Positions 1 through 64,000 of a DNA stretch of 64,000 nucleotides are shown piece by piece. Source of the stretch: Brevibacillus brevis (GTDB taxonomy: Bacteria; Bacillota; Bacilli; Brevibacillales; Brevibacillaceae). Position 1 is the first letter of the stretch. Every line of letters starts with the position of its first letter. The stretch covers positions 3,051,501-3,115,500 of the forward strand of contig NZ_CP134050.1 of the NCBI RefSeq assembly GCF_031583145.1, read 5' to 3'. Position numbers and translations under genes: made by a program. Below the pieces are notes generated by a model, which saw only the letters and a list, made by a program, of their open reading frames with translations, was not told the DNA's origin and made no database searches.

Positions 1-783
1 ATCCGAGATCAGCGGTATGTAATCGGTGCCGAGAAGATGGTTTCTTCGGCTGGTCTGACATCCGGGATAGATGCCACCCTCTATGTCATCTCCAAGCAAC
101 TGGGGGAGGATAAGGCCAAACAAATCGCTGAGACATTGAAATACCCGTCCTACCACTTTGTTCAACACCCGCAAGTCGATCCCTATTCCATTGATGGGAA
201 CGAAATCGTTTATTTGCTGAATCAAGCCTTCCAATGGAACAAGAAAAACATAGGTGTCCTCCTCTATGACGGCATGGATGACGGGGAGCTGTCTACAATC
301 TATGATACGTATGCCGCGTCTGGTACATCGAGGGTGATCTCGCTCGCTGAAACGGTTCAACCCATCGTGACCAAGCATCATCTGAATTTGATTCCCAAAT
401 ACGCAATGAAAGAAGCACCGGACCTGGATCGACTGATCGTCCCGGGCAAAGAGGCGGAGGCATTGGCGGCGGGGGCTGTGAAACAATGGAGGGAAAAAGC
501 AGGGGCAACGAAGCCGGAATTTTTGCATCAAGGCTCGGCTGACCGATTCATGTTCGATGCTCCCCTTGAGGATTTGGCTAGGCAAGAGGATCAACTGACA
601 GCCAAGTATGGGACCAAACGGCTTGAATATCGAGCGAATTCCTTGCGTTTCGAGGGGATGCCATTCTCTGTGGAATCGTTCGGTGTACCTCTACTGCTTG
701 CTATTTCTGCGCTCGCAGCAGCCTTCCTGATTGAACGACGGTTTATCGGGAAGGATGGCAGGCAGATGGCAAGCCAGAAGTAA
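1..783 (+). CDS. DJ-1/PfpI family protein with C-terminal membrane anchor (5' truncated by window edge)
   Basis: The reading frame is open from base 1, so the start lies upstream; 260 codons are visible. The first ~45 residues (motif SSAGLTSGIDATLYV followed by a helix) match the end of the class I glutamine-amidotransferase-like fold seen in DJ-1/PfpI and GlxA-type proteins. A second, less recognisable alpha/beta region follows (GVLLYDGMDDGELSTIYD, then LIVPG near visible residue 138), as if the DJ-1 fold were partly duplicated. The protein ends in one hydrophobic helix (about residues 225-245) and a basic tail, so it is probably membrane-anchored. Family membership is fairly secure; no catalytic role can be judged because the nucleophile-elbow cysteine would lie outside the window. 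Confidence 0.72.
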   Translation: MRDQRYVIGAEKMVSSAGLTSGIDATLYVISKQLGEDKAKQIAETLKYPSYHFVQHPQVDPYSIDGNEIVYLLNQAFQWNKKNIGVLLYDGMDDGELSTIYDTYAASGTSRVISLAETVQPIVTKHHLNLIPKYAMKEAPDLDRLIVPGKEAEALAAGAVKQWREKAGATKPEFLHQGSADRFMFDAPLEDLARQEDQLTAKYGTKRLEYRANSLRFEGMPFSVESFGVPLLLAISALAAAFLIERRFIGKDGRQMASQK

Positions 784-913
784 CCCCGGCGACGTTTACC
801 TTCCTTCTTCCCTCATGAGCTTCACCGTGGTTCAAAGGAAGGGCGTCAACCTTGATGCTGCCTGAGGGCGAAAAGCCCCTGGAGAGTGCGATCGACTCAC
901 TGCCCATTCGGAA

Positions 914-948
914 GGAAACACGCTATCCATCGTTGAATGCGTGTTTCC
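914..948. terminator. Hairpin downstream of the SDR gene
   Basis: A perfect 10-bp inverted repeat (GGAAACACGC / GCGTGTTTCC) with a 15-nt loop sits 34 bases after the stop of the minus-strand SDR. It lacks a clean T-run on either strand, so it is only a possible terminator or 3' stabiliser. Confidence 0.4.
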
Positions 949-981
949 CTGTACAAAGGGCCAAATACTGGGGGAGGCTGA

Positions 982-1746
982 TTACAGATACGAGCCCCCG
1001 CTGGCATCAATACACTGGCCGGTGATCCAGCTCCCGTCCGGCGAGGCGAGAAATGCGGCAATGCTCGCGATGTCTTCTGGCTGTCCCCATCGGCCAAAAA
1101 CGGAGAAATTCGCACCGAACTGCCGCATATTCGGATCTTGGAGCATCCCCGCATTCATGTCGGTTTCCACAAATCCCGGGCAAATTGCGTTGACTGTGAT
1201 TCCGCGCTGTCCAAGCTGCTTGGCCAGCGTGAGTGTCAAACTATTGATCGCCCCCTTGGACATGCTGTAGGCGAGAATATCCGGAATCGCAATCCGGGTA
1301 GTTGCGGATGACGTGTTGATGATGCGCCCTCCATTCCTGAGCCGCGGCAATGCATGCTGGATCAGGAAGAACGGCGTTTTCGCGTTGACGGCCATCACTT
1401 GATCGTAAGCCGCCTCCGTCGTTTCCTCGATGGAGGACATCAGGGCTGCCCCCGCGTTGTTCACGAGGATATCCAACCGGTTTTCTCCCGTGCGCGCTTG
1501 CAATTCGGCATCAAGCGCCTCGTACAACGCCCCGATGCTTCCTTCGACGCGAAAATCAGCCCCCAATGCGAAAGCCGATCCGCCTTCCAGTTCGATGCGG
1601 CGAACCGTTTCGTCTGCAGCATCCCGATTGCTGCCGTAATGGACGGCGACCATCGCGCCTTCCTGCGCCATCCGCAACGCGATAGCGCGCCCCATTCCAC
1701 GACTGGCTCCCGTGACCAATGCGATTTTCCCTTGCAACATACTCAT
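982..1746 (-). CDS. SDR family NAD(P)-dependent oxidoreductase (3-oxoacyl-ACP reductase-like)
   Basis: This 254-residue protein is a classical short-chain dehydrogenase. The cofactor motif TGASRGMG lies near residue 13, NNAG near residue 94, the catalytic Ser is in INTSSATT, and the catalytic Tyr/Lys pair is YSMSK; the later ICPGFVETDM segment is also typical. The start follows GAGGAG at 8-bp spacing. It lies about 200 bases downstream of the MFS exporter on the same strand, separated by a hairpin terminator, so partial co-expression is possible. Reduction of a keto group is expected; the substrate is not deducible, since this family includes FabG and many xenobiotic or sugar reductases. Confidence 0.88.
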   Translation of the reverse strand: MSMLQGKIALVTGASRGMGRAIALRMAQEGAMVAVHYGSNRDAADETVRRIELEGGSAFALGADFRVEGSIGALYEALDAELQARTGENRLDILVNNAGAALMSSIEETTEAAYDQVMAVNAKTPFFLIQHALPRLRNGGRIINTSSATTRIAIPDILAYSMSKGAINSLTLTLAKQLGQRGITVNAICPGFVETDMNAGMLQDPNMRQFGANFSVFGRWGQPEDIASIAAFLASPDGSWITGQCIDASGGSYL

Positions 1747-1889
1747 GGATTCAGCTCCTCACAATCCGTTCTAGACGACTGCACAGCCTTCATGTGCATT
1801 TGAGTCGTCCTGTAGATGGTTATATCATGGAGTCTGTTTTGAAATGTTGCTGCCATATTGCAAGGGGAGAAGCGGGAAATGCCATTCAA

Positions 1890-1937
1890 ACATGAAAAGC
1901 AGTCCCTTTGCGGTACCACGACGCATGGGGACTGCTT
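1890..1937 (-). terminator. Terminator after MFS gene
   Basis: Inverted repeat AAGCAGTCCC / GGGACTGCTT (1897-1937) followed on the minus strand by TTTTC, just after the MFS stop codon. Confidence 0.6.
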
Positions 1938-1948
1938 GTTTTTGGGCT

Positions 1949-3139
1949 TTACGAAGCGGATGTAGATTCCCCGCCAGTCGGTGCGGCTTTCCGATTCAGG
2001 ACACCGCCCAGCAGGAACGTCCCGAGCGAAACTGCCAGGCACGCCGCAGCGAAGTAGCCGATCGACGAATAGCCTCCGGCGTAGGCATACAGCACCCCGG
2101 CCAACCATGCGCCCAGCGTATTTGCGCCGTTCATCGTCGAGTTGGCGAGACTGGAGATCGTTCCGCGAATGGAGGCGTTCATTGAAGTGAGCGCCCCCAT
2201 GACGATCGGGAAGATCACCCCAAGTATGCCGAAAACAACCAGAAATACGATCGTCACGAAAGAGAGGTTCGGCAATTGTGGCAACACCGTGTACAGAACC
2301 ACGAGTGACGACATTCCTGCCGCTACTGCTTTGATATCTCCCAGCCATTTTGTTGCATAGGGGCTGACCATGCTTCCGAGCAGCGTGCCAAATCCGAGGA
2401 ACATCATGACGGTACCCACCTCCCCGATAGGCATTTCGAAGCGGTCGGACATCCACTTGCCTGCGAAGGCGAACGCTGTTCCGCTACCCAGGTGAAGGAG
2501 CAGGTAGGCAAGAAAGCCGCTCCGAGCCCTTCCGCTTGTCAGCAGCGGGACGTATCGTCCGAGAATCGATCGAAGGCCCCCCTTGCTCATGCCGGGTTTC
2601 ATGTCGGGAAGCAGGAAAAAGGCCAGCGCGACCAACAGCAAAGAAGCGGAGCCAATCGCCCAGAAGGGGACAGACCAGTGTGCAGCCGCGAGCCAGCTTC
2701 CGATCGGAACACCTAGCGCTTGGGAGGCAGCGAGCCCCCCGAATGCAATACCCATCGTCTTTGACACGCTGGATGCCGGCATGACAACCGGAATGGAGGC
2801 CCACACCTGGGGTGCAGTAAACGCTGCGCTGACCCCGGCCAGGAAGCGAAACAGGCACATCGTCCAAAAGCTGTCCGCAAATCCGCATAAAATCGTCGAC
2901 ACAGAGAATCCAAGCAAGCCGCCGAGCAAAACCGTTCTCCGGTTCCAGCCATCGGACAGGGGGCCAGCGATCAAGGCGAATACGGCCGAACCGAGCGTGT
3001 AGGCGCCAATCATCCACCCGGCGTTACCCGTCGATACGCCGAATTCCGTCTGCAGAACCGGCAGCAAGGGAGAAATCAGGAACGTATCTGTGCCAATCAT
3101 GAACATGATGAGGAAAAAGAGGGCGATATACTTCCCCAT
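1949..3139 (-). CDS. MFS transporter, DHA1-type drug/metabolite exporter
   Basis: The 396-residue sequence has the hydrophobicity of a 12-TM major facilitator protein. The loop 2-3 signature GPLSDGWNRRTVLLGG is at about residues 61-76, and FRFLAGVSAAFTAPQ (around 97-111) is the arginine-containing TM4 region of DHA1 drug:proton antiporters of the AraJ/YdhP type. The start is preceded by TAGGAGTGATGCACC. It is divergent from the WYL regulator at 3251, with an inverted-repeat operator candidate between them, so repression by that regulator and induction by a small molecule are plausible. The substrate is unknown. Confidence 0.86.
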   Translation of the reverse strand: MGKYIALFFLIMFMIGTDTFLISPLLPVLQTEFGVSTGNAGWMIGAYTLGSAVFALIAGPLSDGWNRRTVLLGGLLGFSVSTILCGFADSFWTMCLFRFLAGVSAAFTAPQVWASIPVVMPASSVSKTMGIAFGGLAASQALGVPIGSWLAAAHWSVPFWAIGSASLLLVALAFFLLPDMKPGMSKGGLRSILGRYVPLLTSGRARSGFLAYLLLHLGSGTAFAFAGKWMSDRFEMPIGEVGTVMMFLGFGTLLGSMVSPYATKWLGDIKAVAAGMSSLVVLYTVLPQLPNLSFVTIVFLVVFGILGVIFPIVMGALTSMNASIRGTISSLANSTMNGANTLGAWLAGVLYAYAGGYSSIGYFAAACLAVSLGTFLLGGVLNRKAAPTGGESTSAS

Positions 3140-3165
3140 GGTGCATCACTCCTATTCAAATAGTG

Positions 3166-3212
3166 TTGCTTGCAGGATCTATCGTAAGACATAATGGTGA
3201 CAGAACCTGTCA
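3166..3212 (+). promoter_or_regulatory. Promoter and palindromic operator of the WYL regulator gene
   Basis: TTGCTT (3166-3171), an 18-bp spacer and CATAAT (3190-3195) make a sigma-A-like promoter. Immediately downstream is the perfect inverted repeat TGACAG-AAC-CTGTCA (3198-3212), well placed over the transcription start to act as an autoregulatory operator. The second WYL regulator in this window also has TGACAG inside its palindromic control region (33444-33449). Confidence 0.5.
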
Positions 3213-3250
3213 TTGATTCTCTTTCTGATAAAAAAATAGGAGGGATGGGC

Positions 3251-4192
3251 ATGCCCAAATCCCAAAGGCTAATGGAACTGATGATGGCCGTCAACCGCAA
3301 GCGGCGGTTCAAGGTCCAGGAGCTCGCCGACGAGTTCGGTGTCTCCAAGCGTACGATCCTACGGGACTTGCAGGAGCTGAGCGAGCTTGGAGTCCCTCTA
3401 TACTCGGAAGTAGGGCCAAACGGGGGGTATCAGGTGCTAAGGGAAAGGGTGCTGCCTCCCATCGCATTCACGGAGGAGGAGGCCGTGGCGATGTTCTTTG
3501 CTGTTCACGCCTTGCGTCATTACTCGTCGCTGCCATTCGAGGCCGAATCCGTTTCGGCATTGAAAAAGTTTTACCTGCATATGCCCGGCGACGTGCGCGA
3601 TCGCATCGACAGCATGAAGAATCGGGTCGACTTCGTCACACCGACAAGGCGGGGAGACGCCCCATGCTTGTCCGTGATTCTCGACGCGGCTGTACATCAG
3701 AAGGTGCTCCTCATCGAATACGAGTCAAAGGAGGAGGGGGAGAGCTGTCGGCGGATTCAACCCGTCTGTATTTATGCAAACAACGGCTTGTGGTATTGTA
3801 CAGCTTACTGTTTTCTGCGCGAGGGCTTCCGTGTGTTCCGGTGCGACCGGATACGGGAAGCGATCGATGACCCGGGCACAGTGCCGCTAAACCTCGGCGA
3901 CATTCGCCAAAGCCGTCGGGATGCCGCAGAGCCATCGGATCCCATCCGCCTTCGAGCTCAGCTGAGCCGAGCCGGTGTCCAGCGCTGCGAAGCCGAGCTG
4001 TGGCTAGCCCCCATGCTGCAGGTCCGCGACGATGGGAGCGGAACGATTGATCGCGATGTGTCGCGAGGGGACATCCCTTTTTACACGGAGTTTTTCATCG
4101 GACTGGGAAATGAAGCTGTCTTGGAGGGACCAAAGGAATTGAAAGAGGCGATTCGGCAGAGGCTTGCCGAGATGCTGGCACGATACCAGTGA
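3251..4192 (+). CDS. YafY-type transcriptional regulator (HTH_11 + WYL domain)
   Basis: This 313-residue protein has an N-terminal winged helix (residues ~5-60, FKVQELADEFGVSKRTILRD) followed by a WYL domain (~140-215, containing the NNGLWYCTAYC segment) and a C-terminal WCX extension. WYL proteins sense ligands or nucleic acids and usually regulate a neighbouring gene. The ATG at 3251 was chosen because AGGAGGG lies 7 bases upstream; an ATG six bases earlier (3245) is nearly on the ribosome site. It is divergent from the MFS gene and probably represses it and itself through the inverted repeat at 3198-3212. The ligand is unknown. Confidence 0.88.
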   Translation: MPKSQRLMELMMAVNRKRRFKVQELADEFGVSKRTILRDLQELSELGVPLYSEVGPNGGYQVLRERVLPPIAFTEEEAVAMFFAVHALRHYSSLPFEAESVSALKKFYLHMPGDVRDRIDSMKNRVDFVTPTRRGDAPCLSVILDAAVHQKVLLIEYESKEEGESCRRIQPVCIYANNGLWYCTAYCFLREGFRVFRCDRIREAIDDPGTVPLNLGDIRQSRRDAAEPSDPIRLRAQLSRAGVQRCEAELWLAPMLQVRDDGSGTIDRDVSRGDIPFYTEFFIGLGNEAVLEGPKELKEAIRQRLAEMLARYQ

Positions 4193-4224
4193 ATGGACTT
4201 CCGATGAGAATGGGAGGGGAGGTA

Positions 4225-4254
4225 AGAAAAAAGCCTTCACCTAAAGGTGAAGGC
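4225..4254 (-). terminator. Rho-independent terminator
   Basis: Perfect 9-bp stem GCCTTCACC / GGTGAAGGC with a 4-nt loop (4233-4254), followed on the minus strand by TTTTTT. It begins six bases after the stop codon of the 56-residue gene and may also stop readthrough from the WYL gene. Confidence 0.85.
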
Positions 4255-4259
4255 AAACA

Positions 4260-4430
4260 TCAGTCAGCAGGGCTATTATTTTCTGCAGCACGCTCTCCTG
4301 GGGCGGAGAACATTTGATTTTGTTCTCTTTCCATTGCAGCAGATTCATCCGGTGAAGTGTTTTGGATTGCTTCCGATGCTTGATTAACAGTCATTGCTGC
4401 AGGTGTTTCATGTTCATCGCGATTTGCCAT
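4260..4430 (-). CDS. Hypothetical 56-residue hydrophilic protein
   Basis: A short gene read on the minus strand: ATG at 4430 is preceded by GGAGGTGACC at good spacing, the stop TGA is at 4260-4262, and a strong terminator follows directly, so it has all the signals of a translated monocistronic gene. The product is acidic and polar, rich in Ala, Glu, Asn and Gln, with no membrane segment or cysteine (begins MANRDEHETPAAM, ends AAENNSPAD). Composition suggests a disordered protein, perhaps spore- or stress-related, but no family is recognised. Confidence 0.7.
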   Translation of the reverse strand: MANRDEHETPAAMTVNQASEAIQNTSPDESAAMEREQNQMFSAPGERAAENNSPAD

Positions 4431-4649
4431 AGTTAGGTCACCTCCTCATCAATCATAATTTGCGCAAGTGTTGGGAGGATTATCCAAAATGTAAGGTGCA
4501 TTTGATCACCGAGAGTTGGATCGTTTTCGTTCCTAGTATCGCTATCAGTAGCGAGGAGAAGGAAAACGGAAGCTTTCAATGGAAACCGGATAAAATGGTA
4601 GCTGGAACGCAACAATAATGGAAAATGCGTAGCAAAGGGATGAATCCAT

Positions 4650-5249
4650 TTGCCTTACTGGCTGCAGGCTATCATCTTGTTTTTGGCGGCAAACGTGTTG
4701 TTTCGAATCAGTGGAAAACAGTCGATTTCATCCATGAGAGTGGATGAGGTGGTCATTATGATTGGGCTTGCCTCCGTTTTGGTTGAGCCCCTCAAATCAA
4801 AAAATTTGTGGATGTGTATTTATACTGGAGCCATTCTGATTTTTCTCATGTTGGGCATGACGTATTTGGAAATTTTTTTTCCCAGGTTGAAACGGTGGGT
4901 GATGGGAGATCCGATCGTTCTGATCAAGAATGGAGAAATGAATCTCCAGAATTTAAAACGAGCTCGAATGACTGTGGACGAGCTTAAAATGCGGGTACGT
5001 GTTGAAAAGATTGCGGATATATCCCAGATACGGTTTGCCACGCTTGAAGCAAGCGGTAGACTCGGAATTGACTTGGACCCTGAATACGCGGTTGCCACCA
5101 AGAAAGATATTGAAGATCTAAAGCAAGCGATTCAACTAATCGGTAGTCGATTAAACACTTCTGTACAGTATACGATCCCCCCAACCCATCCCGAAAAGAA
5201 TCTCTTTATCCAGGCCGATCAAGTGCAGGAACAGGATCCGCTGCAATAA
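4650..5249 (+). CDS. DUF421 (YetF/YcaP-like) membrane protein
   Basis: This 199-residue protein has three hydrophobic helices in its first ~80 residues, followed by a soluble domain containing DPIVLIKNGEMNLQNL and ISQIRFATLEASGRLGI, the hallmark of the DUF421 family found in many copies in spore formers. The start is TTG at 4650; AAAGGGA lies 9 bases upstream and the only nearby ATG (4640) is out of frame. Family members are membrane proteins of unclear function. It appears monocistronic. Confidence 0.85.
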   Translation: MPYWLQAIILFLAANVLFRISGKQSISSMRVDEVVIMIGLASVLVEPLKSKNLWMCIYTGAILIFLMLGMTYLEIFFPRLKRWVMGDPIVLIKNGEMNLQNLKRARMTVDELKMRVRVEKIADISQIRFATLEASGRLGIDLDPEYAVATKKDIEDLKQAIQLIGSRLNTSVQYTIPPTHPEKNLFIQADQVQEQDPLQ

Positions 5250-5360
5250 ATGCTTTCAGAGAACGGTCACGGGGAAAATACATCCGACAAAACATAAATC
5301 AAGCAGCGGGTGTGTACTGCGAAAGGTATTGAGGCGGATAACGCCTTAAAACCAAATCCA

Positions 5361-5443
5361 ATTCATCAAAAAAAATTGATGTAATGCTTGCGTGATCCTG
5401 GAAAACGTGCATATAATTAAAATATCAAAAAAAATTGATGAAT
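5361..5443 (+). promoter_or_regulatory. ars operon promoter flanked by two ArsR operators
   Basis: TTGCGT (5388-5393), an 18-bp spacer and TATAAT (5412-5417) form a strong sigma-A promoter. An imperfect palindrome ATCAAAAAAAATTGAT sits just upstream of the -35 (5365-5380) and again just downstream of the -10 (5424-5439), overlapping the transcription start. This matches how ArsR/SmtB repressors occlude their promoters. Confidence 0.75.
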
Positions 5444-5455
5444 GAGGTTGTATCC

Positions 5456-5770
5456 ATGAACCATCCCAAACAAAAACTGGAGCAATATGAGAAGAAATTC
5501 AAAGCCCTCGCCGATCGGAAGCGCTTAGAAATTATGTATGAGCTTTGCCAGAGAGGAAAAACATGTGTCTGTGATCTTACGGAGGTATTTGATATGCCAC
5601 AATCGAAGTTGTCCTATCATCTCAAGATTTTGTTGGATGCAAACCTCATTCGTAAGGAAACAAAAGGCACTTGGAGTTACTACGATCTGAATGATGCCGA
5701 AGTGAATCACCTTTTATCGGAAGAGCTCTGCTGTATATTCAGGAAAACCGGTAAGGGCAGCTGCTGCTAA
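5456..5770 (+). CDS. arsR: ArsR/SmtB-family arsenic-responsive repressor
   Basis: This 104-residue winged-helix repressor has the ArsR metal-site motif CVCDLTE in the recognition helix region (the ELCxxxxxCVCDL type As(III) site) and a cysteine-rich tail (EELCC...GKGSCC) that could add metal ligands. The ATG at 5456 was preferred to the in-frame ATG at 5435 because GAGG lies 8 bases before it and the upstream ATG falls within the operator. Metalloid binding should release DNA and induce the operon. The presence of arsI and arsC downstream makes arsenic the likely effector. Confidence 0.9.
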   Translation: MNHPKQKLEQYEKKFKALADRKRLEIMYELCQRGKTCVCDLTEVFDMPQSKLSYHLKILLDANLIRKETKGTWSYYDLNDAEVNHLLSEELCCIFRKTGKGSCC

Positions 5771-5783
5771 TTTTTTTAAGCAT

Positions 5784-5806
5784 TTCATTAATTTTTTTTG
5801 ATGAAT
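5784..5806 (+). promoter_or_regulatory. Third ArsR operator-like repeat, between arsR and arsI
   Basis: TTCATTAATTTTTTTTGATGAA repeats the operator core with an extended TTCAT/ATGAA palindrome. It lies in the short arsR-arsI gap, where no separate promoter is obvious, and could act as a roadblock or auxiliary ArsR site. Confidence 0.55.
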
Positions 5807-5828
5807 ACAATTTGGGGAGGAACTTGAA

Positions 5829-6263
5829 ATGAAGTATGCTCATGTAGGGATTCACGTGACAAATCTCGAGAGTTCCATTGTGTTCTATCAGAAGTTATTC
5901 GCGGAGAAACCAGTAAAAGTAAAAGCAGATTACGCAAAGTTTTTGCTAGAAACTCCGGGACTCAATTTCACATTAAATCTTCGGGACACCGTCGGCGGAA
6001 ATCAAGTGAGCCACTTTGGGTTTCAAGTGGAGAGCGCTGAGGAAATCACCATTCACAAGGAGAGGTTAGGAAAGGAAGGCTTCCTGACACGTGATGAGAT
6101 GGACACAACTTGTTGCTATGCTTTGCAGGACAAATTCTGGGTCACAGATCCGGATGGCAATGAGTGGGAATTCTTTTACACAAAGGCAGATCGTGACGTT
6201 CGAAATAATGCCTCCTGCTGCGCAGATTCAAAAGTTGAAGTACGTAGCGCATCTTGCTGCTAA
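5829..6263 (+). CDS. arsI: ArsI/CadI-family metalloenzyme (VOC fold), putative C-As lyase
   Basis: A 144-residue vicinal-oxygen-chelate protein. The predicted metal ligands are all present at the expected places: His5 (MKYAHVG), His62 (VSHFGF) and Glu114 (GNEWEFF). The vicinal pair Cys95-Cys96 (DTTCCYALQ) matches the trivalent organoarsenical site of ArsI, which cleaves the carbon-arsenic bond of methylarsenite. The tail carries two more CC pairs. It follows arsR directly, and AGGAAC lies before the ATG. Assignment as ArsI rather than a cadmium-induced CadI paralogue rests on the vicinal cysteines and operon context. Confidence 0.86.
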   Translation: MKYAHVGIHVTNLESSIVFYQKLFAEKPVKVKADYAKFLLETPGLNFTLNLRDTVGGNQVSHFGFQVESAEEITIHKERLGKEGFLTRDEMDTTCCYALQDKFWVTDPDGNEWEFFYTKADRDVRNNASCCADSKVEVRSASCC

Positions 6264-6295
6264 ACTCATAAGCCCGGTTTCAATATTTTTGTGGG

Positions 6296-6355
6296 CCATC
6301 CTCTATCAATGGTCCTCTTATGGAAGTTCCAATGGTTCTCACGAAAGCACTTTGA
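6296..6355 (+). pseudogene. 3' stub of an ACR3-type arsenite efflux gene
   Basis: Between arsI and arsC, one frame reads NGPLMEVPMVLTKAL and then stops (6308-6355). This resembles the conserved last-helix motif of ACR3/ArsB transporters (GPLxEVPVML). ars operons of the arsR-arsI-acr3-arsC type place the transporter exactly here, so most of it seems deleted, leaving about 15-20 codons. The 5' boundary of the relic is uncertain. Confidence 0.55.
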
Positions 6356-6394
6356 TGAAGCCCGTTCAAATTGATGCGCAAAAGAGGAATGACC

Positions 6395-6799
6395 ATGGAA
6401 AACAAGAAAACCATCTACTTCTTATGCACAGGAAATTCCTGCCGTAGCCAAATGGCGGAAGCATGGGGAAAGAAATACCTAGGCGATCATTGGAATGTCT
6501 TTTCTGCAGGGGTGGAAGCCCACGGCGTTAATCCGAATGCGGTTCGAGCAATGCAAGAAGTAGGAATGGACATATCCAATCAAACATCTGATCTTATGAA
6601 TCCTGACCTTCTAAGTAAAGCGGACTTGGTCGTGACACTTTGCAGTCATGCAGACGCCAATTGCCCCGTCACCCCTTCTCATGTAAAACGGGTTCATTGG
6701 GGATTTACTGATCCAGCCGGAAAAGAGTGGTCCGTGTTTCAACAAGTCCGTGATGAGATCGGTGCACGCATAAAAAGATTTAAGGAAACAGGGGAGTAA
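6395..6799 (+). CDS. arsC: Arsenate reductase, thioredoxin-coupled (low-molecular-weight phosphatase fold)
   Basis: A 134-residue protein with the LMW-PTP P-loop CTGNSCRS near residues 10-17 (nucleophilic cysteine), plus the redox cysteines of the thioredoxin-dependent ArsC class in [11 protein letters not shown]. It reduces arsenate to arsenite using the three-cysteine relay. ATG at 6395 lies 7 bases after AAGAGGA; an ATG two codons upstream (6389) is possible. Without an intact efflux pump in the operon, the arsenite it makes would need another exporter encoded elsewhere. Confidence 0.93.
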
Positions 6800-6815
6800 T
6801 TCTTTGCGGAATAAA

Positions 6816-6842
6816 GGGCTGTCGAGAATACTCTCACAGCCC
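6816..6842 (+). terminator. Terminator-like hairpin after arsC
   Basis: GGGCTGT ... ACAGCCC with an inner GAG/CTC pairing, 17 bases after the arsC stop. It has no long T-run, and would also serve the convergent ymaF gene. Confidence 0.55.
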
Positions 6843-6874
6843 ATCCATGATCTCTTTGTTCGTTCCCCTCGGTT

Positions 6875-7213
6875 TCATCCAAACGCTTCGCTCGTACCCC
6901 CCCGATAGTAATGAATGTGTCCGTCGTCGTAAGTGGTTTGTCCCGAAAACTCATGATAATGATTGCCGTTTGGCAAGGGGATGGGGGGACCGGTCCACCC
7001 TCTGTAATGGTGAACATGCCCATCATCGTAGGAGGTCGTGCCCTCGTAATAATGCACATGTCCATAGCCTGTGCCTTCTGGGGGCGATGTTCTTCCCCGC
7101 ATTCGATGACGGTGCCGTCCTGTTACCGAAGTCTGTGTGTCATAGCCGTGGATGTGGCCAGGGTGCTCGAAATGCCTGACAAATCGCAACGAGTGACTGT
7201 GCTTCTCTTTCAA
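6875..7213 (-). CDS. ymaF: YmaF-family histidine-rich protein
   Basis: This 112-residue protein carries spaced HxH motifs in a repeating pattern (HIHGYD, RHRHRM, GHVHYYEG, DDGHVHHYRG, NHYHEF, DDGHIHYYRG), characteristic of the YmaF family of spore formers. The start is TTG at 7213 with AAGGAGT upstream. It lacks a signal peptide or membrane segment. Dense histidine pairs suggest divalent metal binding, although the family's role is not established. It is convergent with the ars operon. Confidence 0.82.
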   Translation of the reverse strand: MKEKHSHSLRFVRHFEHPGHIHGYDTQTSVTGRHRHRMRGRTSPPEGTGYGHVHYYEGTTSYDDGHVHHYRGWTGPPIPLPNGNHYHEFSGQTTYDDGHIHYYRGGTSEAFG

Positions 7214-7433
7214 CTGGGTGGACTCCTTTGCAGTTGAGATGGAAAACTCGCAGGAAAACGACCGAGCGACACTTTTATTCGTTTACTCGATGTATTTCTA
7301 TGTGTGCACCCAATGATTGGAATGGATGTTTGCCCACCGTCTTCCATGCAATAAAGCCCATTTCGCACCGCGTCCCCGGCGGCATCACTGATATCATGAT
7401 CGAGCGCCTCTCCCCTTGCACCAGGCCGGCCGC

Positions 7434-9515
7434 TTACGACTCCCTTCGCAAATGACATGCCAGCTGCACTTTTAGCACGTCATCTGGCTGACGTAGATCG
7501 ATCAAAAGCAGTTCTTCAATTTTTCGCAGCCGCTGATAGAGCGTATTCACATGGATGTGGAGCTCGCGTGCAGTTTGTTGGGGGGATTGGCTGCACGCCA
7601 TATAGGCGAGCAAGGTATGCTCCAGCTCTTGATGCTTTCCGCGGTCCTCCCAGAGTGGGCCGAACACTTCGAGGATGAAGGCATCGATTTCCTCCTTTGA
7701 CTGATTGAGGATCAACCGGTTTACACCGAGATCCCCGTAGCGTGCCACTCCGAAACGCCCTCGGTTCAACAGGTAGTGCGCTGCCTTCTTGGCCTCATCA
7801 AAGCTTTTTCCAATCCGCTCGATGCCTGGGAAGACACTGCCGACGCCAATGGAAAGAGAGGCTTCCCCGCTTTGCTCCCAGTCTTCTACTGCACTGTGCA
7901 GCCGCGCCGTCATCTCTTTGAGCTCAGCTGTTGTTTTCGGCTGAGCCAGCATCGTCACGTGATTATGAAAGCCGTATACCAGGATTTGGCAGGCAGAGAA
8001 TTCCCATTTCCATCTCGTAACCAGCCGATGGAGGTTCGCCTCGAGGACAGACAAGTCATGGCATCGGCTGACGTAGGCAAAGACGACGAGGGTAGGTGTG
8101 TGAAGGTGCAGCCCAAGAACCTGGGCGCGATCCTGCAGGTCGGCTCCTCTGCTGTCCAGAAGCCCCAAAAAGAGGTCGTGCGCGCGTTTGTACATAATGG
8201 AGCTGAGCGATTGCTTTTTTACCAAATCCAATGTCAGAACCGCACTGCCTTGCTCGATGGTGACGCGCTGGAGTTCCGTTAGCTCCCTGCCGGTCACCGT
8301 GAGGAGCAGGCAGCCCAAAAAGGCGCTGCCATTTCCCAACGGGTAGAGAACATACAGCTGATCGTCGTTGCCGACTGTTCGAAGACGGACCGAGACGGGC
8401 GTTCTTTTGTGCCCGACCAGCAAGAACAGTTCCTCCCAAGCGAACGGCATCCAGCTGTCCTCCGGATAGTGGCGCTGCTCCAGCCAATCGGCAAACAGGA
8501 TGGTCGTGGAGGTCATCCGAGCCAACGCGCGAACGATCGTTTCCGTTCCTTTGTTCTGCATAGACAATTGCTTGAGCGATTCATGGATCTCGTTTCGTTT
8601 GACGAGGGCGTCATGCTTTGCCCGGGCGTCGGCGTACAGTTTGGCGTTTTGCAGCGCGATGGAGGTCTGGTCTGCAAAGCCTTGCAGGACGGACAGGTCA
8701 TGATCGGTAAACACCTTGTCCTGATGAAACTGGTGAAGGACGAGGACACCGATCCGCTCGCTTTCGACGGTAATGGGAACGCACATGAGGCCGTTCAGGT
8801 CCCCGAGCTCCTTTGCCTCGTTTAAAAAGCGATAGTTTTCTTCCGAGAGGTCCATCATGGCCTCTCTGGTATCCGGATGGGTGCGATAGATTCGCGCTTT
8901 GCCGTCTTGATAGACTTTTCCCGCGATCGATTCGCCGATCCGCAGCTTGAAATATTGGAACACCCGATCGTGAAAGCCCACCGTCGCCTTCGGAACGAGC
9001 CGATCGATGGCTGAATCGTACAGATGGAGCAGACCGGCATCCGCTGCGGGAATGACAGCCAGCGCATTTCCGATGATGTCACGGACGATGCTGTCAATAT
9101 CAAGCTTTGACGAGATCGACCGAATGCCTTGCAACAGCTTCGTCCACTCATCTTTTTGAGCGCGTATGGTTTCTTCCGCCAGATAGAGCTGAAAAGACAG
9201 CCAGAGGATCTCCATGCTATCAGAGGAGAGGGTACGCGTGTCATCGGGCGCCAGGACGACCGCGGCTTGACCCGCTTGGGGAAAGAAAAAACGAAGCAGG
9301 ACGCAAGCGCCCAAGTGCTCCCATTGGTACCTTTCGCCATTGGCGGGGCTGGCCTCTCCCGCAGACTCCATGGAGGGCCTGTGAGCGTCTGCAAGATCCT
9401 CCTCCTGATACAGGAGTCGAAACCGGCGGTCATGGGGAGCGAGCAGCCATAGGGTGAATGGCTGGTGGGGGAATGCTTGACGGAATCGATCGAGCAGCAG
9501 GGCAAGAGCGTCCAT
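7434..9515 (-). CDS. GAF-domain PucR/CdaR-type transcriptional regulator
   Basis: A 693-residue regulator. Residues ~135-290 form a GAF domain (PAADAGLLHLYDSAIDRLVPKA onwards, split here only for description). A helical linker and a CdaR-like central domain (~440-590) follow. The C-terminus (~620-690) is the PucR helix-turn-helix (TARELHIHVNTLYQRLRKIEELL). The ATG at 9515 has AAAGGGGG upstream; longer in-frame extension has none. It is divergent from the aldehyde dehydrogenase/hydroxyacid dehydrogenase pair and is the obvious candidate activator of it. CdaR relatives respond to sugar diacids and glycerate-type compounds. Confidence 0.87.
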   Translation of the reverse strand: MDALALLLDRFRQAFPHQPFTLWLLAPHDRRFRLLYQEEDLADAHRPSMESAGEASPANGERYQWEHLGACVLLRFFFPQAGQAAVVLAPDDTRTLSSDSMEILWLSFQLYLAEETIRAQKDEWTKLLQGIRSISSKLDIDSIVRDIIGNALAVIPAADAGLLHLYDSAIDRLVPKATVGFHDRVFQYFKLRIGESIAGKVYQDGKARIYRTHPDTREAMMDLSEENYRFLNEAKELGDLNGLMCVPITVESERIGVLVLHQFHQDKVFTDHDLSVLQGFADQTSIALQNAKLYADARAKHDALVKRNEIHESLKQLSMQNKGTETIVRALARMTSTTILFADWLEQRHYPEDSWMPFAWEELFLLVGHKRTPVSVRLRTVGNDDQLYVLYPLGNGSAFLGCLLLTVTGRELTELQRVTIEQGSAVLTLDLVKKQSLSSIMYKRAHDLFLGLLDSRGADLQDRAQVLGLHLHTPTLVVFAYVSRCHDLSVLEANLHRLVTRWKWEFSACQILVYGFHNHVTMLAQPKTTAELKEMTARLHSAVEDWEQSGEASLSIGVGSVFPGIERIGKSFDEAKKAAHYLLNRGRFGVARYGDLGVNRLILNQSKEEIDAFILEVFGPLWEDRGKHQELEHTLLAYMACSQSPQQTARELHIHVNTLYQRLRKIEELLLIDLRQPDDVLKVQLACHLRRES

Positions 9516-9638
9516 GCTGGAACCCCCTTTATAGAGAATCACACACAGAAAGAAAGGGAATTATGTGCGCATCCACATTGTACGAAATGTTTTGAATATA
9601 TACAATCCTTGTAAAAGCAAGGAAAGGTGGCTGACGAG

Positions 9639-11090
9639 ATGACAAAAACCTATCAGAACTACATCAATGGGGAATGGGTAGCGAGCCATACCGGAAAGGT
9701 GTTTCCCAGCACGAATCCGGCCAATATCCATGAGGTTTTGGGCTATTTTCAGCAGTCGGACGGAGAGGATGCCCGTGCGGCGATCGAGTCTGCGGCCAAG
9801 GCGTTTCCTCAATGGTCAAAGACGGCTGCACCGGTTCGCGGAGAGTTTTTGTTTGCCCTGATCCGCTTGCTGGAGCAACGAAAAGAGGAGTTGGCCGAGA
9901 TCATCACGCGCGAGGTGGGGAAAACCTTGCGGGAAGCGCGTGGAGAAGTGAACAAAACCATCGCGTCCATGAAACAGCTGACGGGCGAAGCTACACGACT
10001 GACGGGGCAAACGGTGCCATCCTTCGATGAGCGCGTGGTCGGCTATACCGTTCGGGAACCGATTGGCGTGTTTGCCATCATCGCACCATGGAATTTCCCA
10101 TTGGGGATCGGGCTATGGAAAATCGTACCGGCCATCATCGCCGGCAATACCGTCGTCTTTAAACCGGCGAGCAATACGTCGCTGATCAGTGTCAAGCTGA
10201 TAGAGCTCCTGATTGAAAGCGGAGTACCCGCCGGCGTCGTCAATATGGTGACCGGTCCGGGTGCCGTCATCGGCGAAGAGCTTGCGAACAATCCAACGAT
10301 CAAAGGAATCTCGTTTACCGGCTCCTCCGAAGTGGGTCTGGCACTGGGCAAGGCTGTCGGCTCTCGCGGCGGCAAGATTCAGGCGGAGATGGGGGGCAAA
10401 AACCCGGCGATCATCCTTGCCGATGCGGATATCGATTTGGCGGTCGATTGCATCGTGACAAGCGGATTCTTCGACAACGGCCAACGCTGCACGGGTACCA
10501 GCCGCGTACTGGTTGTTCCGGAAGTGGCTGAACAAGTAAAGGCCAAACTGATCGAGCGTGCGAAAAGCATGAAAGTTGGCGACGGCTTTGACCCCGAAAG
10601 CCATAACGGCCCGGTCGTGGACGAGCATCAGTTGAACCTGTATTTGCATTACGTCCAAAAGGGAATCGAAGAAGGGGCGACTCTTGCCTGCGGAGGACAG
10701 CGTCTCACGGATGGAAAGCGGGGGAACGGCTATTTTGTCGCACCGACCGTGTTTACCGGGGTGACACAAGAAATGACGATTGCAAACGAGGAGATTTTCG
10801 GGCCAGTCATCGCCGTCATCGACGTGGAATCCTTTGAGCATGCCATGGAAATCGCAAATCAAGTGGAATTTGGCTTGTCCTCCACTATTTTCACCAACGA
10901 TTTGCGCAAAGCGTTCGAATTCGTCAAGGGGATTCAATCGGGTGTGACTCATGTGAATATGCCATCGACGCACTTCGAATCGCAGTATCCGTTTGGCGGC
11001 AAAAAAATCTCCGGTTTGGGTCCGAGAGAACAGGGTGAATCTGCGCTCGACTTTTACGTGGAGACGAAAACGGTCTACATTCGGCCATAA
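9639..11090 (+). CDS. NAD(P)-dependent aldehyde dehydrogenase (semialdehyde dehydrogenase type)
   Basis: A 483-residue ALDH superfamily enzyme. It shows APWNFPL (around 145), FTGSSEVG in the cofactor site (around 230), the general-base Glu in EMGGKNP, and the catalytic Cys in NGQRCTGTSR. These features are closest to alpha-ketoglutarate-semialdehyde and succinate-semialdehyde dehydrogenases. ATG 9639 is preferred to GTG 9627 because AAAGGTGG fits its spacing. Paired with the hydroxyacid dehydrogenase 34 bases downstream and a diacid-type regulator upstream, it likely oxidises a semialdehyde formed during catabolism of a sugar acid or branched hydroxyacid. Confidence 0.9.
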   Translation: MTKTYQNYINGEWVASHTGKVFPSTNPANIHEVLGYFQQSDGEDARAAIESAAKAFPQWSKTAAPVRGEFLFALIRLLEQRKEELAEIITREVGKTLREARGEVNKTIASMKQLTGEATRLTGQTVPSFDERVVGYTVREPIGVFAIIAPWNFPLGIGLWKIVPAIIAGNTVVFKPASNTSLISVKLIELLIESGVPAGVVNMVTGPGAVIGEELANNPTIKGISFTGSSEVGLALGKAVGSRGGKIQAEMGGKNPAIILADADIDLAVDCIVTSGFFDNGQRCTGTSRVLVVPEVAEQVKAKLIERAKSMKVGDGFDPESHNGPVVDEHQLNLYLHYVQKGIEEGATLACGGQRLTDGKRGNGYFVAPTVFTGVTQEMTIANEEIFGPVIAVIDVESFEHAMEIANQVEFGLSSTIFTNDLRKAFEFVKGIQSGVTHVNMPSTHFESQYPFGGKKISGLGPREQGESALDFYVETKTVYIRP

Positions 11091-11124
11091 GGCTTATCCT
11101 GATGGGGAGAAAGGAGGATTCGAG

Positions 11125-12018
11125 ATGAATGCGGTAGGTGTGATTGGAATCGGAGCGATGGGCAAGGGAATGATCGGCAGTTTGCTGCAAAAAGGCTACC
11201 GGGTCTTTGCATACGATCCGATTCCCGCTGCCCAGCAATGGGCCAAGGAAAGAGGAGCTGAGGTAGCCGATTCGCCGGCAGCGGTGGGAAGAATGGCAGG
11301 AGTCGTCATTACTTCGCTGCCAGGTCCTGCGGTCGTGGAGCAGGTGCTTCTGGGGGCGGACGGACTGTATGCGACTCTAGCATCGGGCAGCTACGTACTG
11401 GATGCCAGCACGATTGATCCGGCGACAGCAAGGCGTATGTATCAGTCAGGCCGGGAAAAAGGAATCGCCTATTTTGATTGTCCGGTGAGCGGTGGTCCGG
11501 CGGGCGCTGCCGCAGGGACCTTAACCATCATGGTCGGCGGGGACGAATCCAAGCTGCCCGAAATCATTCCGTACTTGCAGGGAATTGGCAAAGAAATCTT
11601 TTACCTGGGGGAATCCGGTTCTGGCCAGGTCGCAAAGCTTTGCCATAATTCCGTGGTGGCGGTGATCACCGCTGCGCTGGGAGAAGCGCTCACCGTGGGT
11701 GCAAAGGCGGGGGTAGATCCGCATAAATTGGCGGCGGTCATGGACAAAGGCTCCGCCCATAACCGTGTCCTTTCCATTTTCGGCCCGAACATCTTGTACG
11801 GAACTTATGAAAAGACGATTTTTTCTCTGGATCATATGCACAAGGACCTTACGCTTTACACCAAGGCGGCTCAAGAACAGCAGGTTCCGGTCTTGGTCGG
11901 GGGCACGGTTTCCCAGATGTACGAAGCGGCAAAAGCGCAAGGGAAGGGCGCGTGGGACTCTTCAGCCGTATGTTCGGTTACGGAAGAACTGGCCCACGCC
12001 ACCATATCCAAATCCTGA
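11125..12018 (+). CDS. Beta-hydroxyacid dehydrogenase (3-hydroxyisobutyrate / tartronate-semialdehyde reductase family)
   Basis: A 297-residue enzyme with the Rossmann motif GIGAMGKGM at residue 8, the DASTIDP segment, the substrate-binding PVSGGPAGA motif (~120) and the catalytic Lys in GQVAKLCHN. These define the GarR/MmsB family of NAD(P)-dependent 2-hydroxyacid or 3-hydroxyacid dehydrogenases. ATG 11125 follows AAAGGAGG at ideal spacing; longer in-frame reading into the preceding gene is spurious. Co-transcribed with the aldehyde dehydrogenase and followed by a strong terminator. Whether it makes or consumes a semialdehyde cannot be decided. Confidence 0.88.
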   Translation: MNAVGVIGIGAMGKGMIGSLLQKGYRVFAYDPIPAAQQWAKERGAEVADSPAAVGRMAGVVITSLPGPAVVEQVLLGADGLYATLASGSYVLDASTIDPATARRMYQSGREKGIAYFDCPVSGGPAGAAAGTLTIMVGGDESKLPEIIPYLQGIGKEIFYLGESGSGQVAKLCHNSVVAVITAALGEALTVGAKAGVDPHKLAAVMDKGSAHNRVLSIFGPNILYGTYEKTIFSLDHMHKDLTLYTKAAQEQQVPVLVGGTVSQMYEAAKAQGKGAWDSSAVCSVTEELAHATISKS

Positions 12019-12073
12019 CTCCATTTGCTCCTCCTCCCGCAATTGCTCCCTACTCAAATGGCCACGTCCATAT

Positions 12074-12099
12074 CCGCGCTGAGTGCAGCGCGGTTTTTT
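12074..12099 (+). terminator. Rho-independent terminator of the dehydrogenase operon
   Basis: Perfect stem CCGCGCT / AGCGCGG with a 6-nt loop and TTTTTT (12094-12099). Confidence 0.9.
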
Positions 12100-12195
12100 C
12101 ATGCAGAAAAGCATATTGCGATACCCCAAATGGGCAGAGAGAGGGGGCAAGACGTTTCTGCCTTTTTCACCTGAAAATCGATGGGGGAGTAGCGT

Positions 12196-13083
12196 TTACC
12201 GGTTGACAGCTCCGTTCTCCGCGAAATATTCGACGACGAACTCGCAAAAATTCCGGGCAGCCTGGGACAGATACCGTTTTTTATGCCAGATCATTTGAAA
12301 ATGACGCTGGCAAACCGGCTCCGTGATCGGAAGCAAGACGAGCTTCGGGTCTGCCTCTTTGCTGACACAGCCAAATAGAGCTACTCCGAGGCCGGCCCGC
12401 ACCAATTTTAAGATCGAGGCAGGATCGTCTACCCGGCAGGCAAAATTCGGGGTGAAGCCTGCCCGCTGAAAAAACGGATCGTACAGCTTCTGGGTGGGGA
12501 AGTCCTCCTTGTATCCGATAAACGGGTCTTCGGCAACGTCAGCCAAGCGAATGCTGCTCTGCCGGGCGAAACGATGGCTGCTGGGGACAGCCACATAAAT
12601 TTCTTCCTTCAACACGGTCTTCACGTAGACATCCGGATGCTTAAGCGGAAGGTGGCTAAAGCAAACGTCGACTTCTCCCGACTCCATGAGGCTGGCCATT
12701 TCCTCCGAGTTGGCCTGCGTGATCTGAAAGTGGACGGAGGGATGAAGCGCCAAAAACTTGCCGAGGGGTTCCGCCAAAATATCCAGAGTCGAGACCGCCA
12801 GATGAACACTGCCTTGCTCCAGTCCGGCGAGCTCGGAAACCACTCTTTGCCCTTCCTCCAGCAGATTGAGGGCTTTTTCCACCCGCTCCAGGTACGCCTT
12901 TCCAAACGTATTGAGCCGAATTCTCCCGCGTTCCCGGTCAAAGAGGGGGACACCGATATCTTCCTCCAGACGCGCAATGGTCTTGCTAAGGGCCGGCTGA
13001 GCAATCCGCAGCTCTTGAGCGGCTTTTGTCATGTGCTGCCACTTCGCAACCGTCCGGAAATAATGCAGCTGCAACAATTCCAT
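12196..13083 (-). CDS. LysR-family transcriptional regulator
   Basis: A 295-residue regulator with the LysR helix-turn-helix in residues 1-60 (MTKAAQELRIAQPALSKTI) and a periplasmic-binding-like effector domain from ~90. The ATG at 13083 has GGAGG 4 bases upstream. It is divergent from the MFS exporter at 13234; the 150-bp gap is AT-rich with TATA-containing palindromic stretches, so it probably controls that exporter. The effector is unknown. Confidence 0.9.
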   Translation of the reverse strand: MELLQLHYFRTVAKWQHMTKAAQELRIAQPALSKTIARLEEDIGVPLFDRERGRIRLNTFGKAYLERVEKALNLLEEGQRVVSELAGLEQGSVHLAVSTLDILAEPLGKFLALHPSVHFQITQANSEEMASLMESGEVDVCFSHLPLKHPDVYVKTVLKEEIYVAVPSSHRFARQSSIRLADVAEDPFIGYKEDFPTQKLYDPFFQRAGFTPNFACRVDDPASILKLVRAGLGVALFGCVSKEADPKLVLLPITEPVCQRHFQMIWHKKRYLSQAARNFCEFVVEYFAENGAVNR

Positions 13084-13233
13084 GGATCCTCCACTCCATA
13101 TACTCAAGTATATAGACTACATATAAGAATATATATTTTCGTTTATTCAGAAAGAATTATAAACTACAACTTGCAAGGTATACAATCACCTTCCCGGGAA
13201 GCAATCTGATGAATTTGTGAGGTGCTTGGACTT

Positions 13234-14625
13234 ATGCAAGACATATCCCAGCCGTATGCTGGCGACAAGCTGGTTCGTATTCTCGCGTTTACGCTGATCA
13301 TCACGGTGATGAGTGCCACGATGTTCAATATCGTGCTGCCGGAAATCAGAAACGATTTTCATTTGACGTTTAGCCAGGTCAGCTGGGTGACATCCGCTTA
13401 TTTGCTGATCTATGCGGTAGGAACTGTGATTTACGGGAAGCTGGCCGACACCTGGAAGCTCAAAAATTTGCTTACCTTCGGGCTCACGTTGTTTGCACTT
13501 GGCTCCTTGATTGGTTTTTTCTCTCACCAATTCGGAACTGTGCTCATCGGCCGTATCGTGCAAGCGATTGGAGCGGCAGTCGTCCCTGCCACGTCGACAC
13601 TGATTCCGATCCGCTACTATCCTCCGGAAAAACGGGGGAAAGCCCTGGGCATCGCGATGACGGGAATGGCGATCGGGAGTGCATTGGGTCCCGTGGTTTC
13701 CGCCGTTCTCGTCAGTCTGCTCGACTGGAGATGGCTGTTTTGCATCCCGGTCTTGACGCTCGCCGCCATCCCATTTTATCGGAAATATTTGGATGATGCG
13801 ATTCCGACGTCAGCCAAAATGGACTGGCTGGGCGGGTGCCTGATTGCCGCAACGGTTGCCTTGCTGCTTCTGTCTATCACCAATCAGAGTATGCTGCTGG
13901 CACTTGGTTTCGCCCTTTCATTCGGCTTGTTCCAGATCCGCATTCGCACCGCGGCAGAGCCGTTCATCCGGGCAGAGCTGTTTCGCAGCAAGCGCTTTTC
14001 GCTCTGTCTCGCGATTGCCTTTCTGATGACGGGCACAGGCTACTCCCTTCAGTTTGTAAGCCCCCATCTGCTTGCGAATGTCCATCATTTGGCTCCGGGG
14101 CTGATCGGCTTTATCATGGTCCCGGCAGCCATCGTGACGGCGTTCTTGGGTAAAAAAGGCGGGAGTCTGGCCGATCAGAAGGGGAATTCGTATTTGTTTT
14201 ACGTGGCTTCCGCTCTGCTTTTGGCGTGCTTTGTCCTCTTGTCTTCTTTTGCAGGGACGTCTCCCGTCTCCATCGCGGTCTTCCTCATCCTGGGCAATGT
14301 CGGTGTATCGTTCATGATGATCGCATTGTCGAACGCGATCTCGCAGACACTTCCAAAAGAACATGCCGGAGTCGGGATGGGACTTATGTCGATGCTGAAT
14401 TTCATTGCCGGAGCGCTCTCGGCGACGCTGTACAGCAAGGCGATAGACAGCGGTTCGGATCAGAGCTGGAATCTTTTCGAGCATCATCCGGAGGGGTACG
14501 TCTACAGCAATATCTACTTGCTGCTTGCGATTCTGATCCTCTTCCTGGCCTGCGTCTATTACGTCCAGTTCAATCGTGTGAAACCAAAAAAGAGAGTGTT
14601 GGGAAAAGGAGGGGGAGCATCATAG
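13234..14625 (+). CDS. MFS transporter, DHA2 family (Tet(L)/QacA-like 14-TM antiporter)
   Basis: A 463-residue membrane protein with about 14 hydrophobic helices. The loop GKLADTWKLKNLLTFG and the TM4-5 region GRIVQAIGAAVVPA then RGKALGI and GPVVSAVL follow Tet(L)/Tet(K)-type proton antiporters, and the C-terminal GVGMGLMSMLNF segment resembles their GAGMSLLNF motif. ATG 13234 is chosen over GTG 13222 for its spacing to GTGAGGTG. Likely exports a drug or exchanges monovalent cations for protons, under the divergent LysR regulator. Confidence 0.85.
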   Translation: MQDISQPYAGDKLVRILAFTLIITVMSATMFNIVLPEIRNDFHLTFSQVSWVTSAYLLIYAVGTVIYGKLADTWKLKNLLTFGLTLFALGSLIGFFSHQFGTVLIGRIVQAIGAAVVPATSTLIPIRYYPPEKRGKALGIAMTGMAIGSALGPVVSAVLVSLLDWRWLFCIPVLTLAAIPFYRKYLDDAIPTSAKMDWLGGCLIAATVALLLLSITNQSMLLALGFALSFGLFQIRIRTAAEPFIRAELFRSKRFSLCLAIAFLMTGTGYSLQFVSPHLLANVHHLAPGLIGFIMVPAAIVTAFLGKKGGSLADQKGNSYLFYVASALLLACFVLLSSFAGTSPVSIAVFLILGNVGVSFMMIALSNAISQTLPKEHAGVGMGLMSMLNFIAGALSATLYSKAIDSGSDQSWNLFEHHPEGYVYSNIYLLLAILILFLACVYYVQFNRVKPKKRVLGKGGGAS

Positions 14626-14742
14626 CAGTAAGAGGCAGTCGCTGCCCATCAAGGACGGAGAAAACGGGCATGGACAGGGCAAGCTCGTGCTCGTCCTGGA
14701 GTAAAAATTGATCGATCCAATCATCTTTTTCGGTATGTGGCA

Positions 14743-14771
14743 TTGACAAGGCCCTGCAAAGCGAATAAAAT
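14743..14771 (+). promoter_or_regulatory. Sigma-A promoter of the tandem T-box/leuA transcript
   Basis: Consensus TTGACA (14743-14748), a 17-bp spacer and TAAAAT (14766-14771), just ahead of the first T-box. No second promoter is visible between the two T-boxes. Confidence 0.85.
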
Positions 14772-14777
14772 TTCAAA

Positions 14778-15081
14778 CAACAAGAGCAATCAAACGCGAC
14801 GAACGGGAACAGTAAGTGGTCGGAGCTGTCAAGAGAGCTGCGGGTCGGTGCGACGCAGTCAGTGAAGCCAGTGAAGCTCGCCCGGGAGCGGCAGGACTGA
14901 AGACGATGTAGCGCTGCATCGAAACAGTAGGTTCTGACGGTTAACCCCCGTGATCAGGTGGCGCGGATCAACCCGATTCCGTGCATGAGGTGGACGTAGG
15001 CGTACAGCCGAAGTCAACGAGAGTGGTACCGCGATAGACCAGGTCTGTCGTCTCTTCGATGGAGACGGCAGGCCTTTTTTC
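14778..15081 (+). ncRNA. T-box leader 1 (leucine, CUC specifier)
   Basis: A complete T-box riboswitch. Stem I has the AGTA motif (near 14811), the apical AGAGAG...GGTGCGA elements (14832-14853) and a specifier loop reading GAAGCTCG, with CTC at 14877-14879. The T-box sequence GAGAGTGGTACCGCG is at 15019-15033; its TGGT pairs with an ACCA tRNA end and an A discriminator, as in tRNA-Leu. A terminator hairpin (15040-15081, stem around GGTCTGTCGTCTC) ends in TTTTTT. Uncharged tRNA should favour the antiterminator and allow transcription to continue into T-box 2 and leuA. Confidence 0.93.
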
Positions 15082-15099
15082 ATGAAAAATTACATACAG

Positions 15100-15365
15100 C
15101 AAACGCGACGAACGGGAGCTAGTAAAGCGAATTTCACGTCCAGAGAGCTGCGGGGTGGTGCGACGCAGTCGGGAAATGCTTGAATCTCACCCGGGAGCGG
15201 CCAGGTTGAACGCCAGCACGGCTGGCAGCTAGACCTGGACGGAGTACCCCACGTCATCGGGGCAACGAGGTGGATTCCTTTCAGAAAAGGGATCAATGAG
15301 AGTGGTACCGCGGCAGCTGACAGGCCTGTCGTCTCTTGCAAAGGAGACGGCGGGCTTTTTGTATT
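15100..15365 (+). ncRNA. T-box leader 2 (leucine, CUC specifier), in tandem
   Basis: A second complete T-box begins 19 bases after the first terminator. It has AGTA (15120-15123), AGAGAG...GGTGCGA (15142-15163), a specifier loop GAATCTCA with CTC at 15186-15188, the T-box GAGAGTGGTACCGCG (15298-15312), and a terminator (15324-15361) with TTTTT. Both leaders show the pattern GAA-N-CTC-purine, which supports CUC rather than an out-of-register codon. leuA starts 43 bases further on. Confidence 0.93.
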
Positions 15366-15407
15366 CCCCCAAAAAACAAACGACCATCCCTAGGAGGAGA
15401 GATTACC

Positions 15408-16970
15408 ATGACAAAACGAATCCATATTTTCGATACGACACTGCGAGACGGCGAACAGGCGCCAGGAGCTTCCCTGCATCCGGAACAAAAGATCGTGATC
15501 GCGAAACAGCTGGCACAGCTCGGAGTCGATGTCATTGAACCCGGCTTCCCGATCTCCAGTCCCGGTGACTTCATGGCTGTGCAGCGCATTTCCCAGGAAG
15601 TGCACGGCGTAGAAATTTGCGGGTTTGCCCGTGCCGTGAAGGAAGACATCGACGCTGCCGTGCGTGCGACCCAGGATGCGGAGCGACGCAGATTGCACAT
15701 GTTCCTGTCGTCCTCGAACATCCATCTCGATTTTCAGCTGCGCAAGTCACGGGAGCAGGTCATCCAGATCGCTCGTGCCATGATCGCCTATGGCAAACAG
15801 TTCGTGGACCGGATCGAATTTTCTCCGATGGATGCGACGCGTACAGGAGATGAATTCCTGTTTGAAATGATCGAGGCGGCCATCGAAGAAGGGGCGACGA
15901 TCATCAACATCCCGGATACGGTTGGATACGCGTTGCCGGAAGAGTACGGTGCGATGTTCACCCGGGTCATGAAAAACGTCCGGGGCAGCGGCAACGTGGA
16001 GTTCAGCGCGCACTGCCACAACGACCTCGGCCTGGCCGTGGCCAACAGTCTCGCGGCGATTCGGGCAGGTGTGACCCAGGTGGAAGTGACGGTAAACGGA
16101 GTGGGAGAGCGCGCGGGGAACTGCTCTCTGGAGGAGCTGGTCATGGCGATCGAGACGCGCAAGGAAGCGCTGGATGCCGAGACAGGGATCCGGCCGGAGC
16201 ACATCTACACGACTTCGCAAAAGGTGAGCCGCGCCATGAGCTTCCCGATTGCCTTCAACAAGCCGATTGTAGGCCGAAACGCCTTCCAGCATGAAGCGGG
16301 TATCCACCAGGATGGATTGTTGAAAGAACGCAGCACATACGAGATTATGGATCCGGAAAAGCTGGGCGTACCGCGCAACATGATCATTCTCGGCAAGCAC
16401 TCCGGGCGCCATGCCATCAAGCACCGGGTCAGCGAGTTTGGCGTGCAGCTGACCGATGAACAGATGGAGAGCTTGTACATTCGGTTCAAAGAGCTGGCCG
16501 ACAAGCAAAAGGTCGTACAGGATCATCAGCTGCTCGAGCTGGTCGGACATACCGTGAATGCCGTATTGGAGCCGTTTACGCTCGTGAATGCGCAGGTGCT
16601 GACGGGTACTTCCGGCAGCCGGATGGCTTCCTGCACGATTACCAACAATGCGACGGGAGAAGAGACGGTGTTCTCCGGTACGGGGGAAGGTCCGGTGGAA
16701 GCGCTGGTCGCCGGCATCAAGCAGGCGCTGCCGATCGAGGTGGAATTCACTGACATGGAGCTCTATTCCCTGTCCTCCGGTGAGCATGCGACAGGAGAAG
16801 CCATCGTGACGGTCAGTGCAAACGGCAGTCTTTTCAAAGGTGTCTCCGAGCATCGCGATGTCCTGATGGCGGTGGCCCAGGCGTTTATGGCTGCGAGCAA
16901 TCAGGCGGTGAGAGATTTCGAAGCGACTGCCGGCCAAGAACAGGATCGGGTAGAAGCCTTTTTCTCCTGA
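15408..16970 (+). CDS. leuA: 2-isopropylmalate synthase
   Basis: This 520-residue enzyme condenses 2-oxoisovalerate with acetyl-CoA, the first committed step of leucine synthesis. The HMGL-like catalytic domain begins IFDTTLRDGEQAPGA (residues ~6-20), with metal ligands in SAHCHNDLG, the glycine-rich NGVGERAGNCSLEE, and the LeuA regulatory dimer domain from ~390 (TGTSGSRMASCT and GEGPVEA). Length is standard for bacterial LeuA. The ATG at 15408 is preceded by TAGGAGGAGA. It stands alone here rather than in an ilv-leu operon, under two leucine T-boxes, and is followed by a strong terminator. Leucine feedback inhibition is expected from the C-terminal domain. Confidence 0.96.
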   Translation: MTKRIHIFDTTLRDGEQAPGASLHPEQKIVIAKQLAQLGVDVIEPGFPISSPGDFMAVQRISQEVHGVEICGFARAVKEDIDAAVRATQDAERRRLHMFLSSSNIHLDFQLRKSREQVIQIARAMIAYGKQFVDRIEFSPMDATRTGDEFLFEMIEAAIEEGATIINIPDTVGYALPEEYGAMFTRVMKNVRGSGNVEFSAHCHNDLGLAVANSLAAIRAGVTQVEVTVNGVGERAGNCSLEELVMAIETRKEALDAETGIRPEHIYTTSQKVSRAMSFPIAFNKPIVGRNAFQHEAGIHQDGLLKERSTYEIMDPEKLGVPRNMIILGKHSGRHAIKHRVSEFGVQLTDEQMESLYIRFKELADKQKVVQDHQLLELVGHTVNAVLEPFTLVNAQVLTGTSGSRMASCTITNNATGEETVFSGTGEGPVEALVAGIKQALPIEVEFTDMELYSLSSGEHATGEAIVTVSANGSLFKGVSEHRDVLMAVAQAFMAASNQAVRDFEATAGQEQDRVEAFFS

Positions 16971-17006
16971 TCAAAGGGGAGAAGCTCCGTACCATAATCC
17001 ACATGG

Positions 17007-17045
17007 AAAAAAGTCAGTCTGCAGCTGGACGCAGACTGACTTTTT
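17007..17045 (+). terminator. Bidirectional terminator after leuA
   Basis: AGTCAGTCTGC / GCAGACTGACT stem, flanked by AAAAAA on the left and TTTTT on the right, serving leuA and the convergent SRPBCC gene. Confidence 0.9.
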
Positions 17046-17066
17046 CGTTTTCGCCATCACAAACGC

Positions 17067-17498
17067 TCAGCCATGGACCAGCGCCGCTCGCAATGTCGTG
17101 ATGCCGTGTTCCAGATACCCTTTCAGACATGTGAGCATGTACACCCAGCCTTCTTTGTTTCCGACGAGCAGCGGAATCAAATCCTCGCCTTTGACAAATC
17201 CTTCCTCGTTTACTTCCACAATCGTACTGGTTTCGTTTTCCTGCGTCAGCGTAATGGTGACGAGATGCACGGTGCCATAATCCCATTCGAAAGCGACTTT
17301 TTTGTCCGGCACGATTTCCTTGATTGTGATGGTGCCCTCAGCGTTGTATTCCTCGTAGCGGAGCGTGATGGTTTTACCCGTTTCCCATCGTTCCGAGCTG
17401 GATGAGAACCAAAAATTCCCGATCTTTGCAGGGTCCACGAATGCTTCAAACACATCGTGGGCAGGCCTTGCGATTTTCATCTTCGTCAGGTTGTTCAT
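17067..17498 (-). CDS. SRPBCC-domain protein (AHSA1-like)
   Basis: A 143-residue START-like/SRPBCC protein: the N-terminal strand and helix (ARPAHDVFEAFVDPAKIGNFW) and the alternating strands ending in a long C-terminal helix (GWVYMLTCLKGYLEHG) are typical of Aha1-domain proteins that bind hydrophobic ligands. The ATG at 17498 follows AGAGGGATAACG. It is monocistronic and convergent with leuA. No specific ligand can be named. Confidence 0.82.
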   Translation of the reverse strand: MNNLTKMKIARPAHDVFEAFVDPAKIGNFWFSSSSERWETGKTITLRYEEYNAEGTITIKEIVPDKKVAFEWDYGTVHLVTITLTQENETSTIVEVNEEGFVKGEDLIPLLVGNKEGWVYMLTCLKGYLEHGITTLRAALVHG

Positions 17499-17806
17499 CG
17501 TTATCCCTCTTTCCTTCATATGTGCCATACGTACATCTTACCCTACGGCAAGTCGCTTGCGATTTTCAAGCGCAACTTACCCGTGGAGAAAGCTTGCTGA
17601 GTGTAGTGTCGGCCTTGCGGAACATTATGATAAGATGAAGTCAGATATCAACCGCAGATGAAGAGTGCGACAAAGTTAAAACGGAAGTTTGAGCAAGAGG
17701 CTCCACTGTCCTTTCATGTGGCTTCGAGTTCAAAAGTCAGGGTGCTGAAAAATCTATCGGAAGATTTGAAAATGCGTTACGATGCGTTTTGGTAGGAGGG
17801 GCGGAC
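17499..17806. other. Intergenic region with a doubtful 45-codon reading frame
   Basis: The only open frame of note runs from ATG 17658 to TAG 17795 on the plus strand; it lacks a ribosome site and resembles nothing recognised. It ends just before the araC relic at 17807 and may be part of the same decayed stretch. Confidence 0.3.
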
Positions 17807-18430
17807 GTGAAGCAACAAGCTAGGACTCCGGAAAGAAAAACGATTCAGAGCGGACTCGTCTTGAGCAGCGAGCCTTTGGGTTGGGAGCATGTTTCTTTAA
17901 CGAAATGGCAAGGAGTTGAGCCTCAGGAAGCGTTTGAACCGGCTCTATCCCAGCATCTGATCGTCATTCACACCACTCCCCCCATTATCCGGAAATGTCG
18001 AATTGAATCACCAGCTCAGGATCAACGACCCGAGGCTGCTTCATTTAAGTCGATGGCTGCTGGACGACCTGCACAGCAACGGAGCAGGGGGGCAAGCTGT
18101 ACATAGACTCACTTGCGAATCGGTTGGCCATCCATATTTTGCAAAATTACACATCGAACGCCAAAAGGCTGAAGGATTCCCCCAGTAAATTATCGGACCA
18201 ACAAGTGGCCCGTGCAATTGAATATGTGCATGCCAACCTGGAGCGGGATAATTCGTTAGAGGAGCTGACGACCGTAGTGAATGTCAGTCAGTCGCATCTG
18301 GGAAGAATGTTTAAACAATCCACAGGGCTTAGTCCGCATCAATACTTGATCCATTTGAAGGTGGAAAAAGCGAAAACCATCATGAAACAAGGTTCGTGTA
18401 CAATGGGGGAAATTGCCGCGGCGAGCGATT
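17807..18430 (+). pseudogene. AraC-family regulator, frameshifted and truncated
   Basis: GTG 17807 follows GGAGGGGCGGAC and begins an AraC-type effector domain (LSSEPLGWEHVSL, then SQHLIVIHTTPP). The homologous reading then continues in a different frame (LRINDPRLLHLSRWLL, 18012-18060) and a third (KLYIDSLANRLAIHILQNY, from ~18090), reaching an AraC helix-turn-helix (NSLEELTTVVNVSQSHLGRMF). At about 18430, in the second HTH, the sequence abruptly becomes the tail of a gltS gene. At least two frameshifts, an internal loss of roughly a hundred codons and a missing C-terminus mean no functional regulator is made. Confidence 0.8.
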
Positions 18431-18658
18431 GTCCTGTTCCGCCTGCTCGGCAAAAATTACGACGCTGCCGTCATGGTCGCGGGATTTACCGGGCATGGAC
18501 TCGGTGCTACGCCAAATGCGATGGCCAATATGGCTGCCGTGACCGAGCGTTTTGGACCTTCCCGCAAAGCGTATCTCGTCGTTCCCATTGTAGGAGCCTT
18601 CCTGATCGACGTGTTCGCCATGCCGATCATTATAACCACAATCAATCTGTTTAAGTAG
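18431..18658 (+). pseudogene. 3' fragment of a GltS sodium/glutamate symporter gene
   Basis: In the frame ending at TAG 18658, about 72 codons read FRLLGKNYDAAVMVAG, then GLGATPNAMANMAAVTERFG and a final hydrophobic helix, which is the conserved C-terminus of GltS. The rest of the transporter is absent and the fragment is joined directly to the araC relic, so a deletion has fused two former neighbours. Confidence 0.8.
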
Positions 18659-18670
18659 AAAGACAAAGGA

Positions 18671-18704
18671 ACATCCCTTCACGCATAAGGTGGAGGGATG
18701 TTTT
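18671..18704 (+). terminator. Terminator of the former gltS gene
   Basis: ACATCCCT / AGGGATGT stem with a further TCAC/GTGG contribution, followed by TTTT; still intact 12 bases after the gltS stop. Confidence 0.7.
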
Positions 18705-18716
18705 CCGTTTCATGAT

Positions 18717-19076
18717 TCAATCAGATTCCAGATGCCCGAGGATGTTGACGAGCTTGCCAAACGGGTCGCGGACGTAAAATCGGCGAACACCCCACGGCTC
18801 ATCGTGCGGACCGTATTCGATCGGAATCCCGGCCATTCTCATGCGTTCCAAAGCAACGTCGACATCGTCCACCTCGATGGATAAATCGGGAGTAGGAGTG
18901 CCGGATCCTCCTTCCGAAGCGAAACTGACCTGGATGCTCATCTGGCCGTCCGTTCCGTAAGTGGCGATCCAGCCATGATCCATCAACATTTCGAGCCCTA
19001 AAAGATCTTGATAGAAATGTTTTGCCGATGTAATGTCCTGCGTCTCGATATTCGCGACGATTCGTTTTACCTTCAA
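18717..19076 (-). CDS. VOC-family (glyoxalase/bleomycin-resistance-like) protein
   Basis: A 119-residue single glyoxalase-like domain: two beta-alpha-beta-beta-beta units with AKHFYQDLLGLEMLMDHG near the N-terminus and the closing motif RRFYVRDPFGKLVNILGH. The start is TTG 19076, with TGGAGGGG upstream; the in-frame ATG further upstream has no such site. Some members sequester drugs or isomerise adducts, but the substrate here is unknown. Confidence 0.85.
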   Translation of the reverse strand: MKVKRIVANIETQDITSAKHFYQDLLGLEMLMDHGWIATYGTDGQMSIQVSFASEGGSGTPTPDLSIEVDDVDVALERMRMAGIPIEYGPHDEPWGVRRFYVRDPFGKLVNILGHLESD

Positions 19077-19101
19077 GGGATCCCCTCCAGAGAGTGTTTT
19101 T

Positions 19102-19374
19102 TTATTCTGTAAAAGTAGGATAGACGCTGTGATGCTCCATACTTGTTTCACCGATGCGATAGTAAAACTCGTTGATCGTCTTGCAACCGAAGTGATAACA
19201 CTGAACTTCGGTCCTGAGGTAGAGGACATTTTCGTCCGCTCCTGCCACTTTGTTCAGTACCCGTAGTGTTGCCAGCGTGCCAAACGTCGAGTTCGCTTTG
19301 GAAGGATGGATGATACATGTAAATGTGAGCGTTTTGTTGCAGCCATAACAAGTACGCGTGTCCTGAAACTGCAA
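19102..19374 (-). CDS. Hypothetical cysteine-containing 90-residue protein
   Basis: The start is TTG 19374, preceded by AAGGGGGGAAC. The product opens with a CYGCNK motif and has a further Cys pair (VQCYHFGC), suggesting a metal or redox site, and it lacks membrane segments. No family is recognised. It ends 25 bases before the VOC gene on the same strand, so the two may be co-transcribed. The ribosome site and coding-like composition support a real gene. Confidence 0.6.
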   Translation of the reverse strand: MQFQDTRTCYGCNKTLTFTCIIHPSKANSTFGTLATLRVLNKVAGADENVLYLRTEVQCYHFGCKTINEFYYRIGETSMEHHSVYPTFTE

Positions 19375-19482
19375 GATGTTCCCCCCTTAGCGTTTTTGGA
19401 TCGTTGACAGACCGAATGATTCTTCACGATGATCAGTCAGAGATGTACAGGGAACAAGATTTCGCATAATCTTCGGGGATCA

Positions 19483-20994
19483 TTAAAAATCGACTCGTAT
19501 CGGCTTGTTTCGAATCGGTTTGATCCTCATTTTGGCTATGCGAAGGCTCGGAATCCGCAGGGTGATTTTTCCGGATTTGGAGTCCAGGAGCCGCCCGTTT
19601 TCCATCCAACGGTGCTCCACTTCCTCGGAGGCATTGATCCATTCGGCATCCATCTTGTCGCCGATATCTACCCAGCGGTCATCCGCATACCGGCTCAAAT
19701 CCAGCCAACGATCATCGATCCAGGTGAGGAGCTGCGATTTTTGCTTCTTCTCCAGCAATTCTTTTTCCCGCAAATAGGAGACAGCAGCCTGCAGCCGCTC
19801 ATATTCGGCGGATACCTTGTCCAGCATCTTTTGTCTGGTATCGATCAGCTCTTGTTCTTCAGTCTGATACTGATTCCATACGTCATCGATAGTCTCCTGC
19901 ATCCAATTGCTGTTTTCCTTGTACAACTCCTCCAGGTATTTCTTGAATACCTGTTCCAACGCCTGTTTATCCTTCACGGTGGTGTAAGTGCCGCCGCCCG
20001 CTTCGGCCACAGCCTTGAGCTGACGCTGCGCTTCATCATTGACGTCAAAGCCGATCAGGTTGACCACAGCCTTCAAATCAGACTGGTGGATTGATTTGGC
20101 CACTTCCACCGGGTTCCCGCCACACGTTTCGATGCCATCCGTCACCAGATAGATGATCGTCTCCGCGCCTTCCCTGTGAACGTTTTTCAAATCATCCCGC
20201 GCGGCTTCGAGAGCAGTGGCAATGCCAGTCCAGCCTTTGGGGTCGAATTTTTGCAGCGAGTTTTGGAAGCGAGCGGCGTCATAGCTTCCGAGCGGGTACA
20301 CCAGCTCGGTTTGTGCACATGAGAGGGCTTTGTCTTTATCCGCTCCAGACCCTTTGTGTCCAAAAACGCGGAGTCCTACGTTTGATTGCTTGGAGCTGCT
20401 CGCCAGAAAGTCTTGAATCGATTTCTTCGCGAGCTCCATCTTGACCCCGCCGTTGACCTTTTCCGCCATGCTCCCGCTCGCATCCAGCACGACCTCGATG
20501 TTCATCTTTCTTTCGGTCTTCGGCGCAGAAGCCGGATCCGCGGGATCGAGAGAGAGAAGAGCTTGTCTGTAATTGACTTGCTCCAGTCGATCGAACGTGC
20601 TTTTTTCCTGTTGATAATTCTCGCCAATCAGCTGCAACAGCCGGGCGTAGATGTCCCCGTCGGCCATGCCTTTCGACAGCTTGTCCAGTTCAGCTTTCAC
20701 CATCGATTCATCGTACTTGCTTCCTGCAAAAAGTCCTGCCGGTTCTTCGGAGGAAAGAATCTCATCCAAGGAAGTGGGGGCCTTTGGCAATGCAGGTGCC
20801 GGGCTTTCGGCTGATGCAGATGTAGACGAGGGTGCCGCGGTCGGCGGTTCAGAAGGGGGATTCTGCGTTTCTTGCGTTTCCTGCGATGGCAGTGCTTCTG
20901 TTTGGGCTGCATCCGGTACGGCTTCGCTGCAGCCTGAAGCCGACAGAAGAAGGGTGGCGACCAAAAATAGAATGGGCAGCTTTCTTTTTACCAT
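19483..20994 (-). CDS. Lipoprotein with von Willebrand factor A domain
   Basis: A 503-residue exported lipoprotein. The signal peptide ends in a lipobox (LLLSASGC, Cys22) and is followed by a Pro/Ser/Ala-rich linker (~25-75). A vWA domain spans ~165-355, with the MIDAS motif DASGSM, a conserved TG (GWTGIATALEAA) and LVTDGIETCGG, so it should bind a divalent cation and a protein or surface ligand. The C-terminal third is predicted coiled coil, with WIDDRWLDLSRYADDRW-like repeats. The start follows GGAGGAGAGAA. Probably a spore-envelope or cell-surface protein; partners are unknown. Confidence 0.88.
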   Translation of the reverse strand: MVKRKLPILFLVATLLLSASGCSEAVPDAAQTEALPSQETQETQNPPSEPPTAAPSSTSASAESPAPALPKAPTSLDEILSSEEPAGLFAGSKYDESMVKAELDKLSKGMADGDIYARLLQLIGENYQQEKSTFDRLEQVNYRQALLSLDPADPASAPKTERKMNIEVVLDASGSMAEKVNGGVKMELAKKSIQDFLASSSKQSNVGLRVFGHKGSGADKDKALSCAQTELVYPLGSYDAARFQNSLQKFDPKGWTGIATALEAARDDLKNVHREGAETIIYLVTDGIETCGGNPVEVAKSIHQSDLKAVVNLIGFDVNDEAQRQLKAVAEAGGGTYTTVKDKQALEQVFKKYLEELYKENSNWMQETIDDVWNQYQTEEQELIDTRQKMLDKVSAEYERLQAAVSYLREKELLEKKQKSQLLTWIDDRWLDLSRYADDRWVDIGDKMDAEWINASEEVEHRWMENGRLLDSKSGKITLRIPSLRIAKMRIKPIRNKPIRVDF

Positions 20995-21173
20995 TTCTCT
21001 CCTCCAGTGGATAAGTTCACTCTTACCTAACTATACCAATAGACCGAATGGAAGGATATAGGAGGAAGAGCGGTATTTTGGATTATGATTTTCCTGTTTC
21101 ACCATCCTCCCAAATGGTTTATTCTGAATGTTACATCGATTTCAATAAGAGCGAGCAGCGGAGGAAAACTTCC

Positions 21174-23990
21174 ATGAATAAAGAGAGGATATTCGAGCAG
21201 TTGCAGCACCTGACGATCCACCATGACTTTGATAAGCAAGCGGGAAGCTACGAGGTGTTTACAAGCAACCACCTGGCCCAGGCATTGGATAAAAAACGAA
21301 ATTTCGTAAGCCAGCTCTTAAACGAAATGGTCCGCAGCGGAAAGGTCATAAAAGTCAATACAAGACCCGTCTACTTTTTTTGCAAAGAAGCGCTGGAGAC
21401 GAAAACGGGAAGGCTGATGGATCAAAGCGAATTCGCCAGTTTGACCGAGTTTCATTCTTATTTGAACGACACGGCCAAGACGGTGGTCGACCCCTTTTCC
21501 AAAATGATCGGGTACGCCAGCACCATCAGTCACCAGATTGAGCAATGCAAAGTAGCGGTGAATTACCCGCACGGTCTGCCCGTCCTGATTCACGGTGCGA
21601 CGGGAGTCGGAAAAAGCCTGATGGCCCAGCATATGTACGAATACGCAGTCATGAAGGAAGTGATCGAGAAAAAAGCGCCTCTTGTCGTCGTCAACTGCGC
21701 GGAATTTGCCAACAACCCGGAACTGCTTACCGCCAACCTTTTCGGCTATGTAAAAGGGGCTTATACCGGCGCGGATGAAAGCAAGACAGGCTTTATCGAG
21801 GAAGCGGACGGGGGCTACCTGTTCCTGGACGAGATTCACCGTCTCTCCCCGGAAGGACAGGAAAAGCTGTTTTTATTTATGGACAAAGGCATGTTCAGAC
21901 GGTTGGGAGAAACACAGAAGTGGCGCAAGTCGAAAGTGAGATTTGTCTTCGCCACAACGGAGAATCCCCAGGACGTATTGATTCAGACGTTTTTGCGGAG
22001 AATTCCCATCGTCGTCACGATTCCATGTCTGGAAGAGCGGACGATCCGCGATAAAACGGAGCTGATCTCGCATTTTTTTACGGAAGAAGCCCGAACGATC
22101 GACCACGATCTGATGATTGACAAGCAAGTGATGAACATGCTGATCCATACCAGACTGGACGGAAATATCGGGGAGCTCCGCAACATCATCAAATACACGT
22201 GTGCGAATGCGTATTACAAAAAGGGGAATGAGTCCGCGGTGACAACCGCCGATTTGCGGATCAGTGTGAGTCACCTTCCCGATGAGTTCATCCGCAAAAC
22301 GGAAAGCCTTGGCGATCACATGTGGGGGAAGGATGCTCTTTTTCACGATGGAAAGATCCGCAGGGATTCGCGGAAAAATGATTTCGGCCTGGCATTGGAC
22401 AAAAGCAAGGTGTTGAAAGATCTGGTTATGGATGTGATTGGCGTCTACGACAATTTCAGAAAAGACATATTGGAGCTGGACGAACTGATTGCGGATGTTC
22501 ACAAGGTCATTGATTTTTCCTTTGATTCCATGGTGGCTGAGATCAACGAGGACTACGCCCGTTACTCGGTCAGATTCTCCTACATGAAAAAAATGGTTGA
22601 TAGCATCATGGAAATTATCAAAAACAATTACGGGCTCTCGTTTTACTCCAATACATCGAATGTGCTTTCGAATTTCCTTTACTACCGATCCAGAAATGGC
22701 TACGGCACAAGCAAGGAGTTTTCCAAAAAAATCAGGGAATTCCTGCACGTGATTCAGAAGGCGTACCCGAAAGAGTATGAATTGGCCGTGAAATTCATGG
22801 AGCTGATCAGCTCCCATGCAGGTGTCGAAACATCGGACGAAGATGTCCTGATCACCACCCTCTATATCAAAGGAACCAACAAGCACCTCGACATCAACCG
22901 AATCAGAGCCATCATTATTTCCCATGGCCATTCTACCGCAAGCAGTATCGCGAATGTAGCCAATCGCCTGTTGGGTCAGTATGTTTTCGAGGCGATTGAC
23001 ATGCCCTATCAGACGACACTCGAACAAATCACCCAGCAGTTGATCGATCATATTCGGGGTCTCAACACCAAAAAGGGAATGATTATTCTGGTGGACATGG
23101 GTGCCCTGGAGGATATCCATCTGAATCTGGAAGGGATCGTGGAGGGAACGATCGGTATGATGAACAACATCACGACATTCCTCGCATTGGATACCGGTAC
23201 GAAAATCCTGCAGGGAATGGAAGTAGAACAAATCGTAGAACAGGTCGCCACCGAATGTCAGCCGAAATATAAATTGATCCGGAACAGTCACACCAGAAAA
23301 AAAGCCATCCTGACGACTTGCGTGACCGGGATTGGAACCGCTACGAAAATCAAAGACTTGATGTCCCAGAGCTTTGACGATTGCCATACAGAGCTGGAGA
23401 TCATCCCGTACGACTTCTTGCGCTTAAAGAACAACAGCAAGAGCGACCCTGTCTTTCAAAACTTTCACGTGATAGCGGTGATCGGAACGGCCAATCCCCA
23501 AATCGAGCATATTCCTTTTGTCGCCTTGGAAGATATCATGATGGAAAAAAGCAATGATGCCTTCTTCGATATTTTGCGGGGGGTGGTCAAGGAAGAGGAG
23601 ATTATCCGAATCAACCGAAATATGGTGAAGCTATTCTCCTTGCAAAGCGTGATCAATCATGTCACGATCTTACACCCGGACAAATTGATGAACCACATCG
23701 AACTGGTCACGGATCACATGCAGGCGGAAATGGGCATCGAATTTTCCAACAGTGTCAAAATCAGTTTGTTCGTTCACATCAGCTGCCTGGTGGAACGGTT
23801 GGTAAAGAATGAACCCATCAGTTCCTACGAAGACCTGGACTTGTTCGAAAAGTGTCACTATTCTTTTATCCAAACCGTAAGACGCAGCTTTAGTGTCATA
23901 GAGAACGTATATAGTGTAAGGATTCCAGTCGCGGAAATCGGTTTTATTTACGATATCATCAATCGACAAACCAAAGATCTCACGGATTAG
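21174..23990 (+). CDS. LevR-type sigma-54-dependent PTS-regulated activator
   Basis: A 938-residue multidomain activator. Domains in order: N-terminal winged helix (~1-80); AAA+ sigma-54-interaction domain with Walker A GATGVGKS (~140), the sigma-54-contact loop GAYTGAD (~195; canonical GAFTGA) and Walker B YLFLDEIH (~215); PRD1 (~430-540); an EIIA-mannose-like domain (IISHGHSTASS, ~580); an EIIB-like P-loop (TTCVTGIGTATK, ~710); and PRD2 (~815-938). Phosphorylation by HPr and EIIB should tune its activity. The ATG 21174 follows GGAGGAAAAC. It sits directly upstream of a -24/-12 promoter and the mannose-family PTS operon, its evident target. Confidence 0.92.
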   Translation: MNKERIFEQLQHLTIHHDFDKQAGSYEVFTSNHLAQALDKKRNFVSQLLNEMVRSGKVIKVNTRPVYFFCKEALETKTGRLMDQSEFASLTEFHSYLNDTAKTVVDPFSKMIGYASTISHQIEQCKVAVNYPHGLPVLIHGATGVGKSLMAQHMYEYAVMKEVIEKKAPLVVVNCAEFANNPELLTANLFGYVKGAYTGADESKTGFIEEADGGYLFLDEIHRLSPEGQEKLFLFMDKGMFRRLGETQKWRKSKVRFVFATTENPQDVLIQTFLRRIPIVVTIPCLEERTIRDKTELISHFFTEEARTIDHDLMIDKQVMNMLIHTRLDGNIGELRNIIKYTCANAYYKKGNESAVTTADLRISVSHLPDEFIRKTESLGDHMWGKDALFHDGKIRRDSRKNDFGLALDKSKVLKDLVMDVIGVYDNFRKDILELDELIADVHKVIDFSFDSMVAEINEDYARYSVRFSYMKKMVDSIMEIIKNNYGLSFYSNTSNVLSNFLYYRSRNGYGTSKEFSKKIREFLHVIQKAYPKEYELAVKFMELISSHAGVETSDEDVLITTLYIKGTNKHLDINRIRAIIISHGHSTASSIANVANRLLGQYVFEAIDMPYQTTLEQITQQLIDHIRGLNTKKGMIILVDMGALEDIHLNLEGIVEGTIGMMNNITTFLALDTGTKILQGMEVEQIVEQVATECQPKYKLIRNSHTRKKAILTTCVTGIGTATKIKDLMSQSFDDCHTELEIIPYDFLRLKNNSKSDPVFQNFHVIAVIGTANPQIEHIPFVALEDIMMEKSNDAFFDILRGVVKEEEIIRINRNMVKLFSLQSVINHVTILHPDKLMNHIELVTDHMQAEMGIEFSNSVKISLFVHISCLVERLVKNEPISSYEDLDLFEKCHYSFIQTVRRSFSVIENVYSVRIPVAEIGFIYDIINRQTKDLTD

Positions 23991-23992
23991 AC

Positions 23993-24032
23993 GCTATGCC
24001 GGGCGGTGTTACACTGCTTGGCATAGCTTTTG
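23993..24032 (+). terminator. Terminator hairpin of the activator gene, overlapping the operon promoter
   Basis: Perfect 8-bp inverted repeat GCTATGCC / GGCATAGC (23993-24027), with an inner GTGT/ACAC pairing, followed by TTTT. The 3' arm contains the -24 element of the sigma-54 promoter. Confidence 0.65.
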
Positions 24033-24034
24033 CA
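24019..24034 (+). promoter_or_regulatory. Sigma-54 (-24/-12) promoter of the PTS operon
   Basis: TGGCATAGCTTTTGCA matches the consensus TGGCAYR-N4-TTGCW, with the invariant GG and GC at correct spacing. It lies 34 bases before the EIIA start, immediately after a sigma-54 activator gene. Confidence 0.87.
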
Positions 24035-24067
24035 TTATTTAGCGAGACAGAATGGGGAGGTGAATCT

Positions 24068-24466
24068 ATGCGTCAATACATCATAGCATCCCACGGCAGT
24101 TTCTCCGAGGGGATCATGGATTCGGTGGGGATGATTATGGGTCACGTGCAGAATGTGACTTGCCTCACAGTCGTACCAGGCGACAGTCAGGAAACGGTTG
24201 TCGGAAAAATCGAAGAACTCCTGCAATCAAAGGAAGAGAACAGCGAGGTGGTTGTACTTACGGATGTCTTTGGAGGGAGTGTGACGAATCATTTCTTTCC
24301 GTACATGCAAACTCACAACATCCACGTGATTACAGGCGTGAACCTTCCCTTGGCTTTGGAGATTCTCGTTTCGGATGAGAATGACGAATTGCAATCCGTA
24401 ATATTGGAAGCGATTGAGAGAGGCAGGGAAGGAATGAAGTATTTGAATCAAATTGCCGGAAGTTAA
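24068..24466 (+). CDS. PTS mannose-family EIIA component
   Basis: A 132-residue EIIA of the mannose/fructose/sorbose family; the phospho-accepting His is His9 in IIASHGSFSEG. It passes phosphate from HPr to the EIIB protein encoded next. The ATG 24068 has GGGGAGGTG upstream, and longer in-frame starts overlap the promoter. The domain IYH-type partner EIIB is separate here, as in sorbose and levan systems. First gene of the sigma-54-controlled operon. Confidence 0.93.
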   Translation: MRQYIIASHGSFSEGIMDSVGMIMGHVQNVTCLTVVPGDSQETVVGKIEELLQSKEENSEVVVLTDVFGGSVTNHFFPYMQTHNIHVITGVNLPLALEILVSDENDELQSVILEAIERGREGMKYLNQIAGS

Positions 24467-24493
24467 ACCGGAAGAGAAAAAGGAGGGGTCTTG

Positions 24494-24967
24494 ATGATCA
24501 AGTTGCTTCGAATCGATGACCGGCTGATTCACGGACAAGTCGCTTTCGCTTGGACCAAATATTTAGGGATTAATTGCATGTTGGTTGCCAATGATCTCGT
24601 CGTCAATGACGAATTGAAGAAAATGATGCTGAATTTAGCCAAGCCGCCTGGTGTCAAACTCATTCTGCTCTCGGTTGCGGATGCCGTTTCCTTCTTGAAC
24701 GGTGAGGAGTCGGAAAAGTACACGACTTTCGTTCTGGTGGACAAAGCAGCGGATGCTCTGTCGCTGTGCCAGGGAACCAAACGGATCCCTTCCGTGAATG
24801 TGGGCGGGATGCGCATGTCGGAAGGAAAAAGGATGATATCCCCGGCTGTGGCTGTCGATGATGCGGATATCCAAGCGTTTGAGCAAATGGCTTCCATGGG
24901 GGTAGAAGTAGAAGTCAGGCAGGTTCCAACCGAAAAAAAGAAAACCATCACAGAGCTCATCGGATAA
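24494..24967 (+). CDS. PTS mannose-family EIIB component
   Basis: A 157-residue EIIB with the phosphorylated His13 in IDDRLIHGQV, the signature of the mannose-class EIIB. It phosphorylates incoming sugar at the EIIC/EIID channel. ATG 24494 lies 7 bases after GGAGG. By analogy with levan-type systems it may also phosphorylate a PRD of the upstream activator to prevent expression without substrate. Confidence 0.93.
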   Translation: MIKLLRIDDRLIHGQVAFAWTKYLGINCMLVANDLVVNDELKKMMLNLAKPPGVKLILLSVADAVSFLNGEESEKYTTFVLVDKAADALSLCQGTKRIPSVNVGGMRMSEGKRMISPAVAVDDADIQAFEQMASMGVEVEVRQVPTEKKKTITELIG

Positions 24968-24979
24968 GGGGGCAAATGT

Positions 24980-25726
24980 ATGTGGCTTGAGGCAATCCTC
25001 GTCGGTATCATCGCGGGATTTGGCATTCTCGACTCCCGAATTCTTGGGGACAACATGTTCGGGCGTCCCATTATCATCGGGCCTCTCGTCGGTTTGGTCC
25101 TTGGAGATTTTCAGACGGGTCTTGTAGTCGGAGGTACGTTGGAGCTTATTTTTATCGGTGCGGTACAGGTCGGCGCCTCTAGTACAGGAGATGTAGTGAC
25201 GGCCTCTGCATTGGGAACCGCCTTTGCCATTCTGTCCCATCAAGGGGCCGCCGTTGCTCTCACATTGGCTGTCCCTGTCGCCTTGCTCGCGGATCGGGTG
25301 GGAGACCTCGCCAGGATCGTCAATACCCCGTTGATTCACAAAGCAGATCGATATGCCAGCGAAGGAAATATAGCTGGTGTGGAACGGATGCACAAAATCG
25401 GCTTCGTCGTTTTCTTCCTGAACGGGTTTTTGCCCACATTTACCATGCTGATGCTCGGGTCTCCATTCATGAATGCATTGATCCAATCATTGCCGCAATG
25501 GCTTCTGGATGGCTTGCTGTCCGGCGCGCTGCTGCTGCCGTCCATCGGCTTCGCCTTGCTTTTGCAAATGATGATTAGCATGAAGCTGGTTCCGTTTTTC
25601 ATCCTGGGCTTCCTCTTAGCCGCGTATCTCAAATTGGACATTCTGGGTGTCGCATTAATCGGTCTGGTCATAGCCCTGGTTCTCTCTCAATACGATCGCG
25701 CTGACGAAGAAAGGATGACAGTATGA
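24980..25726 (+). CDS. PTS mannose-family EIIC permease
   Basis: A 248-residue membrane protein with the EIIC-man family features GPLVGLVLGDFQTGLVVGG (~35-53) and ELIFIGAVQVGAS, and about seven hydrophobic helices. It forms the translocation channel together with EIID. Its stop codon overlaps the EIID start (ATGA), so translation is coupled. Confidence 0.93.
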   Translation: MWLEAILVGIIAGFGILDSRILGDNMFGRPIIIGPLVGLVLGDFQTGLVVGGTLELIFIGAVQVGASSTGDVVTASALGTAFAILSHQGAAVALTLAVPVALLADRVGDLARIVNTPLIHKADRYASEGNIAGVERMHKIGFVVFFLNGFLPTFTMLMLGSPFMNALIQSLPQWLLDGLLSGALLLPSIGFALLLQMMISMKLVPFFILGFLLAAYLKLDILGVALIGLVIALVLSQYDRADEERMTV

Positions 25727-26541
25727 GCCATGACGTAGAGAAGTCGATCGGCAAGAAAGAGCTGTGGAAAGTCTTCTTTCGTTCGCTAACCTTGCAGGGG
25801 TCCTGGAACTTCGAGCGAATGCAGGCGTTGGGATTTGCGTATTCCATGATCCCTGTGCTCAAAAAGCTGTACCGGACAAAAGAGGAAGTAGCCGCAGCGT
25901 TGAAGAGGCATCTCGAGTTTTTCAATACGGCTCCATGGATGGGAAGCTTTATCATGGGAGTCACGACAGCGATGGAGGAGCAAAACGCGAGGGAGAAGGA
26001 GTTCAACCCAGACTCCATCAACGCAGTGAAGGCGGGATTGATGGGGCCGCTGGCGGGGATCGGGGATACGTTTTTCTGGGGGACTTTCCGGGTCATTGCG
26101 GCCGCGATCGGAGCATCGCTGACGTCCAAGGGCAGTGCCGTCGGATTGTTGTTCTATATCTTTTTGTTTAATATTCCGCATTACTTTGTCAGGATCGCAG
26201 GAATCATGAAGGGCTATCAGGCAGGCATCAAATTCCTGAGCAATGCTTCGCAAAGCGGACTCACGCAGAAAATCACCAAGGGCGCATCCATCGTCGGGTT
26301 GATGGCCGTGGGCGCGATGACTGCCACGATGGTGGAATTCCACACACCGCTTGCATTTGAGTTCACCGGCAACAAAATCGAATTGCAGGGCGTACTGGAT
26401 AAAATCCTGCCGTCCCTGCTGCCGCTGCTCCTTACGCTGATTGTGTTCTATCTGCTGAACAAAAAACAGGTGAAAGTGATTTACCTCTTGCTGGGTCTGA
26501 TCACGTTCGGCGTAATCGGGAAAGTCGTTGGCTTCCTCTAA
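25723..26541 (+). CDS. PTS mannose-family EIID permease
   Basis: A 272-residue EIID: FRSLTLQGSWNFERMQ near the N-terminus and the conserved GLMGPLAGIGDTFFWGTFR (~105-123) are diagnostic, with membrane helices concentrated in the C-terminal half. It pairs with EIIC. It overlaps EIIC by four bases. Confidence 0.94.
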   Translation: MSHDVEKSIGKKELWKVFFRSLTLQGSWNFERMQALGFAYSMIPVLKKLYRTKEEVAAALKRHLEFFNTAPWMGSFIMGVTTAMEEQNAREKEFNPDSINAVKAGLMGPLAGIGDTFFWGTFRVIAAAIGASLTSKGSAVGLLFYIFLFNIPHYFVRIAGIMKGYQAGIKFLSNASQSGLTQKITKGASIVGLMAVGAMTATMVEFHTPLAFEFTGNKIELQGVLDKILPSLLPLLLTLIVFYLLNKKQVKVIYLLLGLITFGVIGKVVGFL

Positions 26542-26569
26542 TCAAACTTCGCACAAGGGAGAGTTGAAC

Positions 26570-27649
26570 ATGGCGATCGAGCTGTATGATTACATTGTAG
26601 AGCAACCGCTTGTACTCAAACGGATGTTGGAACATTCCAAACAGATGACAAAAGAGTTCACCGATATTTTTGCAAGCCAAACCGTATCCCGGATCATTTT
26701 GGCCGGTTCCGGATCCTCTTATAATGCAGCTTGCTCCGCGAAGTATTTTATGCAAAAGCTGCTGCAAATCCAAGTAGACGTCCAGACCGCCCATACATTC
26801 ACTTCGTATGAGAACATTCTGGACAAGGAAACTCTCGTGGTAGGGATCTCCCAAAGCGGAGAGAGTACCGCTGCGGTAAACAGCATCCGGAAGGCGAATG
26901 AGCAGGGATTGACCAGTTTGGGTGTCACAGCGGAAGAGGGCAGCTACATCACCGAGCATGCCTCCTGCAAAATGATTGTCCCGTCCGGGGAAGAAGAGGC
27001 GGGGGCGACGACGAAGGGGTATACGGCTACCGTATTGGCTTTCTATTTGGCGGCCTTGGAGACAGCCTACCGACTGAATCGCGTGGATGAACAGGAATAT
27101 CAGTCGTACCGCGACGGCATTGCAAAGACCATCGATTCCATTCCCGTGGCGATTCGAAAAGCGGACGAATGGTACGAAAAACATCGCAGCGAGCTCTTGA
27201 AGGCCAAAACTCTCATCGTTTCCGGCTACGGAAGCAATTATGGCACTGCACTGGAAGCAGGACTCAAATTTTTGGAGACATCGAGGTTCCCGGTCAGTGT
27301 GTATGAGTTGGAAGAATTCATGCACGGGCCGTACAATGCCATCGATGAGGACAGCTATATTTTCTTCCTCGTCCCGGAAGGAACCGGCAAGGAAAGGGCG
27401 CTGCGGCTGAATGAGTTTTTCTGCCGCAAAACCGAGCATTCCTTTATGGTCCTCAAGGACGACGGGAACCCCGATGACAAAAACATACGCATTCCTTTCC
27501 ATGAACACGCCGACTTCACTCCGCTCGAATACATCGTGCCTCTCCAGGTGCTGTTTTTCCGCCTGGCAAAGGATAAGGGCGTAGAGATGAGAACGGTACG
27601 CTATCCTGACTTCCATGGATACATGAACAGCAAGCGAAGATTTGAATAA
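26570..27649 (+). CDS. SIS-domain sugar-phosphate isomerase/deglycase
   Basis: A 359-residue protein with two SIS domains, like the isomerase half of GlmS. Domain 1 has ILAGSGSSYNAA (~45) and VVGISQSGESTAAV (~95); domain 2 has IVSGYGSNYGTALEAGLKFLE (residues ~222-242). There is no glutaminase domain, so it resembles AgaS, FrlB and GfrF, which deaminate or deglycate 6-phosphorylated amino- or glycated sugars. ATG 26570 follows AAGGGAGAG. Immediately downstream of the permease genes, it should act on the phosphorylated import product. The exact substrate is not readable from sequence. Confidence 0.87.
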   Translation: MAIELYDYIVEQPLVLKRMLEHSKQMTKEFTDIFASQTVSRIILAGSGSSYNAACSAKYFMQKLLQIQVDVQTAHTFTSYENILDKETLVVGISQSGESTAAVNSIRKANEQGLTSLGVTAEEGSYITEHASCKMIVPSGEEEAGATTKGYTATVLAFYLAALETAYRLNRVDEQEYQSYRDGIAKTIDSIPVAIRKADEWYEKHRSELLKAKTLIVSGYGSNYGTALEAGLKFLETSRFPVSVYELEEFMHGPYNAIDEDSYIFFLVPEGTGKERALRLNEFFCRKTEHSFMVLKDDGNPDDKNIRIPFHEHADFTPLEYIVPLQVLFFRLAKDKGVEMRTVRYPDFHGYMNSKRRFE

Positions 27650-27682
27650 CAGATCGAAAACCAGAGGATAGGAGTTTGAATG

Positions 27683-27943
27683 ATGATCGAGACAAAAGTC
27701 AAAGTGGTAAACGCCCTAGGATTGCATGCGCGACCGGCAGCTCAATTTGTAGAAAAAGCCAAAACCTATCGTTCTTCCATCACCATTCAAAAAGATGCCA
27801 CAAAAGTAAACGGAAAGAGCATTATTGGGATTATGGGGCTTGGGATTGAACAAGGAACGACCATTACTATCCTTGCTGCGGGGGAAGATGAACGATCAGC
27901 GTCCATGGAATTGAAGGAATTGATCGAATCGTTGGAGGACTGA
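27683..27943 (+). CDS. HPr-family phosphocarrier protein
   Basis: An 86-residue HPr with both regulatory sites: His15 in GLHARPAAQF (EI-dependent phosphorylation) and Ser46 in NGKSIIGIMGLG (HPr kinase site). With the second of two adjacent ATG codons as start, the numbering fits exactly. It is embedded in the sugar operon rather than a ptsHI locus, so it is probably a pathway-dedicated HPr paralogue that feeds EIIA and may contribute to catabolite control. Confidence 0.92.
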   Translation: MIETKVKVVNALGLHARPAAQFVEKAKTYRSSITIQKDATKVNGKSIIGIMGLGIEQGTTITILAAGEDERSASMELKELIESLED

Positions 27944-27957
27944 CGGAACGTTTCCGG

Positions 27958-27993
27958 GCAGCATAAAGCAGTGCTTAGAATGCTTATGCTGCT
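27958..27993 (+). other. Intercistronic hairpin between HPr and NanE genes
   Basis: Perfect arms GCAGCATAA / TTATGCTGC, with AGCA/TGCT inside the loop. It is followed by CTCTCTTG, not a T-run, so it is more likely an RNA-processing or stability element, or a weak attenuator, than a full terminator. Confidence 0.5.
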
Positions 27994-28028
27994 CTCTTGA
28001 ATTATCCGTGACAGGAGGGGAAGCGAAA

Positions 28029-28754
28029 GTGGAACAGCCAGTGATACCGCGAGGGCTTATTGTTTCTTGTCAAGCCGATCCGGGAGACCCTTTTTACGGT
28101 GCTGAAAACATCGCGAGAATGGCTTTGGCTGCCGAAGCGGGAGGAGCGGTCGGACTGCGTATCAATACGGTGGAGAACATTGTGAAGGTAAAGCAAACCG
28201 TTTCCATTCCGATCATCGGGATCCTGAAAAAAAGGTATGGCCACTCGGCCGCCTATATTACGCCAACGCTGAAAGAGGTGGAGGAGGTCATCGAAGCCGG
28301 TGCGGATATCGTGTGCATCGATGGCACCGCCTCGACGAAACCGGACGGAAAAACGACGGAGTCCTTTCTTCACGACATCAAGAAGCGCTTTCGGATACCG
28401 ATCATGACAGATGTCTCCAACGCCCAGGAAGGTGTAACTGCCTGGAGAGCGGGAGCGGATCTGATCGCGACCACGCTGGCAGGCTATGAAGCGTTTTTGA
28501 AAAACCCGGTGTACGATCCGACTGAAAATTTTAAAGAGCCGGATTTTGAAATCATCGCCAGTTTGGCTGAGCAGGTGGACATACCTGTGGTGGCCGAGGG
28601 AAGATTTTGGACGCCCGAGGACGTGGTCAAGGCCATGAATCTGGGGGCCCATGGGGTCGTGGTTGGCTCCGCGATTACCCGGCCGCAATTGATCACCAAA
28701 CGAATGGCGTTGGCCATCGACCGCTTCCTGGAACAATCCGGACGAATGGTCTGA
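28029..28754 (+). CDS. nanE: N-acylmannosamine-6-phosphate 2-epimerase-like protein
   Basis: A 241-residue TIM-barrel protein of the NanE family: RGLIVSCQADPGDPFY at the N-terminus, AGGAVGLRIN (~38), IIGILKKRY, DIVCIDGTA, IMTDVSNAQEG, and VVAEGRFWTPEDV with the phosphate-binding GAHGVVVGSAITRP. NanE interconverts ManNAc-6-P and GlcNAc-6-P. GTG 28029 is chosen because AGGAGGGG lies 9 bases upstream; this gives the usual family length. In this operon, which lacks sialic-acid genes, it may act on a related 2-amino-sugar phosphate. Confidence 0.9.
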   Translation: MEQPVIPRGLIVSCQADPGDPFYGAENIARMALAAEAGGAVGLRINTVENIVKVKQTVSIPIIGILKKRYGHSAAYITPTLKEVEEVIEAGADIVCIDGTASTKPDGKTTESFLHDIKKRFRIPIMTDVSNAQEGVTAWRAGADLIATTLAGYEAFLKNPVYDPTENFKEPDFEIIASLAEQVDIPVVAEGRFWTPEDVVKAMNLGAHGVVVGSAITRPQLITKRMALAIDRFLEQSGRMV

Positions 28755-28871
28755 TCCCATACACCGCCGAAGTCGATTGGCAGGATGTGAAAATCCAGTT
28801 TCATCATGGCAGTGATCGACAACGCACATCAGGCGACATCAACAGAGCGCTGGCCCGCCAAAACAAAACGA

Positions 28872-28898
28872 ACCGCGGGTGACTGACGCCCGCGGTTT
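28872..28898 (-). terminator. Terminator of the AhpD-like gene
   Basis: Perfect stem AACCGCGGG / CCCGCGGTT with a 9-nt loop. On the minus strand it is followed by CGTTTTGTTTTGG. It may also stop the convergent NanE transcript. Confidence 0.75.
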
Positions 28899-28914
28899 GA
28901 TCTGGTTCGACCTG

Positions 28915-29262
28915 TTATTGCATGGATTGTTTTCTCGATTCGATGACATCCTCGATCAGGATGGCTCCATGAGAAAACGTGCTTCCGCCGCCATATGCTC
29001 CTGCCACCGCTACGGTCTCCGCGATTTCTTTCTCCGTGGCACCTTCCTCCAGCGCTTGCTCCAAATGATACACCATACAATGCTCGTTTCCCGAAAAGAG
29101 CGATACGGCAATCGCCATCAGATGCTTGTTTTTCGATGAAATTTCCCCGGATTGAAAGCAGCGCGAAGTAAACTGATTGTACGCATCCAGAACATCAGGC
29201 ATCAGGTGGCCAAAGGATTCGAGTCCATTGCGGTATTGTTCTGCCAGGATGTGCTCAGACAT
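28915..29262 (-). CDS. Carboxymuconolactone decarboxylase (AhpD-like) family protein
   Basis: A 115-residue all-helical protein of the CMD/AhpD family: the order MPDVLDAYNQF, ISSKNKHLMAIAVSL, then HLEQALEEGATEKEIAETVAVA matches the family. The typical AhpD CxxC pair is replaced by GNEHCMVYH, retaining one Cys and a nearby His, so disulfide-reductase activity of the AhpD kind is doubtful. Convergent with the sugar operon and apparently monocistronic. Confidence 0.85.
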   Translation of the reverse strand: MSEHILAEQYRNGLESFGHLMPDVLDAYNQFTSRCFQSGEISSKNKHLMAIAVSLFSGNEHCMVYHLEQALEEGATEKEIAETVAVAGAYGGGSTFSHGAILIEDVIESRKQSMQ

Positions 29263-29319
29263 GTTCGTTCCCTCCTTATGTTTTTGCGTCCACCATATTC
29301 TGCATCCATCATTGGGAAA

Positions 29320-29490
29320 TCATACCTCTTGAAGCAGCCTCCGAACCACTGTTTGCATAATTCCTCCATTGCGGTAATACTCAATCTCTACAGCGTTGTC
29401 CAACCGTACGATCACCTCAAACTCGAACGAGCTTCCGTCTGTACAGGTAGCTTTTTTGGCACAGCCGCTGTCGGAGGTCGCGTTGAAATT
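29320..29490 (-). pseudogene. 3' relic of an aconitase gene
   Basis: The minus-strand frame ending at 29320 reads DGSSFEFEVIVRLDNAVEIE and then YYRNGGIMQTVVRRLLQ, closely resembling the C-terminus of AcnA/CitB aconitase (swivel domain). Upstream of about 29490 the homology stops and the frame becomes unrelated. Only ~55 codons survive, so this is a deletion remnant. Confidence 0.62.
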
Positions 29491-29554
29491 TACGCCAGCA
29501 GATGAATTTTCGCTGAAGATACTTGGGCTGTGTACCCTCATCGGACAGGCAGGA

Positions 29555-29650
29555 AAGTCCATCACCAAAACGCTGACCATGACCGTCATCGGCTTGCTGC
29601 TGGCTACCATCGGCATTGACTGTCTGCAGACCAGTGTACCGATTAGCGAT
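29555..29650 (+). pseudogene. Fragment of a TctA-type tricarboxylate transporter gene
   Basis: On the plus strand about 30 codons read SITKTLTMTVIGLLLATIGID, resembling the GLLLxTVGxD helix that recurs in TctA large subunits of tripartite tricarboxylate transporters. It has no start and is joined to the aconitase relic. The match is short, so the identification is tentative. Confidence 0.4.
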
Positions 29651-29742
29651 GAAGTGGCCTGCAGCCTAGAGAAGAGATAGACAGCCGCTTTCCAGAGCAG
29701 TCGTGGAAATGGATGCAAGAAGGCATAGAGGCGAGGAGTCTT

Positions 29743-29778
29743 AAAAAAACGCATCGAAGTCATTCTCGATGCGTTTTT
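29743..29778. terminator. Bidirectional terminator
   Basis: AAAAACGCATCGA / TCGATGCGTTTTT with an 8-nt loop. It lies downstream of the minus-strand small-protein cluster and would also stop plus-strand transcription through the relics. Confidence 0.85.
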
Positions 29779-29830
29779 CCACCCACATGAAAGCGATTCT
29801 TTTTTGTTGGATTCGATGGTTACCAGCTGA

Positions 29831-30172
29831 TTACTGGTGGAAGACGGAGTATCCAGCAGTCGGTTGATGGGGCTGAGCGATGCCAGGAAAGCTGCGGGAT
29901 GCGCTGCTTGCCATTTGATTGCAGAGGCTCGAGATTTGCTGCAATTGCTGCAAGGCGGTTTGGTGACCCTGAAGGGCGGTTTGAATGATGTGGGCAGCTT
30001 GACGCTCGCGTTGAGCCAGCTGCTCGAGCTGCTCCGCATTTCGTTGCTCTTGCTGCAGCAGCTGTTGGTATTTCACCGATGCTTGCTGGGTTTGTTGCAC
30101 GAGCTGATGGATGAGCTGTTCGCACTGTGCGAGCTGAGCGGAAAGAGATTGCGTATTCGAAAAGAGATTCAT
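29831..30172 (-). CDS. Hypothetical glutamine-rich coiled-coil protein
   Basis: A 113-residue protein, strongly Gln-rich (LIHQLVQQTQQ, YQQLLQQEQRN, ALQQLQQIS), with heptad-like hydrophobic spacing over residues ~8-85 that predicts one long coiled coil, and a disordered tail. The ATG 30172 has AGGAGG 10 bases upstream. Last of four co-oriented small genes. No family is recognised; such Gln-rich small proteins are common in the spore coat, but that is inference. Confidence 0.7.
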   Translation of the reverse strand: MNLFSNTQSLSAQLAQCEQLIHQLVQQTQQASVKYQQLLQQEQRNAEQLEQLAQRERQAAHIIQTALQGHQTALQQLQQISSLCNQMASSASRSFPGIAQPHQPTAGYSVFHQ

Positions 30173-30296
30173 ATCCTTAGAGTCCTCCTATTTCCACATA
30201 ATTTGACTGTGTTAGCTTGTTCCACTTACCATCCTGTTATTCTTGAAATGGTCGAAACAGGCAGCTTGCTGTACAGCATGGCAAGGACGTGATCGC

Positions 30297-30521
30297 TTAT
30301 GTTTCCGGATAACTTTCCCCATCCCCGTTAAAAAGCGCTCGTACTTTTCCATACTGCCTCGCCGGCAAATGGGGGAAGACAATCGCCAGCTGCCCTTGCC
30401 CGATCGGCAATCCTTCACTGGGATCCTCGATGACGTGGGGGATGCCCATTCTTTCCATTTCACGAGCGTATTCGAAAGCGTCGTCCCAAGATACCGGGTA
30501 ATAGATGGATTTGTTTTCCAA
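30297..30521 (-). CDS. Hypothetical 74-residue protein
   Basis: The start is TTG 30521, with AAGGAG 10 bases upstream. The sequence SWDDAFEYAREMERMGIPH followed by VIEDPSEGLPIGQGQLAIVF looks like a compact alpha/beta fold rather than a disordered peptide. No cysteine, signal peptide or membrane segment is present. Third gene of the small-protein cluster; function unknown. Confidence 0.68.
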   Translation of the reverse strand: MENKSIYYPVSWDDAFEYAREMERMGIPHVIEDPSEGLPIGQGQLAIVFPHLPARQYGKVRALFNGDGESYPET

Positions 30522-30564
30522 TGAACTCGTGCTCCTTATTGAATGATCAGGATCCGAACCGTTC

Positions 30565-30780
30565 TCACAGTCTACCGATATTTCTGCTTACTTCAAAGCC
30601 GCTTAGACTTTTCTTTTGGCCGACTTGATTCGCTTCATAGTTGGAAGGGATGCCGATATCCGGACCAAATTCATCGCTGGCTCCGGCTGGGCTCGACTGC
30701 TCCAGCGCCTCTACGTAATCCGTGCCTGCCTTGAAAATAGCGTTTGTATCCCTTTGTTTCTTGGTATCTTCTGAATTCAT
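30565..30780 (-). CDS. Hypothetical 71-residue hydrophilic protein
   Basis: ATG 30780 follows AAAGGAGG at 8-bp spacing. The product is acidic and polar (MNSEDTKKQRDTNAIFKAG at the start, ending LSGFEVSRNIGRL), with no membrane segment and no known motif. It lies between the other three small genes on the same strand, 36 bases after the 69-residue gene, which suggests co-transcription. Confidence 0.68.
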   Translation of the reverse strand: MNSEDTKKQRDTNAIFKAGTDYVEALEQSSPAGASDEFGPDIGIPSNYEANQVGQKKSLSGFEVSRNIGRL

Positions 30781-30816
30781 CACGCATTCCTCCTTTCCCA
30801 ATGTACCCGTTGGCAG

Positions 30817-31026
30817 TTATACCACGTCATTCTGGTTGGCAATCGGGTTGGAGCCACTTTGAGAGGCCGCTTGTGTCAGCGTTTGGAAGCTTTCGACGAC
30901 ACTGTTCATCCTTTTTATATCTTGCTTCAGCTGGTCTGGAGAGTTCACATGCTTTTTTATATCCGAGGCGATCCCCTCCATTTGATCGGCCAGCCGGTGC
31001 ACCAAACCCACATCGAATTGAGCCAT
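30817..31026 (-). CDS. Hypothetical 69-residue helical protein
   Basis: ATG 31026 is preceded by AAAGGGAGG. Mostly helical (HRLADQMEGIASDIKKHV, then LKQDIKRMNSVVESFQTL), with size and pattern loosely reminiscent of WXG100-like helical hairpins, although the WxG turn is absent. It ends in a polar tail. First gene of the four-gene cluster, so the promoter should be just upstream. Function unknown. Confidence 0.68.
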   Translation of the reverse strand: MAQFDVGLVHRLADQMEGIASDIKKHVNSPDQLKQDIKRMNSVVESFQTLTQAASQSGSNPIANQNDVV

Positions 31027-31143
31027 TCGAATTCCTCCCTTTCTTCCTCAGCTTGTTTGCATCCTTGCTTACTATGGATATTTGTGAGATAGGATCACCA
31101 TTTTGCTGGGAAGGTATGTATCCGGGGACAATTCCAGCAACCG

Positions 31144-31172
31144 AAAAGGCACCCTATGGAAACGGGTGCCTT
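31144..31172 (-). terminator. Terminator of the alpha/beta hydrolase gene
   Basis: GGCACCC / GGGTGCC stem with a 9-nt loop (31148-31170), followed on the minus strand by TTTTC. Confidence 0.75.
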
Positions 31173-31204
31173 CCTCTGATGAACTTCGCTTGGCTTTCTT
31201 TCGT

Positions 31205-32086
31205 TTATGTAAAAAAACTCAATACACGTTTATTTACGTATTCCGACTGTTCCATCGACAAAACATGGCCGGCATTTTTTACGATTTCTGCTTCAATACC
31301 GGGAACGAAAGTGGAAGCGCGATCCAAGGCAGATTGTGGGTCGTAAATGACTTCGTGCTCGCCAAGCAATAAGAGCATGGGGGCTTTTACTGATTGTAAT
31401 TCGTTGTCAGTGAACACATACGGGAATCCATCGGCTTTCGGTTTTGAGTGTCTTCGTTCATCCTGCCACATAACTCCTGCATGAAACTGCTTTGCAAAAT
31501 TTGCGTGCAGCACGTAACGATCTCCCATCATCCACTTTAAAAAATTGTCAACACCGTTTGGTTCAACAAGGCCAAGGGCGTATTTGTAGAAATTTTGATG
31601 AAAGGCTACAAATGTTTCCGCAGGACTAAGCAAAACTGCCTTTTCCACCCTTCCGGCCGCACGCAAAACAAAATTCATCACATGCAGCCCTCCAAGGGAG
31701 AGACCAACCATGTACGCCTTTTTGATCCCCAGATTGTCGAACACATCAAGAAGCCAATCGGCGTACCCCTTCCTCGTACCGTCTACATCCACAGGAATAC
31801 TTTTATTCTTATCACCGATGATATCAATGGCATAGGTCCGGTATTTGCCGCTCCAATCGGCGATATTTGGATACCACATGGTGGAACTGAACAATGCTCC
31901 ATGTAGCAATACGAGTGGGGGAGCATCCTTAGGTCCGCTCGCAATGATATGCGTTTGACCGAAACGGGTGGAAAGATAAAAGGCTTCGTAATCGACTGGC
32001 CAAAGAGCAAGGCTTTCTTCATAGGTTTGATAATAGGGAATGCCGCTGTCACTGCGTGATGGAATGATTGGTGGATGGTTAGACAT
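31205..32086 (-). CDS. Alpha/beta-fold hydrolase
   Basis: A 293-residue serine hydrolase: HGALFSS near residue 62 forms the oxyanion hole region, the nucleophile elbow is GLSLGG (Ser ~130), an acid is expected near EHEVIYDP, and the catalytic His is in KNAGHVLSMEQ near the C-terminus. It is cytoplasmic, with no signal peptide. The ATG follows AGGAGG. Substrate unknown; lipase, esterase or proline-iminopeptidase-like activities are all possible. Confidence 0.87.
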   Translation of the reverse strand: MSNHPPIIPSRSDSGIPYYQTYEESLALWPVDYEAFYLSTRFGQTHIIASGPKDAPPLVLLHGALFSSTMWYPNIADWSGKYRTYAIDIIGDKNKSIPVDVDGTRKGYADWLLDVFDNLGIKKAYMVGLSLGGLHVMNFVLRAAGRVEKAVLLSPAETFVAFHQNFYKYALGLVEPNGVDNFLKWMMGDRYVLHANFAKQFHAGVMWQDERRHSKPKADGFPYVFTDNELQSVKAPMLLLLGEHEVIYDPQSALDRASTFVPGIEAEIVKNAGHVLSMEQSEYVNKRVLSFFT

Positions 32087-32164
32087 AGGGATCTTCCTCC
32101 TAATCCTGTTGATAGTGATGTGTAAATGCGTGAGAAATCTGAAATTATAACAGGTTTAATAATC

Positions 32165-32192
32165 AGTATAATACAGTAATTTTGTTTGTCAA
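32165..32192 (-). promoter_or_regulatory. Sigma-A promoter of the hydrolase gene
   Basis: On the minus strand TTGACA (32192-32187), a 16-bp spacer and TATACT (32170-32165). Confidence 0.7.
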
Positions 32193-32387
32193 ACTATCCT
32201 TTAAAATAACGATTAATTAATTGCAACAGATTTATTGTATAAAATATAACAGCGTCACTCGCTGACGAAGACATCGATTTTCAAGACTGCCGGAACCGGA
32301 TCCATAAAGGGTAGGGCAGCAAGGAACGGATTGTTCCTACCCCCTGATATTCCATGAACTATTGGCGACAGAATCTCCGAAGCACAT

Positions 32388-32411
32388 AGAAAAAGCTCGC
32401 AACGAGGCGAG
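32388..32411 (-). terminator. Terminator of the WYL regulator gene
   Basis: GCTCGC / GCGAGC stem with a 6-nt loop, followed on the minus strand by TTTTTC. Confidence 0.8.
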
Positions 32412-32464
32412 CCTGCAGCGAATCCGCTTCCTTACACGGGCTTTCTTTTGTTTCTCGTGACTCG

Positions 32465-33418
32465 TCACGCGCCATCCGCTGCGTAATGGCGAATGAGCTC
32501 CTGGGCTTGCTTGCGAATGCGGTCCGCCATCTCGCGGGGCTCAATCACCTTGACGGCAGTTCCCAGCTGAAAAAAGTAGTCGGTAACGAAATCCCATTCC
32601 TCTTTGGCAATCACAGTCTCTACGTAGCCTTGCTCCGGATTGACCGTCACAATATGAGGTTCCAGCCAAGGCTGGCTGCGGCACTGCCGCAATCCTTCCC
32701 GAGTCAGCTCCACGTAGATGCGGACGGGCGTTTTTGGCGTTTGTGCCGTATAGCTGCCCAGCCAGTCAGGCAGAGAAACTTGTGGCGGGAACGATTTCAG
32801 CGTTCGTTCCATCGAGACAATCCGGTCTGTCCGAAACAAGCGGATTTCGCCATAGGCCTGATCATATGCTGGCATGTACCAGAAGCCATCGTAAGCGTAG
32901 ATGCCGACTGGAGCGACTTCTCTCACCGTATTTTCCGATTTCGACACGTACTCGATGGCAAGCAGTTCGTGGGCGATGGCGGCCTCAATGATCTCCTTCA
33001 AAAAAGGAGAGGGGACGCTTCTTTTTTGATTCCAAAAGGCAAGAACCGAATCAAGACGGTCCACTTTTCTTTTCACATCGTCGGGAAGGCTGGCGTACAG
33101 CTTTGCGAAGACGGAACCGATGTGGATGTCAAAGGGCAGCGATTGATAATAATTCAATGCCTGAAAAGCGAAGAAAACGGCAAACGCTTCCTCCTCGTCA
33201 AACATGATCGGCGGAAGTGTCCGGTTATTCAGTACCCGATAACCGCCGCCCCTGCCTGGTTCCGTATAGATCGGGACCCCCATTTCTCCGATGTCCGCAA
33301 GATACCGGTGCGCGGTCCGGACGGAAATTCCGAATTCATGTGCGACTTCTTGTGCGGTAAAGCTGCGTTTCGTATTGACATACAGAATCAAATCGAATAA
33401 AAGTTTGGCTTTGGACAT
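32465..33418 (-). CDS. YafY-type transcriptional regulator (HTH_11 + WYL), partner of the UvrA-like gene
   Basis: A 317-residue regulator homologous in layout to the one at 3251: N-terminal winged helix (FTAQEVAHEFGISVRTAHRYL, residues ~20-40), a WYL domain around GIYAYDGFWYMPAY (~178) and a C-terminal WCX region. ATG 33418 is preceded by AAGAGGGAAACTC; the much longer in-frame extension runs through the divergent gene and is spurious. It faces the UvrA-like gene across 90 bp that hold a perfect 13-bp palindrome, so it probably represses both genes until a ligand or DNA-damage signal appears. Confidence 0.87.
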   Translation of the reverse strand: MSKAKLLFDLILYVNTKRSFTAQEVAHEFGISVRTAHRYLADIGEMGVPIYTEPGRGGGYRVLNNRTLPPIMFDEEEAFAVFFAFQALNYYQSLPFDIHIGSVFAKLYASLPDDVKRKVDRLDSVLAFWNQKRSVPSPFLKEIIEAAIAHELLAIEYVSKSENTVREVAPVGIYAYDGFWYMPAYDQAYGEIRLFRTDRIVSMERTLKSFPPQVSLPDWLGSYTAQTPKTPVRIYVELTREGLRQCRSQPWLEPHIVTVNPEQGYVETVIAKEEWDFVTDYFFQLGTAVKVIEPREMADRIRKQAQELIRHYAADGA

Positions 33419-33432
33419 GAGTTTCCCTCTTC

Positions 33433-33475
33433 CGCTTAAAACATGACAGTTATTGACATGTTTTAAGCGTATACT
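33433..33475. promoter_or_regulatory. Perfect palindromic operator and promoter between WYL and UvrA-like genes
   Basis: CGCTTAAAACATG / CATGTTTTAAGCG, 13-bp arms separated by 11 bases (33433-33469). It overlaps a TTGACA (33453-33458) and abuts TATACT (33470-33475); their mutual spacing (11 bp) is wrong for one promoter, so the -35 used by the UvrA-like gene is probably a weaker hexamer further left. A repressor bound here would block both directions. Confidence 0.65.
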
Positions 33476-33508
33476 TTTTTTGGCGAAAAGCAAGAGGAGG
33501 AGAGGCCC

Positions 33509-35776
33509 ATGCAAAAAGAAGATGCCATACGCGTCACCGGTGCGAGGGAAAAAAATCTGAAGGGAGTAGATGTAACCATTCCCAAAAAGCGGATTACGGT
33601 TTTTGCAGGCGTATCGGGTTCGGGCAAATCCGCCCTCGTCTTCGATACGATCGCAGCAGAATCGCAGCGGCAATTGAACGAGACGTACTCCAGCTTTATC
33701 CGCAACCGGCTCCCTCAATACGGACAGCCGGAGGTGGATGCCATTGAACATTTGCCTGCGGTGATCGTCATGAACCAGAAAAGGATCGGCGGAAACGCAA
33801 GGTCCACGGTCGGAACGGTCACGGACATTTATGCGCTGCTGCGGCTTCTGTTTTCCCGATTCGGCAGCCCTTTCGTCGGATATTCGGACGTATTTTCCTT
33901 TAACAACCCACAGGGGATGTGTCCGGAATGCGAAGGATTGGGCAAGTCGAAAACAGTCAATATCCATCGGCTGATTGACCGGGAGAAATCTCTGAACGAA
34001 GGGGCTATCTTGTTCCCGACCTTCAGGCCCGGTGACTTCCGGTGGAAAAGGTACGTCAGCACCGGCCTTTTCGATAACGACAAAAAATTGAAAGACTATA
34101 CGGATGACGAAATGGACACGCTTCTGTTCAAAAACGGATTCAAGCCGACGCATCCGACGAAGGAATGGCCGCCGACAGCCATATACGAAGGTGTTGTTCC
34201 GCGCATCAAGCGCACGTTTTTAAACAAGGATTCGAGAGATGCGGCGAGGTACAAGGAAGCGATCGATCGGGTCATGACCGAGGACATTTGCCCATTCTGC
34301 CGCGGCGGTCGATTGAATCCGCACGTGCTCGCTTGCCGAATAAACGGAAAAAACATAGCTGATTGTGCCACGATACATGTCAGCGAGCTGATCCGGTTCA
34401 TACGAACGATCCGCGAGCCAGAAGCGCAGACAGTGACCGAAGCGATCGAAAAACGCTTGGCCTATTTGCAGATGGTGGGCCTCGGGTATTTGACCCTGAA
34501 TCGCGAAACGTCCAGTCTCTCGGGCGGCGAATCGCAGCGAATCAAGATGGTCCGTCAGCTCGGCAGCAGCTTGAGCGATCTGCTGTATATTTTCGACGAG
34601 CCGAGTATTGGACTCCATCCGCACGATGTCCACACCATCAACCGGCTGCTGCTGCAGCTCAGGGATAAAGGCAACACGGTCCTGATTGTAGAGCATGATC
34701 CTGACGTCATTGAAATTGCCGACCATATCGTCGAGATGGGGCCGTACGCCGGAACAAGGGGTGGAAACGTCGTATTCGAAGGAAGCCTGCAGCGTCTGAT
34801 GTCAGCAGATACATTGACCGCCGAGTGCTTGAAGCGTAAGCCCGCATTCAAAAGCGAGGTTCGAAAGCCTACGGGTTGGCTTGCTCTCGAGCATGCGGCT
34901 CTGAATAATCTGAGGGATATCAGCGTTCGCATTCCGACCGGTGCCATGACCGTGGTAACCGGAGTAGCAGGCTCGGGAAAAAGCACCTTGATCCGTCAAG
35001 TGCTTCCGAGGCACTACCCTGACGCGATCCTCATCGATCAAGGAGGGATTGGAGCGTCCAACCGCTCCAACCTGGCCACCTACATGGACATCTTCGACTC
35101 GATCAGAAATTTGTTTGCCAAAGAAAACGGCGTGAGCTCATCCTTGTTCAGCTTCAACTCGCAGGGGGCTTGTCCTCACTGCAAGGGTTTGGGGACCATC
35201 TACACGGATTTTGCCTTTATGGACACGGTCGCCAGCGTCTGTGAGGCTTGCCGCGGGATGCGTTATACGCAGCAGGTCCTGTCCTATCGCTTTCGCGGAA
35301 AAAGCATTGGAGACATCCTGGCGATGACCGTAGAGGAGGCACTCCACTTTTTTCATGAGGAAGATGTGGGATCGTCGCTCCAAAAAATGAAAGAGGTAGG
35401 CATCGGCTATTTGTCGTTGGGACAGCCGCTTAGCACTTTGTCGGGCGGCGAGCTGCAGCGTCTCAAGCTGGCTGCGGAGCTGGAGGGCAGCGGGACTCTT
35501 TATGTGCTGGACGAGCCGACCACCGGACTGCATATGTCTGATGTGGGGGTGCTGATCCGATTGATGAATCGTCTCGTCGAGCGAGGCGCTACTTTGATCG
35601 TAATCGAGCATAATCTGCACGTGATCTGTCAAGCAGACTGGATGATCGATCTCGGGCCTGGTGCGGGTGACGAAGGCGGCACAGTCATGTTTGAAGGCAT
35701 ACCGAAAGATAGTATCCATTGCGACGCCTCGTTGACCGGGACGTATGTAAGGAAAGCTGTCCTCGGAGTCCAGTAG
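33509..35776 (+). CDS. UvrA-like ABC protein, short class lacking the UvrB-binding domain
   Basis: A 755-residue protein with two ABC modules in UvrA order: Walker A GVSGSGKSALVFDT (~35), zinc-type CPECEG and CPFCRG cysteine pairs, signature SLSGGESQRIKM (~337), second Walker A GVAGSGKSTLIRQ (~490), CPHCKG with a later CEACRG, and second signature TLSGGELQRLKL (~650). Full UvrA is about 940 residues; this one lacks the UvrB-binding insertion. Such short homologues (UvrA2/DrrC type) are associated with tolerance to DNA-intercalating or DNA-alkylating drugs. It is divergent from a WYL regulator. A paralogue lies at 48288. Confidence 0.9.
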   Translation: MQKEDAIRVTGAREKNLKGVDVTIPKKRITVFAGVSGSGKSALVFDTIAAESQRQLNETYSSFIRNRLPQYGQPEVDAIEHLPAVIVMNQKRIGGNARSTVGTVTDIYALLRLLFSRFGSPFVGYSDVFSFNNPQGMCPECEGLGKSKTVNIHRLIDREKSLNEGAILFPTFRPGDFRWKRYVSTGLFDNDKKLKDYTDDEMDTLLFKNGFKPTHPTKEWPPTAIYEGVVPRIKRTFLNKDSRDAARYKEAIDRVMTEDICPFCRGGRLNPHVLACRINGKNIADCATIHVSELIRFIRTIREPEAQTVTEAIEKRLAYLQMVGLGYLTLNRETSSLSGGESQRIKMVRQLGSSLSDLLYIFDEPSIGLHPHDVHTINRLLLQLRDKGNTVLIVEHDPDVIEIADHIVEMGPYAGTRGGNVVFEGSLQRLMSADTLTAECLKRKPAFKSEVRKPTGWLALEHAALNNLRDISVRIPTGAMTVVTGVAGSGKSTLIRQVLPRHYPDAILIDQGGIGASNRSNLATYMDIFDSIRNLFAKENGVSSSLFSFNSQGACPHCKGLGTIYTDFAFMDTVASVCEACRGMRYTQQVLSYRFRGKSIGDILAMTVEEALHFFHEEDVGSSLQKMKEVGIGYLSLGQPLSTLSGGELQRLKLAAELEGSGTLYVLDEPTTGLHMSDVGVLIRLMNRLVERGATLIVIEHNLHVICQADWMIDLGPGAGDEGGTVMFEGIPKDSIHCDASLTGTYVRKAVLGVQ

Positions 35777-35802
35777 GGAATCCCTCGCAAATCCCTCGCA
35801 GG

Positions 35803-35848
35803 AAGAACCACCGAAGGATGAAAAATCCAATGCGGTGGTTCTTTTTTT
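35803..35848 (+). terminator. Terminator of the UvrA-like gene
   Basis: AGAACCACCG / CGGTGGTTCT stem (35804-35842) followed by TTTTTT. Confidence 0.88.
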
Positions 35849-35891
35849 CTCGCGTCTTCAATGCCATCATGGTAGATGGGGGCGATGAACG

Positions 35892-37373
35892 ATGTTCCAA
35901 GATTTCAAACTCTTCGGTGACCGACCGGTCGCCGTCCAAGTGAAAGAATACGTCCAGCGTTTGATTTTGAAGGGAGGGCTTCAAGCCGGTCAAAAGCTCC
36001 CCTCTACGCGAGAAATGAGCAGTCTGCTAAAGGTGAGCCGCAATACAGTCATCGCTGCCTATGAAAGCTTGGAGGATGATGGATTTGCGTATGCGATTCC
36101 GGGGAAGGGCAGCTATGTGGCCGCCATGGCGGGAAGCTCCGTCGCAGATGACGGAGGAGCTGACGGCTCTGAGGTCTGGCAAATCGACTGGCGTGCAAGA
36201 ATGAACGAATATGCTGTTTCAGCCGTAGAGCTGGACAGGATGAAGAAGGGCATTCGCAGCGAAAAAGGAATCATCTCGTTTACCAGCATCGCTCCGGATG
36301 AGCAGCTGTTTGATCTGGGAGATGTAAAGCGTGCCTTTCTGGACCGAATGGCAATCGAAGGTCAGGTGCTGCTCAACTACGGCTATGCCAAGGGCTACAA
36401 GCCGCTGATCGATTACCTGATGCTTCATATGGAAAACAAGGGCGTCGATATCAGCGGCAAGGATATGCTGATTACAAGCGGGTTTACGGAAGGCTTTGAT
36501 ATCGTGCTGTCTGCATTGCGCCCCTCTGCACGGCGCGGAGGAGCCCTTTGTGAAAATCCGACGCATCATACGGCGATCAAAAATTTGAGGCTGCACGGAT
36601 TTGAAGTGACCGGCATTCCGATGGAGCGCGACGGTATTGATGTGGGGCAGCTGGAGGCACAGCTGCAAACCAATCGTTTCGATCTGGCCTACTTGACTCC
36701 TTCCTACCACAATCCCACGGGCATCGTCATGTCCCCCGCAAAGCGCAGCGCCGTTGCGCAGCTCATGAAGCACTATCAGGTTCCGGTGATCGAAGATGGA
36801 TTCAATGAGGAGCTGCGCTACTCGGGAGCTCATATTGCACCCCTGATAGCGACAGCAGGGAAAGGGAACGGGGTCATCTATATTGGCAGCTTTTCCAAGG
36901 TGCTGTTCCCTGGATTGCGAGTAGGCTGGGTGCTGGGAGACCGGGCGTTGATCGACACGCTGGAAAGCATGAAGCGTGCACGCACCATCCATACTTCAAC
37001 CATCGACCAATCGATTTTATACCAATATTTGCTCAACGGAAACTTCGATTCGTATCTCAAAAAAGCACGTGCGGAGTATAAGCGCAAATACGAGTTGACA
37101 AAAGCCTTGTGTGAGGTCCATCTTCCGGAAGCCCAGCTGTCGGGAGACGGGGGGTTGCATTTGTTCCTTACCTTTCCCTCTGGCCTCAATACACACGAGC
37201 TGCTGGATGCATGCAAAGAGCAGGGCGTTATTTTTACGCCGGGAGACAAGTTTTTTCTTCAGGAAGGCGAAGGGACAAATACATTGCGGCTCGGCTTTTC
37301 CCGGGTGACGGATGAAGATATCGAACGGGGTATTCAGATGATCGGCAAACAGGCGCGACGCTTTCGTAAGTAG
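35892..37373 (+). CDS. MocR-type PLP-dependent transcriptional regulator (DdlR-like)
   Basis: A 493-residue GntR/aminotransferase fusion. The winged helix occupies ~10-75 (KLPSTREMSSLLKVSRNTV), and from ~110 on it has the fold-type I aminotransferase domain, with YHNPTG (~277) and the PLP lysine in IGSFSKVLFPGLRVGW (Lys ~336). The D-Ala-D-Ala ligase gene follows 113 bases later in the same direction. A MocR regulator of ddl has been described in Brevibacillus brevis (DdlR); the pairing here makes an orthologous role, sensing D-alanine or a related amino acid through PLP, the best inference. Confidence 0.88.
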   Translation: MFQDFKLFGDRPVAVQVKEYVQRLILKGGLQAGQKLPSTREMSSLLKVSRNTVIAAYESLEDDGFAYAIPGKGSYVAAMAGSSVADDGGADGSEVWQIDWRARMNEYAVSAVELDRMKKGIRSEKGIISFTSIAPDEQLFDLGDVKRAFLDRMAIEGQVLLNYGYAKGYKPLIDYLMLHMENKGVDISGKDMLITSGFTEGFDIVLSALRPSARRGGALCENPTHHTAIKNLRLHGFEVTGIPMERDGIDVGQLEAQLQTNRFDLAYLTPSYHNPTGIVMSPAKRSAVAQLMKHYQVPVIEDGFNEELRYSGAHIAPLIATAGKGNGVIYIGSFSKVLFPGLRVGWVLGDRALIDTLESMKRARTIHTSTIDQSILYQYLLNGNFDSYLKKARAEYKRKYELTKALCEVHLPEAQLSGDGGLHLFLTFPSGLNTHELLDACKEQGVIFTPGDKFFLQEGEGTNTLRLGFSRVTDEDIERGIQMIGKQARRFRK

Positions 37374-37385
37374 TAGAGCTTGTGA

Positions 37386-37402
37386 GACGAAATCACTTCG
37401 TC
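37386..37402. promoter_or_regulatory. Inverted repeat upstream of ddl
   Basis: GACGAA-atcac-TTCGTC lies in the gap between the MocR gene and ddl, where a regulator site would be expected. No convincing -35/-10 pair was identified. Confidence 0.35.
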
Positions 37403-37486
37403 AGATCGCGCACCTTTCCCTCGGTGCAACAGCCATGGGATGTACTATTCATTGCCAGACTACGATTGAAAAAATGAGGTGTCTTG

Positions 37487-38431
37487 ATGAAAATTGGCGT
37501 GATTATGGGTGGCATTTCCTCGGAGCGTGAGGTTTCTCTGAAGACCGGTCAAGAGATGATCCGTCACTTGGATGGCAGCCGCTATGAAGCGGTTCCCATC
37601 GTAATCGAGCAGAGAGCGGATCTAATCAAGCAGGTCCAAAGGGCAGGCATCGATATCGCGCTGCTTGCGTTGCATGGCCGGTACGGCGAGGACGGCACGG
37701 TACAGGGAGCGCTGGAGACGCTGGGCATTCCGTATACAGGCAGCGGTGTCTTGGCCAGCAGCCTGTGCATGAATAAGCAGCTGGCCAAGATGCTGCTAAG
37801 GGCAGCGGGCGTGCATGCTCCAGCCGGCCTTTACTGGAAAAAGATGGACGATTACGATCGACTAGCGGTAGAGCAGCTGGGCTACCCGGTTATTGTCAAG
37901 CCAAACACAGGAGGCTCCAGCATCGGCGTCCAGCTTGTACAGAATGAAAAGGAGCTGCTGCCCGCAGTCCAGGAGGCTTTCAGCTTGGATGAAGCGATCT
38001 TGATTGAGCCTTTTCTGAAAGGGACGGAGCTCACCTGCTCGATCCTGGAAGACGAGGTCTTGCCGATTCTCGGCATTCGTTCCGCTCATTCGGAGTGGTT
38101 TGACTACAAAGCGAAATACGAGGTCGGCGGCGCTGAGGAGAAGGTGATCCAGCTGCCTCCCGCTACTCTGCAGCGTGTACACGAGGCTGCACTTGCCAGC
38201 TACCGGCTGCTGCAATGCAACGTCTACGCGAGGGTCGATATGATTTTGCATGAGGATACGCCGTACGTGCTGGAGGTAAACACGTTACCGGGAATGACCG
38301 CGGGGAGCCTGCTTCCGAAGAGCGCGGAAGCTGCGGGTATGACCTTTTCACAGCTGCTCGACCGCATTATTGCCAGGTCGCTCTATGAGCGGAAACAGGA
38401 ATGGGGTAAGTCGGAGAGATCATCTGATTGA
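37487..38431 (+). CDS. ddl: D-alanine--D-alanine ligase
   Basis: A 314-residue ATP-grasp enzyme joining two D-alanines for peptidoglycan precursors. Diagnostic segments are GGISSEREVSL (~8-18), LALHGRYGEDGTVQG, the serine-loop-type NTGGSSIGVQ, the omega-region YKAKYE and the C-terminal metal-binding EVNTLPGMT. The Tyr in YDYKAKY-type context (WFDYKAKYE) is the kind seen in D-Ala-D-Ala rather than D-Ala-D-Lac ligases, though this is only suggestive. ATG 37487 is downstream of GAGGTG; a TTG lies directly before it. Regulation by the adjacent MocR protein is likely. Confidence 0.93.
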   Translation: MKIGVIMGGISSEREVSLKTGQEMIRHLDGSRYEAVPIVIEQRADLIKQVQRAGIDIALLALHGRYGEDGTVQGALETLGIPYTGSGVLASSLCMNKQLAKMLLRAAGVHAPAGLYWKKMDDYDRLAVEQLGYPVIVKPNTGGSSIGVQLVQNEKELLPAVQEAFSLDEAILIEPFLKGTELTCSILEDEVLPILGIRSAHSEWFDYKAKYEVGGAEEKVIQLPPATLQRVHEAALASYRLLQCNVYARVDMILHEDTPYVLEVNTLPGMTAGSLLPKSAEAAGMTFSQLLDRIIARSLYERKQEWGKSERSSD

Positions 38432-38525
38432 AAAGGCAATTGCCTGCTTTTCCCGAATGGATGGATGTGCACGCAAAAACGAGGACCGCGGAACGGGACT
38501 TGTTCCGCGTCCAAACAGGCTTTCC

Positions 38526-38560
38526 AAACGCTAACTTCTACAAGGAAGCTAGCGTTTTTT
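38526..38560 (+). terminator. Terminator after ddl
   Basis: AACGCTA...CTTC / GAAG CTAGCGTT stem with a 6-nt loop followed by TTTTTT; the T-run reaches the stop codon of the convergent LysR gene. A second stem (CGCGGAAC / GTTCCGCG, 38487-38509) precedes it. Confidence 0.82.
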
Positions 38561-39429
38561 TACGTGCGGGCTGCCTCTTGATCGAAGCGCATGTCGATGA
38601 AAGCGCGCAGGGCATTGCTGACGAACGAATCCTTGCGCATGATGAATTCGGTCTTCATGTGGCGCAGTGGATGGGGAATATCATGGGTGCGGATGGTCCC
38701 TTCCAGCTCATGTCGGGACGTGACGGTCCGCGGGAGCAAAGAGATACCGAGGCCGGCGGAGACCCCTCCGATAATCGCTTCGATTGTCCCGAACTCCATA
38801 ATGACGGGAGAAGTCAGGCCGCGCGAATACAGAAAGCGCTCCAGGACTGCCCGATACGAACAGCCGGTGCTGTACACCAGAATCGGTCTGGCGAGCGCTT
38901 CATCAAGGTCGTCGATGGCTGTAGACGAAGCGATGACGAGCTCTTCTTCAAAGGCGGGTATGGACTGAAGCTCTGGATGGTCGCACTCGCCACCGATGAA
39001 CGCTCCGTCCAGCTCGTAGTGCAGCACTTTTTCCATCAGAAACTGGGTATGCCCGGTCGTCAACGAGAGTAGGACATTCGGATACTGCTCGTAGTACGCA
39101 GCGAACAGTTTGGGCAACCGGACTGCTGCGGCGGTTTGCGTGGACCCGATCATCAAAGGTCCGTTGGGCTCGGAGGTGGAGGCGAGCGCCTTGGTTGCCT
39201 CGTCCAGCATCCCTACGATTTTATCTGCATAATCGAGCAGCGTTTTCCCGCTCGAGGAGAGTGTCATTCCTCGGTTATGGCGAAAAAACAGCACCGTGCC
39301 AAGTTCTGATTCTAACTGCTGAATACGGGCCGTGACGTTGGATTGGACATAGCCGAGCTTGGAAGCGGCTTTTGTGATCGAACCTTCACGGGCGACTGTT
39401 TGAAATATGCGAAGTTCCGCGCTCTCCAT
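38560..39429 (-). CDS. LysR-family transcriptional regulator
   Basis: A 289-residue LysR protein: helix-turn-helix in the first 60 residues (SITKAASKLGYVQSNVTARI) and an effector domain containing GFVSAGLGISLLP-type sequence (IIGGVSAGLGISLLPR, ~220). It is divergent from an EamA exporter and SDR pair at 39558, which it probably controls. The gap contains ATCA/TGAT-rich dyads of the T-N11-A type typical for LysR sites. Effector unknown. Confidence 0.9.
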   Translation of the reverse strand: MESAELRIFQTVAREGSITKAASKLGYVQSNVTARIQQLESELGTVLFFRHNRGMTLSSSGKTLLDYADKIVGMLDEATKALASTSEPNGPLMIGSTQTAAAVRLPKLFAAYYEQYPNVLLSLTTGHTQFLMEKVLHYELDGAFIGGECDHPELQSIPAFEEELVIASSTAIDDLDEALARPILVYSTGCSYRAVLERFLYSRGLTSPVIMEFGTIEAIIGGVSAGLGISLLPRTVTSRHELEGTIRTHDIPHPLRHMKTEFIMRKDSFVSNALRAFIDMRFDQEAART

Positions 39430-39557
39430 AGGATGGATCCTCCGTTTCTCGCTGCTATCATTTTAGGTGATATCAAACATCTGTAATGATCATTATATAA
39501 AAAACCAAACCTCCCTTACAATAAGGCTTGCAAATTCCACGTCGGGAGGACTTCATC

Positions 39558-40460
39558 ATGCACAAGCTCAAGTATGCCTGTCTCGTCATTGTGACGACGT
39601 TTTTGATGGGAATCGCCTTTCCTGTAGGCAAGATCGGCCTGTCCTATGCCCCGCCCTTCCTTTTGATGGGCATTCGCTTCGTGCTCGCAGGAGGTTTGCT
39701 CGCTTTGCTCTGCGTCAAGAAGCAGCAGCCGCAAAGCGCAAAGCAATGGCTGCAAGCAATCGTCATCGGCCTGTTTCAGTCCGCCGGGGTGATGGGCTGC
39801 GTATTTTTCAGCATGCGCTGGATTACGTCAAGCGAGTCATCCATCCTCACCAGCTCAAGTCCGCTGCTCGTGATCGTCATGGGGACGCTTGTATCAGGAG
39901 CGGCTTACCGGATACACCAGTGGCTTGGTGTGATCATCGGCTTGGTCGGGGTAGCGGTTGCATTCGGCTTTCATCTCGGCCTGCAGCCAGGCACTTTCAT
40001 CAGCCTGGGGGGCGCTGTCCTCTTTGCTTCCGCGACGCTGCTCATCAAGCGGTGGTCCCCGTCCTTTGACATGAATGTGCTGGCGGCCTATCAGATGCTG
40101 GCCGGGGGGATCGCCTTGCTCATCATGAGCGTGATCACGGAGCATCCTTTCTTCACGGTGACGCTCACCTCTGTATCGGTTGTGCTGTGGCTCGCCATCA
40201 TGTGCTCGATCGTCCAGTTTACACTCTGGTTTTATCTGCTTCACCGCGGCGATCCCGCGAAGACGAGCTCGTTTCTTTTTCTCGTACCGCTTTTCGGGGT
40301 TCTCACCAGCTGGCTTTTGCTCGGCGAACGTATCGAATGGTATGTCGGAGCGGGGGGATTTTTGATTGGCATCGGAATTTTTTTGGTCAATCAAAAGGGG
40401 GATCGCGCAGGCACGACGACCGATGAAATGGCTCTTTACCCAAAAATGCTCAAGGAGTGA
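39558..40460 (+). CDS. EamA-family (DMT) transporter
   Basis: A 300-residue protein with ten predicted membrane helices in two EamA repeats; repeat 1 has FPVGKIGLSYAPPFLLMGIR and repeat 2 has LFASATLLIKRW and FLFLVPLFGVLTSWLLLGE. DMT permeases of this type export amino acids, nucleosides or drugs. ATG 39558 is preceded by GGGAGGACTTC. It overlaps neither neighbour but the SDR start is only 6 bases past its stop, so they form an operon under the divergent LysR regulator. Confidence 0.88.
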   Translation: MHKLKYACLVIVTTFLMGIAFPVGKIGLSYAPPFLLMGIRFVLAGGLLALLCVKKQQPQSAKQWLQAIVIGLFQSAGVMGCVFFSMRWITSSESSILTSSSPLLVIVMGTLVSGAAYRIHQWLGVIIGLVGVAVAFGFHLGLQPGTFISLGGAVLFASATLLIKRWSPSFDMNVLAAYQMLAGGIALLIMSVITEHPFFTVTLTSVSVVLWLAIMCSIVQFTLWFYLLHRGDPAKTSSFLFLVPLFGVLTSWLLLGERIEWYVGAGGFLIGIGIFLVNQKGDRAGTTTDEMALYPKMLKE

Positions 40461-40466
40461 CTGACA

Positions 40467-41210
40467 ATGGACCTGACAAACCACGTAGCTCTCGTAACCG
40501 GCGGCGGTACCGGAATCGGAAGGGCGACCAGCATCGAGCTGGCTCGGCGGGGGGCTTTGGTCGCCGTGAACTATTCCCGTTCCGAGGCTGACGCAAAAGA
40601 GACCGTGCATCTGATTGCGAAAGAGGGTGGCACCGCCCTCTGTGTAAAAGCCGACGTATCCAGGGACGAAGAAGTGCGGCGAATGGTCGATACGGTTGTG
40701 GAACGATTCGGTACAGTCGATGTGCTGGTGAACAATGCCAGCATCACCCGCCACATCCCTATGGGCGATCTGGAAGCGCAGACAGAGGAAATCTGGGATG
40801 AGTTGTACGATGTCAATGTGAAGGGAATGTTTTTTTGTGCGAGAGCGGTGGCACCCTTGATGAAGCAACGAAAAAGAGGGGCAATCGTGAATGTAGGGAG
40901 CATAGCAGGTCTGACCGGGACAGGCTCGTCGCTGCCGTATGCCGTCTCCAAGGCGGCAGTGCATGGCCTCACAAAATCGCTGGCGCATGCGCTCGCTCCG
41001 GAAATCCGGGTATGCAGTATCGCCCCTGGAGCGGTCGCGACGAGATGGTGGGACGGACAGGAAGAACGGATGAAGCAGCTGGCCGGCCACCTGTTGCTCC
41101 AGAGGATCGCGACGGCGGAGGACATCGCCAAGCTGATTTGCGCAGTGCTGGAACAGGAAGCGATGACGGGACAAATCATCACCGCGGATTGCGGGCAGAT
41201 AGGCCGGTAA
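40467..41210 (+). CDS. SDR family oxidoreductase
   Basis: A 247-residue classical short-chain dehydrogenase with TGGGTGIG (cofactor loop, ~12), NNASITR (~88), the catalytic Ser in NVGSIAG, YAVSK (catalytic Tyr/Lys) and a C-terminal QIITADCGQIG close. Likely NADP-dependent, judged from the Arg-containing NYSRSE after beta-2. The upstream transporter gene carries its AAGGAG ribosome site near its stop, indicating coupling. Substrate unknown. Confidence 0.88.
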   Translation: MDLTNHVALVTGGGTGIGRATSIELARRGALVAVNYSRSEADAKETVHLIAKEGGTALCVKADVSRDEEVRRMVDTVVERFGTVDVLVNNASITRHIPMGDLEAQTEEIWDELYDVNVKGMFFCARAVAPLMKQRKRGAIVNVGSIAGLTGTGSSLPYAVSKAAVHGLTKSLAHALAPEIRVCSIAPGAVATRWWDGQEERMKQLAGHLLLQRIATAEDIAKLICAVLEQEAMTGQIITADCGQIGR

Positions 41211-41364
41211 ACGACACGGCTGCCGGAATGACTGAGGGCCTCGTCGTGTGAGTGGATGCGATATAGTCAATATCTATCAGATCCATCGTTTCTATATATT
41301 TTACCAATAGGTGTTTCTCGCATATGATGAGGATACAAACACAGATTGGGTGGAGGCGGTTCAG

Positions 41365-42051
41365 GTGGAGAATACGAAAGAGGTTCGCACGCGATTCGAT
41401 GAAGTGGCCCATCAGTACGACAACCAAAGAAGAAAGTTAATCCCGTGCTTTGACGATTTTTACGAGATAGCCGTATCGATCGCAAGGACGGATTCCACGT
41501 CCCCGCACATATTGGATCTGGGCGCTGGAACCGGCTTGTTTTCTTCCTTGATCTTGCAGAAATATCCGACAGCCAGCATTACGCTGATCGACATTTCCGA
41601 AAAGATGTTGGAAACCGCTCAGGAAAGACTCAAGGGATTTTCTAACGTCCGGTATATCGTGGGTGATTATACGAATTTTGTCTCACAGGAGACGTATGAT
41701 ATGGTCATTTCAGCCCTTTCCATTCATCATCTGTCCGATGCGAACAAATGGCAACTCTATCAAAACAGTTATGCAAATCTGAAGAAAAACGGTGTCTTCA
41801 TCAACGCCGATCAAGTGCTTGGCCATACTCCATTTATTGAATCGCTCTATAAAAAGGATTGGAAGCAAAAAGTGGAAGCCAGTGATTTATCGAAAGACGA
41901 AATCGAGTCTGCGTATGAAAGAACGAAACTCGATCAAATGTCGCCGTTAGAAACGCAAGTCAAATGGTTGCAGCAAGCTGGCTTTTCAGATGTGGATTGC
42001 GTCTACAAGTATTTCAACTTTGTTGTGTTGCACGGAAGAAAAACGACCTGA
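41365..42051 (+). CDS. Class I SAM-dependent methyltransferase
   Basis: A 228-residue methyltransferase: motif I ILDLGAGTGLFSS (~49), the acidic residue of motif II in ITLIDISEKM, and motif IV-like DMVISALSIHHLSD (~115). GTG 41365 is selected because GGAGGCGG lies 7 bases before it; the longer frame begins in non-coding sequence. It is monocistronic and followed by a terminator. Substrate unknown; the fold resembles UbiE-type small-molecule methyltransferases. Confidence 0.85.
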   Translation: MENTKEVRTRFDEVAHQYDNQRRKLIPCFDDFYEIAVSIARTDSTSPHILDLGAGTGLFSSLILQKYPTASITLIDISEKMLETAQERLKGFSNVRYIVGDYTNFVSQETYDMVISALSIHHLSDANKWQLYQNSYANLKKNGVFINADQVLGHTPFIESLYKKDWKQKVEASDLSKDEIESAYERTKLDQMSPLETQVKWLQQAGFSDVDCVYKYFNFVVLHGRKTT

Positions 42052-42445
42052 CGAATCGTGGGTATCGTTGTTTGCAGAGACAGGACGCGGTAGGACGGCC
42101 GATCCGCTTTCGAAAATGTTTGTCCCTTCATGTATATCTGTTGCCAAAACAGTCCAAACTGAGTAACGCTTACGGAATTGCATGATGCGTTTCTTCGTAC
42201 CCTCGGGCTGGTTAAGCCGTCAATCATCAGAATAAAAAAGAAAACCATCGCTTGATTCCCGTATCAATAGCCTGTCATCCTCATCGTGGGGATGGCAGGC
42301 TTTCCTTCTTTCTATCAAACTGCTGTACCCGTACAGGATATCGACGCATTCTTTGAAATCAGGTATTCCCATCGACGCGATTTTCCGTTACGTTTACATT
42401 TGGCTTTTGTTATTTTTTCCATCATGCTGAACAAGGGTGGTATAC
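42052..42445. other. Intergenic region
   Basis: Holds the terminator of the methyltransferase gene (42270-42306) and otherwise no recognisable gene. A TTTACATTTGG element at about 42395 may belong to the promoter of the DUF3311 operon, but no good -10 follows. Confidence 0.5.
42270..42306 (+). terminator. Terminator-like hairpin
   Basis: AGCCTGTCATCC / GGATGGCAGGCT stem with one G-T pair, followed by TTCCTTCTTTC. Confidence 0.65.
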
Positions 42446-42646
42446 ATGAAACTGATTCACGTCTTGGGGCTCGTCCCTTTCCTCGGGATGCTGGGGGGCT
42501 TGCCCTATGTCAACAAGCCGGGAGCTTTCGTCCTGGGCATGCCGTTGAACCTGTTCTGGATCGTCCTGTGGGTCATTCTTACGGCGGTTATCATGGCGAT
42601 CGTTTACGCCATCGATCCGGACAATCGAGAGGAGGAATCCTCGTGA
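42446..42646 (+). CDS. DUF3311 small membrane protein
   Basis: A 66-residue protein with two hydrophobic helices (LIHVLGLVPFLGML and NLFWIVLWVILTAVIMAIVY), the pattern of DUF3311 (YhjC-like) subunits that are encoded just ahead of sodium:solute symporters. ATG 42446 follows AAGGGTGG. Its stop overlaps the next gene's GTG (GTGA), showing translational coupling and a likely shared membrane complex. Confidence 0.85.
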   Translation: MKLIHVLGLVPFLGMLGGLPYVNKPGAFVLGMPLNLFWIVLWVILTAVIMAIVYAIDPDNREEESS

Positions 42647-44115
42647 ACATCTCTTTGTACATACTGGCAGCGTTTTTGGTCCTGATACTGGCATTGGCCG
42701 TCCGGGCGGCAAAAGGAAAACAAATGAACATGGAGCAATGGTCGGTTGGCGGCAGAGGGTTCGGGGCTCTGTTCGTGTTCTTGCTGCTGGCCGGGGAATT
42801 TTTCACGACGTTTACGTTCCTTGGCGGCAGCGGAATGATCTATCAGAGTGGAGCGCCTGCCTATTACGTCATGATGTACCTGACACTTGCGTACGTCTTT
42901 TCGTACTACTTGCTGCCGCCAATCTGGCGTTACGCCAAGAAGCACGGCATCATCTCCATTTCCGGCTTCTTTGCGCACAAGTACAATAGCAGACTGCTCG
43001 GCATGCTGGTCGCCGTCGTCGGCATTCTAGGCACGGTGCCCAATATCGTCCTGCAGCTGAAAGGGCTGGGGATTATCGTCTCGCAAACCTCCTACGGTGC
43101 CATTTCGCCGGTCATGGCGATGTGGATCGGCACGATCGTGGTCACATTCTACGTCATGCTGTCCGGTTTGCACGGCTCTGCTTGGACGGCGGTACTGAAA
43201 GACATCGCAATCATATCGGTAGTCGTCTTCCTTGGCTGCTACCTTCCCTATCATTATTACGGAGGTTTTCAACCGATGTTTGCGGCAGTGGCAGCGGTCA
43301 AGCCCGCTCATCTCATTTTTCCGGACAAGGGCCAGAGCGTTTCCTGGGTCATTTCCACGGTAGTGCTGACGGTCGTCGCCTATTACCTGCAGCCGGGACT
43401 TTTCATGTCAGCCTTGTCTGCCAAAAGCCCCAAAGTATTTCGGAAAAACACGATCTATTTGCCCGTGTACACGCTCATGCTCCTCTTCGTCTACTTTGTC
43501 GGGTACACGGCCGTCCTGCAGGTGCCGGGCTTGCAGGGAGCGGAAGGGGACCTTGCCTTGCTGAAGCTGTCCATTCAGACCTTCGAGCCGTGGATGATCG
43601 GCCTGATCGGCGGTGTCGGGACCTTGACGGCATTGGTGCCGACATCGGTTTTTTTGCTCACGGCGGGCACGCTTTTCGCCCAGGACATTTACCAGCCGTT
43701 GTTCAAGCCTGCGAGCGAGCGGACGGTTGCGACAGCGGCGAAGACAGCGATTCCGTTTATTGCATTCACATCACTTTATTTTGTCATTACGGGGGGAGAT
43801 GCCCTGTACATGCTCTTGCTGATGAGCTACAACCTGATCATGCAGCTGGTTCCGTCGTTCTTGTGCAGCTTGCTGCCGAAAAACCCTGTGACCAAGTACG
43901 GCGCAGGACTGGGGATCGCGGCCGGGGTAGCGACTGTGGCCTACATGACGATTGCCAAGACCGGACTCGCCACATGGTTTCCGCTGTTGCCCCAGGCAGT
44001 CAAAGATTTGAATGCGGGACTGGTGGCACTGGCGGTCAATATCATCGTGATGGCTGCGGTGAGCGTGTTTTCCAAGCAATCTGTCCAGGAGAGCGGCAGA
44101 GGAGAGGTAGGATGA
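42643..44115 (+). CDS. Sodium:solute symporter family (SSS) transporter
   Basis: A 490-residue symporter with about 13 hydrophobic helices. WSVGGRGFGALFVFLLLAGE and FTTFTFLGGSGMIYQSGAPA are the SSS-family N-terminal signatures. The start is GTG 42643 behind GAGAGGAGGAATCC, overlapping the DUF3311 stop. This gene pair matches the YhjC-YhjB arrangement of Bacillus, whose substrate is not established. Uptake driven by sodium of an organic acid, amino acid or sugar is expected. Confidence 0.9.
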   Translation: MNISLYILAAFLVLILALAVRAAKGKQMNMEQWSVGGRGFGALFVFLLLAGEFFTTFTFLGGSGMIYQSGAPAYYVMMYLTLAYVFSYYLLPPIWRYAKKHGIISISGFFAHKYNSRLLGMLVAVVGILGTVPNIVLQLKGLGIIVSQTSYGAISPVMAMWIGTIVVTFYVMLSGLHGSAWTAVLKDIAIISVVVFLGCYLPYHYYGGFQPMFAAVAAVKPAHLIFPDKGQSVSWVISTVVLTVVAYYLQPGLFMSALSAKSPKVFRKNTIYLPVYTLMLLFVYFVGYTAVLQVPGLQGAEGDLALLKLSIQTFEPWMIGLIGGVGTLTALVPTSVFLLTAGTLFAQDIYQPLFKPASERTVATAAKTAIPFIAFTSLYFVITGGDALYMLLLMSYNLIMQLVPSFLCSLLPKNPVTKYGAGLGIAAGVATVAYMTIAKTGLATWFPLLPQAVKDLNAGLVALAVNIIVMAAVSVFSKQSVQESGRGEVG

Positions 44116-44134
44116 AAGCCGATCAAAAATGTTG

Positions 44135-44186
44135 TTGACGCGACACCAAATGGTGCCCTATAATCAAAATGACACTAAATGGTGTC
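44135..44186 (+). promoter_or_regulatory. Promoter with paired operators for the DoxX-ArsR-SRPBCC operon
   Basis: TTGACG (44135-44140), an 18-bp spacer and TATAAT (44159-44164). Two near-identical palindromes follow the pattern GACACYAAATGGTGYC: GACACCAAATGGTGCC (44142-44157) fills the spacer and GACACTAAATGGTGTC (44171-44186) covers the start region, 29 bp apart centre to centre. This is a clear repressor-binding layout for the ArsR-type protein encoded third. Confidence 0.82.
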
Positions 44187-44262
44187 CGATTAGCCGTTCA
44201 TCATTTGGAAAGTTTTCTGCCTGCCTATGTTTCACTTGAAAACCATGATGAGGAGGAAACAG

Positions 44263-44682
44263 ATGAGTAAGAGTTTCGGTACGGAAACCGCGCTTGGAGC
44301 AGCCCGCCCCCGAGGAAACATGACTGCATATTGGTCAGTCACCTTATTGCTCGCAGCAGCTGTCATGGTAAGTGGTATCGGACAACTGATGCAATATGGC
44401 GGAAACATCGAGTTGGTGACGAGTCTTGGCTACCCCTTATACGTCTTGACCATTCTCGGGATATGGAAAGTGCTCGGAGCCATCGCTCTCGTCGTCCCAG
44501 GCTTTCCTCGGCTGAAAGAATGGGCTCACGCCGGCATCTTCTTTTTAATGACTGGTGCTGCGCTGTCTCATGCGTTTGCGAACGATTATGGGGATTACGG
44601 GTTTCATCTGATTCTTCCGCTTTTCTATGCTGCACTCAATATCGCTTCGTGGGGGCTACGTCCAAAGAGCCGAATACGGTAA
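44263..44682 (+). CDS. DoxX-like membrane protein
   Basis: A 139-residue protein with four membrane helices; ASGIGQLMQY-type sequence (MVSGIGQLMQYGGNIELVT) and LGIWKVLGAIALVVPGFPRLKEW are typical of DoxX/DUF4260-like proteins. ATG 44263 follows AGGAGGAAAC. It heads an operon with an ArsR regulator and an SRPBCC protein, a recurring trio in bacteria whose biochemical role is not settled. Confidence 0.85.
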   Translation: MSKSFGTETALGAARPRGNMTAYWSVTLLLAAAVMVSGIGQLMQYGGNIELVTSLGYPLYVLTILGIWKVLGAIALVVPGFPRLKEWAHAGIFFLMTGAALSHAFANDYGDYGFHLILPLFYAALNIASWGLRPKSRIR

Positions 44683-44766
44683 GGAGGTGATAAAACGGAA
44701 CAGGTGTCCCTTCGCGTACAGCCAATGGAGTTCGACAGCAGAAAATAAAAGTTTGGAGAGGGCGCT

Positions 44767-45096
44767 ATGAGCGAGAACAACCAGTCGCGGGATGTGTTTG
44801 ACGCGATCGCAGACCCGACTAGGCGCCAGCTGATTCGTTTGTTAGCAGAGGCAGAGGAGATGCCGCTTCATCTGTTAACGGCACAGTTTCAAATGGGTCG
44901 TACAGCGGTATCCAAGCATTTGACCATCCTGAAAGAGGCAGGACTCGTACTTGACCGAAAAGTCGGCAGAGAAACGCGTTATAGGCTAAACGCCTCTCCA
45001 CTCAGAGAAATACAAGATTGGGTGGCTTTCTACAGCAAATTCTGGAGTACGAATCTGTTGCGCCTCGGCCAACTATTAGAGGAGGAAGAAGAATGA
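44767..45096 (+). CDS. ArsR-family winged-helix repressor (non-metal, SRPBCC-associated)
   Basis: A 109-residue ArsR-fold regulator (DAIADPTRRQLIRLLAE, then MGRTAVSKHLTILKEAGLV as recognition helix). The metal-binding Cys motif seen in arsR at 5456 is absent, which fits the subgroup encoded beside SRPBCC/AHSA1 proteins. It likely binds the two palindromes at 44142-44186. ATGA overlap with the following gene indicates coupled translation. Confidence 0.9.
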   Translation: MSENNQSRDVFDAIADPTRRQLIRLLAEAEEMPLHLLTAQFQMGRTAVSKHLTILKEAGLVLDRKVGRETRYRLNASPLREIQDWVAFYSKFWSTNLLRLGQLLEEEEE

Positions 45097-45515
45097 GTTT
45101 ATCATTATCCTTGGATTTTCAGTACAAGACATCGATTGAGAAGCTTTGGTCCGCCTTAACCGATTCAAGCAAGCTGGCCAAGTGGGTGGTCAACATCCAC
45201 AACGGCCAAGCGATGGAAAATGATTTTAAGCCCGTCGTCGGACATCGTTTTCAGTTCCGTACGCAGCCGACCGAATGGTGGAATGGAATTATTGAAGGAG
45301 AGGTGCTTATCGTGGAGGCACCCAATCGTTTGTCCTATACGTGGGCCAGCGGTGGGGAGAAGCACACGGTTACCTGGACGCTGCAGGAGGTAGGGGACGG
45401 AAAGGTAAATCTTCATCTCGATCAAACCGGTTTCTCCAATGCGCAAGGACTCGAAGGCGCGAAGTATGGCTGGAGCAAATGGTGCGGCGAGCTTGAAAAG
45501 GTGTTGGAACAATAA
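45093..45515 (+). CDS. SRPBCC-domain protein (AHSA1-like)
   Basis: A 140-residue START-like protein, starting at the ATG that overlaps the ArsR stop, with GAGGAGGAAG upstream. The helix IEKLWSALTDSSKLAKW, the strand region HTVTWTLQEV and the C-terminal helix YGWSKWCGELEKVLE fit the family. It probably binds a hydrophobic small molecule and may signal to, or be controlled by, its ArsR partner. Confidence 0.88.
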   Translation: MSLSLSLDFQYKTSIEKLWSALTDSSKLAKWVVNIHNGQAMENDFKPVVGHRFQFRTQPTEWWNGIIEGEVLIVEAPNRLSYTWASGGEKHTVTWTLQEVGDGKVNLHLDQTGFSNAQGLEGAKYGWSKWCGELEKVLEQ

Positions 45516-45549
45516 ACGATTGGGGAGCCCCGCTTCCCGAATCAACGCA

Positions 45550-45583
45550 AACCGGCTGCATACTGTATGCAGCCGGTTACTTT
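45550..45583 (+). terminator. Terminator, convergent region
   Basis: Perfect 13-bp stem AACCGGCTGCATA / TATGCAGCCGGTT with a 3-nt loop; followed by ACTTTCT, so the T-run is weak although the stem is very stable. Confidence 0.75.
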
Positions 45584-45638
45584 CTACCTACCAATCAAGC
45601 CAGCGGCGAAGCCGAATTCTGACATGTGAATCCATGCC

Positions 45639-46874
45639 TTACTGGGCACCTTCTGAGCCCGCGTGAATCTCTTGGCCTTCCATTCGGTCCACAGCGCACT
45701 GGCTTGGCCTTTTTCGATAGCGGGCCAGCATCGCTGCGCCCAAGAGGGCAGTCAGAATGGCAATCAAGGCCATTGGGCTGGCGTGGTTCACCTGGTATAG
45801 CGTGGTGCCGAGAATGGGTGCGATGATGGCGGATATTCCCTGCATGGCCGCAACCAACCCGGCAACGCCTCCTTGCTGTTCATTCCTTACAGAAAAGGAG
45901 GCGCCTGCCATAAACCCGGTCATCATAAATCCGGACCCCAGTCCAAATACAAAAAATGCCAAATAGTAAAAGGGAAGGTGAGCAGTAAGAAGGAATAGGA
46001 GCATACTTGCGACGAGAATGAAGGAACCGAGCAGGATCATCGGCCGCGGCTCCCATTTCAGCCATTTGGATTGCACGACTTGTGAAAGGAGCATCGCTAT
46101 ACCTGTAAACATCAACCCGAAGGAAACCACTCTCGCCAATTGATCAGAGGGGAGACCCAGCTGATCCTGCAGATAAAACCCGCCCACGACCTGAATCGTA
46201 ACAATCCCTGTCATCGTGATGAACGCTACTAGTAAATAAAACCGCAAGCCCGGTTGAAATGGACTGACTTTGACAGCCCCTTTTTGACTCGTCGGCTTCG
46301 TTGCAGGCATAAACAGGAGAAGGGCTGCAAACGCGGCAGCTGAAATCGCAATGCCAAAATACAAGGGCCACAACAGACCTATCCATGTGAAAATGCCGGA
46401 AATGGCCGGCCCCAAAACAAGTCCAAGCCCATTTGCGGCGCTAATGATCGCCATGCCGCCAGCTCTTTCCTTGCCCTCTGTCACATCGCCGATATAAGCC
46501 TGCGAGGATGAGAGAATGGCTGGGATGAACATGCCGACCAAGCTTCGTGCTCCAATCATCAGGAACAGCAGCGGTCCGCCGCTGATATAGTGATGGAGAC
46601 CGAAATAAAAGGTCATCGCGAGCAAGAGAGTACTGATGGTCATGCCGATAAACCCAACCAGGATCACCGGTTTCCGACCCCTCGCATCACTGATATTCCC
46701 CCATATAGGAGCCATCACCGCCATCATAATCGATCCGGTTGAAATCAGGATACCGGAGTGGATTTCGCGGAGTCCTAATTCCCGTATAAGTGACGGTGTG
46801 ATCGGAGCAAGGAGCATGAGCCCCAACATCGCTACAAATACACTGAAAAAGACGCTCCCTTTCATTTTCATCAT
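45639..46874 (-). CDS. MFS transporter (DHA1 multidrug exporter)
   Basis: A 411-residue 12-TM protein: GNISDARGRKPVILVGF (~57-73) is the loop 2-3 signature and GARSLVGMFIPAILSSSQAYIGD-type sequence (~105-127) covers TM4; KERAGGMAIISAANGLG and GPAISGIF form the antiporter motif C. The ATG follows AAAGGAGTGAGCGA. It lies 100 bases downstream of the AraC gene on the same strand, suggesting joint expression. Substrate unknown. Confidence 0.87.
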   Translation of the reverse strand: MMKMKGSVFFSVFVAMLGLMLLAPITPSLIRELGLREIHSGILISTGSIMMAVMAPIWGNISDARGRKPVILVGFIGMTISTLLLAMTFYFGLHHYISGGPLLFLMIGARSLVGMFIPAILSSSQAYIGDVTEGKERAGGMAIISAANGLGLVLGPAISGIFTWIGLLWPLYFGIAISAAAFAALLLFMPATKPTSQKGAVKVSPFQPGLRFYLLVAFITMTGIVTIQVVGGFYLQDQLGLPSDQLARVVSFGLMFTGIAMLLSQVVQSKWLKWEPRPMILLGSFILVASMLLFLLTAHLPFYYLAFFVFGLGSGFMMTGFMAGASFSVRNEQQGGVAGLVAAMQGISAIIAPILGTTLYQVNHASPMALIAILTALLGAAMLARYRKRPSQCAVDRMEGQEIHAGSEGAQ

Positions 46875-46976
46875 TCGCTCACTCCTTTTTCAATTCGATC
46901 ATTCAAGGTGGAGTATAAGCGAATGGGGGCGGTGTCTTCTCCCTCGATACGGATAGAAATGCGGTCAAACGGATAA

Positions 46977-47855
46977 CTATTGTTTTTTCACCTCGGACGG
47001 CTTCATGCCGTATCTGCGAAAAAACTGCTCTGAAAACGCGCTGACGTTGCTATAGCCGACCATCATCGCAGCTTCGGTCACAGTAGCAGCTTGGTCTCGT
47101 AGCAGCTTCAGCGCGTGGTCGAGACGGATATGCCTTACGTATTCGAAAACGGTCATGCCAAAACAGTCCTTGAATCCCTTCTTCAGCTTAAAATCGTTAA
47201 GACCTACTTTCTTGGATAAGGCCAGCAGCGAAGGAGGGTCGACCATGCAGGCCTCAAGCACTTGCTTCGCCACATGCAATTTTCGGACATCTTCCTTGGA
47301 CAAGCCGTTCGATCTTGGCGTCAGCTCAAATATTTGAAGCATATGCATGTTTAGCAGCTCCAACGCGGTTGCTTCCATCAGCAGCGGGGATCTGTGCACC
47401 TGATGAAAATTCTTCAGCAAATGATTGACCGCTGCCCTGCTTCTCGCATCCATAGCAAACGTAAAAGCACGCGATGTCTGCCGGTTGATGACTCGCTCAA
47501 AATCAAGACGCCTATATGCAGAAGCCGCCAATTGATGGGCTGCATAGTCGAATAGAGAAACCGGAATGCCAAGCGACAGGGAAACGTACTGCTCATGGGC
47601 AGGCGGATAAAACCGTGCGGTAAAGTCCTGCATAAAAGCAAGCGAGCCATGGCCGACCGGGAGTTCATGTTCCTGACCGGATACGAGCACCTTTCGCTGA
47701 CCGGATAGCGCAAACTGAAGCTCAACCATCCGACCATTTGAAGCAAAACAAATGGGAGGTGGCTCATCATAGTGAAAATCGTAGTATACGATTTCGATTC
47801 CGCTGTATGTGGCTAGTTTATAGACACGCCCGGTGCCGACTTCAGGCCGCGGCAT
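46977..47855 (-). CDS. AraC-family regulator (PchR-like), possibly 5'-truncated by a nonsense codon
   Basis: The open frame gives 292 residues: an effector region (residues 1-170, with VELQFALSGQRKVLVSGQEHEL split around ~45-65) and two helix-turn-helix motifs at the C-terminus (LLALSKKVGLNDFKLKKGF; VTEAAMMVGYSNVSAFSEQF). This HTH pattern, with KLKKGFK, is that of siderophore-type PchR/YbtA regulators. ATG 47855 has no ribosome site. The same frame continues upstream past a TGA (47883-47885) to an ATG at 47993 that does have AAGAGGAA, so the ancestral gene was probably 338 codons. Confidence 0.75.
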   Translation of the reverse strand: MPRPEVGTGRVYKLATYSGIEIVYYDFHYDEPPPICFASNGRMVELQFALSGQRKVLVSGQEHELPVGHGSLAFMQDFTARFYPPAHEQYVSLSLGIPVSLFDYAAHQLAASAYRRLDFERVINRQTSRAFTFAMDARSRAAVNHLLKNFHQVHRSPLLMEATALELLNMHMLQIFELTPRSNGLSKEDVRKLHVAKQVLEACMVDPPSLLALSKKVGLNDFKLKKGFKDCFGMTVFEYVRHIRLDHALKLLRDQAATVTEAAMMVGYSNVSAFSEQFFRRYGMKPSEVKKQ

Positions 47856-47882
47856 ATACGCGATTTCATTTTGGGGGATAAA

Positions 47883-47993
47883 TCATGCTTCGTCAAAATA
47901 TCGCTGATAGATGGAGTTCAGCGGTTCCACACCCATCACCTCTGTACGAAATCGAATACGCATCGTAATCCTGCCATCACCTATGTTCTTCAT
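47883..47993 (-). pseudogene. Probable detached N-terminus of the AraC regulator gene
   Basis: ATG 47993, preceded by AAGAGGAACTTAGA, opens 36 codons (MKNIGDGRITMRIRFRTEV, ending QRYFDEA) that stop at TGA 47883-47885. The codons after the stop (FIPQNEIAY, then MPRPEV) continue in the same frame straight into the AraC protein. A single base change from a sense codon to TGA explains the break. Confidence 0.65.
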
Positions 47994-48287
47994 TCTAAGT
48001 TCCTCTTGCTTTTTTTCAAAGCTTTTATTCAGACGCGGTGCAGGCGAACTGAAACCGGCGCAGGGCGCTCCCCGGGTGTGTTGTTGTCCTTTGATCTCGG
48101 GGCTGAAAATCTTTGCGTTCTTCTCCCACATTTACGTGAGGACATCTAAAAAAAGCGCAACACTTTACCGGCTTTTTCGTAAAATACGTGTGGCCTTAGG
48201 TCCCGTCGGCTGCCGGACCTTTCGTTCACGTGGAATGGTACAATGGAACCATGAAGTAGAAATTGCACGATCGAAGGGGTGTAAAGC
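47994..48287. other. Intergenic region upstream of the second UvrA-like gene
   Basis: TACAAT (48239-48244) with a TGG preceding is the best -10 for the plus-strand gene; no good -35 is evident. Short GC-rich dyads occur around 48195-48225. No gene is supported. Confidence 0.4.
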
Positions 48288-50546
48288 ATGAGCGAGTCCA
48301 ATCAGGAGTATATCGTGATCGCGGGGGCAAGGGAAAACAATCTGCAGAATGTATCCTTGCGCATTCCCAAACGAAAGATCACGATCTTCACCGGGGTTTC
48401 CGGATCCGGGAAGTCCTCGATCGTTTTCGATACGATCGCCGCAGAATCGACGCGTTTGCTGAACGAAAACTTTAGCATGTTCGTGCGCAACTTCCTGCCG
48501 CGCTATCCGCAGCCGGATGCGGACGCGATCGAGAATCTCAGCATGGCTGTAATTGTGGATCAGAAGCGGCTAGGCGGCGGTTCCCATTCCACGATGGGCA
48601 CGATTACCGACATCTCTCCCATTCTCCGTCTGCTTTTCTCGCGGGTGGGTCAGCCCTATGTCGGACAAGCGCATATGTTCTCGTTTAACGATCCGCAGGG
48701 CATGTGTCCCGAGTGCAACGGGATCGGCCGCAGGCTGGGCGTCGATATGAGCAAAGCGCTGGACATGTCAAAGTCGTTAAAGGAAGGAGCCATCCTGCTG
48801 CCGGACTATAAGGTGAACGGCTGGGAATGGAATATGCTCGTGCAATCGGGGTCCTTCGATCTCGACAAGAAGCTGAGCGATTACTCGGATGAAGAGCTGG
48901 ATCAGCTGCTGTACGCCAAGGCGCGGAAAGTGGAGATGGATTTCGCCGGGAAGGCAATGAATATTACAGTGGAAGGTGTCATCGAGAAGTTCACCAACAA
49001 GTACATCAAGCAGGATGTGAAGACGAAGTCGGAACGCACGCAAAAAGCGGTAGCGCCGTACATCACCGAAGGTACCTGCTCCAGCTGCCACGGCGCGAGG
49101 CTCAATCAGGCCGCGCTCAACTGCAAGATCAATGGACGGAGCATTGCGGAGATGTCCTCCATGGAGGTCGGACAGCTCATTGGCGTCATACGTGAGATTG
49201 ACGACCCGATCGCTGCGCCGATCGTCAAATCGCTGACAGAGCGATTGCAGCATTTGGTGGATATCGGGCTCGATTACCTGACGCTGGACCGTGAGACAGA
49301 TACATTGTCCGGCGGCGAGTCGCAGCGCGTCAAGATGGTAAAGCACCTGAGCGGCAGTCTGGTGGATGTCACCTATATCTTTGATGAGCCCAGTGTTGGC
49401 TTGCACCCGCGAGACGTGCACCGGTTAAATGGATTGCTTCAGAAGCTGCGCGACAAGGGAAATACCGTGATTGTCGTCGAGCATGATCCCGATGTAATCA
49501 AGGTCGCCGATCATATCGTCGACGTCGGGCCTTATGCTGGAAGCCACGGCGGCACCATCGTGTATGAAGGAAGCTACCAAGGCCTGCTAGAGGCAGGTAC
49601 GTTGACTGGCACCCATATGAAGCGGCCGCTTCTACTGAAGCAAGATTGCAGGCAACCGTCCGGCAAGCTGCCCATCAGGAATGCCACCCTGCACAACCTG
49701 CGGAATGTGAGCGTAGACATCCCAACCGGAGTGCTGACAGTGGTTACAGGTGTCGCCGGCTCAGGCAAGAGCACACTGATCAACGAGATATTCCTCAGCC
49801 AGCATCCGGATGCGATCGTCATCGACCAATCGGCCGTCGGAGTATCCACACGCTCGAATCCGGCGACCTACACGGGCATCATGGATGATGTGCGCAAGGC
49901 GTTTGCTTCCGCGAACAAGGTGAGCCCAAGCTTGTTCAGCTTCAACTCCAAGGGGGCTTGCGAGAACTGCCAAGGGCTGGGTGTTGTGTATACGGACTTG
50001 GCATTCCTCGACAGCGTGAAGCTGCCGTGTGAAGTGTGCGGAGGGAGACGTTTCAAGGAAGAAGTGCTCGCTTACAAATTGAACGGGAAGTCCATTGCAG
50101 AAGTGCTGGAGATGACCGTAGAGCAGGCATTGGAGTTTTTTGATCAAAAAGAGGTTGTTCGCAAGCTCCAGGCGATGAGTGATGTCGGGCTGAACTATAT
50201 TACGCTCGGCCAGCCGCTCAGCACACTCTCGGGCGGGGAATGCCAGCGCATCAAGCTGGCGAGCGAGCTGCATAAGAACGGCAGCATCTACGTGATGGAC
50301 GAGCCGACGACCGGCTTGCATATGTCGGATATCGGTCACCTCCTGGGGATTATGAACCGCCTCGTGGATGCCGGCAATACCGTGATTGTCATCGAGCACA
50401 ACCTCGATGTGATCAGTCAAGCGGATTGGATCATCGATTTGGGACCGGACGGAGGAAGCAAGGGGGGACAGGTGGTGTTCGAGGGCACCCCTTCGCAGAT
50501 CATCCATGCGGAGCAATCGATCACGGGAAGGTACTTGAAGGAATGA
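48288..50546 (+). CDS. UvrA-like ABC protein, short class (paralogue of 33509-35776)
   Basis: A 752-residue double-ABC protein that parallels the 755-residue one motif by motif: Walker A GVSGSGKSSIVFDT (~35), CPECNG and CSSCHG cysteine pairs, signature TLSGGESQRVKM, second Walker A GVAGSGKSTLINE (~490), CENCQG and CEVCGG pairs, and second signature TLSGGECQRIKL. It also lacks the UvrB-binding domain. ATG 48288 follows AAGGGGTGTAAAGC. Unlike its paralogue it has no adjacent regulator. Drug-DNA-lesion tolerance is the best functional guess; canonical nucleotide excision is unlikely without the UvrB-contact region. Confidence 0.9.
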   Translation: MSESNQEYIVIAGARENNLQNVSLRIPKRKITIFTGVSGSGKSSIVFDTIAAESTRLLNENFSMFVRNFLPRYPQPDADAIENLSMAVIVDQKRLGGGSHSTMGTITDISPILRLLFSRVGQPYVGQAHMFSFNDPQGMCPECNGIGRRLGVDMSKALDMSKSLKEGAILLPDYKVNGWEWNMLVQSGSFDLDKKLSDYSDEELDQLLYAKARKVEMDFAGKAMNITVEGVIEKFTNKYIKQDVKTKSERTQKAVAPYITEGTCSSCHGARLNQAALNCKINGRSIAEMSSMEVGQLIGVIREIDDPIAAPIVKSLTERLQHLVDIGLDYLTLDRETDTLSGGESQRVKMVKHLSGSLVDVTYIFDEPSVGLHPRDVHRLNGLLQKLRDKGNTVIVVEHDPDVIKVADHIVDVGPYAGSHGGTIVYEGSYQGLLEAGTLTGTHMKRPLLLKQDCRQPSGKLPIRNATLHNLRNVSVDIPTGVLTVVTGVAGSGKSTLINEIFLSQHPDAIVIDQSAVGVSTRSNPATYTGIMDDVRKAFASANKVSPSLFSFNSKGACENCQGLGVVYTDLAFLDSVKLPCEVCGGRRFKEEVLAYKLNGKSIAEVLEMTVEQALEFFDQKEVVRKLQAMSDVGLNYITLGQPLSTLSGGECQRIKLASELHKNGSIYVMDEPTTGLHMSDIGHLLGIMNRLVDAGNTVIVIEHNLDVISQADWIIDLGPDGGSKGGQVVFEGTPSQIIHAEQSITGRYLKE

Positions 50547-50674
50547 TTCAACCAGTAAGGGATGAAGATGTACAGGCAGCTTGCCGTGCTCGGGGATGGA
50601 TATGACGAAGCATAATACGAAAAAGCTGAGGACCTTTGCGATCTTCAGCTTTTTCGTTTGTTTCCCACATGAAT

Positions 50675-51583
50675 CTAAGAGGCAGTATTTTGCGTGTTTA
50701 ACGTTTTTTTGCTCGAATTTCCAGACCGAATGTTGCTGCTAACAATCCCAGTCAAAATAATGATGACTCCCATCCACTGGGCCATATTGATGGGTTCCGC
50801 TAGCACCAATGAGGACATGGCTATGACAACCGGCAGTTCAGATGCTGTCAGAATGGTTCCCAATCCAGAACCGACATGCGGCATGCCAATGGAAAACAAT
50901 AGGGGAGGAAGGACGACCCCGAATATACCCAGTGCCAATCCATAAGGAATCAACCCCGCTACTACATTCCACTCCAATAAAAACGTGGGCGGGAAAACGA
51001 CAAATACAGTGAAGAGTCCCCCCGATGAAAGCAGAGCACTTTTTAAAATGGGAGGAGTGGCTTTTTCCACGGAGCTACTCAAAAACACGAATGTGGAAAA
51101 GGTGAATGCGGCGAGCAGTCCCCACACGCTTCCTATCCATGACAACGACATCTGTTCCTGAAACAGTACATTCGCCGCTAAAAGGGAACCGATAAGCAGC
51201 AGTCCAATGGAAATTAGCTTGCTCGGTGTCGGCTTCTTTTTATGGAACACCCACTCCAAGAGGGCTCCGATCCAAACAAATTGGAACAATAAAACAATGG
51301 CCAGCGAAGCATTCAAAGTTTGTAAGGCTTGATAATAGAAGACGCCAGTCAATCCAAACGGAATGCCAGATAAAAGAAGCTTTGCGGTTTGTCGTAGAGT
51401 TAGTTTTTTCTTTTTGGTAAACACAACAACAAGCCACGTAAGCACAACTCCGAAAAAATACTGCCCGCCGGTTACGGCTGACACTGTAAAGCCTGCTGCA
51501 TACGCCAATTTAACAAATGTGGATAAGATCCCATAGCAGCAGCCTCCTAAAAAAACAATCAGTGCATAGTGCCATAATTTCAT
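50675..51583 (-). CDS. EamA-family (DMT) transporter
   Basis: A 302-residue ten-helix DMT permease (repeat 1 GGCCYGILSTFVKLAYAAGF; repeat 2 LAAFTFSTFVFLSSSVEKA and LGTILTASELPVVIAMSSLVL). ATG 51583 lies 6 bases after AAAGGAGG; the ATG two codons upstream touches the ribosome site. Expression passes through a ~120-nt leader with an intrinsic terminator just before the gene, so it is probably controlled by transcription attenuation. The exported metabolite is unknown and may be the leader's ligand. Confidence 0.88.
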   Translation of the reverse strand: MKLWHYALIVFLGGCCYGILSTFVKLAYAAGFTVSAVTGGQYFFGVVLTWLVVVFTKKKKLTLRQTAKLLLSGIPFGLTGVFYYQALQTLNASLAIVLLFQFVWIGALLEWVFHKKKPTPSKLISIGLLLIGSLLAANVLFQEQMSLSWIGSVWGLLAAFTFSTFVFLSSSVEKATPPILKSALLSSGGLFTVFVVFPPTFLLEWNVVAGLIPYGLALGIFGVVLPPLLFSIGMPHVGSGLGTILTASELPVVIAMSSLVLAEPINMAQWMGVIIILTGIVSSNIRSGNSSKKTLNTQNTAS

Positions 51584-51595
51584 AATCATCCTCCT

Positions 51596-51741
51596 TTTTG
51601 GAATGCAAAAAACCACACAAACGGCCAGGAAGGCCTTTGTGTGGCGAAAATAGAGACGACTCTCCAGAAAAGTCCACAACCCCAACAGGTTTTAGTATTC
51701 GACTTCGGTAACAGTATAAAAAACACGTAAATCCTTGTCAA
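51596..51741 (-). promoter_or_regulatory. Attenuator leader (candidate riboswitch) of the EamA gene
   Basis: Minus strand: perfect promoter TTGACA (51741-51736), 17-bp spacer, TATACT (51718-51713), start expected near 51706. About 60 nt later comes a strong terminator, CCACACAAA..GGCC / GGCC..TTTGTGTGG (51613-51644), with TTTTTT (51612-51607), then AAAGGAGG. An upstream GGGGTTGTGG (51676-51685 region) can pair with the CCACA of the terminator's 5' arm, giving a plausible antiterminator. The class of signal is not recognised. Confidence 0.7.
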
Positions 51742-51928
51742 TGTTTGGACCTCTGTCAGGATGATCCCCCCCTAAACTCATATCTTATATGAAAGGATGC
51801 TTTTCATCCTGAGTCATACACATTTGTGATACTATAAGAAAAACAGGAGACGAAACACGAATGCAGAGACAGCGGTGAATCGAATCTGTGATCTGCAAGA
51901 GCTTCTTGTAAACTAGAGGGTGGCATCG

Positions 51929-52495
51929 ATGTTAAAACGTTTGTTTGTTTCCGGATACAAGGCTCACGAGCTTGGCATTTTCCATGAAAAAAATCCGGGG
52001 TTAGCCATTATAAAAAAAGCATTGAAGCGGGAACTCGTAAGATTCCTTGAGGAAGATTTGGAATGGGTCATCATATCGGGTCAACTCGGGGTTGAAATGT
52101 GGGCAGCCGAAACGGTTCTGGAATTAAAGAAGGAGTACCCACATCTAAAACTGGCGGTAATTACTCCGTTTTTGAATCAAGAGGAAAAGTGGAAAGAAGA
52201 GACCCAGGATTACTACCGAAATATTGTGATGCAAGCCGACTATATGAATAGCGTCTATCAAACCCCTTACCAGGGGGCATGGCAGCTTGGAGAGAAAGAC
52301 AAATTCTTGCTTTCCCATTCAGACGGAATCCTGTTAGTGTACGATGAAGAAAACGAGGGCTCCCCGAAATTTTTAAGTAAGCTCGCCGCAAAAAAAGCGG
52401 AGCTTGGCGATTATCAGGTATTTCGAATTAACGCATATGACTTACAGACCATTGCAGAGGAACAGCAGCAGGAATTGTACAATGACGATTTCTAA
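51929..52495 (+). CDS. ypsA: YpsA family (DUF1273, SLOG superfamily) protein
   Basis: A 188-residue Rossmann-like protein: RLFVSGYKAHELGIF at the N-terminus, WVIISGQLGVEMWAAE (glycine-rich nucleotide site, ~50) and the late DGILLVYDEENEGSPKF match the YpsA family. SLOG-type folds bind nucleotide-derived ligands, and Bacillus/Staphylococcus YpsA has been linked to cell division. ATG 51929 follows AGAGGGTGG. Monocistronic with its own terminator. Confidence 0.9.
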   Translation: MLKRLFVSGYKAHELGIFHEKNPGLAIIKKALKRELVRFLEEDLEWVIISGQLGVEMWAAETVLELKKEYPHLKLAVITPFLNQEEKWKEETQDYYRNIVMQADYMNSVYQTPYQGAWQLGEKDKFLLSHSDGILLVYDEENEGSPKFLSKLAAKKAELGDYQVFRINAYDLQTIAEEQQQELYNDDF

Positions 52496-52503
52496 ACAAA
52501 GGT

Positions 52504-52529
52504 GCCAGCTACGAAAAGCTGGCTTTTTT
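52504..52529 (+). terminator. Terminator of ypsA
   Basis: GCCAGCT / AGCTGGC stem with a 6-nt loop and TTTTTT. Confidence 0.9.
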
Positions 52530-52628
52530 ATTTTTGGATAGCCGCTCCAGGCGCAACTTGTCATTGATCGCCTTTCCCGACTGTTGAAAGCGATCGGCGT
52601 GATCTCGTTTGGCTCGCTTGAATAGCAT
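52509..52628 (-). CDS. Possible 39-residue basic protein
   Basis: Minus-strand frame from ATG 52628 (or ATG 52649, with GGGAGG further upstream) to TAG 52509 gives a basic helical peptide (MLFKRAKRDHADRFQQSG, then KAINDKLRLERLSKNK). The composition looks protein-like, but the end lies inside the ypsA terminator and the ribosome-site spacing is long. Treat as tentative. Confidence 0.3.
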   Translation of the reverse strand: MLFKRAKRDHADRFQQSGKAINDKLRLERLSKNKKASFS

Positions 52629-52810
52629 CCCTAGTATACGATCGTGCATATGGAAACGAGATCCTCCCATTAGGGGATCTCCTTTGCAGATTTCAATTGC
52701 TCTTCAAAGTTTATACTTGGTTTCAGATGTATGTATAACCTTTAAATGTTAAAATATGTTGATATAAATTTTAAAAAAAGCAACTCCTTTTGGGCAAAGC
52801 CAAGCAATAA

Positions 52811-53095
52811 TGGCTTCATGGTAAGCTTTTTCTGTGCGAAAAGAACAGAAACTATTCAGGAAGGCAAGGATATCCTATAAGCGATACTGAAAATGCCCGT
52901 GAATATAATTTGGGGGCTGGGGTGGATCCAGCCGTTCTAGAGTCTCTCTATTATGTCGGCTCGATTATAGGTGGTCTCGTAATTATGTCAATGTCGAAGA
53001 AGGTTCAAAATCGCTTAACCACCAGCATGCCCCAAAAAGGAACAAAGGCTATCAAGTTGGTAGTCTTTGTTTTCGTTTCAAGCTCAGAAGTGTGA
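52811..53095 (+). pseudogene. Unidentified protein fragment
   Basis: A 94-codon frame without a start signal reads GYPISDTENAREYNLGAGVD and VLESLYYVGSIIGGLVI before losing coding character and ending at TGA 53095. The polar stretch followed by a hydrophobic segment resembles pieces of large secreted or toxin proteins, but no family can be named. Confidence 0.3.
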
Positions 53096-53410
53096 TTGGC
53101 TTTCAGAGGCAGAGGACTCGCTACTAAAGAATTAGTTCCATATCCTTGAATGAGCCGGCCAAACGTCAAGATGGAGGAGGAGTTGTGACCGCTTTTACCG
53201 GGTATTGAGATAGTGGGAGGATACGTTCGTTATTAAAAGACACATATGAAAAATACCTCAAGCATTGCATTAATGTAGTTCAAAATACAAAAAGTATTCT
53301 CGCAAAAATTGGTTCAAAATAAAAAATTCTTTCCATTGGAATTTTCAGGTAGATTCTGTGCATAATCCACCGAAAGGATTAGCGCTTGGACAAGAAAGAA
53401 CAATCCGACA

Positions 53411-53442
53411 TCAGTTCATGAAAATATCATTTCATGAACTGA
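53411..53442. repeat. Perfect inverted repeat
   Basis: TCAGTTCATGAAA / TTTCATGAACTGA, 13-bp arms and a 6-nt loop, without a T-run. No adjacent gene explains it. Confidence 0.7.
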
Positions 53443-54361
53443 AATCAAAACCAGTACATACATTGTTTATAACCCTGTTCCGGATTGTCCAATAAGTCAT
53501 ACGATGTGGGGACTATTGTCTGATCTGGGCAACGATGTTACTCTGACAATAAAAAATGCTTGATTTACTGAAGAAAACTAAGTGGAAAATTAGACTTCAT
53601 CTAATAATCAGCATCGCCAATTTAGTAATGTTCATGTCAACGGTCATTACAAACACGAAATGGAGCAATGTTTCTGTCAAATATGGAGCAATGTTTACAT
53701 CTACAGACATGGACAAAACTGGTACTACCAAGCAGCTCCGTTTTTTTTGGTTTTATAAGTTTACATAATATATATTATCGGACTCAATAAAATTCCGCAA
53801 AAACCCTAAGAGAGCAGCTCCACTCCCATGTGTAATCATGGCAATACTGTTCAAACCGGGAAAGGATTTTATATAGTGAGTCGATCCACAATCGCAGTTC
53901 GATCATCTAGGTGTCCAGCCGTAAGCAAACGTCAAGTTCCAGCTTGCGTCTACATAGCAAACTCGCATGACCATCGATAAACGATAGAAAAACAATTGAA
54001 GCCATCGATTCAAACAGCCTCAAGTTTTGACCAGGAAATTCAAATCGGATAAGTTCCAGGCGTAAAAAAAAATCCGAATGACCAATCATCGTGCATCCGT
54101 CAGCGTGAACCCGTACTCAACGAAATGGATACCATCATATCGGCTGGCTTCCATATTGGCTTGCCACATTCAACATCGTCGTATTTATCCGCGCTTTTAT
54201 CCCCGTAGAGACCACTGTTATCGACATACACCAATAAGCCTCTGATAATTCACATGAAATAAAAAAATAGAGTTTTATTAAAATTATGAGTTTACATTTA
54301 TTGGAAATTCACTTATATTATAATTAAGATAACTATAACGAAAAATGACCGGAGGCCCACG

Positions 54362-54475
54362 ATGACCAATCTGAAAACGAAAACGACCGCAACTGCCACT
54401 CCCCCTAAAAAGAGATCGTACGAGGATACGTTAAACAATCTGGCCCACTATCTCGAACGCAACAAGAAGAAATAA
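54362..54475 (+). CDS. Small basic 37-residue protein
   Basis: ATG 54362 follows GGAGG at 6-bp spacing, and a TATAAT (54319-54324) lies upstream. The product is basic and Thr/Lys-rich (MTNLKTKTTATATPPKKRS), with a helical C-terminus (YEDTLNNLAHYLERNKKK). A stem-loop follows at 54483. No family is recognised; the good start signals argue for a real gene. Confidence 0.6.
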   Translation: MTNLKTKTTATATPPKKRSYEDTLNNLAHYLERNKKK

Positions 54476-54482
54476 AACGAAA

Positions 54483-54505
54483 AGAGTGCCAAAGAGCGGC
54501 ACTCT
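54483..54505 (+). terminator. Hairpin after the 37-residue gene
   Basis: AGAGTGCC / GGCACTCT stem, 7-nt loop, followed by GCTTCG rather than a T-run. Confidence 0.5.
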
Positions 54506-54582
54506 GCTTCGTCGTGTTCGGGCATGTTTCGTTATCGACTTTTCTGGTTTAATCGGTTCTCCCTTCAGAGAAACAATCCGGG

Positions 54583-55125
54583 TCAATCCACCTTCGCTTC
54601 ATGCTGAGCGTTCTTCCAAATCAGCTCCACGGTTTCCTCCGGGGACAAATCGGTCGAATCGATCCACATGCCAATCTGTGGTGTCTCCTCTCGCAGCCTC
54701 CGGTCCAGCTCGTCAACCATCCATACCCCGTAGCCGCTTTTCGCTCTCTCTGCTTCTCTCCTGCCCACTTCCACCTTACTGGGAGCGAGTACGATGACAT
54801 ACAGCGGGCGGTTCCGAATAAGCCCGATCATTTCCGTCAGCATGGATCCGATGATGACATCTTGCAGCACAACATCAAATCCCGCTTCGAAGTAAGCATC
54901 TGCTGCTGCGGCGGTCAGTTGATGGCGCAAACGCAGCTGCTCGATTGCTTCCGTCTCGGAATCTGGGAGCATTTCCACTCTTCCGCGAACGATCATTTTC
55001 CGGAAGCTGTCTCCTCGGACATGTACGCTTTTCTTGAGCCTTTCCGCAAGAAGCTGCGCGACCGTAGACTTTCCGGAGGCCATGATACCCGTAATCAAAA
55101 AGATGTGCCTTCCTGCTTCTTGCAT
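54583..55125 (-). CDS. P-loop kinase/phosphotransferase (AAA_33 type)
   Basis: A 180-residue single-domain nucleotide-binding protein with Walker A GIMASGKST (~12-20), HVRGDSFRKM after it, FDVVLQDVIIG as the Walker B-like strand, and an Arg-rich lid (GRREAERAKSGYGVW). This layout is shared by chloramphenicol phosphotransferase-like proteins, gluconate/shikimate-type kinases and APS kinases. ATG 55125 follows GAAGGGGGAAG. Substrate unknown. Confidence 0.82.
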   Translation of the reverse strand: MQEAGRHIFLITGIMASGKSTVAQLLAERLKKSVHVRGDSFRKMIVRGRVEMLPDSETEAIEQLRLRHQLTAAAADAYFEAGFDVVLQDVIIGSMLTEMIGLIRNRPLYVIVLAPSKVEVGRREAERAKSGYGVWMVDELDRRLREETPQIGMWIDSTDLSPEETVELIWKNAQHEAKVD

Positions 55126-55290
55126 TCTTCTTCCCCCTTCACGCCAGAAAAATGAAACAACAAGCACTCTATCCCTGGCTGATCAAAATAAGCTTGATCC
55201 CTTCGCTTCGATTCTCCATGCAAGGTCCCCCCTCCAGGAAAAGAACGAGAGACGTTACTTCGGTTCTCCGTCAATCTAAAAGTCGAGCGA

Positions 55291-56832
<1,542 letters not shown>

Positions 56833-56870
56833 TTATTCATACGAACGGGCAAATCCTCTTTTGTCAAAAG

Positions 56871-56926
56871 AAAAAAGCCGCTGCCCTCATAAGCTGTGGT
56901 GACAGCCATCGTTTGGGGCAGCAGCC
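56871..56926 (-). terminator. Terminator of deoD
   Basis: GCTGCTGCCCC / GGGCAGCGGC-type stem closing on the minus strand into TTTTTTC (56876-56871). Confidence 0.75.
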
Positions 56927-56944
56927 GAACTCGGTCTTGTATGA

Positions 56945-57652
56945 TTACTTTAGCAGAGCCGCATCCAATGCCACTTCGATCATCTCGTTGAAGGTCGTCT
57001 GGCGCTCATCGGCGGTCGTCTCTTCTCCCGTAAGGATGTGGTCGCTCACGGTGAGAATGGACAGGGCGTTGCGCTTGTACTTGGCAGCCAGCGTATAGAG
57101 AGCGGATGATTCCATCTCTACAGCCAGTACTTGATAGGCAGCCAGCTTCTTGTACAGATCGAGACTCTCACGGTAAAAGCTGTCGCTGGTAAAGATGTTG
57201 CCCACCTTGACATTCAGGTTTCGCTCGCTTGCCACCTGATACGCTTTATGTAACAAATCAAAGCTGGCCGTTGGGGCAAAATCGATCTGGTTAAACAGCA
57301 GCCGATTGGTTTGAGAATCGGAAGAAGCGCTCATCGCGAGGATGACGTCGCGCACCTTGATATCTTCCTGGATAGCTCCACATGTGCCTACACGAATCAG
57401 ATTTTGCACATCGTACGATTGCATCAGCTCATTCACGTAGATCGAAATGGACGGCACACCCATGCCTGTCCCTTGCACGGATACCCGTTTGCCCTTATAG
57501 GTCCCGGTAAAGCCCAGCATGCCCCGTACGTTGTTATAGCATTCTGCTCCTTCCAGGAACGTTTCTGCGATGTATTTGGCCCGCAGCGGATCACCCGGAA
57601 GCAGGATGGTTTCAGCAATAGCACCTTGCTTTGCTCCAATATGGATACTCAT
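56945..57652 (-). CDS. deoD: Purine-nucleoside phosphorylase
   Basis: A 235-residue hexameric-type [17 protein letters not shown] (phosphate binding), [23 protein letters not shown], and [12 protein letters not shown] (ribose-binding Glu-Met-Glu) then ILTVSDHI with the catalytic Asp. It splits purine (deoxy)ribonucleosides with phosphate to base and (deoxy)ribose-1-phosphate. ATG 57652 follows AAAGGAGAAACG. Stands alone without deoB/deoC. Confidence 0.96.
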
Positions 57653-57754
57653 AGCGTTTCTCCTTTGCTTTCGAAAAATGGCTTACCATGATATGGTACT
57701 ATAAAAGCCGAACATTGCAAAACGAAACTTGAACACGAGTGAAAGGAGGCCGAA

Positions 57755-57955
57755 ATGAGCGACTACGAGCGTGAAACACTCAGAAACAAGGAGCACGAGA
57801 GCCTTCCCAGCGGCCGATTGCGCGATGCGATTGATCAGGCCGAAATGGGCTCCCCACATGAGTTGGCACGAGGAGGCTGCTTGTCCAAGGTGCTTGTCCT
57901 CGCCGTCATTCTAATCAGTCTCGTGATCATGCGTTATTGCAGCTTGCCTGGGTGA
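57755..57955 (+). CDS. Small membrane protein (DUF6366-like)
   Basis: A 66-residue protein with a hydrophilic N-terminal half (LPSGRLRDAIDQAEMGSPHE) and one C-terminal membrane helix (VLVLAVILISLVIM). The pattern 'G-x-L-x-DA-I-x-x-A' ahead of a single helix resembles the DUF6366 family. ATG 57755 follows AAAGGAGG. Function unknown. Confidence 0.68.
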   Translation: MSDYERETLRNKEHESLPSGRLRDAIDQAEMGSPHELARGGCLSKVLVLAVILISLVIMRYCSLPG

Positions 57956-58043
57956 CCGCAAAACAGACATGGAGGAAACATGGCTCCCCGCATGGATCCG
58001 TCTCCTCCTCCGATTCTTGTCAAGCAGTCTGTTCTTTCCCTTC

Positions 58044-58796
58044 TCAATGACCATCACGGTGCTGCTCCGTCCAATAGGCGACAGCTTCCAGATGATCTCC
58101 CAGACAAGTCCTCTCTCTCTCCCTGCTCGCGCGAATCCCCCTGACTGTTCCCGTAAGCAAGTGGACCGCCTCGACTCGCAGTCCTTTCCGAAGCGCGATC
58201 GCCTGGGCAAGCGGCGGCACAAACAACTGATCGACGCCGATCTCGACCGATGCACGCTGTGTCATCGCATAGGGCAAATCGCTCATGGAGGAAGTCCCCA
58301 ATCGCTCCTTCTCGAACAGACTGTTTACATATGCCCTGGCCAAGCTGACAGTCCAGCTCCCGTTCATCGTCTGCCTTTTGCGCAAAGCAATATCCACTCC
58401 CTGGTAACAGGCCTGGATGAATGGGAGCATGTCTTCTGCCGCAATCACTTCACCGGCCTGGAGAAACAGCCAGACATCTCCAGTCGCTTCTTTGGCGCCA
58501 ACGGAACGCCAGAGCTCCTCCCCCAAGGGAAACGGGTAAATGTAGCAAGTGCTAGCACATGAGGAATTGTTCAGGATGATGTCGATGGAACGGTCTTTGC
58601 TCCCATGGATGACCAAAATCGTTTCTTTGGGAGACAATCTCCCCACCTGGTAGAGCAGTCTCTGGATCGTCTTTTCATCCTGCTGGACCGAGATAATGAC
58701 GCTGAGTCGATCCATATTCTCGACCCGCTGCGCATAAGATATACCTTTATGTTTTTTTACGGCGGCCTTTTGCCGATTTCTTTTTTCGTTTCCCAT
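58044..58796 (-). CDS. Glycosyltransferase family 2-like protein
   Basis: A 250-residue GT-A-like protein, preceded by a basic N-terminal tail (GNEKRNRQKAAVKKHK). LSVIISVQQDEKTIQRLL is the GT2 opening strand-helix, and VWLFLQAGEVIAAEDML stands where the DxD-type segment is expected, here degenerate, so activity is uncertain. ATG 58796 follows GGGGGGAG and lies inside the end of the preceding glycosyltransferase gene (50-bp overlap). Confidence 0.75.
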   Translation of the reverse strand: MGNEKRNRQKAAVKKHKGISYAQRVENMDRLSVIISVQQDEKTIQRLLYQVGRLSPKETILVIHGSKDRSIDIILNNSSCASTCYIYPFPLGEELWRSVGAKEATGDVWLFLQAGEVIAAEDMLPFIQACYQGVDIALRKRQTMNGSWTVSLARAYVNSLFEKERLGTSSMSDLPYAMTQRASVEIGVDQLFVPPLAQAIALRKGLRVEAVHLLTGTVRGIRASRERERTCLGDHLEAVAYWTEQHRDGH

Positions 58797-59607
58797 CCCT
58801 GCTCCCCCCTCTATCTTCCCTGGGTGGTTGATAGTAAACCGAGCGCAAATGCAGCGTCCCGGGAACATGTAAAAGAGAGCGGTAGCGATCTCCATCCGGC
58901 GAGCCGCCTCGTTTACCCAACCTCTGCAGCAAGAGTTGGATGGCTACCGCATGATCGCGCAGGATACGATGTTTCCCTTTTTTCAATGGATATGCAGCAC
59001 CTTTTTCCCACTGCAAAGCAGGCTTCGGCTCAACGCCAACCACGACCAGCTTTTCCAGAACGGCTTTGACAAACGCTGCAGGGGGCGTGGCGAGTGATTC
59101 GCAGCCCAAGACACCGAGAGCCTTGCGACTGCAGCCATACGGCACTCGTGACATCGTTCCGGCGCCAAGATCCGCCCTCCCTAGCAAGTGGTTGAGCAAG
59201 CGGTATGCATTGGGCAAGACCCCATTCCTTCTATTTGCACCAGATGTGCCTGCCATGGTCACGACGACGTCCGCACCGTTTTTCAGGGCAGTCATGTACG
59301 CTTTGAGCAGCAGCGGGGGGATGACGACCCTTTCGTCCAAAAAGAGGACAGACTCTCCTTTCGCATGACACGCTCCGATCGCTCTGCCTTCATCGTACGT
59401 ATGGAAACGTTCATCTGAGACGATACGGACCCACGGTGCATGAGTCTGCGGACCGGAGAAGCGGGGCATCGGGGGACAGATCAGGATGACTTCTACAGAT
59501 TGGGTGAGATGATTCAGGTGATCCAGCATAAGTAGAAGCCCTTTGCCATCACCGCTAAGCGGGATGACGACGGACAACTCGGGGCGTTCGGTTGAAAAGC
59601 TGTCCAT
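58747..59607 (-). CDS. Glycosyltransferase family 2-like protein
   Basis: A 286-residue GT-A-fold protein: LSVVIPLSGDGKGLLLML at the start, GESVLFLDERVVIP at the expected nucleotide/metal site, and a very basic, disordered C-terminal tail (GKRKKKSAKGRRKK). The tail could be an RNA- or polymer-contacting extension, and it overlaps the start of the next gene. Start after GAGGGGGAAGCGAG. Both enzymes probably act on the same surface or spore glycan, but this is inference. Confidence 0.78.
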   Translation of the reverse strand: MDSFSTERPELSVVIPLSGDGKGLLLMLDHLNHLTQSVEVILICPPMPRFSGPQTHAPWVRIVSDERFHTYDEGRAIGACHAKGESVLFLDERVVIPPLLLKAYMTALKNGADVVVTMAGTSGANRRNGVLPNAYRLLNHLLGRADLGAGTMSRVPYGCSRKALGVLGCESLATPPAAFVKAVLEKLVVVGVEPKPALQWEKGAAYPLKKGKHRILRDHAVAIQLLLQRLGKRGGSPDGDRYRSLLHVPGTLHLRSVYYQPPREDRGGSRDGKRKKKSAKGRRKKT

Positions 59608-59751
59608 CTCGCTTCCCCCTCGCCAATAATGGTTCTTTCCTTAGAGTACGCAATTTTCTTCAAAGTGGACACGGCGTTTCCGATCAGGAGGAAAAGTTGG
59701 CGCAAGGCCATGTCCGTCCGAAGGATCATGCTGCCGCCTGGTCTGAACACG

Positions 59752-59789
59752 AAAAAACAGGACGAAGGAAGCAGCTCCTTCGTCCTGTT
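59752..59789 (-). terminator. Terminator of the D,D-carboxypeptidase gene
   Basis: Stem AACAGGACGAAGGA / TCCTTCGTCCTGTT with a 5-nt loop region, followed on the minus strand by TTTTCG. Confidence 0.9.
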
Positions 59790-59800
59790 ATCAGTTGTCT

Positions 59801-61021
59801 TCAGTAAGCGCGCCGCTGCAAATCTCGCCTGCGTATTCTCCTCATTTTGCGCATTCTGCTTATCGTGAAGAGGAGCATGAAGAGGTTTAACCCGAGCCAC
59901 ACGAAGAGCAGACCGTACCCGATGGCTGGGTGCTCCTTCAAAGAGGGAGCGGCGATCGCTTTTTGATCTTCCGGCGGTGTCGGCGGATCGTGCCTTAGCA
60001 GCGGATAGGTGACAGTGAGATTCCCTGCTTGCACGGACAGTTGTCCATAGTCCGTGAGTTGGATCAGCGGCTCTGTTCCTTTTGGGACCGACGCGTACAA
60101 GTCGTCCATTGTGGTATACGTAATGACGTTTGCATCACCGGGTACGGCTGCACGCGTATACGCTTTCCCATCAGGCGCCACTTGCTTGGTTTCAAAATGA
60201 GCGAAGCCGTAGTCGAGCATTTTGGTGACATCTTTGTAGGCGTAAGCGCTGGCCGCCGCCTTCATGGTCACCGCGATGAATTCGGTGTTTCCCCGTTTGG
60301 CCGAACCGACGAGCGTGTGCATCGCCTGGTCCGTGAAGCCGTTTTTGATCCCCGTCGCCCCTTCGTAATCACGAAGCAGCTTGTTATGGTTGATGAGCTC
60401 GGATTTCCACTCCCGGCCGTTCCATGGCAAGCGATTCGTTCCGACGATCTCCCGGAAGGTCGGATTCGTCATTGCGTATCGTGCTATTTTCGCCATATCG
60501 GAGGCGGTTGTGTAGTGATTCGGGTCGTGCAGGCCGTGGGCATTGGCGAAATGCGTCTCCGTCACCCCGACCTTTTCCTGCAAATAGGCGTTCAACTGCT
60601 CCGCAAAACGCTCCGTCGTCTGGCTCATATGCTCCGCGATCGCCGTAGCGGCGTCGTTACCCGAGTGCATCAAGAGTCCGTACTCCAGCTTGCGAAGGGA
60701 AACCTGCTCCCCTTCTCCCAAATAGACGCGGGTTCCTTCTTCATAACGCGCCTTTTTGGAGACGGTGACGATATCGTCCGGGTTCCCGTTTTCGATGGCG
60801 TATATCCCGGTGGCAATCTTGGTGATGCTTGCCGGGTACAGCCTTTCGTGCGGGTTCTTTTCAAACAAGACTTGTCCTGTCGTAGCGTCAATCAATATGG
60901 CTGACTCTCCGTTGAGCTCGTCGGCAGAAAGGCCTGACGTGTCCTCCGCGAAAGCCACAGGTGCACCGGGACTCCATAGAGCCACGGCAACAACGAAAAG
61001 GTACGTAAGAAGAAAACGCAT
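59801..61021 (-). CDS. D-alanyl-D-alanine carboxypeptidase (DacF/PBP5-like)
   Basis: A 406-residue penicillin-binding enzyme. The signal peptide (1-25, cleavage near VAFAE) is followed by the SxxK nucleophile motif in PASITKIA (~68), SGN in MHSGNDAA (~121) and the third motif as KNG (GIKNGFT). A PBP5-type C-terminal domain and one membrane anchor (LLFVWLGLNLFMLLFTI, ~375) complete it. It trims pentapeptide stems of peptidoglycan. Downstream of RelQ and the M23 peptidase on the same strand. Role in sporulation (DacF) or vegetative growth (DacA) is not decided. Confidence 0.93.
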   Translation of the reverse strand: MRFLLTYLFVVAVALWSPGAPVAFAEDTSGLSADELNGESAILIDATTGQVLFEKNPHERLYPASITKIATGIYAIENGNPDDIVTVSKKARYEEGTRVYLGEGEQVSLRKLEYGLLMHSGNDAATAIAEHMSQTTERFAEQLNAYLQEKVGVTETHFANAHGLHDPNHYTTASDMAKIARYAMTNPTFREIVGTNRLPWNGREWKSELINHNKLLRDYEGATGIKNGFTDQAMHTLVGSAKRGNTEFIAVTMKAAASAYAYKDVTKMLDYGFAHFETKQVAPDGKAYTRAAVPGDANVITYTTMDDLYASVPKGTEPLIQLTDYGQLSVQAGNLTVTYPLLRHDPPTPPEDQKAIAAPSLKEHPAIGYGLLFVWLGLNLFMLLFTISRMRKMRRIRRRDLQRRAY

Positions 61022-61076
61022 GTAGTCGGTTCCTTTCCATACTTGTCGCTATTTTTCCATCTTGCCCTATCAGTTC

Positions 61077-61892
61077 CTACCCCAGTCGTTTTCCCAACAA
61101 ATCGTAAATCATTTTAAACTTCGGATTGTCTGCAAACGCCTCTTCAAATCCGCTGACGTGCTCGCGGTACAAGGCGGCAGCCGATTCCAGATCCTGCTTT
61201 ACATACAGGGAGAAGATTTCCTCCAGCTTGTCCTCCAGCGTCGGGTCTACCTCAGCAGGAGTCAAAATTTCCTGACGCAAATTGTTCATCAGGACGTCCA
61301 ACTGATGCGTGATGACGGAAGCTTCCTGCAATTGCTCCAGCACATCCTTCGGAATATTCCCGGCGTATTTGTAGCGCAGCTCGTGTTCATTGGTCGCCCA
61401 GAAGTTCATTCCAAGCGTCCGGATTTGAATCTCGCAGAACAGTGTAATCTTTTCGCTGCCGTGATACACCGTATACGATACAATCATGTGAATACTGCGG
61501 TACCCGGAATCTTTTGGCGAAGCGATGTAGTCCTTGACATCGTGAATGACGATGTCCTCCCGTTCCTGGAGAAGCTGCTGCACTTCGCGTACATCGTCAA
61601 CGTAGCGGCAGACGACGCGGAGGCCGGCGATGTCGGAAATTTCCCCAGCGACACGCTCCTGCCAGTTGTCATGTTGAAAATCGATCCCTTTTTCTTTCGC
61701 CTTTTTAATCAAACTATCCACTTTTTTGACGCGGCCCACTACGAACTCAATCGGCGAGTAGCGGCCGCTCTTTTGAAATCCGTATTTGATCCCTTTCAAT
61801 TTCAGTTTCAATTCATCAACTGCTTGCTCATAAGGTGCCAAGAAGTGCACCATATTGTTCAAAACTTTGCTTGGCACGTGTGAAATTCTCAT
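61077..61892 (-). CDS. Small alarmone synthetase (RelQ/YjbM type GTP pyrophosphokinase)
   Basis: A 271-residue protein with only the RelA/SpoT synthetase domain. YSPIEFVVGRVKKVDSLIKK, EISDIAGLRVVCRYVDDV, the PKDSGYRSIH motif and EIQIRTLGMNFWA are diagnostic; no hydrolase, TGS or ACT domain is present. It makes (p)ppGpp from GDP/GTP and ATP. ATG 61892 follows GAGGTGCAGG and begins 14 bases after the M23 peptidase gene ends. C-terminal helices support tetramer formation, as in RelQ. Confidence 0.9.
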   Translation of the reverse strand: MRISHVPSKVLNNMVHFLAPYEQAVDELKLKLKGIKYGFQKSGRYSPIEFVVGRVKKVDSLIKKAKEKGIDFQHDNWQERVAGEISDIAGLRVVCRYVDDVREVQQLLQEREDIVIHDVKDYIASPKDSGYRSIHMIVSYTVYHGSEKITLFCEIQIRTLGMNFWATNEHELRYKYAGNIPKDVLEQLQEASVITHQLDVLMNNLRQEILTPAEVDPTLEDKLEEIFSLYVKQDLESAAALYREHVSGFEEAFADNPKFKMIYDLLGKRLG

Positions 61893-61906
61893 GGTTCCTG
61901 CACCTC

Positions 61907-62788
61907 TCATTGCTTCCATTGGAAAGGCGATGCCTCAAAGAAAGGCTGCGGGTTCACATAGGTGTTCCCGATCAACATTCCGTAATGCAAATGGGGACCC
62001 GTAGAAAAGCCGGTCGTGCCCATTCGCCCGATGACTTGTCCTTGTTTAACCTCCTGGCCCGCTTTGACCTCCAGCTTGGACATATGCGCGTAAATGGAAA
62101 AGACTTGCATACCGTGATCGATGATGATTGTATTACCCGTCAAGTACAGGGAATCGGCCAAGACTACTTTGCCGTTGTTGCTGGCCCAGATGGGGGTGCC
62201 GGTCTTGTTGGCGATATCGATCGCAGAATGGCGGTTCGCCGGCACTCCGTTTACCACACGCTGATAGCCGTACGGAGTGGTCAGCGTCCCGACAGCCGGC
62301 TGGATGAACGCATCGGTAAAGTAAGGCACCTCAGCCGAACGGGAGCGGGCGGCGTTGATCTTTTTCTGATCCGCATTGATTCGATTGGTATCTTGACGCA
62401 TGTCATTTAGCTGTTTGCTTACCGTCAAAACGTCAACGGCAAATTTTTTAGGAGCGATCGTCACCGGGACGCAAGCGCTTTTATTTGCTGACTGGATTTG
62501 ATAGGTTCCGGGTTTGGCGTCAAATGGTACGGGAATAAAACGGGCATACTCTCCTTGGGAAGGCAACAGGCGGTACGTCTTGGAAAAGAGCGTGACCGAT
62601 TGTTCCCGATTGCTGCGCACAAAAATAACGTCGCCTGGATACGTTGTTCCTGGCAACACGGTCAAAGGCGTCTGCTGTTTTTGGTACTGAACATGTGCTT
62701 CTTCGATGATTTCCTTGCTGTAAGTGCTTGTCCCGGACAACAGTGTCAGGGCAGTGATCAGCATGAAACCGACCATCGATTGTAACAT
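61907..62788 (-). CDS. M23-family metallopeptidase (exported)
   Basis: A 293-residue exported peptidase: signal peptide (1-24), an N-terminal beta-domain (~45-115), a short coiled-coil linker (~120-150) and a C-terminal LytM domain with the zinc ligands in ANRHSAIDIA (His, Asp) and GPHLHYGML (HxH), plus FSIYAHMSKL. It should cleave peptide cross-links in peptidoglycan. Start behind GGGAGGGAACGG. Followed closely by relQ and a D,D-carboxypeptidase. Confidence 0.92.
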   Translation of the reverse strand: MLQSMVGFMLITALTLLSGTSTYSKEIIEEAHVQYQKQQTPLTVLPGTTYPGDVIFVRSNREQSVTLFSKTYRLLPSQGEYARFIPVPFDAKPGTYQIQSANKSACVPVTIAPKKFAVDVLTVSKQLNDMRQDTNRINADQKKINAARSRSAEVPYFTDAFIQPAVGTLTTPYGYQRVVNGVPANRHSAIDIANKTGTPIWASNNGKVVLADSLYLTGNTIIIDHGMQVFSIYAHMSKLEVKAGQEVKQGQVIGRMGTTGFSTGPHLHYGMLIGNTYVNPQPFFEASPFQWKQ

Positions 62789-62880
62789 AGCCGTTCCCTC
62801 CCAATTTCCAGTATATCAAAAGACGAAAGGAAAGGAAAAAGAAAAAGAAGGCTGTGCAGCTAGCCTTCTCCAATGGTTTC

Positions 62881-63135
62881 TCATTTTTTGGTGTAATCGG
62901 CCATCATATCCATGATGGATTGCACGCCGCTAAGCATCTCGCTTGCACGTCTTGTCTTTTGCGAGATGCTATCGAAATCGAGTCTGCCCTTTTTGCGATC
63001 GTTCCAACGTTTGAACAGATCTTCGGCTGCCCCAGGATTGCGGCGGACCTCTTTGACCCGGGCTTCATCTTCCTTCAGCCACGATTCAAATTCCGGGTGC
63101 TCCTTTAGCAGCCGCTTCACTTCTTTCCGTTTCAT
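62881..63135 (-). CDS. Hypothetical charged protein, weakly YlbD-like
   Basis: An 84-residue, highly charged protein (VKRLLKEHPEFESWLKEDEA, then LFKRWNDRKKGRLDF) ending in a Met-rich helix. The 'KEHP...W' followed by 'VRRNPG...LFKRW' pattern resembles the YlbD spore-coat family, although the match is loose. ATG 63135 follows AAAGGAGGAGG, a very strong ribosome site. Close to a SASP gene, consistent with a sporulation role. Confidence 0.65.
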   Translation of the reverse strand: MKRKEVKRLLKEHPEFESWLKEDEARVKEVRRNPGAAEDLFKRWNDRKKGRLDFDSISQKTRRASEMLSGVQSIMDMMADYTKK

Positions 63136-63263
63136 CGCGGACCTCCTCCTTTCGGTGTACAAACGTACGTAGTTATTTGTTCGTTACACCATATGACTAG
63201 TCCGCGAATATGCTTGTGTGTTTGCACTAGATGATAAATAAAGGGCGGAAATCAGACAAAGAG

Positions 63264-63286
63264 AAAGGCCCCGCTTAGGGACCTTT
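63264..63286 (-). terminator. Terminator of the SASP gene
   Basis: AAAGGYCCC / GGGGCCTTT stem with a TAAGC loop, followed on the minus strand by CTCTTTGTC. Confidence 0.75.
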
Positions 63287-63323
63287 CCGTCATCCAGCTA
63301 TTTACTTGTTAGGAGAGGAAGGC

Positions 63324-63524
63324 TTAGCGGCCTGCCATTTGGGATTCTGCGAAGCTCACCAGACGCTTGGTGATCTCTCCACCTACAGAACCGTTTTGAC
63401 GAGAAGTAGTGTCTGCGCCGAGATTTACACCGAATTCGGATGCAATCTCATACTTCAGTTGATCCAGAGCTTGGTTCGCTTGAGGAACTAGCAGGTTGTT
63501 GCTGCTGCCACCGTTGTTCGCCAT
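63324..63524 (-). CDS. Small acid-soluble spore protein, alpha/beta type
   Basis: A 66-residue SASP that coats spore DNA and is cleaved by the GPR protease at germination (site in KYEIASEFG). [20 protein letters not shown] and [15 protein letters not shown] are the two DNA-binding helices of the family. ATG 63524 follows AGGAGGAATTC. Expression in the forespore by sigma-G is expected from the family, although a clear promoter was not identified. Confidence 0.96.
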
Positions 63525-63728
63525 GATTGAATTCCTCCTGTCGCGTTTTTTGTCTTCCGGGACGGGGTTGAACCGTCAGCTCATTTGCTTCCCGCCGGTC
63601 GAGACCGGAAGATGTTTTGGGTGTTCAAGAGGGGCATTGACCTCTTGTGGTACTATCATCCCTCCGTCTCTCTCATCCATACGTCCCGGGGGAAATGTAA
63701 ATTCTGACAAGGTGTTGCTTGGACCATG

Positions 63729-63737
63729 TGCTATAAT
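63729..63737 (+). promoter_or_regulatory. Extended -10 promoter
   Basis: TGCTATAAT (extended TGn-TATAAT), 37 bases before the exonuclease start; the -35 is not conserved. Confidence 0.6.
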
Positions 63738-63773
63738 GTTTGCGTAAAGTAGGTAACGAGAGGAGTATCCATC

Positions 63774-64000
63774 GTGAATCCATCCGGAAAAATTCTGCTC
63801 ATTGACGGAATGAGCTTTTTGTTTCGCGCTTTTTACGCTTCTGCCTGGGGAGGCGGATATCGCCAGACAACCACAGGCGTCTATACGAATGCCGTCTACG
63901 GCTTCACCAAAATGATGCTTGACTATGCAGACCTGGTAAAGCCTACCCACTTGGTGGTGGGCTGGGACGTCGCCTCGCGCGAATCCCTCGTGCGCAGCCA
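63774..64000 (+). CDS. 5'-3' exonuclease (PolA N-terminal-domain type), 3' truncated by window edge
   Basis: 75 codons are visible from GTG 63774, which follows GAGAGGAGTATCC. LLIDGMSFLFRAFYA carries the first metal-binding Asp and the FRAFYA signature of the 5'-3' exonuclease/FEN family, and TNAVYGFTKMMLD is also conserved. Continues beyond base 64000. It could be a stand-alone YpcP-type nuclease or the start of DNA polymerase I; the first residues favour the stand-alone class. Confidence 0.85.
   Translation, partial: MNPSGKILLIDGMSFLFRAFYASAWGGGYRQTTTGVYTNAVYGFTKMMLDYADLVKPTHLVVGWDVASRESLVRS

Follow-up and report, generated by a model that had tools for sequence, protein, structure and literature searches.

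An eight-gene cluster at positions 21174–28754 of the Brevibacillus brevis DNA analysed here (a 64,000-nucleotide stretch, the window) has roughly an even chance of being a sigma-54 operon for the catabolism of a 2-amino-2-deoxy-D-mannose-type compound. The gene set, a promoter-like site, the enzyme classes, their intact catalytic residues and the recurrence of a NanE-like epimerase beside a SIS enzyme were all read from the sequence.

Organization of the gene cluster

The cluster is real and compact. All eight genes lie on the forward strand and are closely spaced: a sigma-54 activator gene (21174..23990), genes for the PTS subunits IIA (mannose family, 24068..24466), IIB (sorbose/mannose family, 24494..24967), IIC (24980..25726) and IID (25723..26541), a two-SIS-domain enzyme gene (26570..27649), an HPr gene (27683..27943) and a NanE-like 2-epimerase gene (28029..28754). 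The four PTS subunits and HPr were identified by Pfam/NCBIfam matches (EIIA-man, PTSIIB_sorb, EII-Sor, EIID-AGA and PTS-HPr, respectively). Intergenic gaps are 77 nt (activator–IIA), 27 nt (IIA–IIB), 12 nt (IIB–IIC), 28 nt (IID–SIS), 33 nt (SIS–HPr) and 85 nt (HPr–NanE), and IIC and IID overlap by 4 nt. As a check for foreign origin, GC content was compared and is 0.46-0.54 across the operon versus 0.46-0.58 in its flanks. HPr carries His15 and Ser46, counted by hand from the second ATG (27683), and the GTG at 28029, behind AGGAGG, was judged by eye a likelier NanE start than 28008.

The four PTS subunits, the HPr with both residues and the NanE-like epimerase listed in the initial annotation are all present. 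That annotation had also remarked on the lack of nagA, nagB, nanA and a deglycase pair, and nagA, nagB, nanA, a second SIS gene and Enzyme I were indeed not detected in the eight-gene unit.

The same eight genes occur in the same order in Brevibacillus fluminis, with protein identities of 56-80% (67% for NanE), which places the clustering beyond chance. The B. fluminis cluster carries an additional private Enzyme I, and none of the remaining 25 genomes sampled from the genus has the SIS gene. A strong forward-strand hairpin between NanE and a convergent CMD gene (28869..28899, z -6.6, matched by 0 of 200 shuffles) is a possible terminator; it has no clear T-tract and is not in the terminator-scan list. 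Another hairpin, between HPr and NanE (27956..27995, forward strand), has no T-tract and a z of -2.4, which 5 of 200 shuffles equal; B. fluminis does not conserve it (locus L042, z -0.25).

Activator and promoter

The activator contains, in order, AAA+, PRD, EIIA-like, EIIB-like and PRD domains (Sigma54_activat, PRD and EIIA-man matches in Pfam/NCBIfam), the architecture of LevR/DgaR-type regulators. His584, His868 and the EIIB-like Cys are present in all 11 aligned activators. A Tyr substitution reported for GfrR (PMC4987338) found no matching position in this alignment, and nothing is concluded from it. With its sigma-54 AAA+ domain, duplicated PRD, EIIA-like and EIIB-like domains and phosphorylatable His, the protein is a predicted LevR/DgaR-type activator. 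The dgaABCDEF/DgaR system for D-glucosaminate shares this architecture and a mannose-family PTS, but the match of the activator to the DgaR equivalog model NF047795 (DagR; residues 3-929) reaches 556.5 bits against a cut-off of 1400, and DgaE and DgaF, the partners of DgaR, are absent from the unit. If it behaves like LevR-type regulators, the activator would be switched on by HPr~P and held off by the PTS IIB when substrate is absent.

A predicted sigma-54 promoter (-24/-12; TTGGCATAGCTTTTGCA, TTGGCAT-AGCTT-TTGCA) was found by motif scan at 24018..24034 on the forward strand, ahead of the genes from IIA to NanE, and occupies the same place in B. fluminis (L034/L042). No other site in the 64 kb matches TTGGCAYN5TTGCW exactly. 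Allowing one mismatch gives three matches, against a mean of 1.7 in shuffled sequences; the promoter call therefore rests on position and conservation in B. fluminis rather than on the scan. Gene order and this predicted promoter fit the earlier description of one sigma-54-controlled unit.

A terminator-like hairpin of 16 pairs lies 3' of the activator gene (23993..24027, forward strand; z -5.8 and -6.9, no shuffle as stable), and the predicted sigma-54 promoter coincides with its 3' arm and T-tract. Of 30 other junctions that bear such a promoter, 13 show the same layout, in a test whose z and 55-nt limits were chosen after the data had been seen and whose rows include close kin (window/L042, L234/L235 and L214/L215/L219). 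A second control, based on the pairs made with the promoter, was weaker than the main test: at least eight such pairs occur in 16 of 31 junctions, and in only 5 of the 31 is the count reached by three or fewer of 300 shuffles. The Klebsiella gfr locus (L162) also has its promoter inside a hairpin, as does, by eye, locus L061, which is outside the test set.

Class of the SIS enzyme

Pfam detects two SIS stretches and no other family in the SIS protein, in agreement with its first description as a two-SIS-domain enzyme without a glutaminase domain. Residues E229, K233, E236 and H252 align with E481, K485, E488 and H504 of GlmS. The protein is closer to GfrE/2aml than to GfrF/FrlB/FraB and has Lys at the GlmS-485 column, a comparison with four GlmS rows in which one mis-cut fragment (L012) was ignored. 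By residue alignment and tree it is assigned to the GfrE/Lmo0035/GlmS-isomerase class, on the 2-amino-aldose side, and not to the fructosamine class GfrF/FrlB/FraB. Fructoselysine-type substrates, suggested earlier, are therefore unlikely for an enzyme with this GfrE/GlmS signature. In the SIS tree (FastTree, with 31 open forks and long-branch warnings), its clade is separate from that of GfrE, to which it is ~30% identical.

Several specific assignments were rejected. A FrlB/GfrF/FraB-type deglycase is out, as the GfrF-labelled rows have Cys rather than Lys at the GlmS-485 column (17/17); the fructoselysine-6-P deglycase model NF008481 gives 30.6 bits against 430. An AgaS-type galactosamine route is likewise out (37 bits versus 529). 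The fold and the E/K/E/H set are shared with the GlmS isomerase domain and with the SIS-type GlcN-6-P deaminases NagB-II and GlmD, but the protein lacks a glutaminase domain, which rejects GlmS, and falls under all three cut-offs (TIGR01135, 160 bits versus 418; NF046059 and NF041128, 73 and 60 bits versus 430 and 580).

The NanE-like epimerase

The epimerase scores 258 bits with the NanE model NF002231 (cut-off 189), contains both signature motifs (IPIIGILKK and VGSAITR) and keeps the active-site set Q15, R44, K67, D128, E190 and R218. By these sequence features it is a member of the NanE family. The acetamide contacts Y76 and Y153 are also kept; Tyr153 is found in 31/31 other NanEs, and both contacts in 12/12 SIS-linked NanEs. 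Unlike canonical NanE (ManNAc-6-P 2-epimerase), the protein pairs with a SIS enzyme rather than with nanA/nanK/nagA, and has a net six-residue insert after the acetamide-contact Y153 (S. aureus NanE numbering), which an AlphaFold model places at low confidence, the block means being 59 and 54. The SIS-linked NanEs sit on long separate stems in a 43-row tree whose comparison rows (from the 30 loci with the best phylum matches, together with L120 and L121) favour canonical NanE.

Recurrence of the NanE–SIS pair

A survey of SIS and NanE neighbourhoods, suggested with the initial annotation, covered the best 80 of 121 SIS relatives (78 loci); neighbours were sought by tblastn (E 1e-4), and many stretches end at contig ends. 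NanE accompanies SIS in 11 of these 78 loci, two of which (L047, L070) are on contigs of <6 kb and two (L050, L051) from one genome. The pairs fall into three clades of SIS and two divergent clades of NanE, the nine PTS-linked NanE loci besides B. fluminis forming a single NanE clade. The early remark that no pathway could be named stands, as a literature search found no named pathway for this amino-sugar 6-phosphate route, but the arrangement is not a one-off. No nagA, nagB or GfrF partner was detected by tblastn at the 11 loci; the chance of zero overlap is 0.33 with NagA loci and 0.12 with GfrF loci, neither significant alone. A nagA hit lies near the GfrE-class SIS gene in 7 of the 78 loci, which makes it probable that some members of the class are deaminases that release ammonia.

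Loci of the form SIS-IIABCD-NanE-SIS (Neobacillus, Erysipelotrichaceae, Collinsella and others) share the mannose-family PTS, NanE and SIS with the B. brevis unit. They differ in mostly having two SIS genes and in that activator and HPr were not detected; a GntR/UTRA regulator is present in both loci tested (L050, L076). Outside B. fluminis, the SIS protein has its nearest relative in Paenibacillus, where SIS and HPr are kept and NanE is absent. In Paenibacillus sp. cl123, the only rpoN detected lies in a related cassette without NanE. The asparaginase behind that rpoN was rejected as proof of an Asn adduct, being a hint from a single locus.

Proposed pathway and alternatives

The direction, order, product and regulation of the pathway are those that we infer. 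The PTS would import a C2-amino mannose-type compound as its 6-phosphate, the NanE-like epimerase would invert C2 to the gluco form, and the SIS enzyme would then isomerise C1-C2, releasing either ammonia or an intact amine, e.g. an amino acid. The end product would be fructose-6-P, feeding glycolysis. Import as a 6-phosphate and the predicted parts of SIS and NanE are retained from the initial annotation. Its order, amine removal followed by epimerisation, is not: if so meant, deamination before C2 epimerisation is chemically impossible, and NanE must act before SIS because fructose-6-P has no C2 stereocentre. Candidate substrates are a Heyns adduct, mannosamine and ManNAc. Within this reading the likeliest N-substituent would be an alkyl amine, that is, the manno epimer accompanying glucose-type Heyns adducts (mannoselysine-like), with free mannosamine next.

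Counting against this 2-amino-mannose reading, plain ManNAc-6-P would suit the acetamide contacts that NanE retains equally well. An operon for ManNAc or an N-acyl-mannosamine, unlikely on balance, would have the PTS produce ManNAc-6-P, NanE convert it to GlcNAc-6-P, NagA from elsewhere deacetylate it and SIS serve as glucosamine-6-P deaminase. Besides the kept catalytic and acetamide-contact residues of NanE, it is favoured by the uptake of ManNAc by E. coli ManXYZ, by the nagA hits near SIS in 7/78 loci (best 80 of 121 relatives) and by NagA and NagB, which are coded elsewhere in the same genome and could act in trans. Because the genome has nag and nan genes elsewhere, ManNAc is not excluded simply by the lack of them in the unit. 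Against it, the genome already has, beside NagA and NagB, an RpiR-NanE-ROK-binding protein-two ABC permeases locus (G000:C1 2952271-2957846), nagA/nagB occur at 0/11 NanE–SIS loci (best 80 of 121 relatives), and the linked NanEs are on long separate stems. Free D-mannosamine as the substrate (NanE turning ManN-6-P into GlcN-6-P, and SIS turning that into fructose-6-P plus ammonia) would require only the unit's own catabolic genes and agrees with the GlmS-type residue set of SIS, but is quite improbable, since both acetamide contacts in 12/12 linked NanEs point weakly to an N-substituent.

The gfrABCDEF/GfrR system for glucoselysine/fructoselysine is alike in its LevR-type activator, sigma-54 promoter and IIA-IIB-IIC-IID order followed by a GfrE-class SIS, but the present unit has HPr and NanE in addition and one SIS gene, not of GfrF type, in place of the paired GfrE and GfrF deglycases. 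That it is a gfr-like system minus one of its two deglycases, in which NanE is a passenger unconnected with the pathway, is very unlikely: the shared PTS class and activator family, the ~30% identity to GfrE and the NanE-less Paenibacillus cassette speak for it, but NanE accompanies SIS in B. fluminis (67% identity) and again in two further SIS clades, no GfrF homologue was detected in the unit, and the SIS clade is not that of GfrE.

Implications

Fructose and amines give Heyns adducts. Catabolism of glucoselysine is known, and the literature searched names no catabolic route for the mannose-configured partners. It can be proposed, tentatively and with the balance of probability against it, that NanE and SIS work as a pair on Heyns products of manno configuration (N-alkyl-2-amino-2-deoxymannose, such as mannoselysine), forming a two-enzyme module for carbon and nitrogen salvage. 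NanE would have been neofunctionalised and recruited at least two times, next to distinct SIS clades and in combination with different importers, and related cassettes in some hosts would have a phosphorelay and a sigma factor of their own. The placement of a promoter within a terminator-like hairpin recurs in several sigma-54 PTS operons, including a gfr operon, and is a regulatory feature that is easy to test. If the NanE–SIS pair is the proposed route, it would explain what the uncharacterised PTS/SIS/NanE loci of Firmicutes and Collinsella, gut bacteria included, are for, and would show one core enzyme pair combined with PTS or kinase genes.

Gene content and genomic setting

The window occupies positions 3051501-3115500 of contig 1 in a genome of 6.23 Mb. 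The initial annotation had described an eight-gene unit (21174-28754, plus strand) encoding a sigma-54 activator, the mannose-type PTS subunits IIA-IIB-IIC-IID, a two-SIS-domain enzyme (SIS), HPr and NanE. All eight genes are present with short gaps, and the HPr carries both His15 and Ser46 as claimed; the gene set was thus confirmed, while the pathway read from it was borne out only in part. A predicted sigma-54 promoter-like site lies at 24018-24034. A sigma-54 gene lies elsewhere in the genome, and each of the 26 genomes searched within the genus has one; the organism has six HPr-like proteins against one Enzyme I. NagA and NagB are encoded far from the unit.

Elsewhere in the window, two T-box leaders stand in tandem (14790-15339) ahead of a gene resembling LeuA (15336-16970), with HMGL-like and LeuA_dimer matches. 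At 18124-18655, a fragment of an AraC-type regulator overlaps, in a different frame, the tail of a sodium/glutamate symporter gene (325-368 of 368 in Pfam Glt_symporter), and the two look like remnants at a deletion joint.

The NanE-like protein scores over the family cut-off. By comparison with PMC8482478, it retains the two signature motifs described there, the full set of six active-site residues and the two residues in contact with the acetamide. The same eight residues are kept in 12 of 12 SIS-linked NanEs; because they are common to NanEs generally, their retention points to epimerase function and not to a substrate. Position mapping against S. aureus NanE gives an offset of +4 at Tyr149 and of +10 at Glu180, which amounts to a net six-residue insert behind the acetamide-contact Tyr. 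Another NanE of this genome belongs to a canonical RpiR-NanE-ROK-ABC locus.

Distribution of the SIS protein and its association with NanE

At E 1e-35, no relative of the SIS protein was found in the 25 other genomes of the genus, where weaker matches (25-29% identity) fall in open frames of 600-odd residues that appear GlmS-like. Of the 38 other genomes sampled from the order, one has a relative (B. fluminis, 67%), as do 7 of 397 others in an even phylum sample (31-37% identity). In B. fluminis the eight genes keep their order, and a private Enzyme I gene comes behind them. The cassette of Paenibacillus sp. cl123 reads activator-IIB-IIA-IIC-IID-SIS(53%)-HPr-EI-rpoN-asparaginase, with NanE absent. 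Its HPr, Enzyme I, rpoN and type I asparaginase genes lie behind the SIS gene at 9117-13581 of locus L043, and by coordinates this rpoN is the only one detected in the genome. HPr and rpoN also follow SIS in Lederbergia (L046), which has an additional rpoN, and in a Bacillota MAG (L061), where no other was detected.

The neighborhood survey proposed in the initial annotation found NanE in the fetched stretch of 11 of 78 SIS-profile loci, drawn from the best 80 of 121 relatives. These are B. fluminis, Herbinix (L047: an MFS-like gene below cut-off, SIS, NanE, ROK) and nine loci with mannose-family PTS parts (L050, L051, L054, L064, L068, L069, L070, L074, L076). They are spread over three SIS clades, and the linked NanEs form two clades with stem lengths of 0.95 and 1.02. 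NagA, NagB and the fructosamine-class deglycase GfrF are absent from the fetched stretches of all 11, against 7, 3 and 13 occurrences, respectively, among the other loci of this set, a separation that is not significant taken alone. In L050, a gene at 7280-7930 between NanE and SIS (Neobacillus type) has no family match above cut-off; weak relatives occur in L068, L070 and L074.

Among activator relatives, an activator-PTS-NanE set with a single-domain SIS_2 protein occurs in two genomes of one family, one of them Tepidanaerobacteraceae. Each set forms one run (L235, 5632-14334; L233, 7399-14499); L235 has an extra gene with a weak ceramidase match, and the L233 activator contains in-frame stops.

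A predicted promoter within a terminator-like hairpin

At 23993-24034, behind the activator gene, the 3' arm and T-tract of a 16-pair hairpin constitute the predicted -24/-12 promoter. Because the scan total of terminator-like sites is no higher than in shuffles, the case rests on a folding test of the junctions that follow activator genes. The test set comprised 42 distinct junctions of activator relatives; a promoter match is present in 31 and lacking in 11. The sequence immediately upstream folds onto the promoter better than its shuffles in 14 of the 31, including the window (z -3.9 or lower, at most 1/300 shuffles equally stable); the other 13 of 30 include the Klebsiella gfr (glucoselysine/fructoselysine PTS) operon, whose predicted sigma-54 promoter likewise lies in the activator's terminator-like hairpin. 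The fold was found in 14 of 18 junctions where at most 55 nt separate the stop codon from the promoter start and in 0 of 13 where the distance is greater. A pair-number control gave a weaker result than the stability test. By eye, the hairpin arms vary among loci but remain complementary to the varying promoter spacer. No description of this layout was found in the literature searched on it, and the words 'terminator' and 'hairpin' are absent from the available part of PMC3162934, which does not describe it. Many junction promoters, with or without a hairpin, have a TACAC-like word a few bases upstream of TTGGCA (by eye).

Proposed pathway and substrate

Structure 3fkj, by title stm_0572, belongs to the Salmonella STM0571-0577 PTS, listed as uncharacterised in 2016 in PMC4987338.

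In the proposed route, the substrate would be imported and phosphorylated, epimerised at C2 by NanE, and deprived of its amine by SIS to give fructose-6-P. Judged from enzyme class, this must be the order, because NanE needs a C2 stereocentre beside C1, which is lost on fructose-6-P formation. The initial annotation had listed amine removal ahead of epimerisation; taken as an order, this would fail since the SIS reaction destroys the stereocentre that NanE needs.

The nitrogen may carry an alkyl group of the Heyns type, a hydrogen, or an acetyl group for which NagA would act in trans. Heyns chemistry gives both gluco and manno epimers. An N-alkyl substituent is weakly preferred, because the unit has no deacetylase, GfrE falls in the same class as the SIS protein, and a canonical ManNAc-type locus is already present in the genome.
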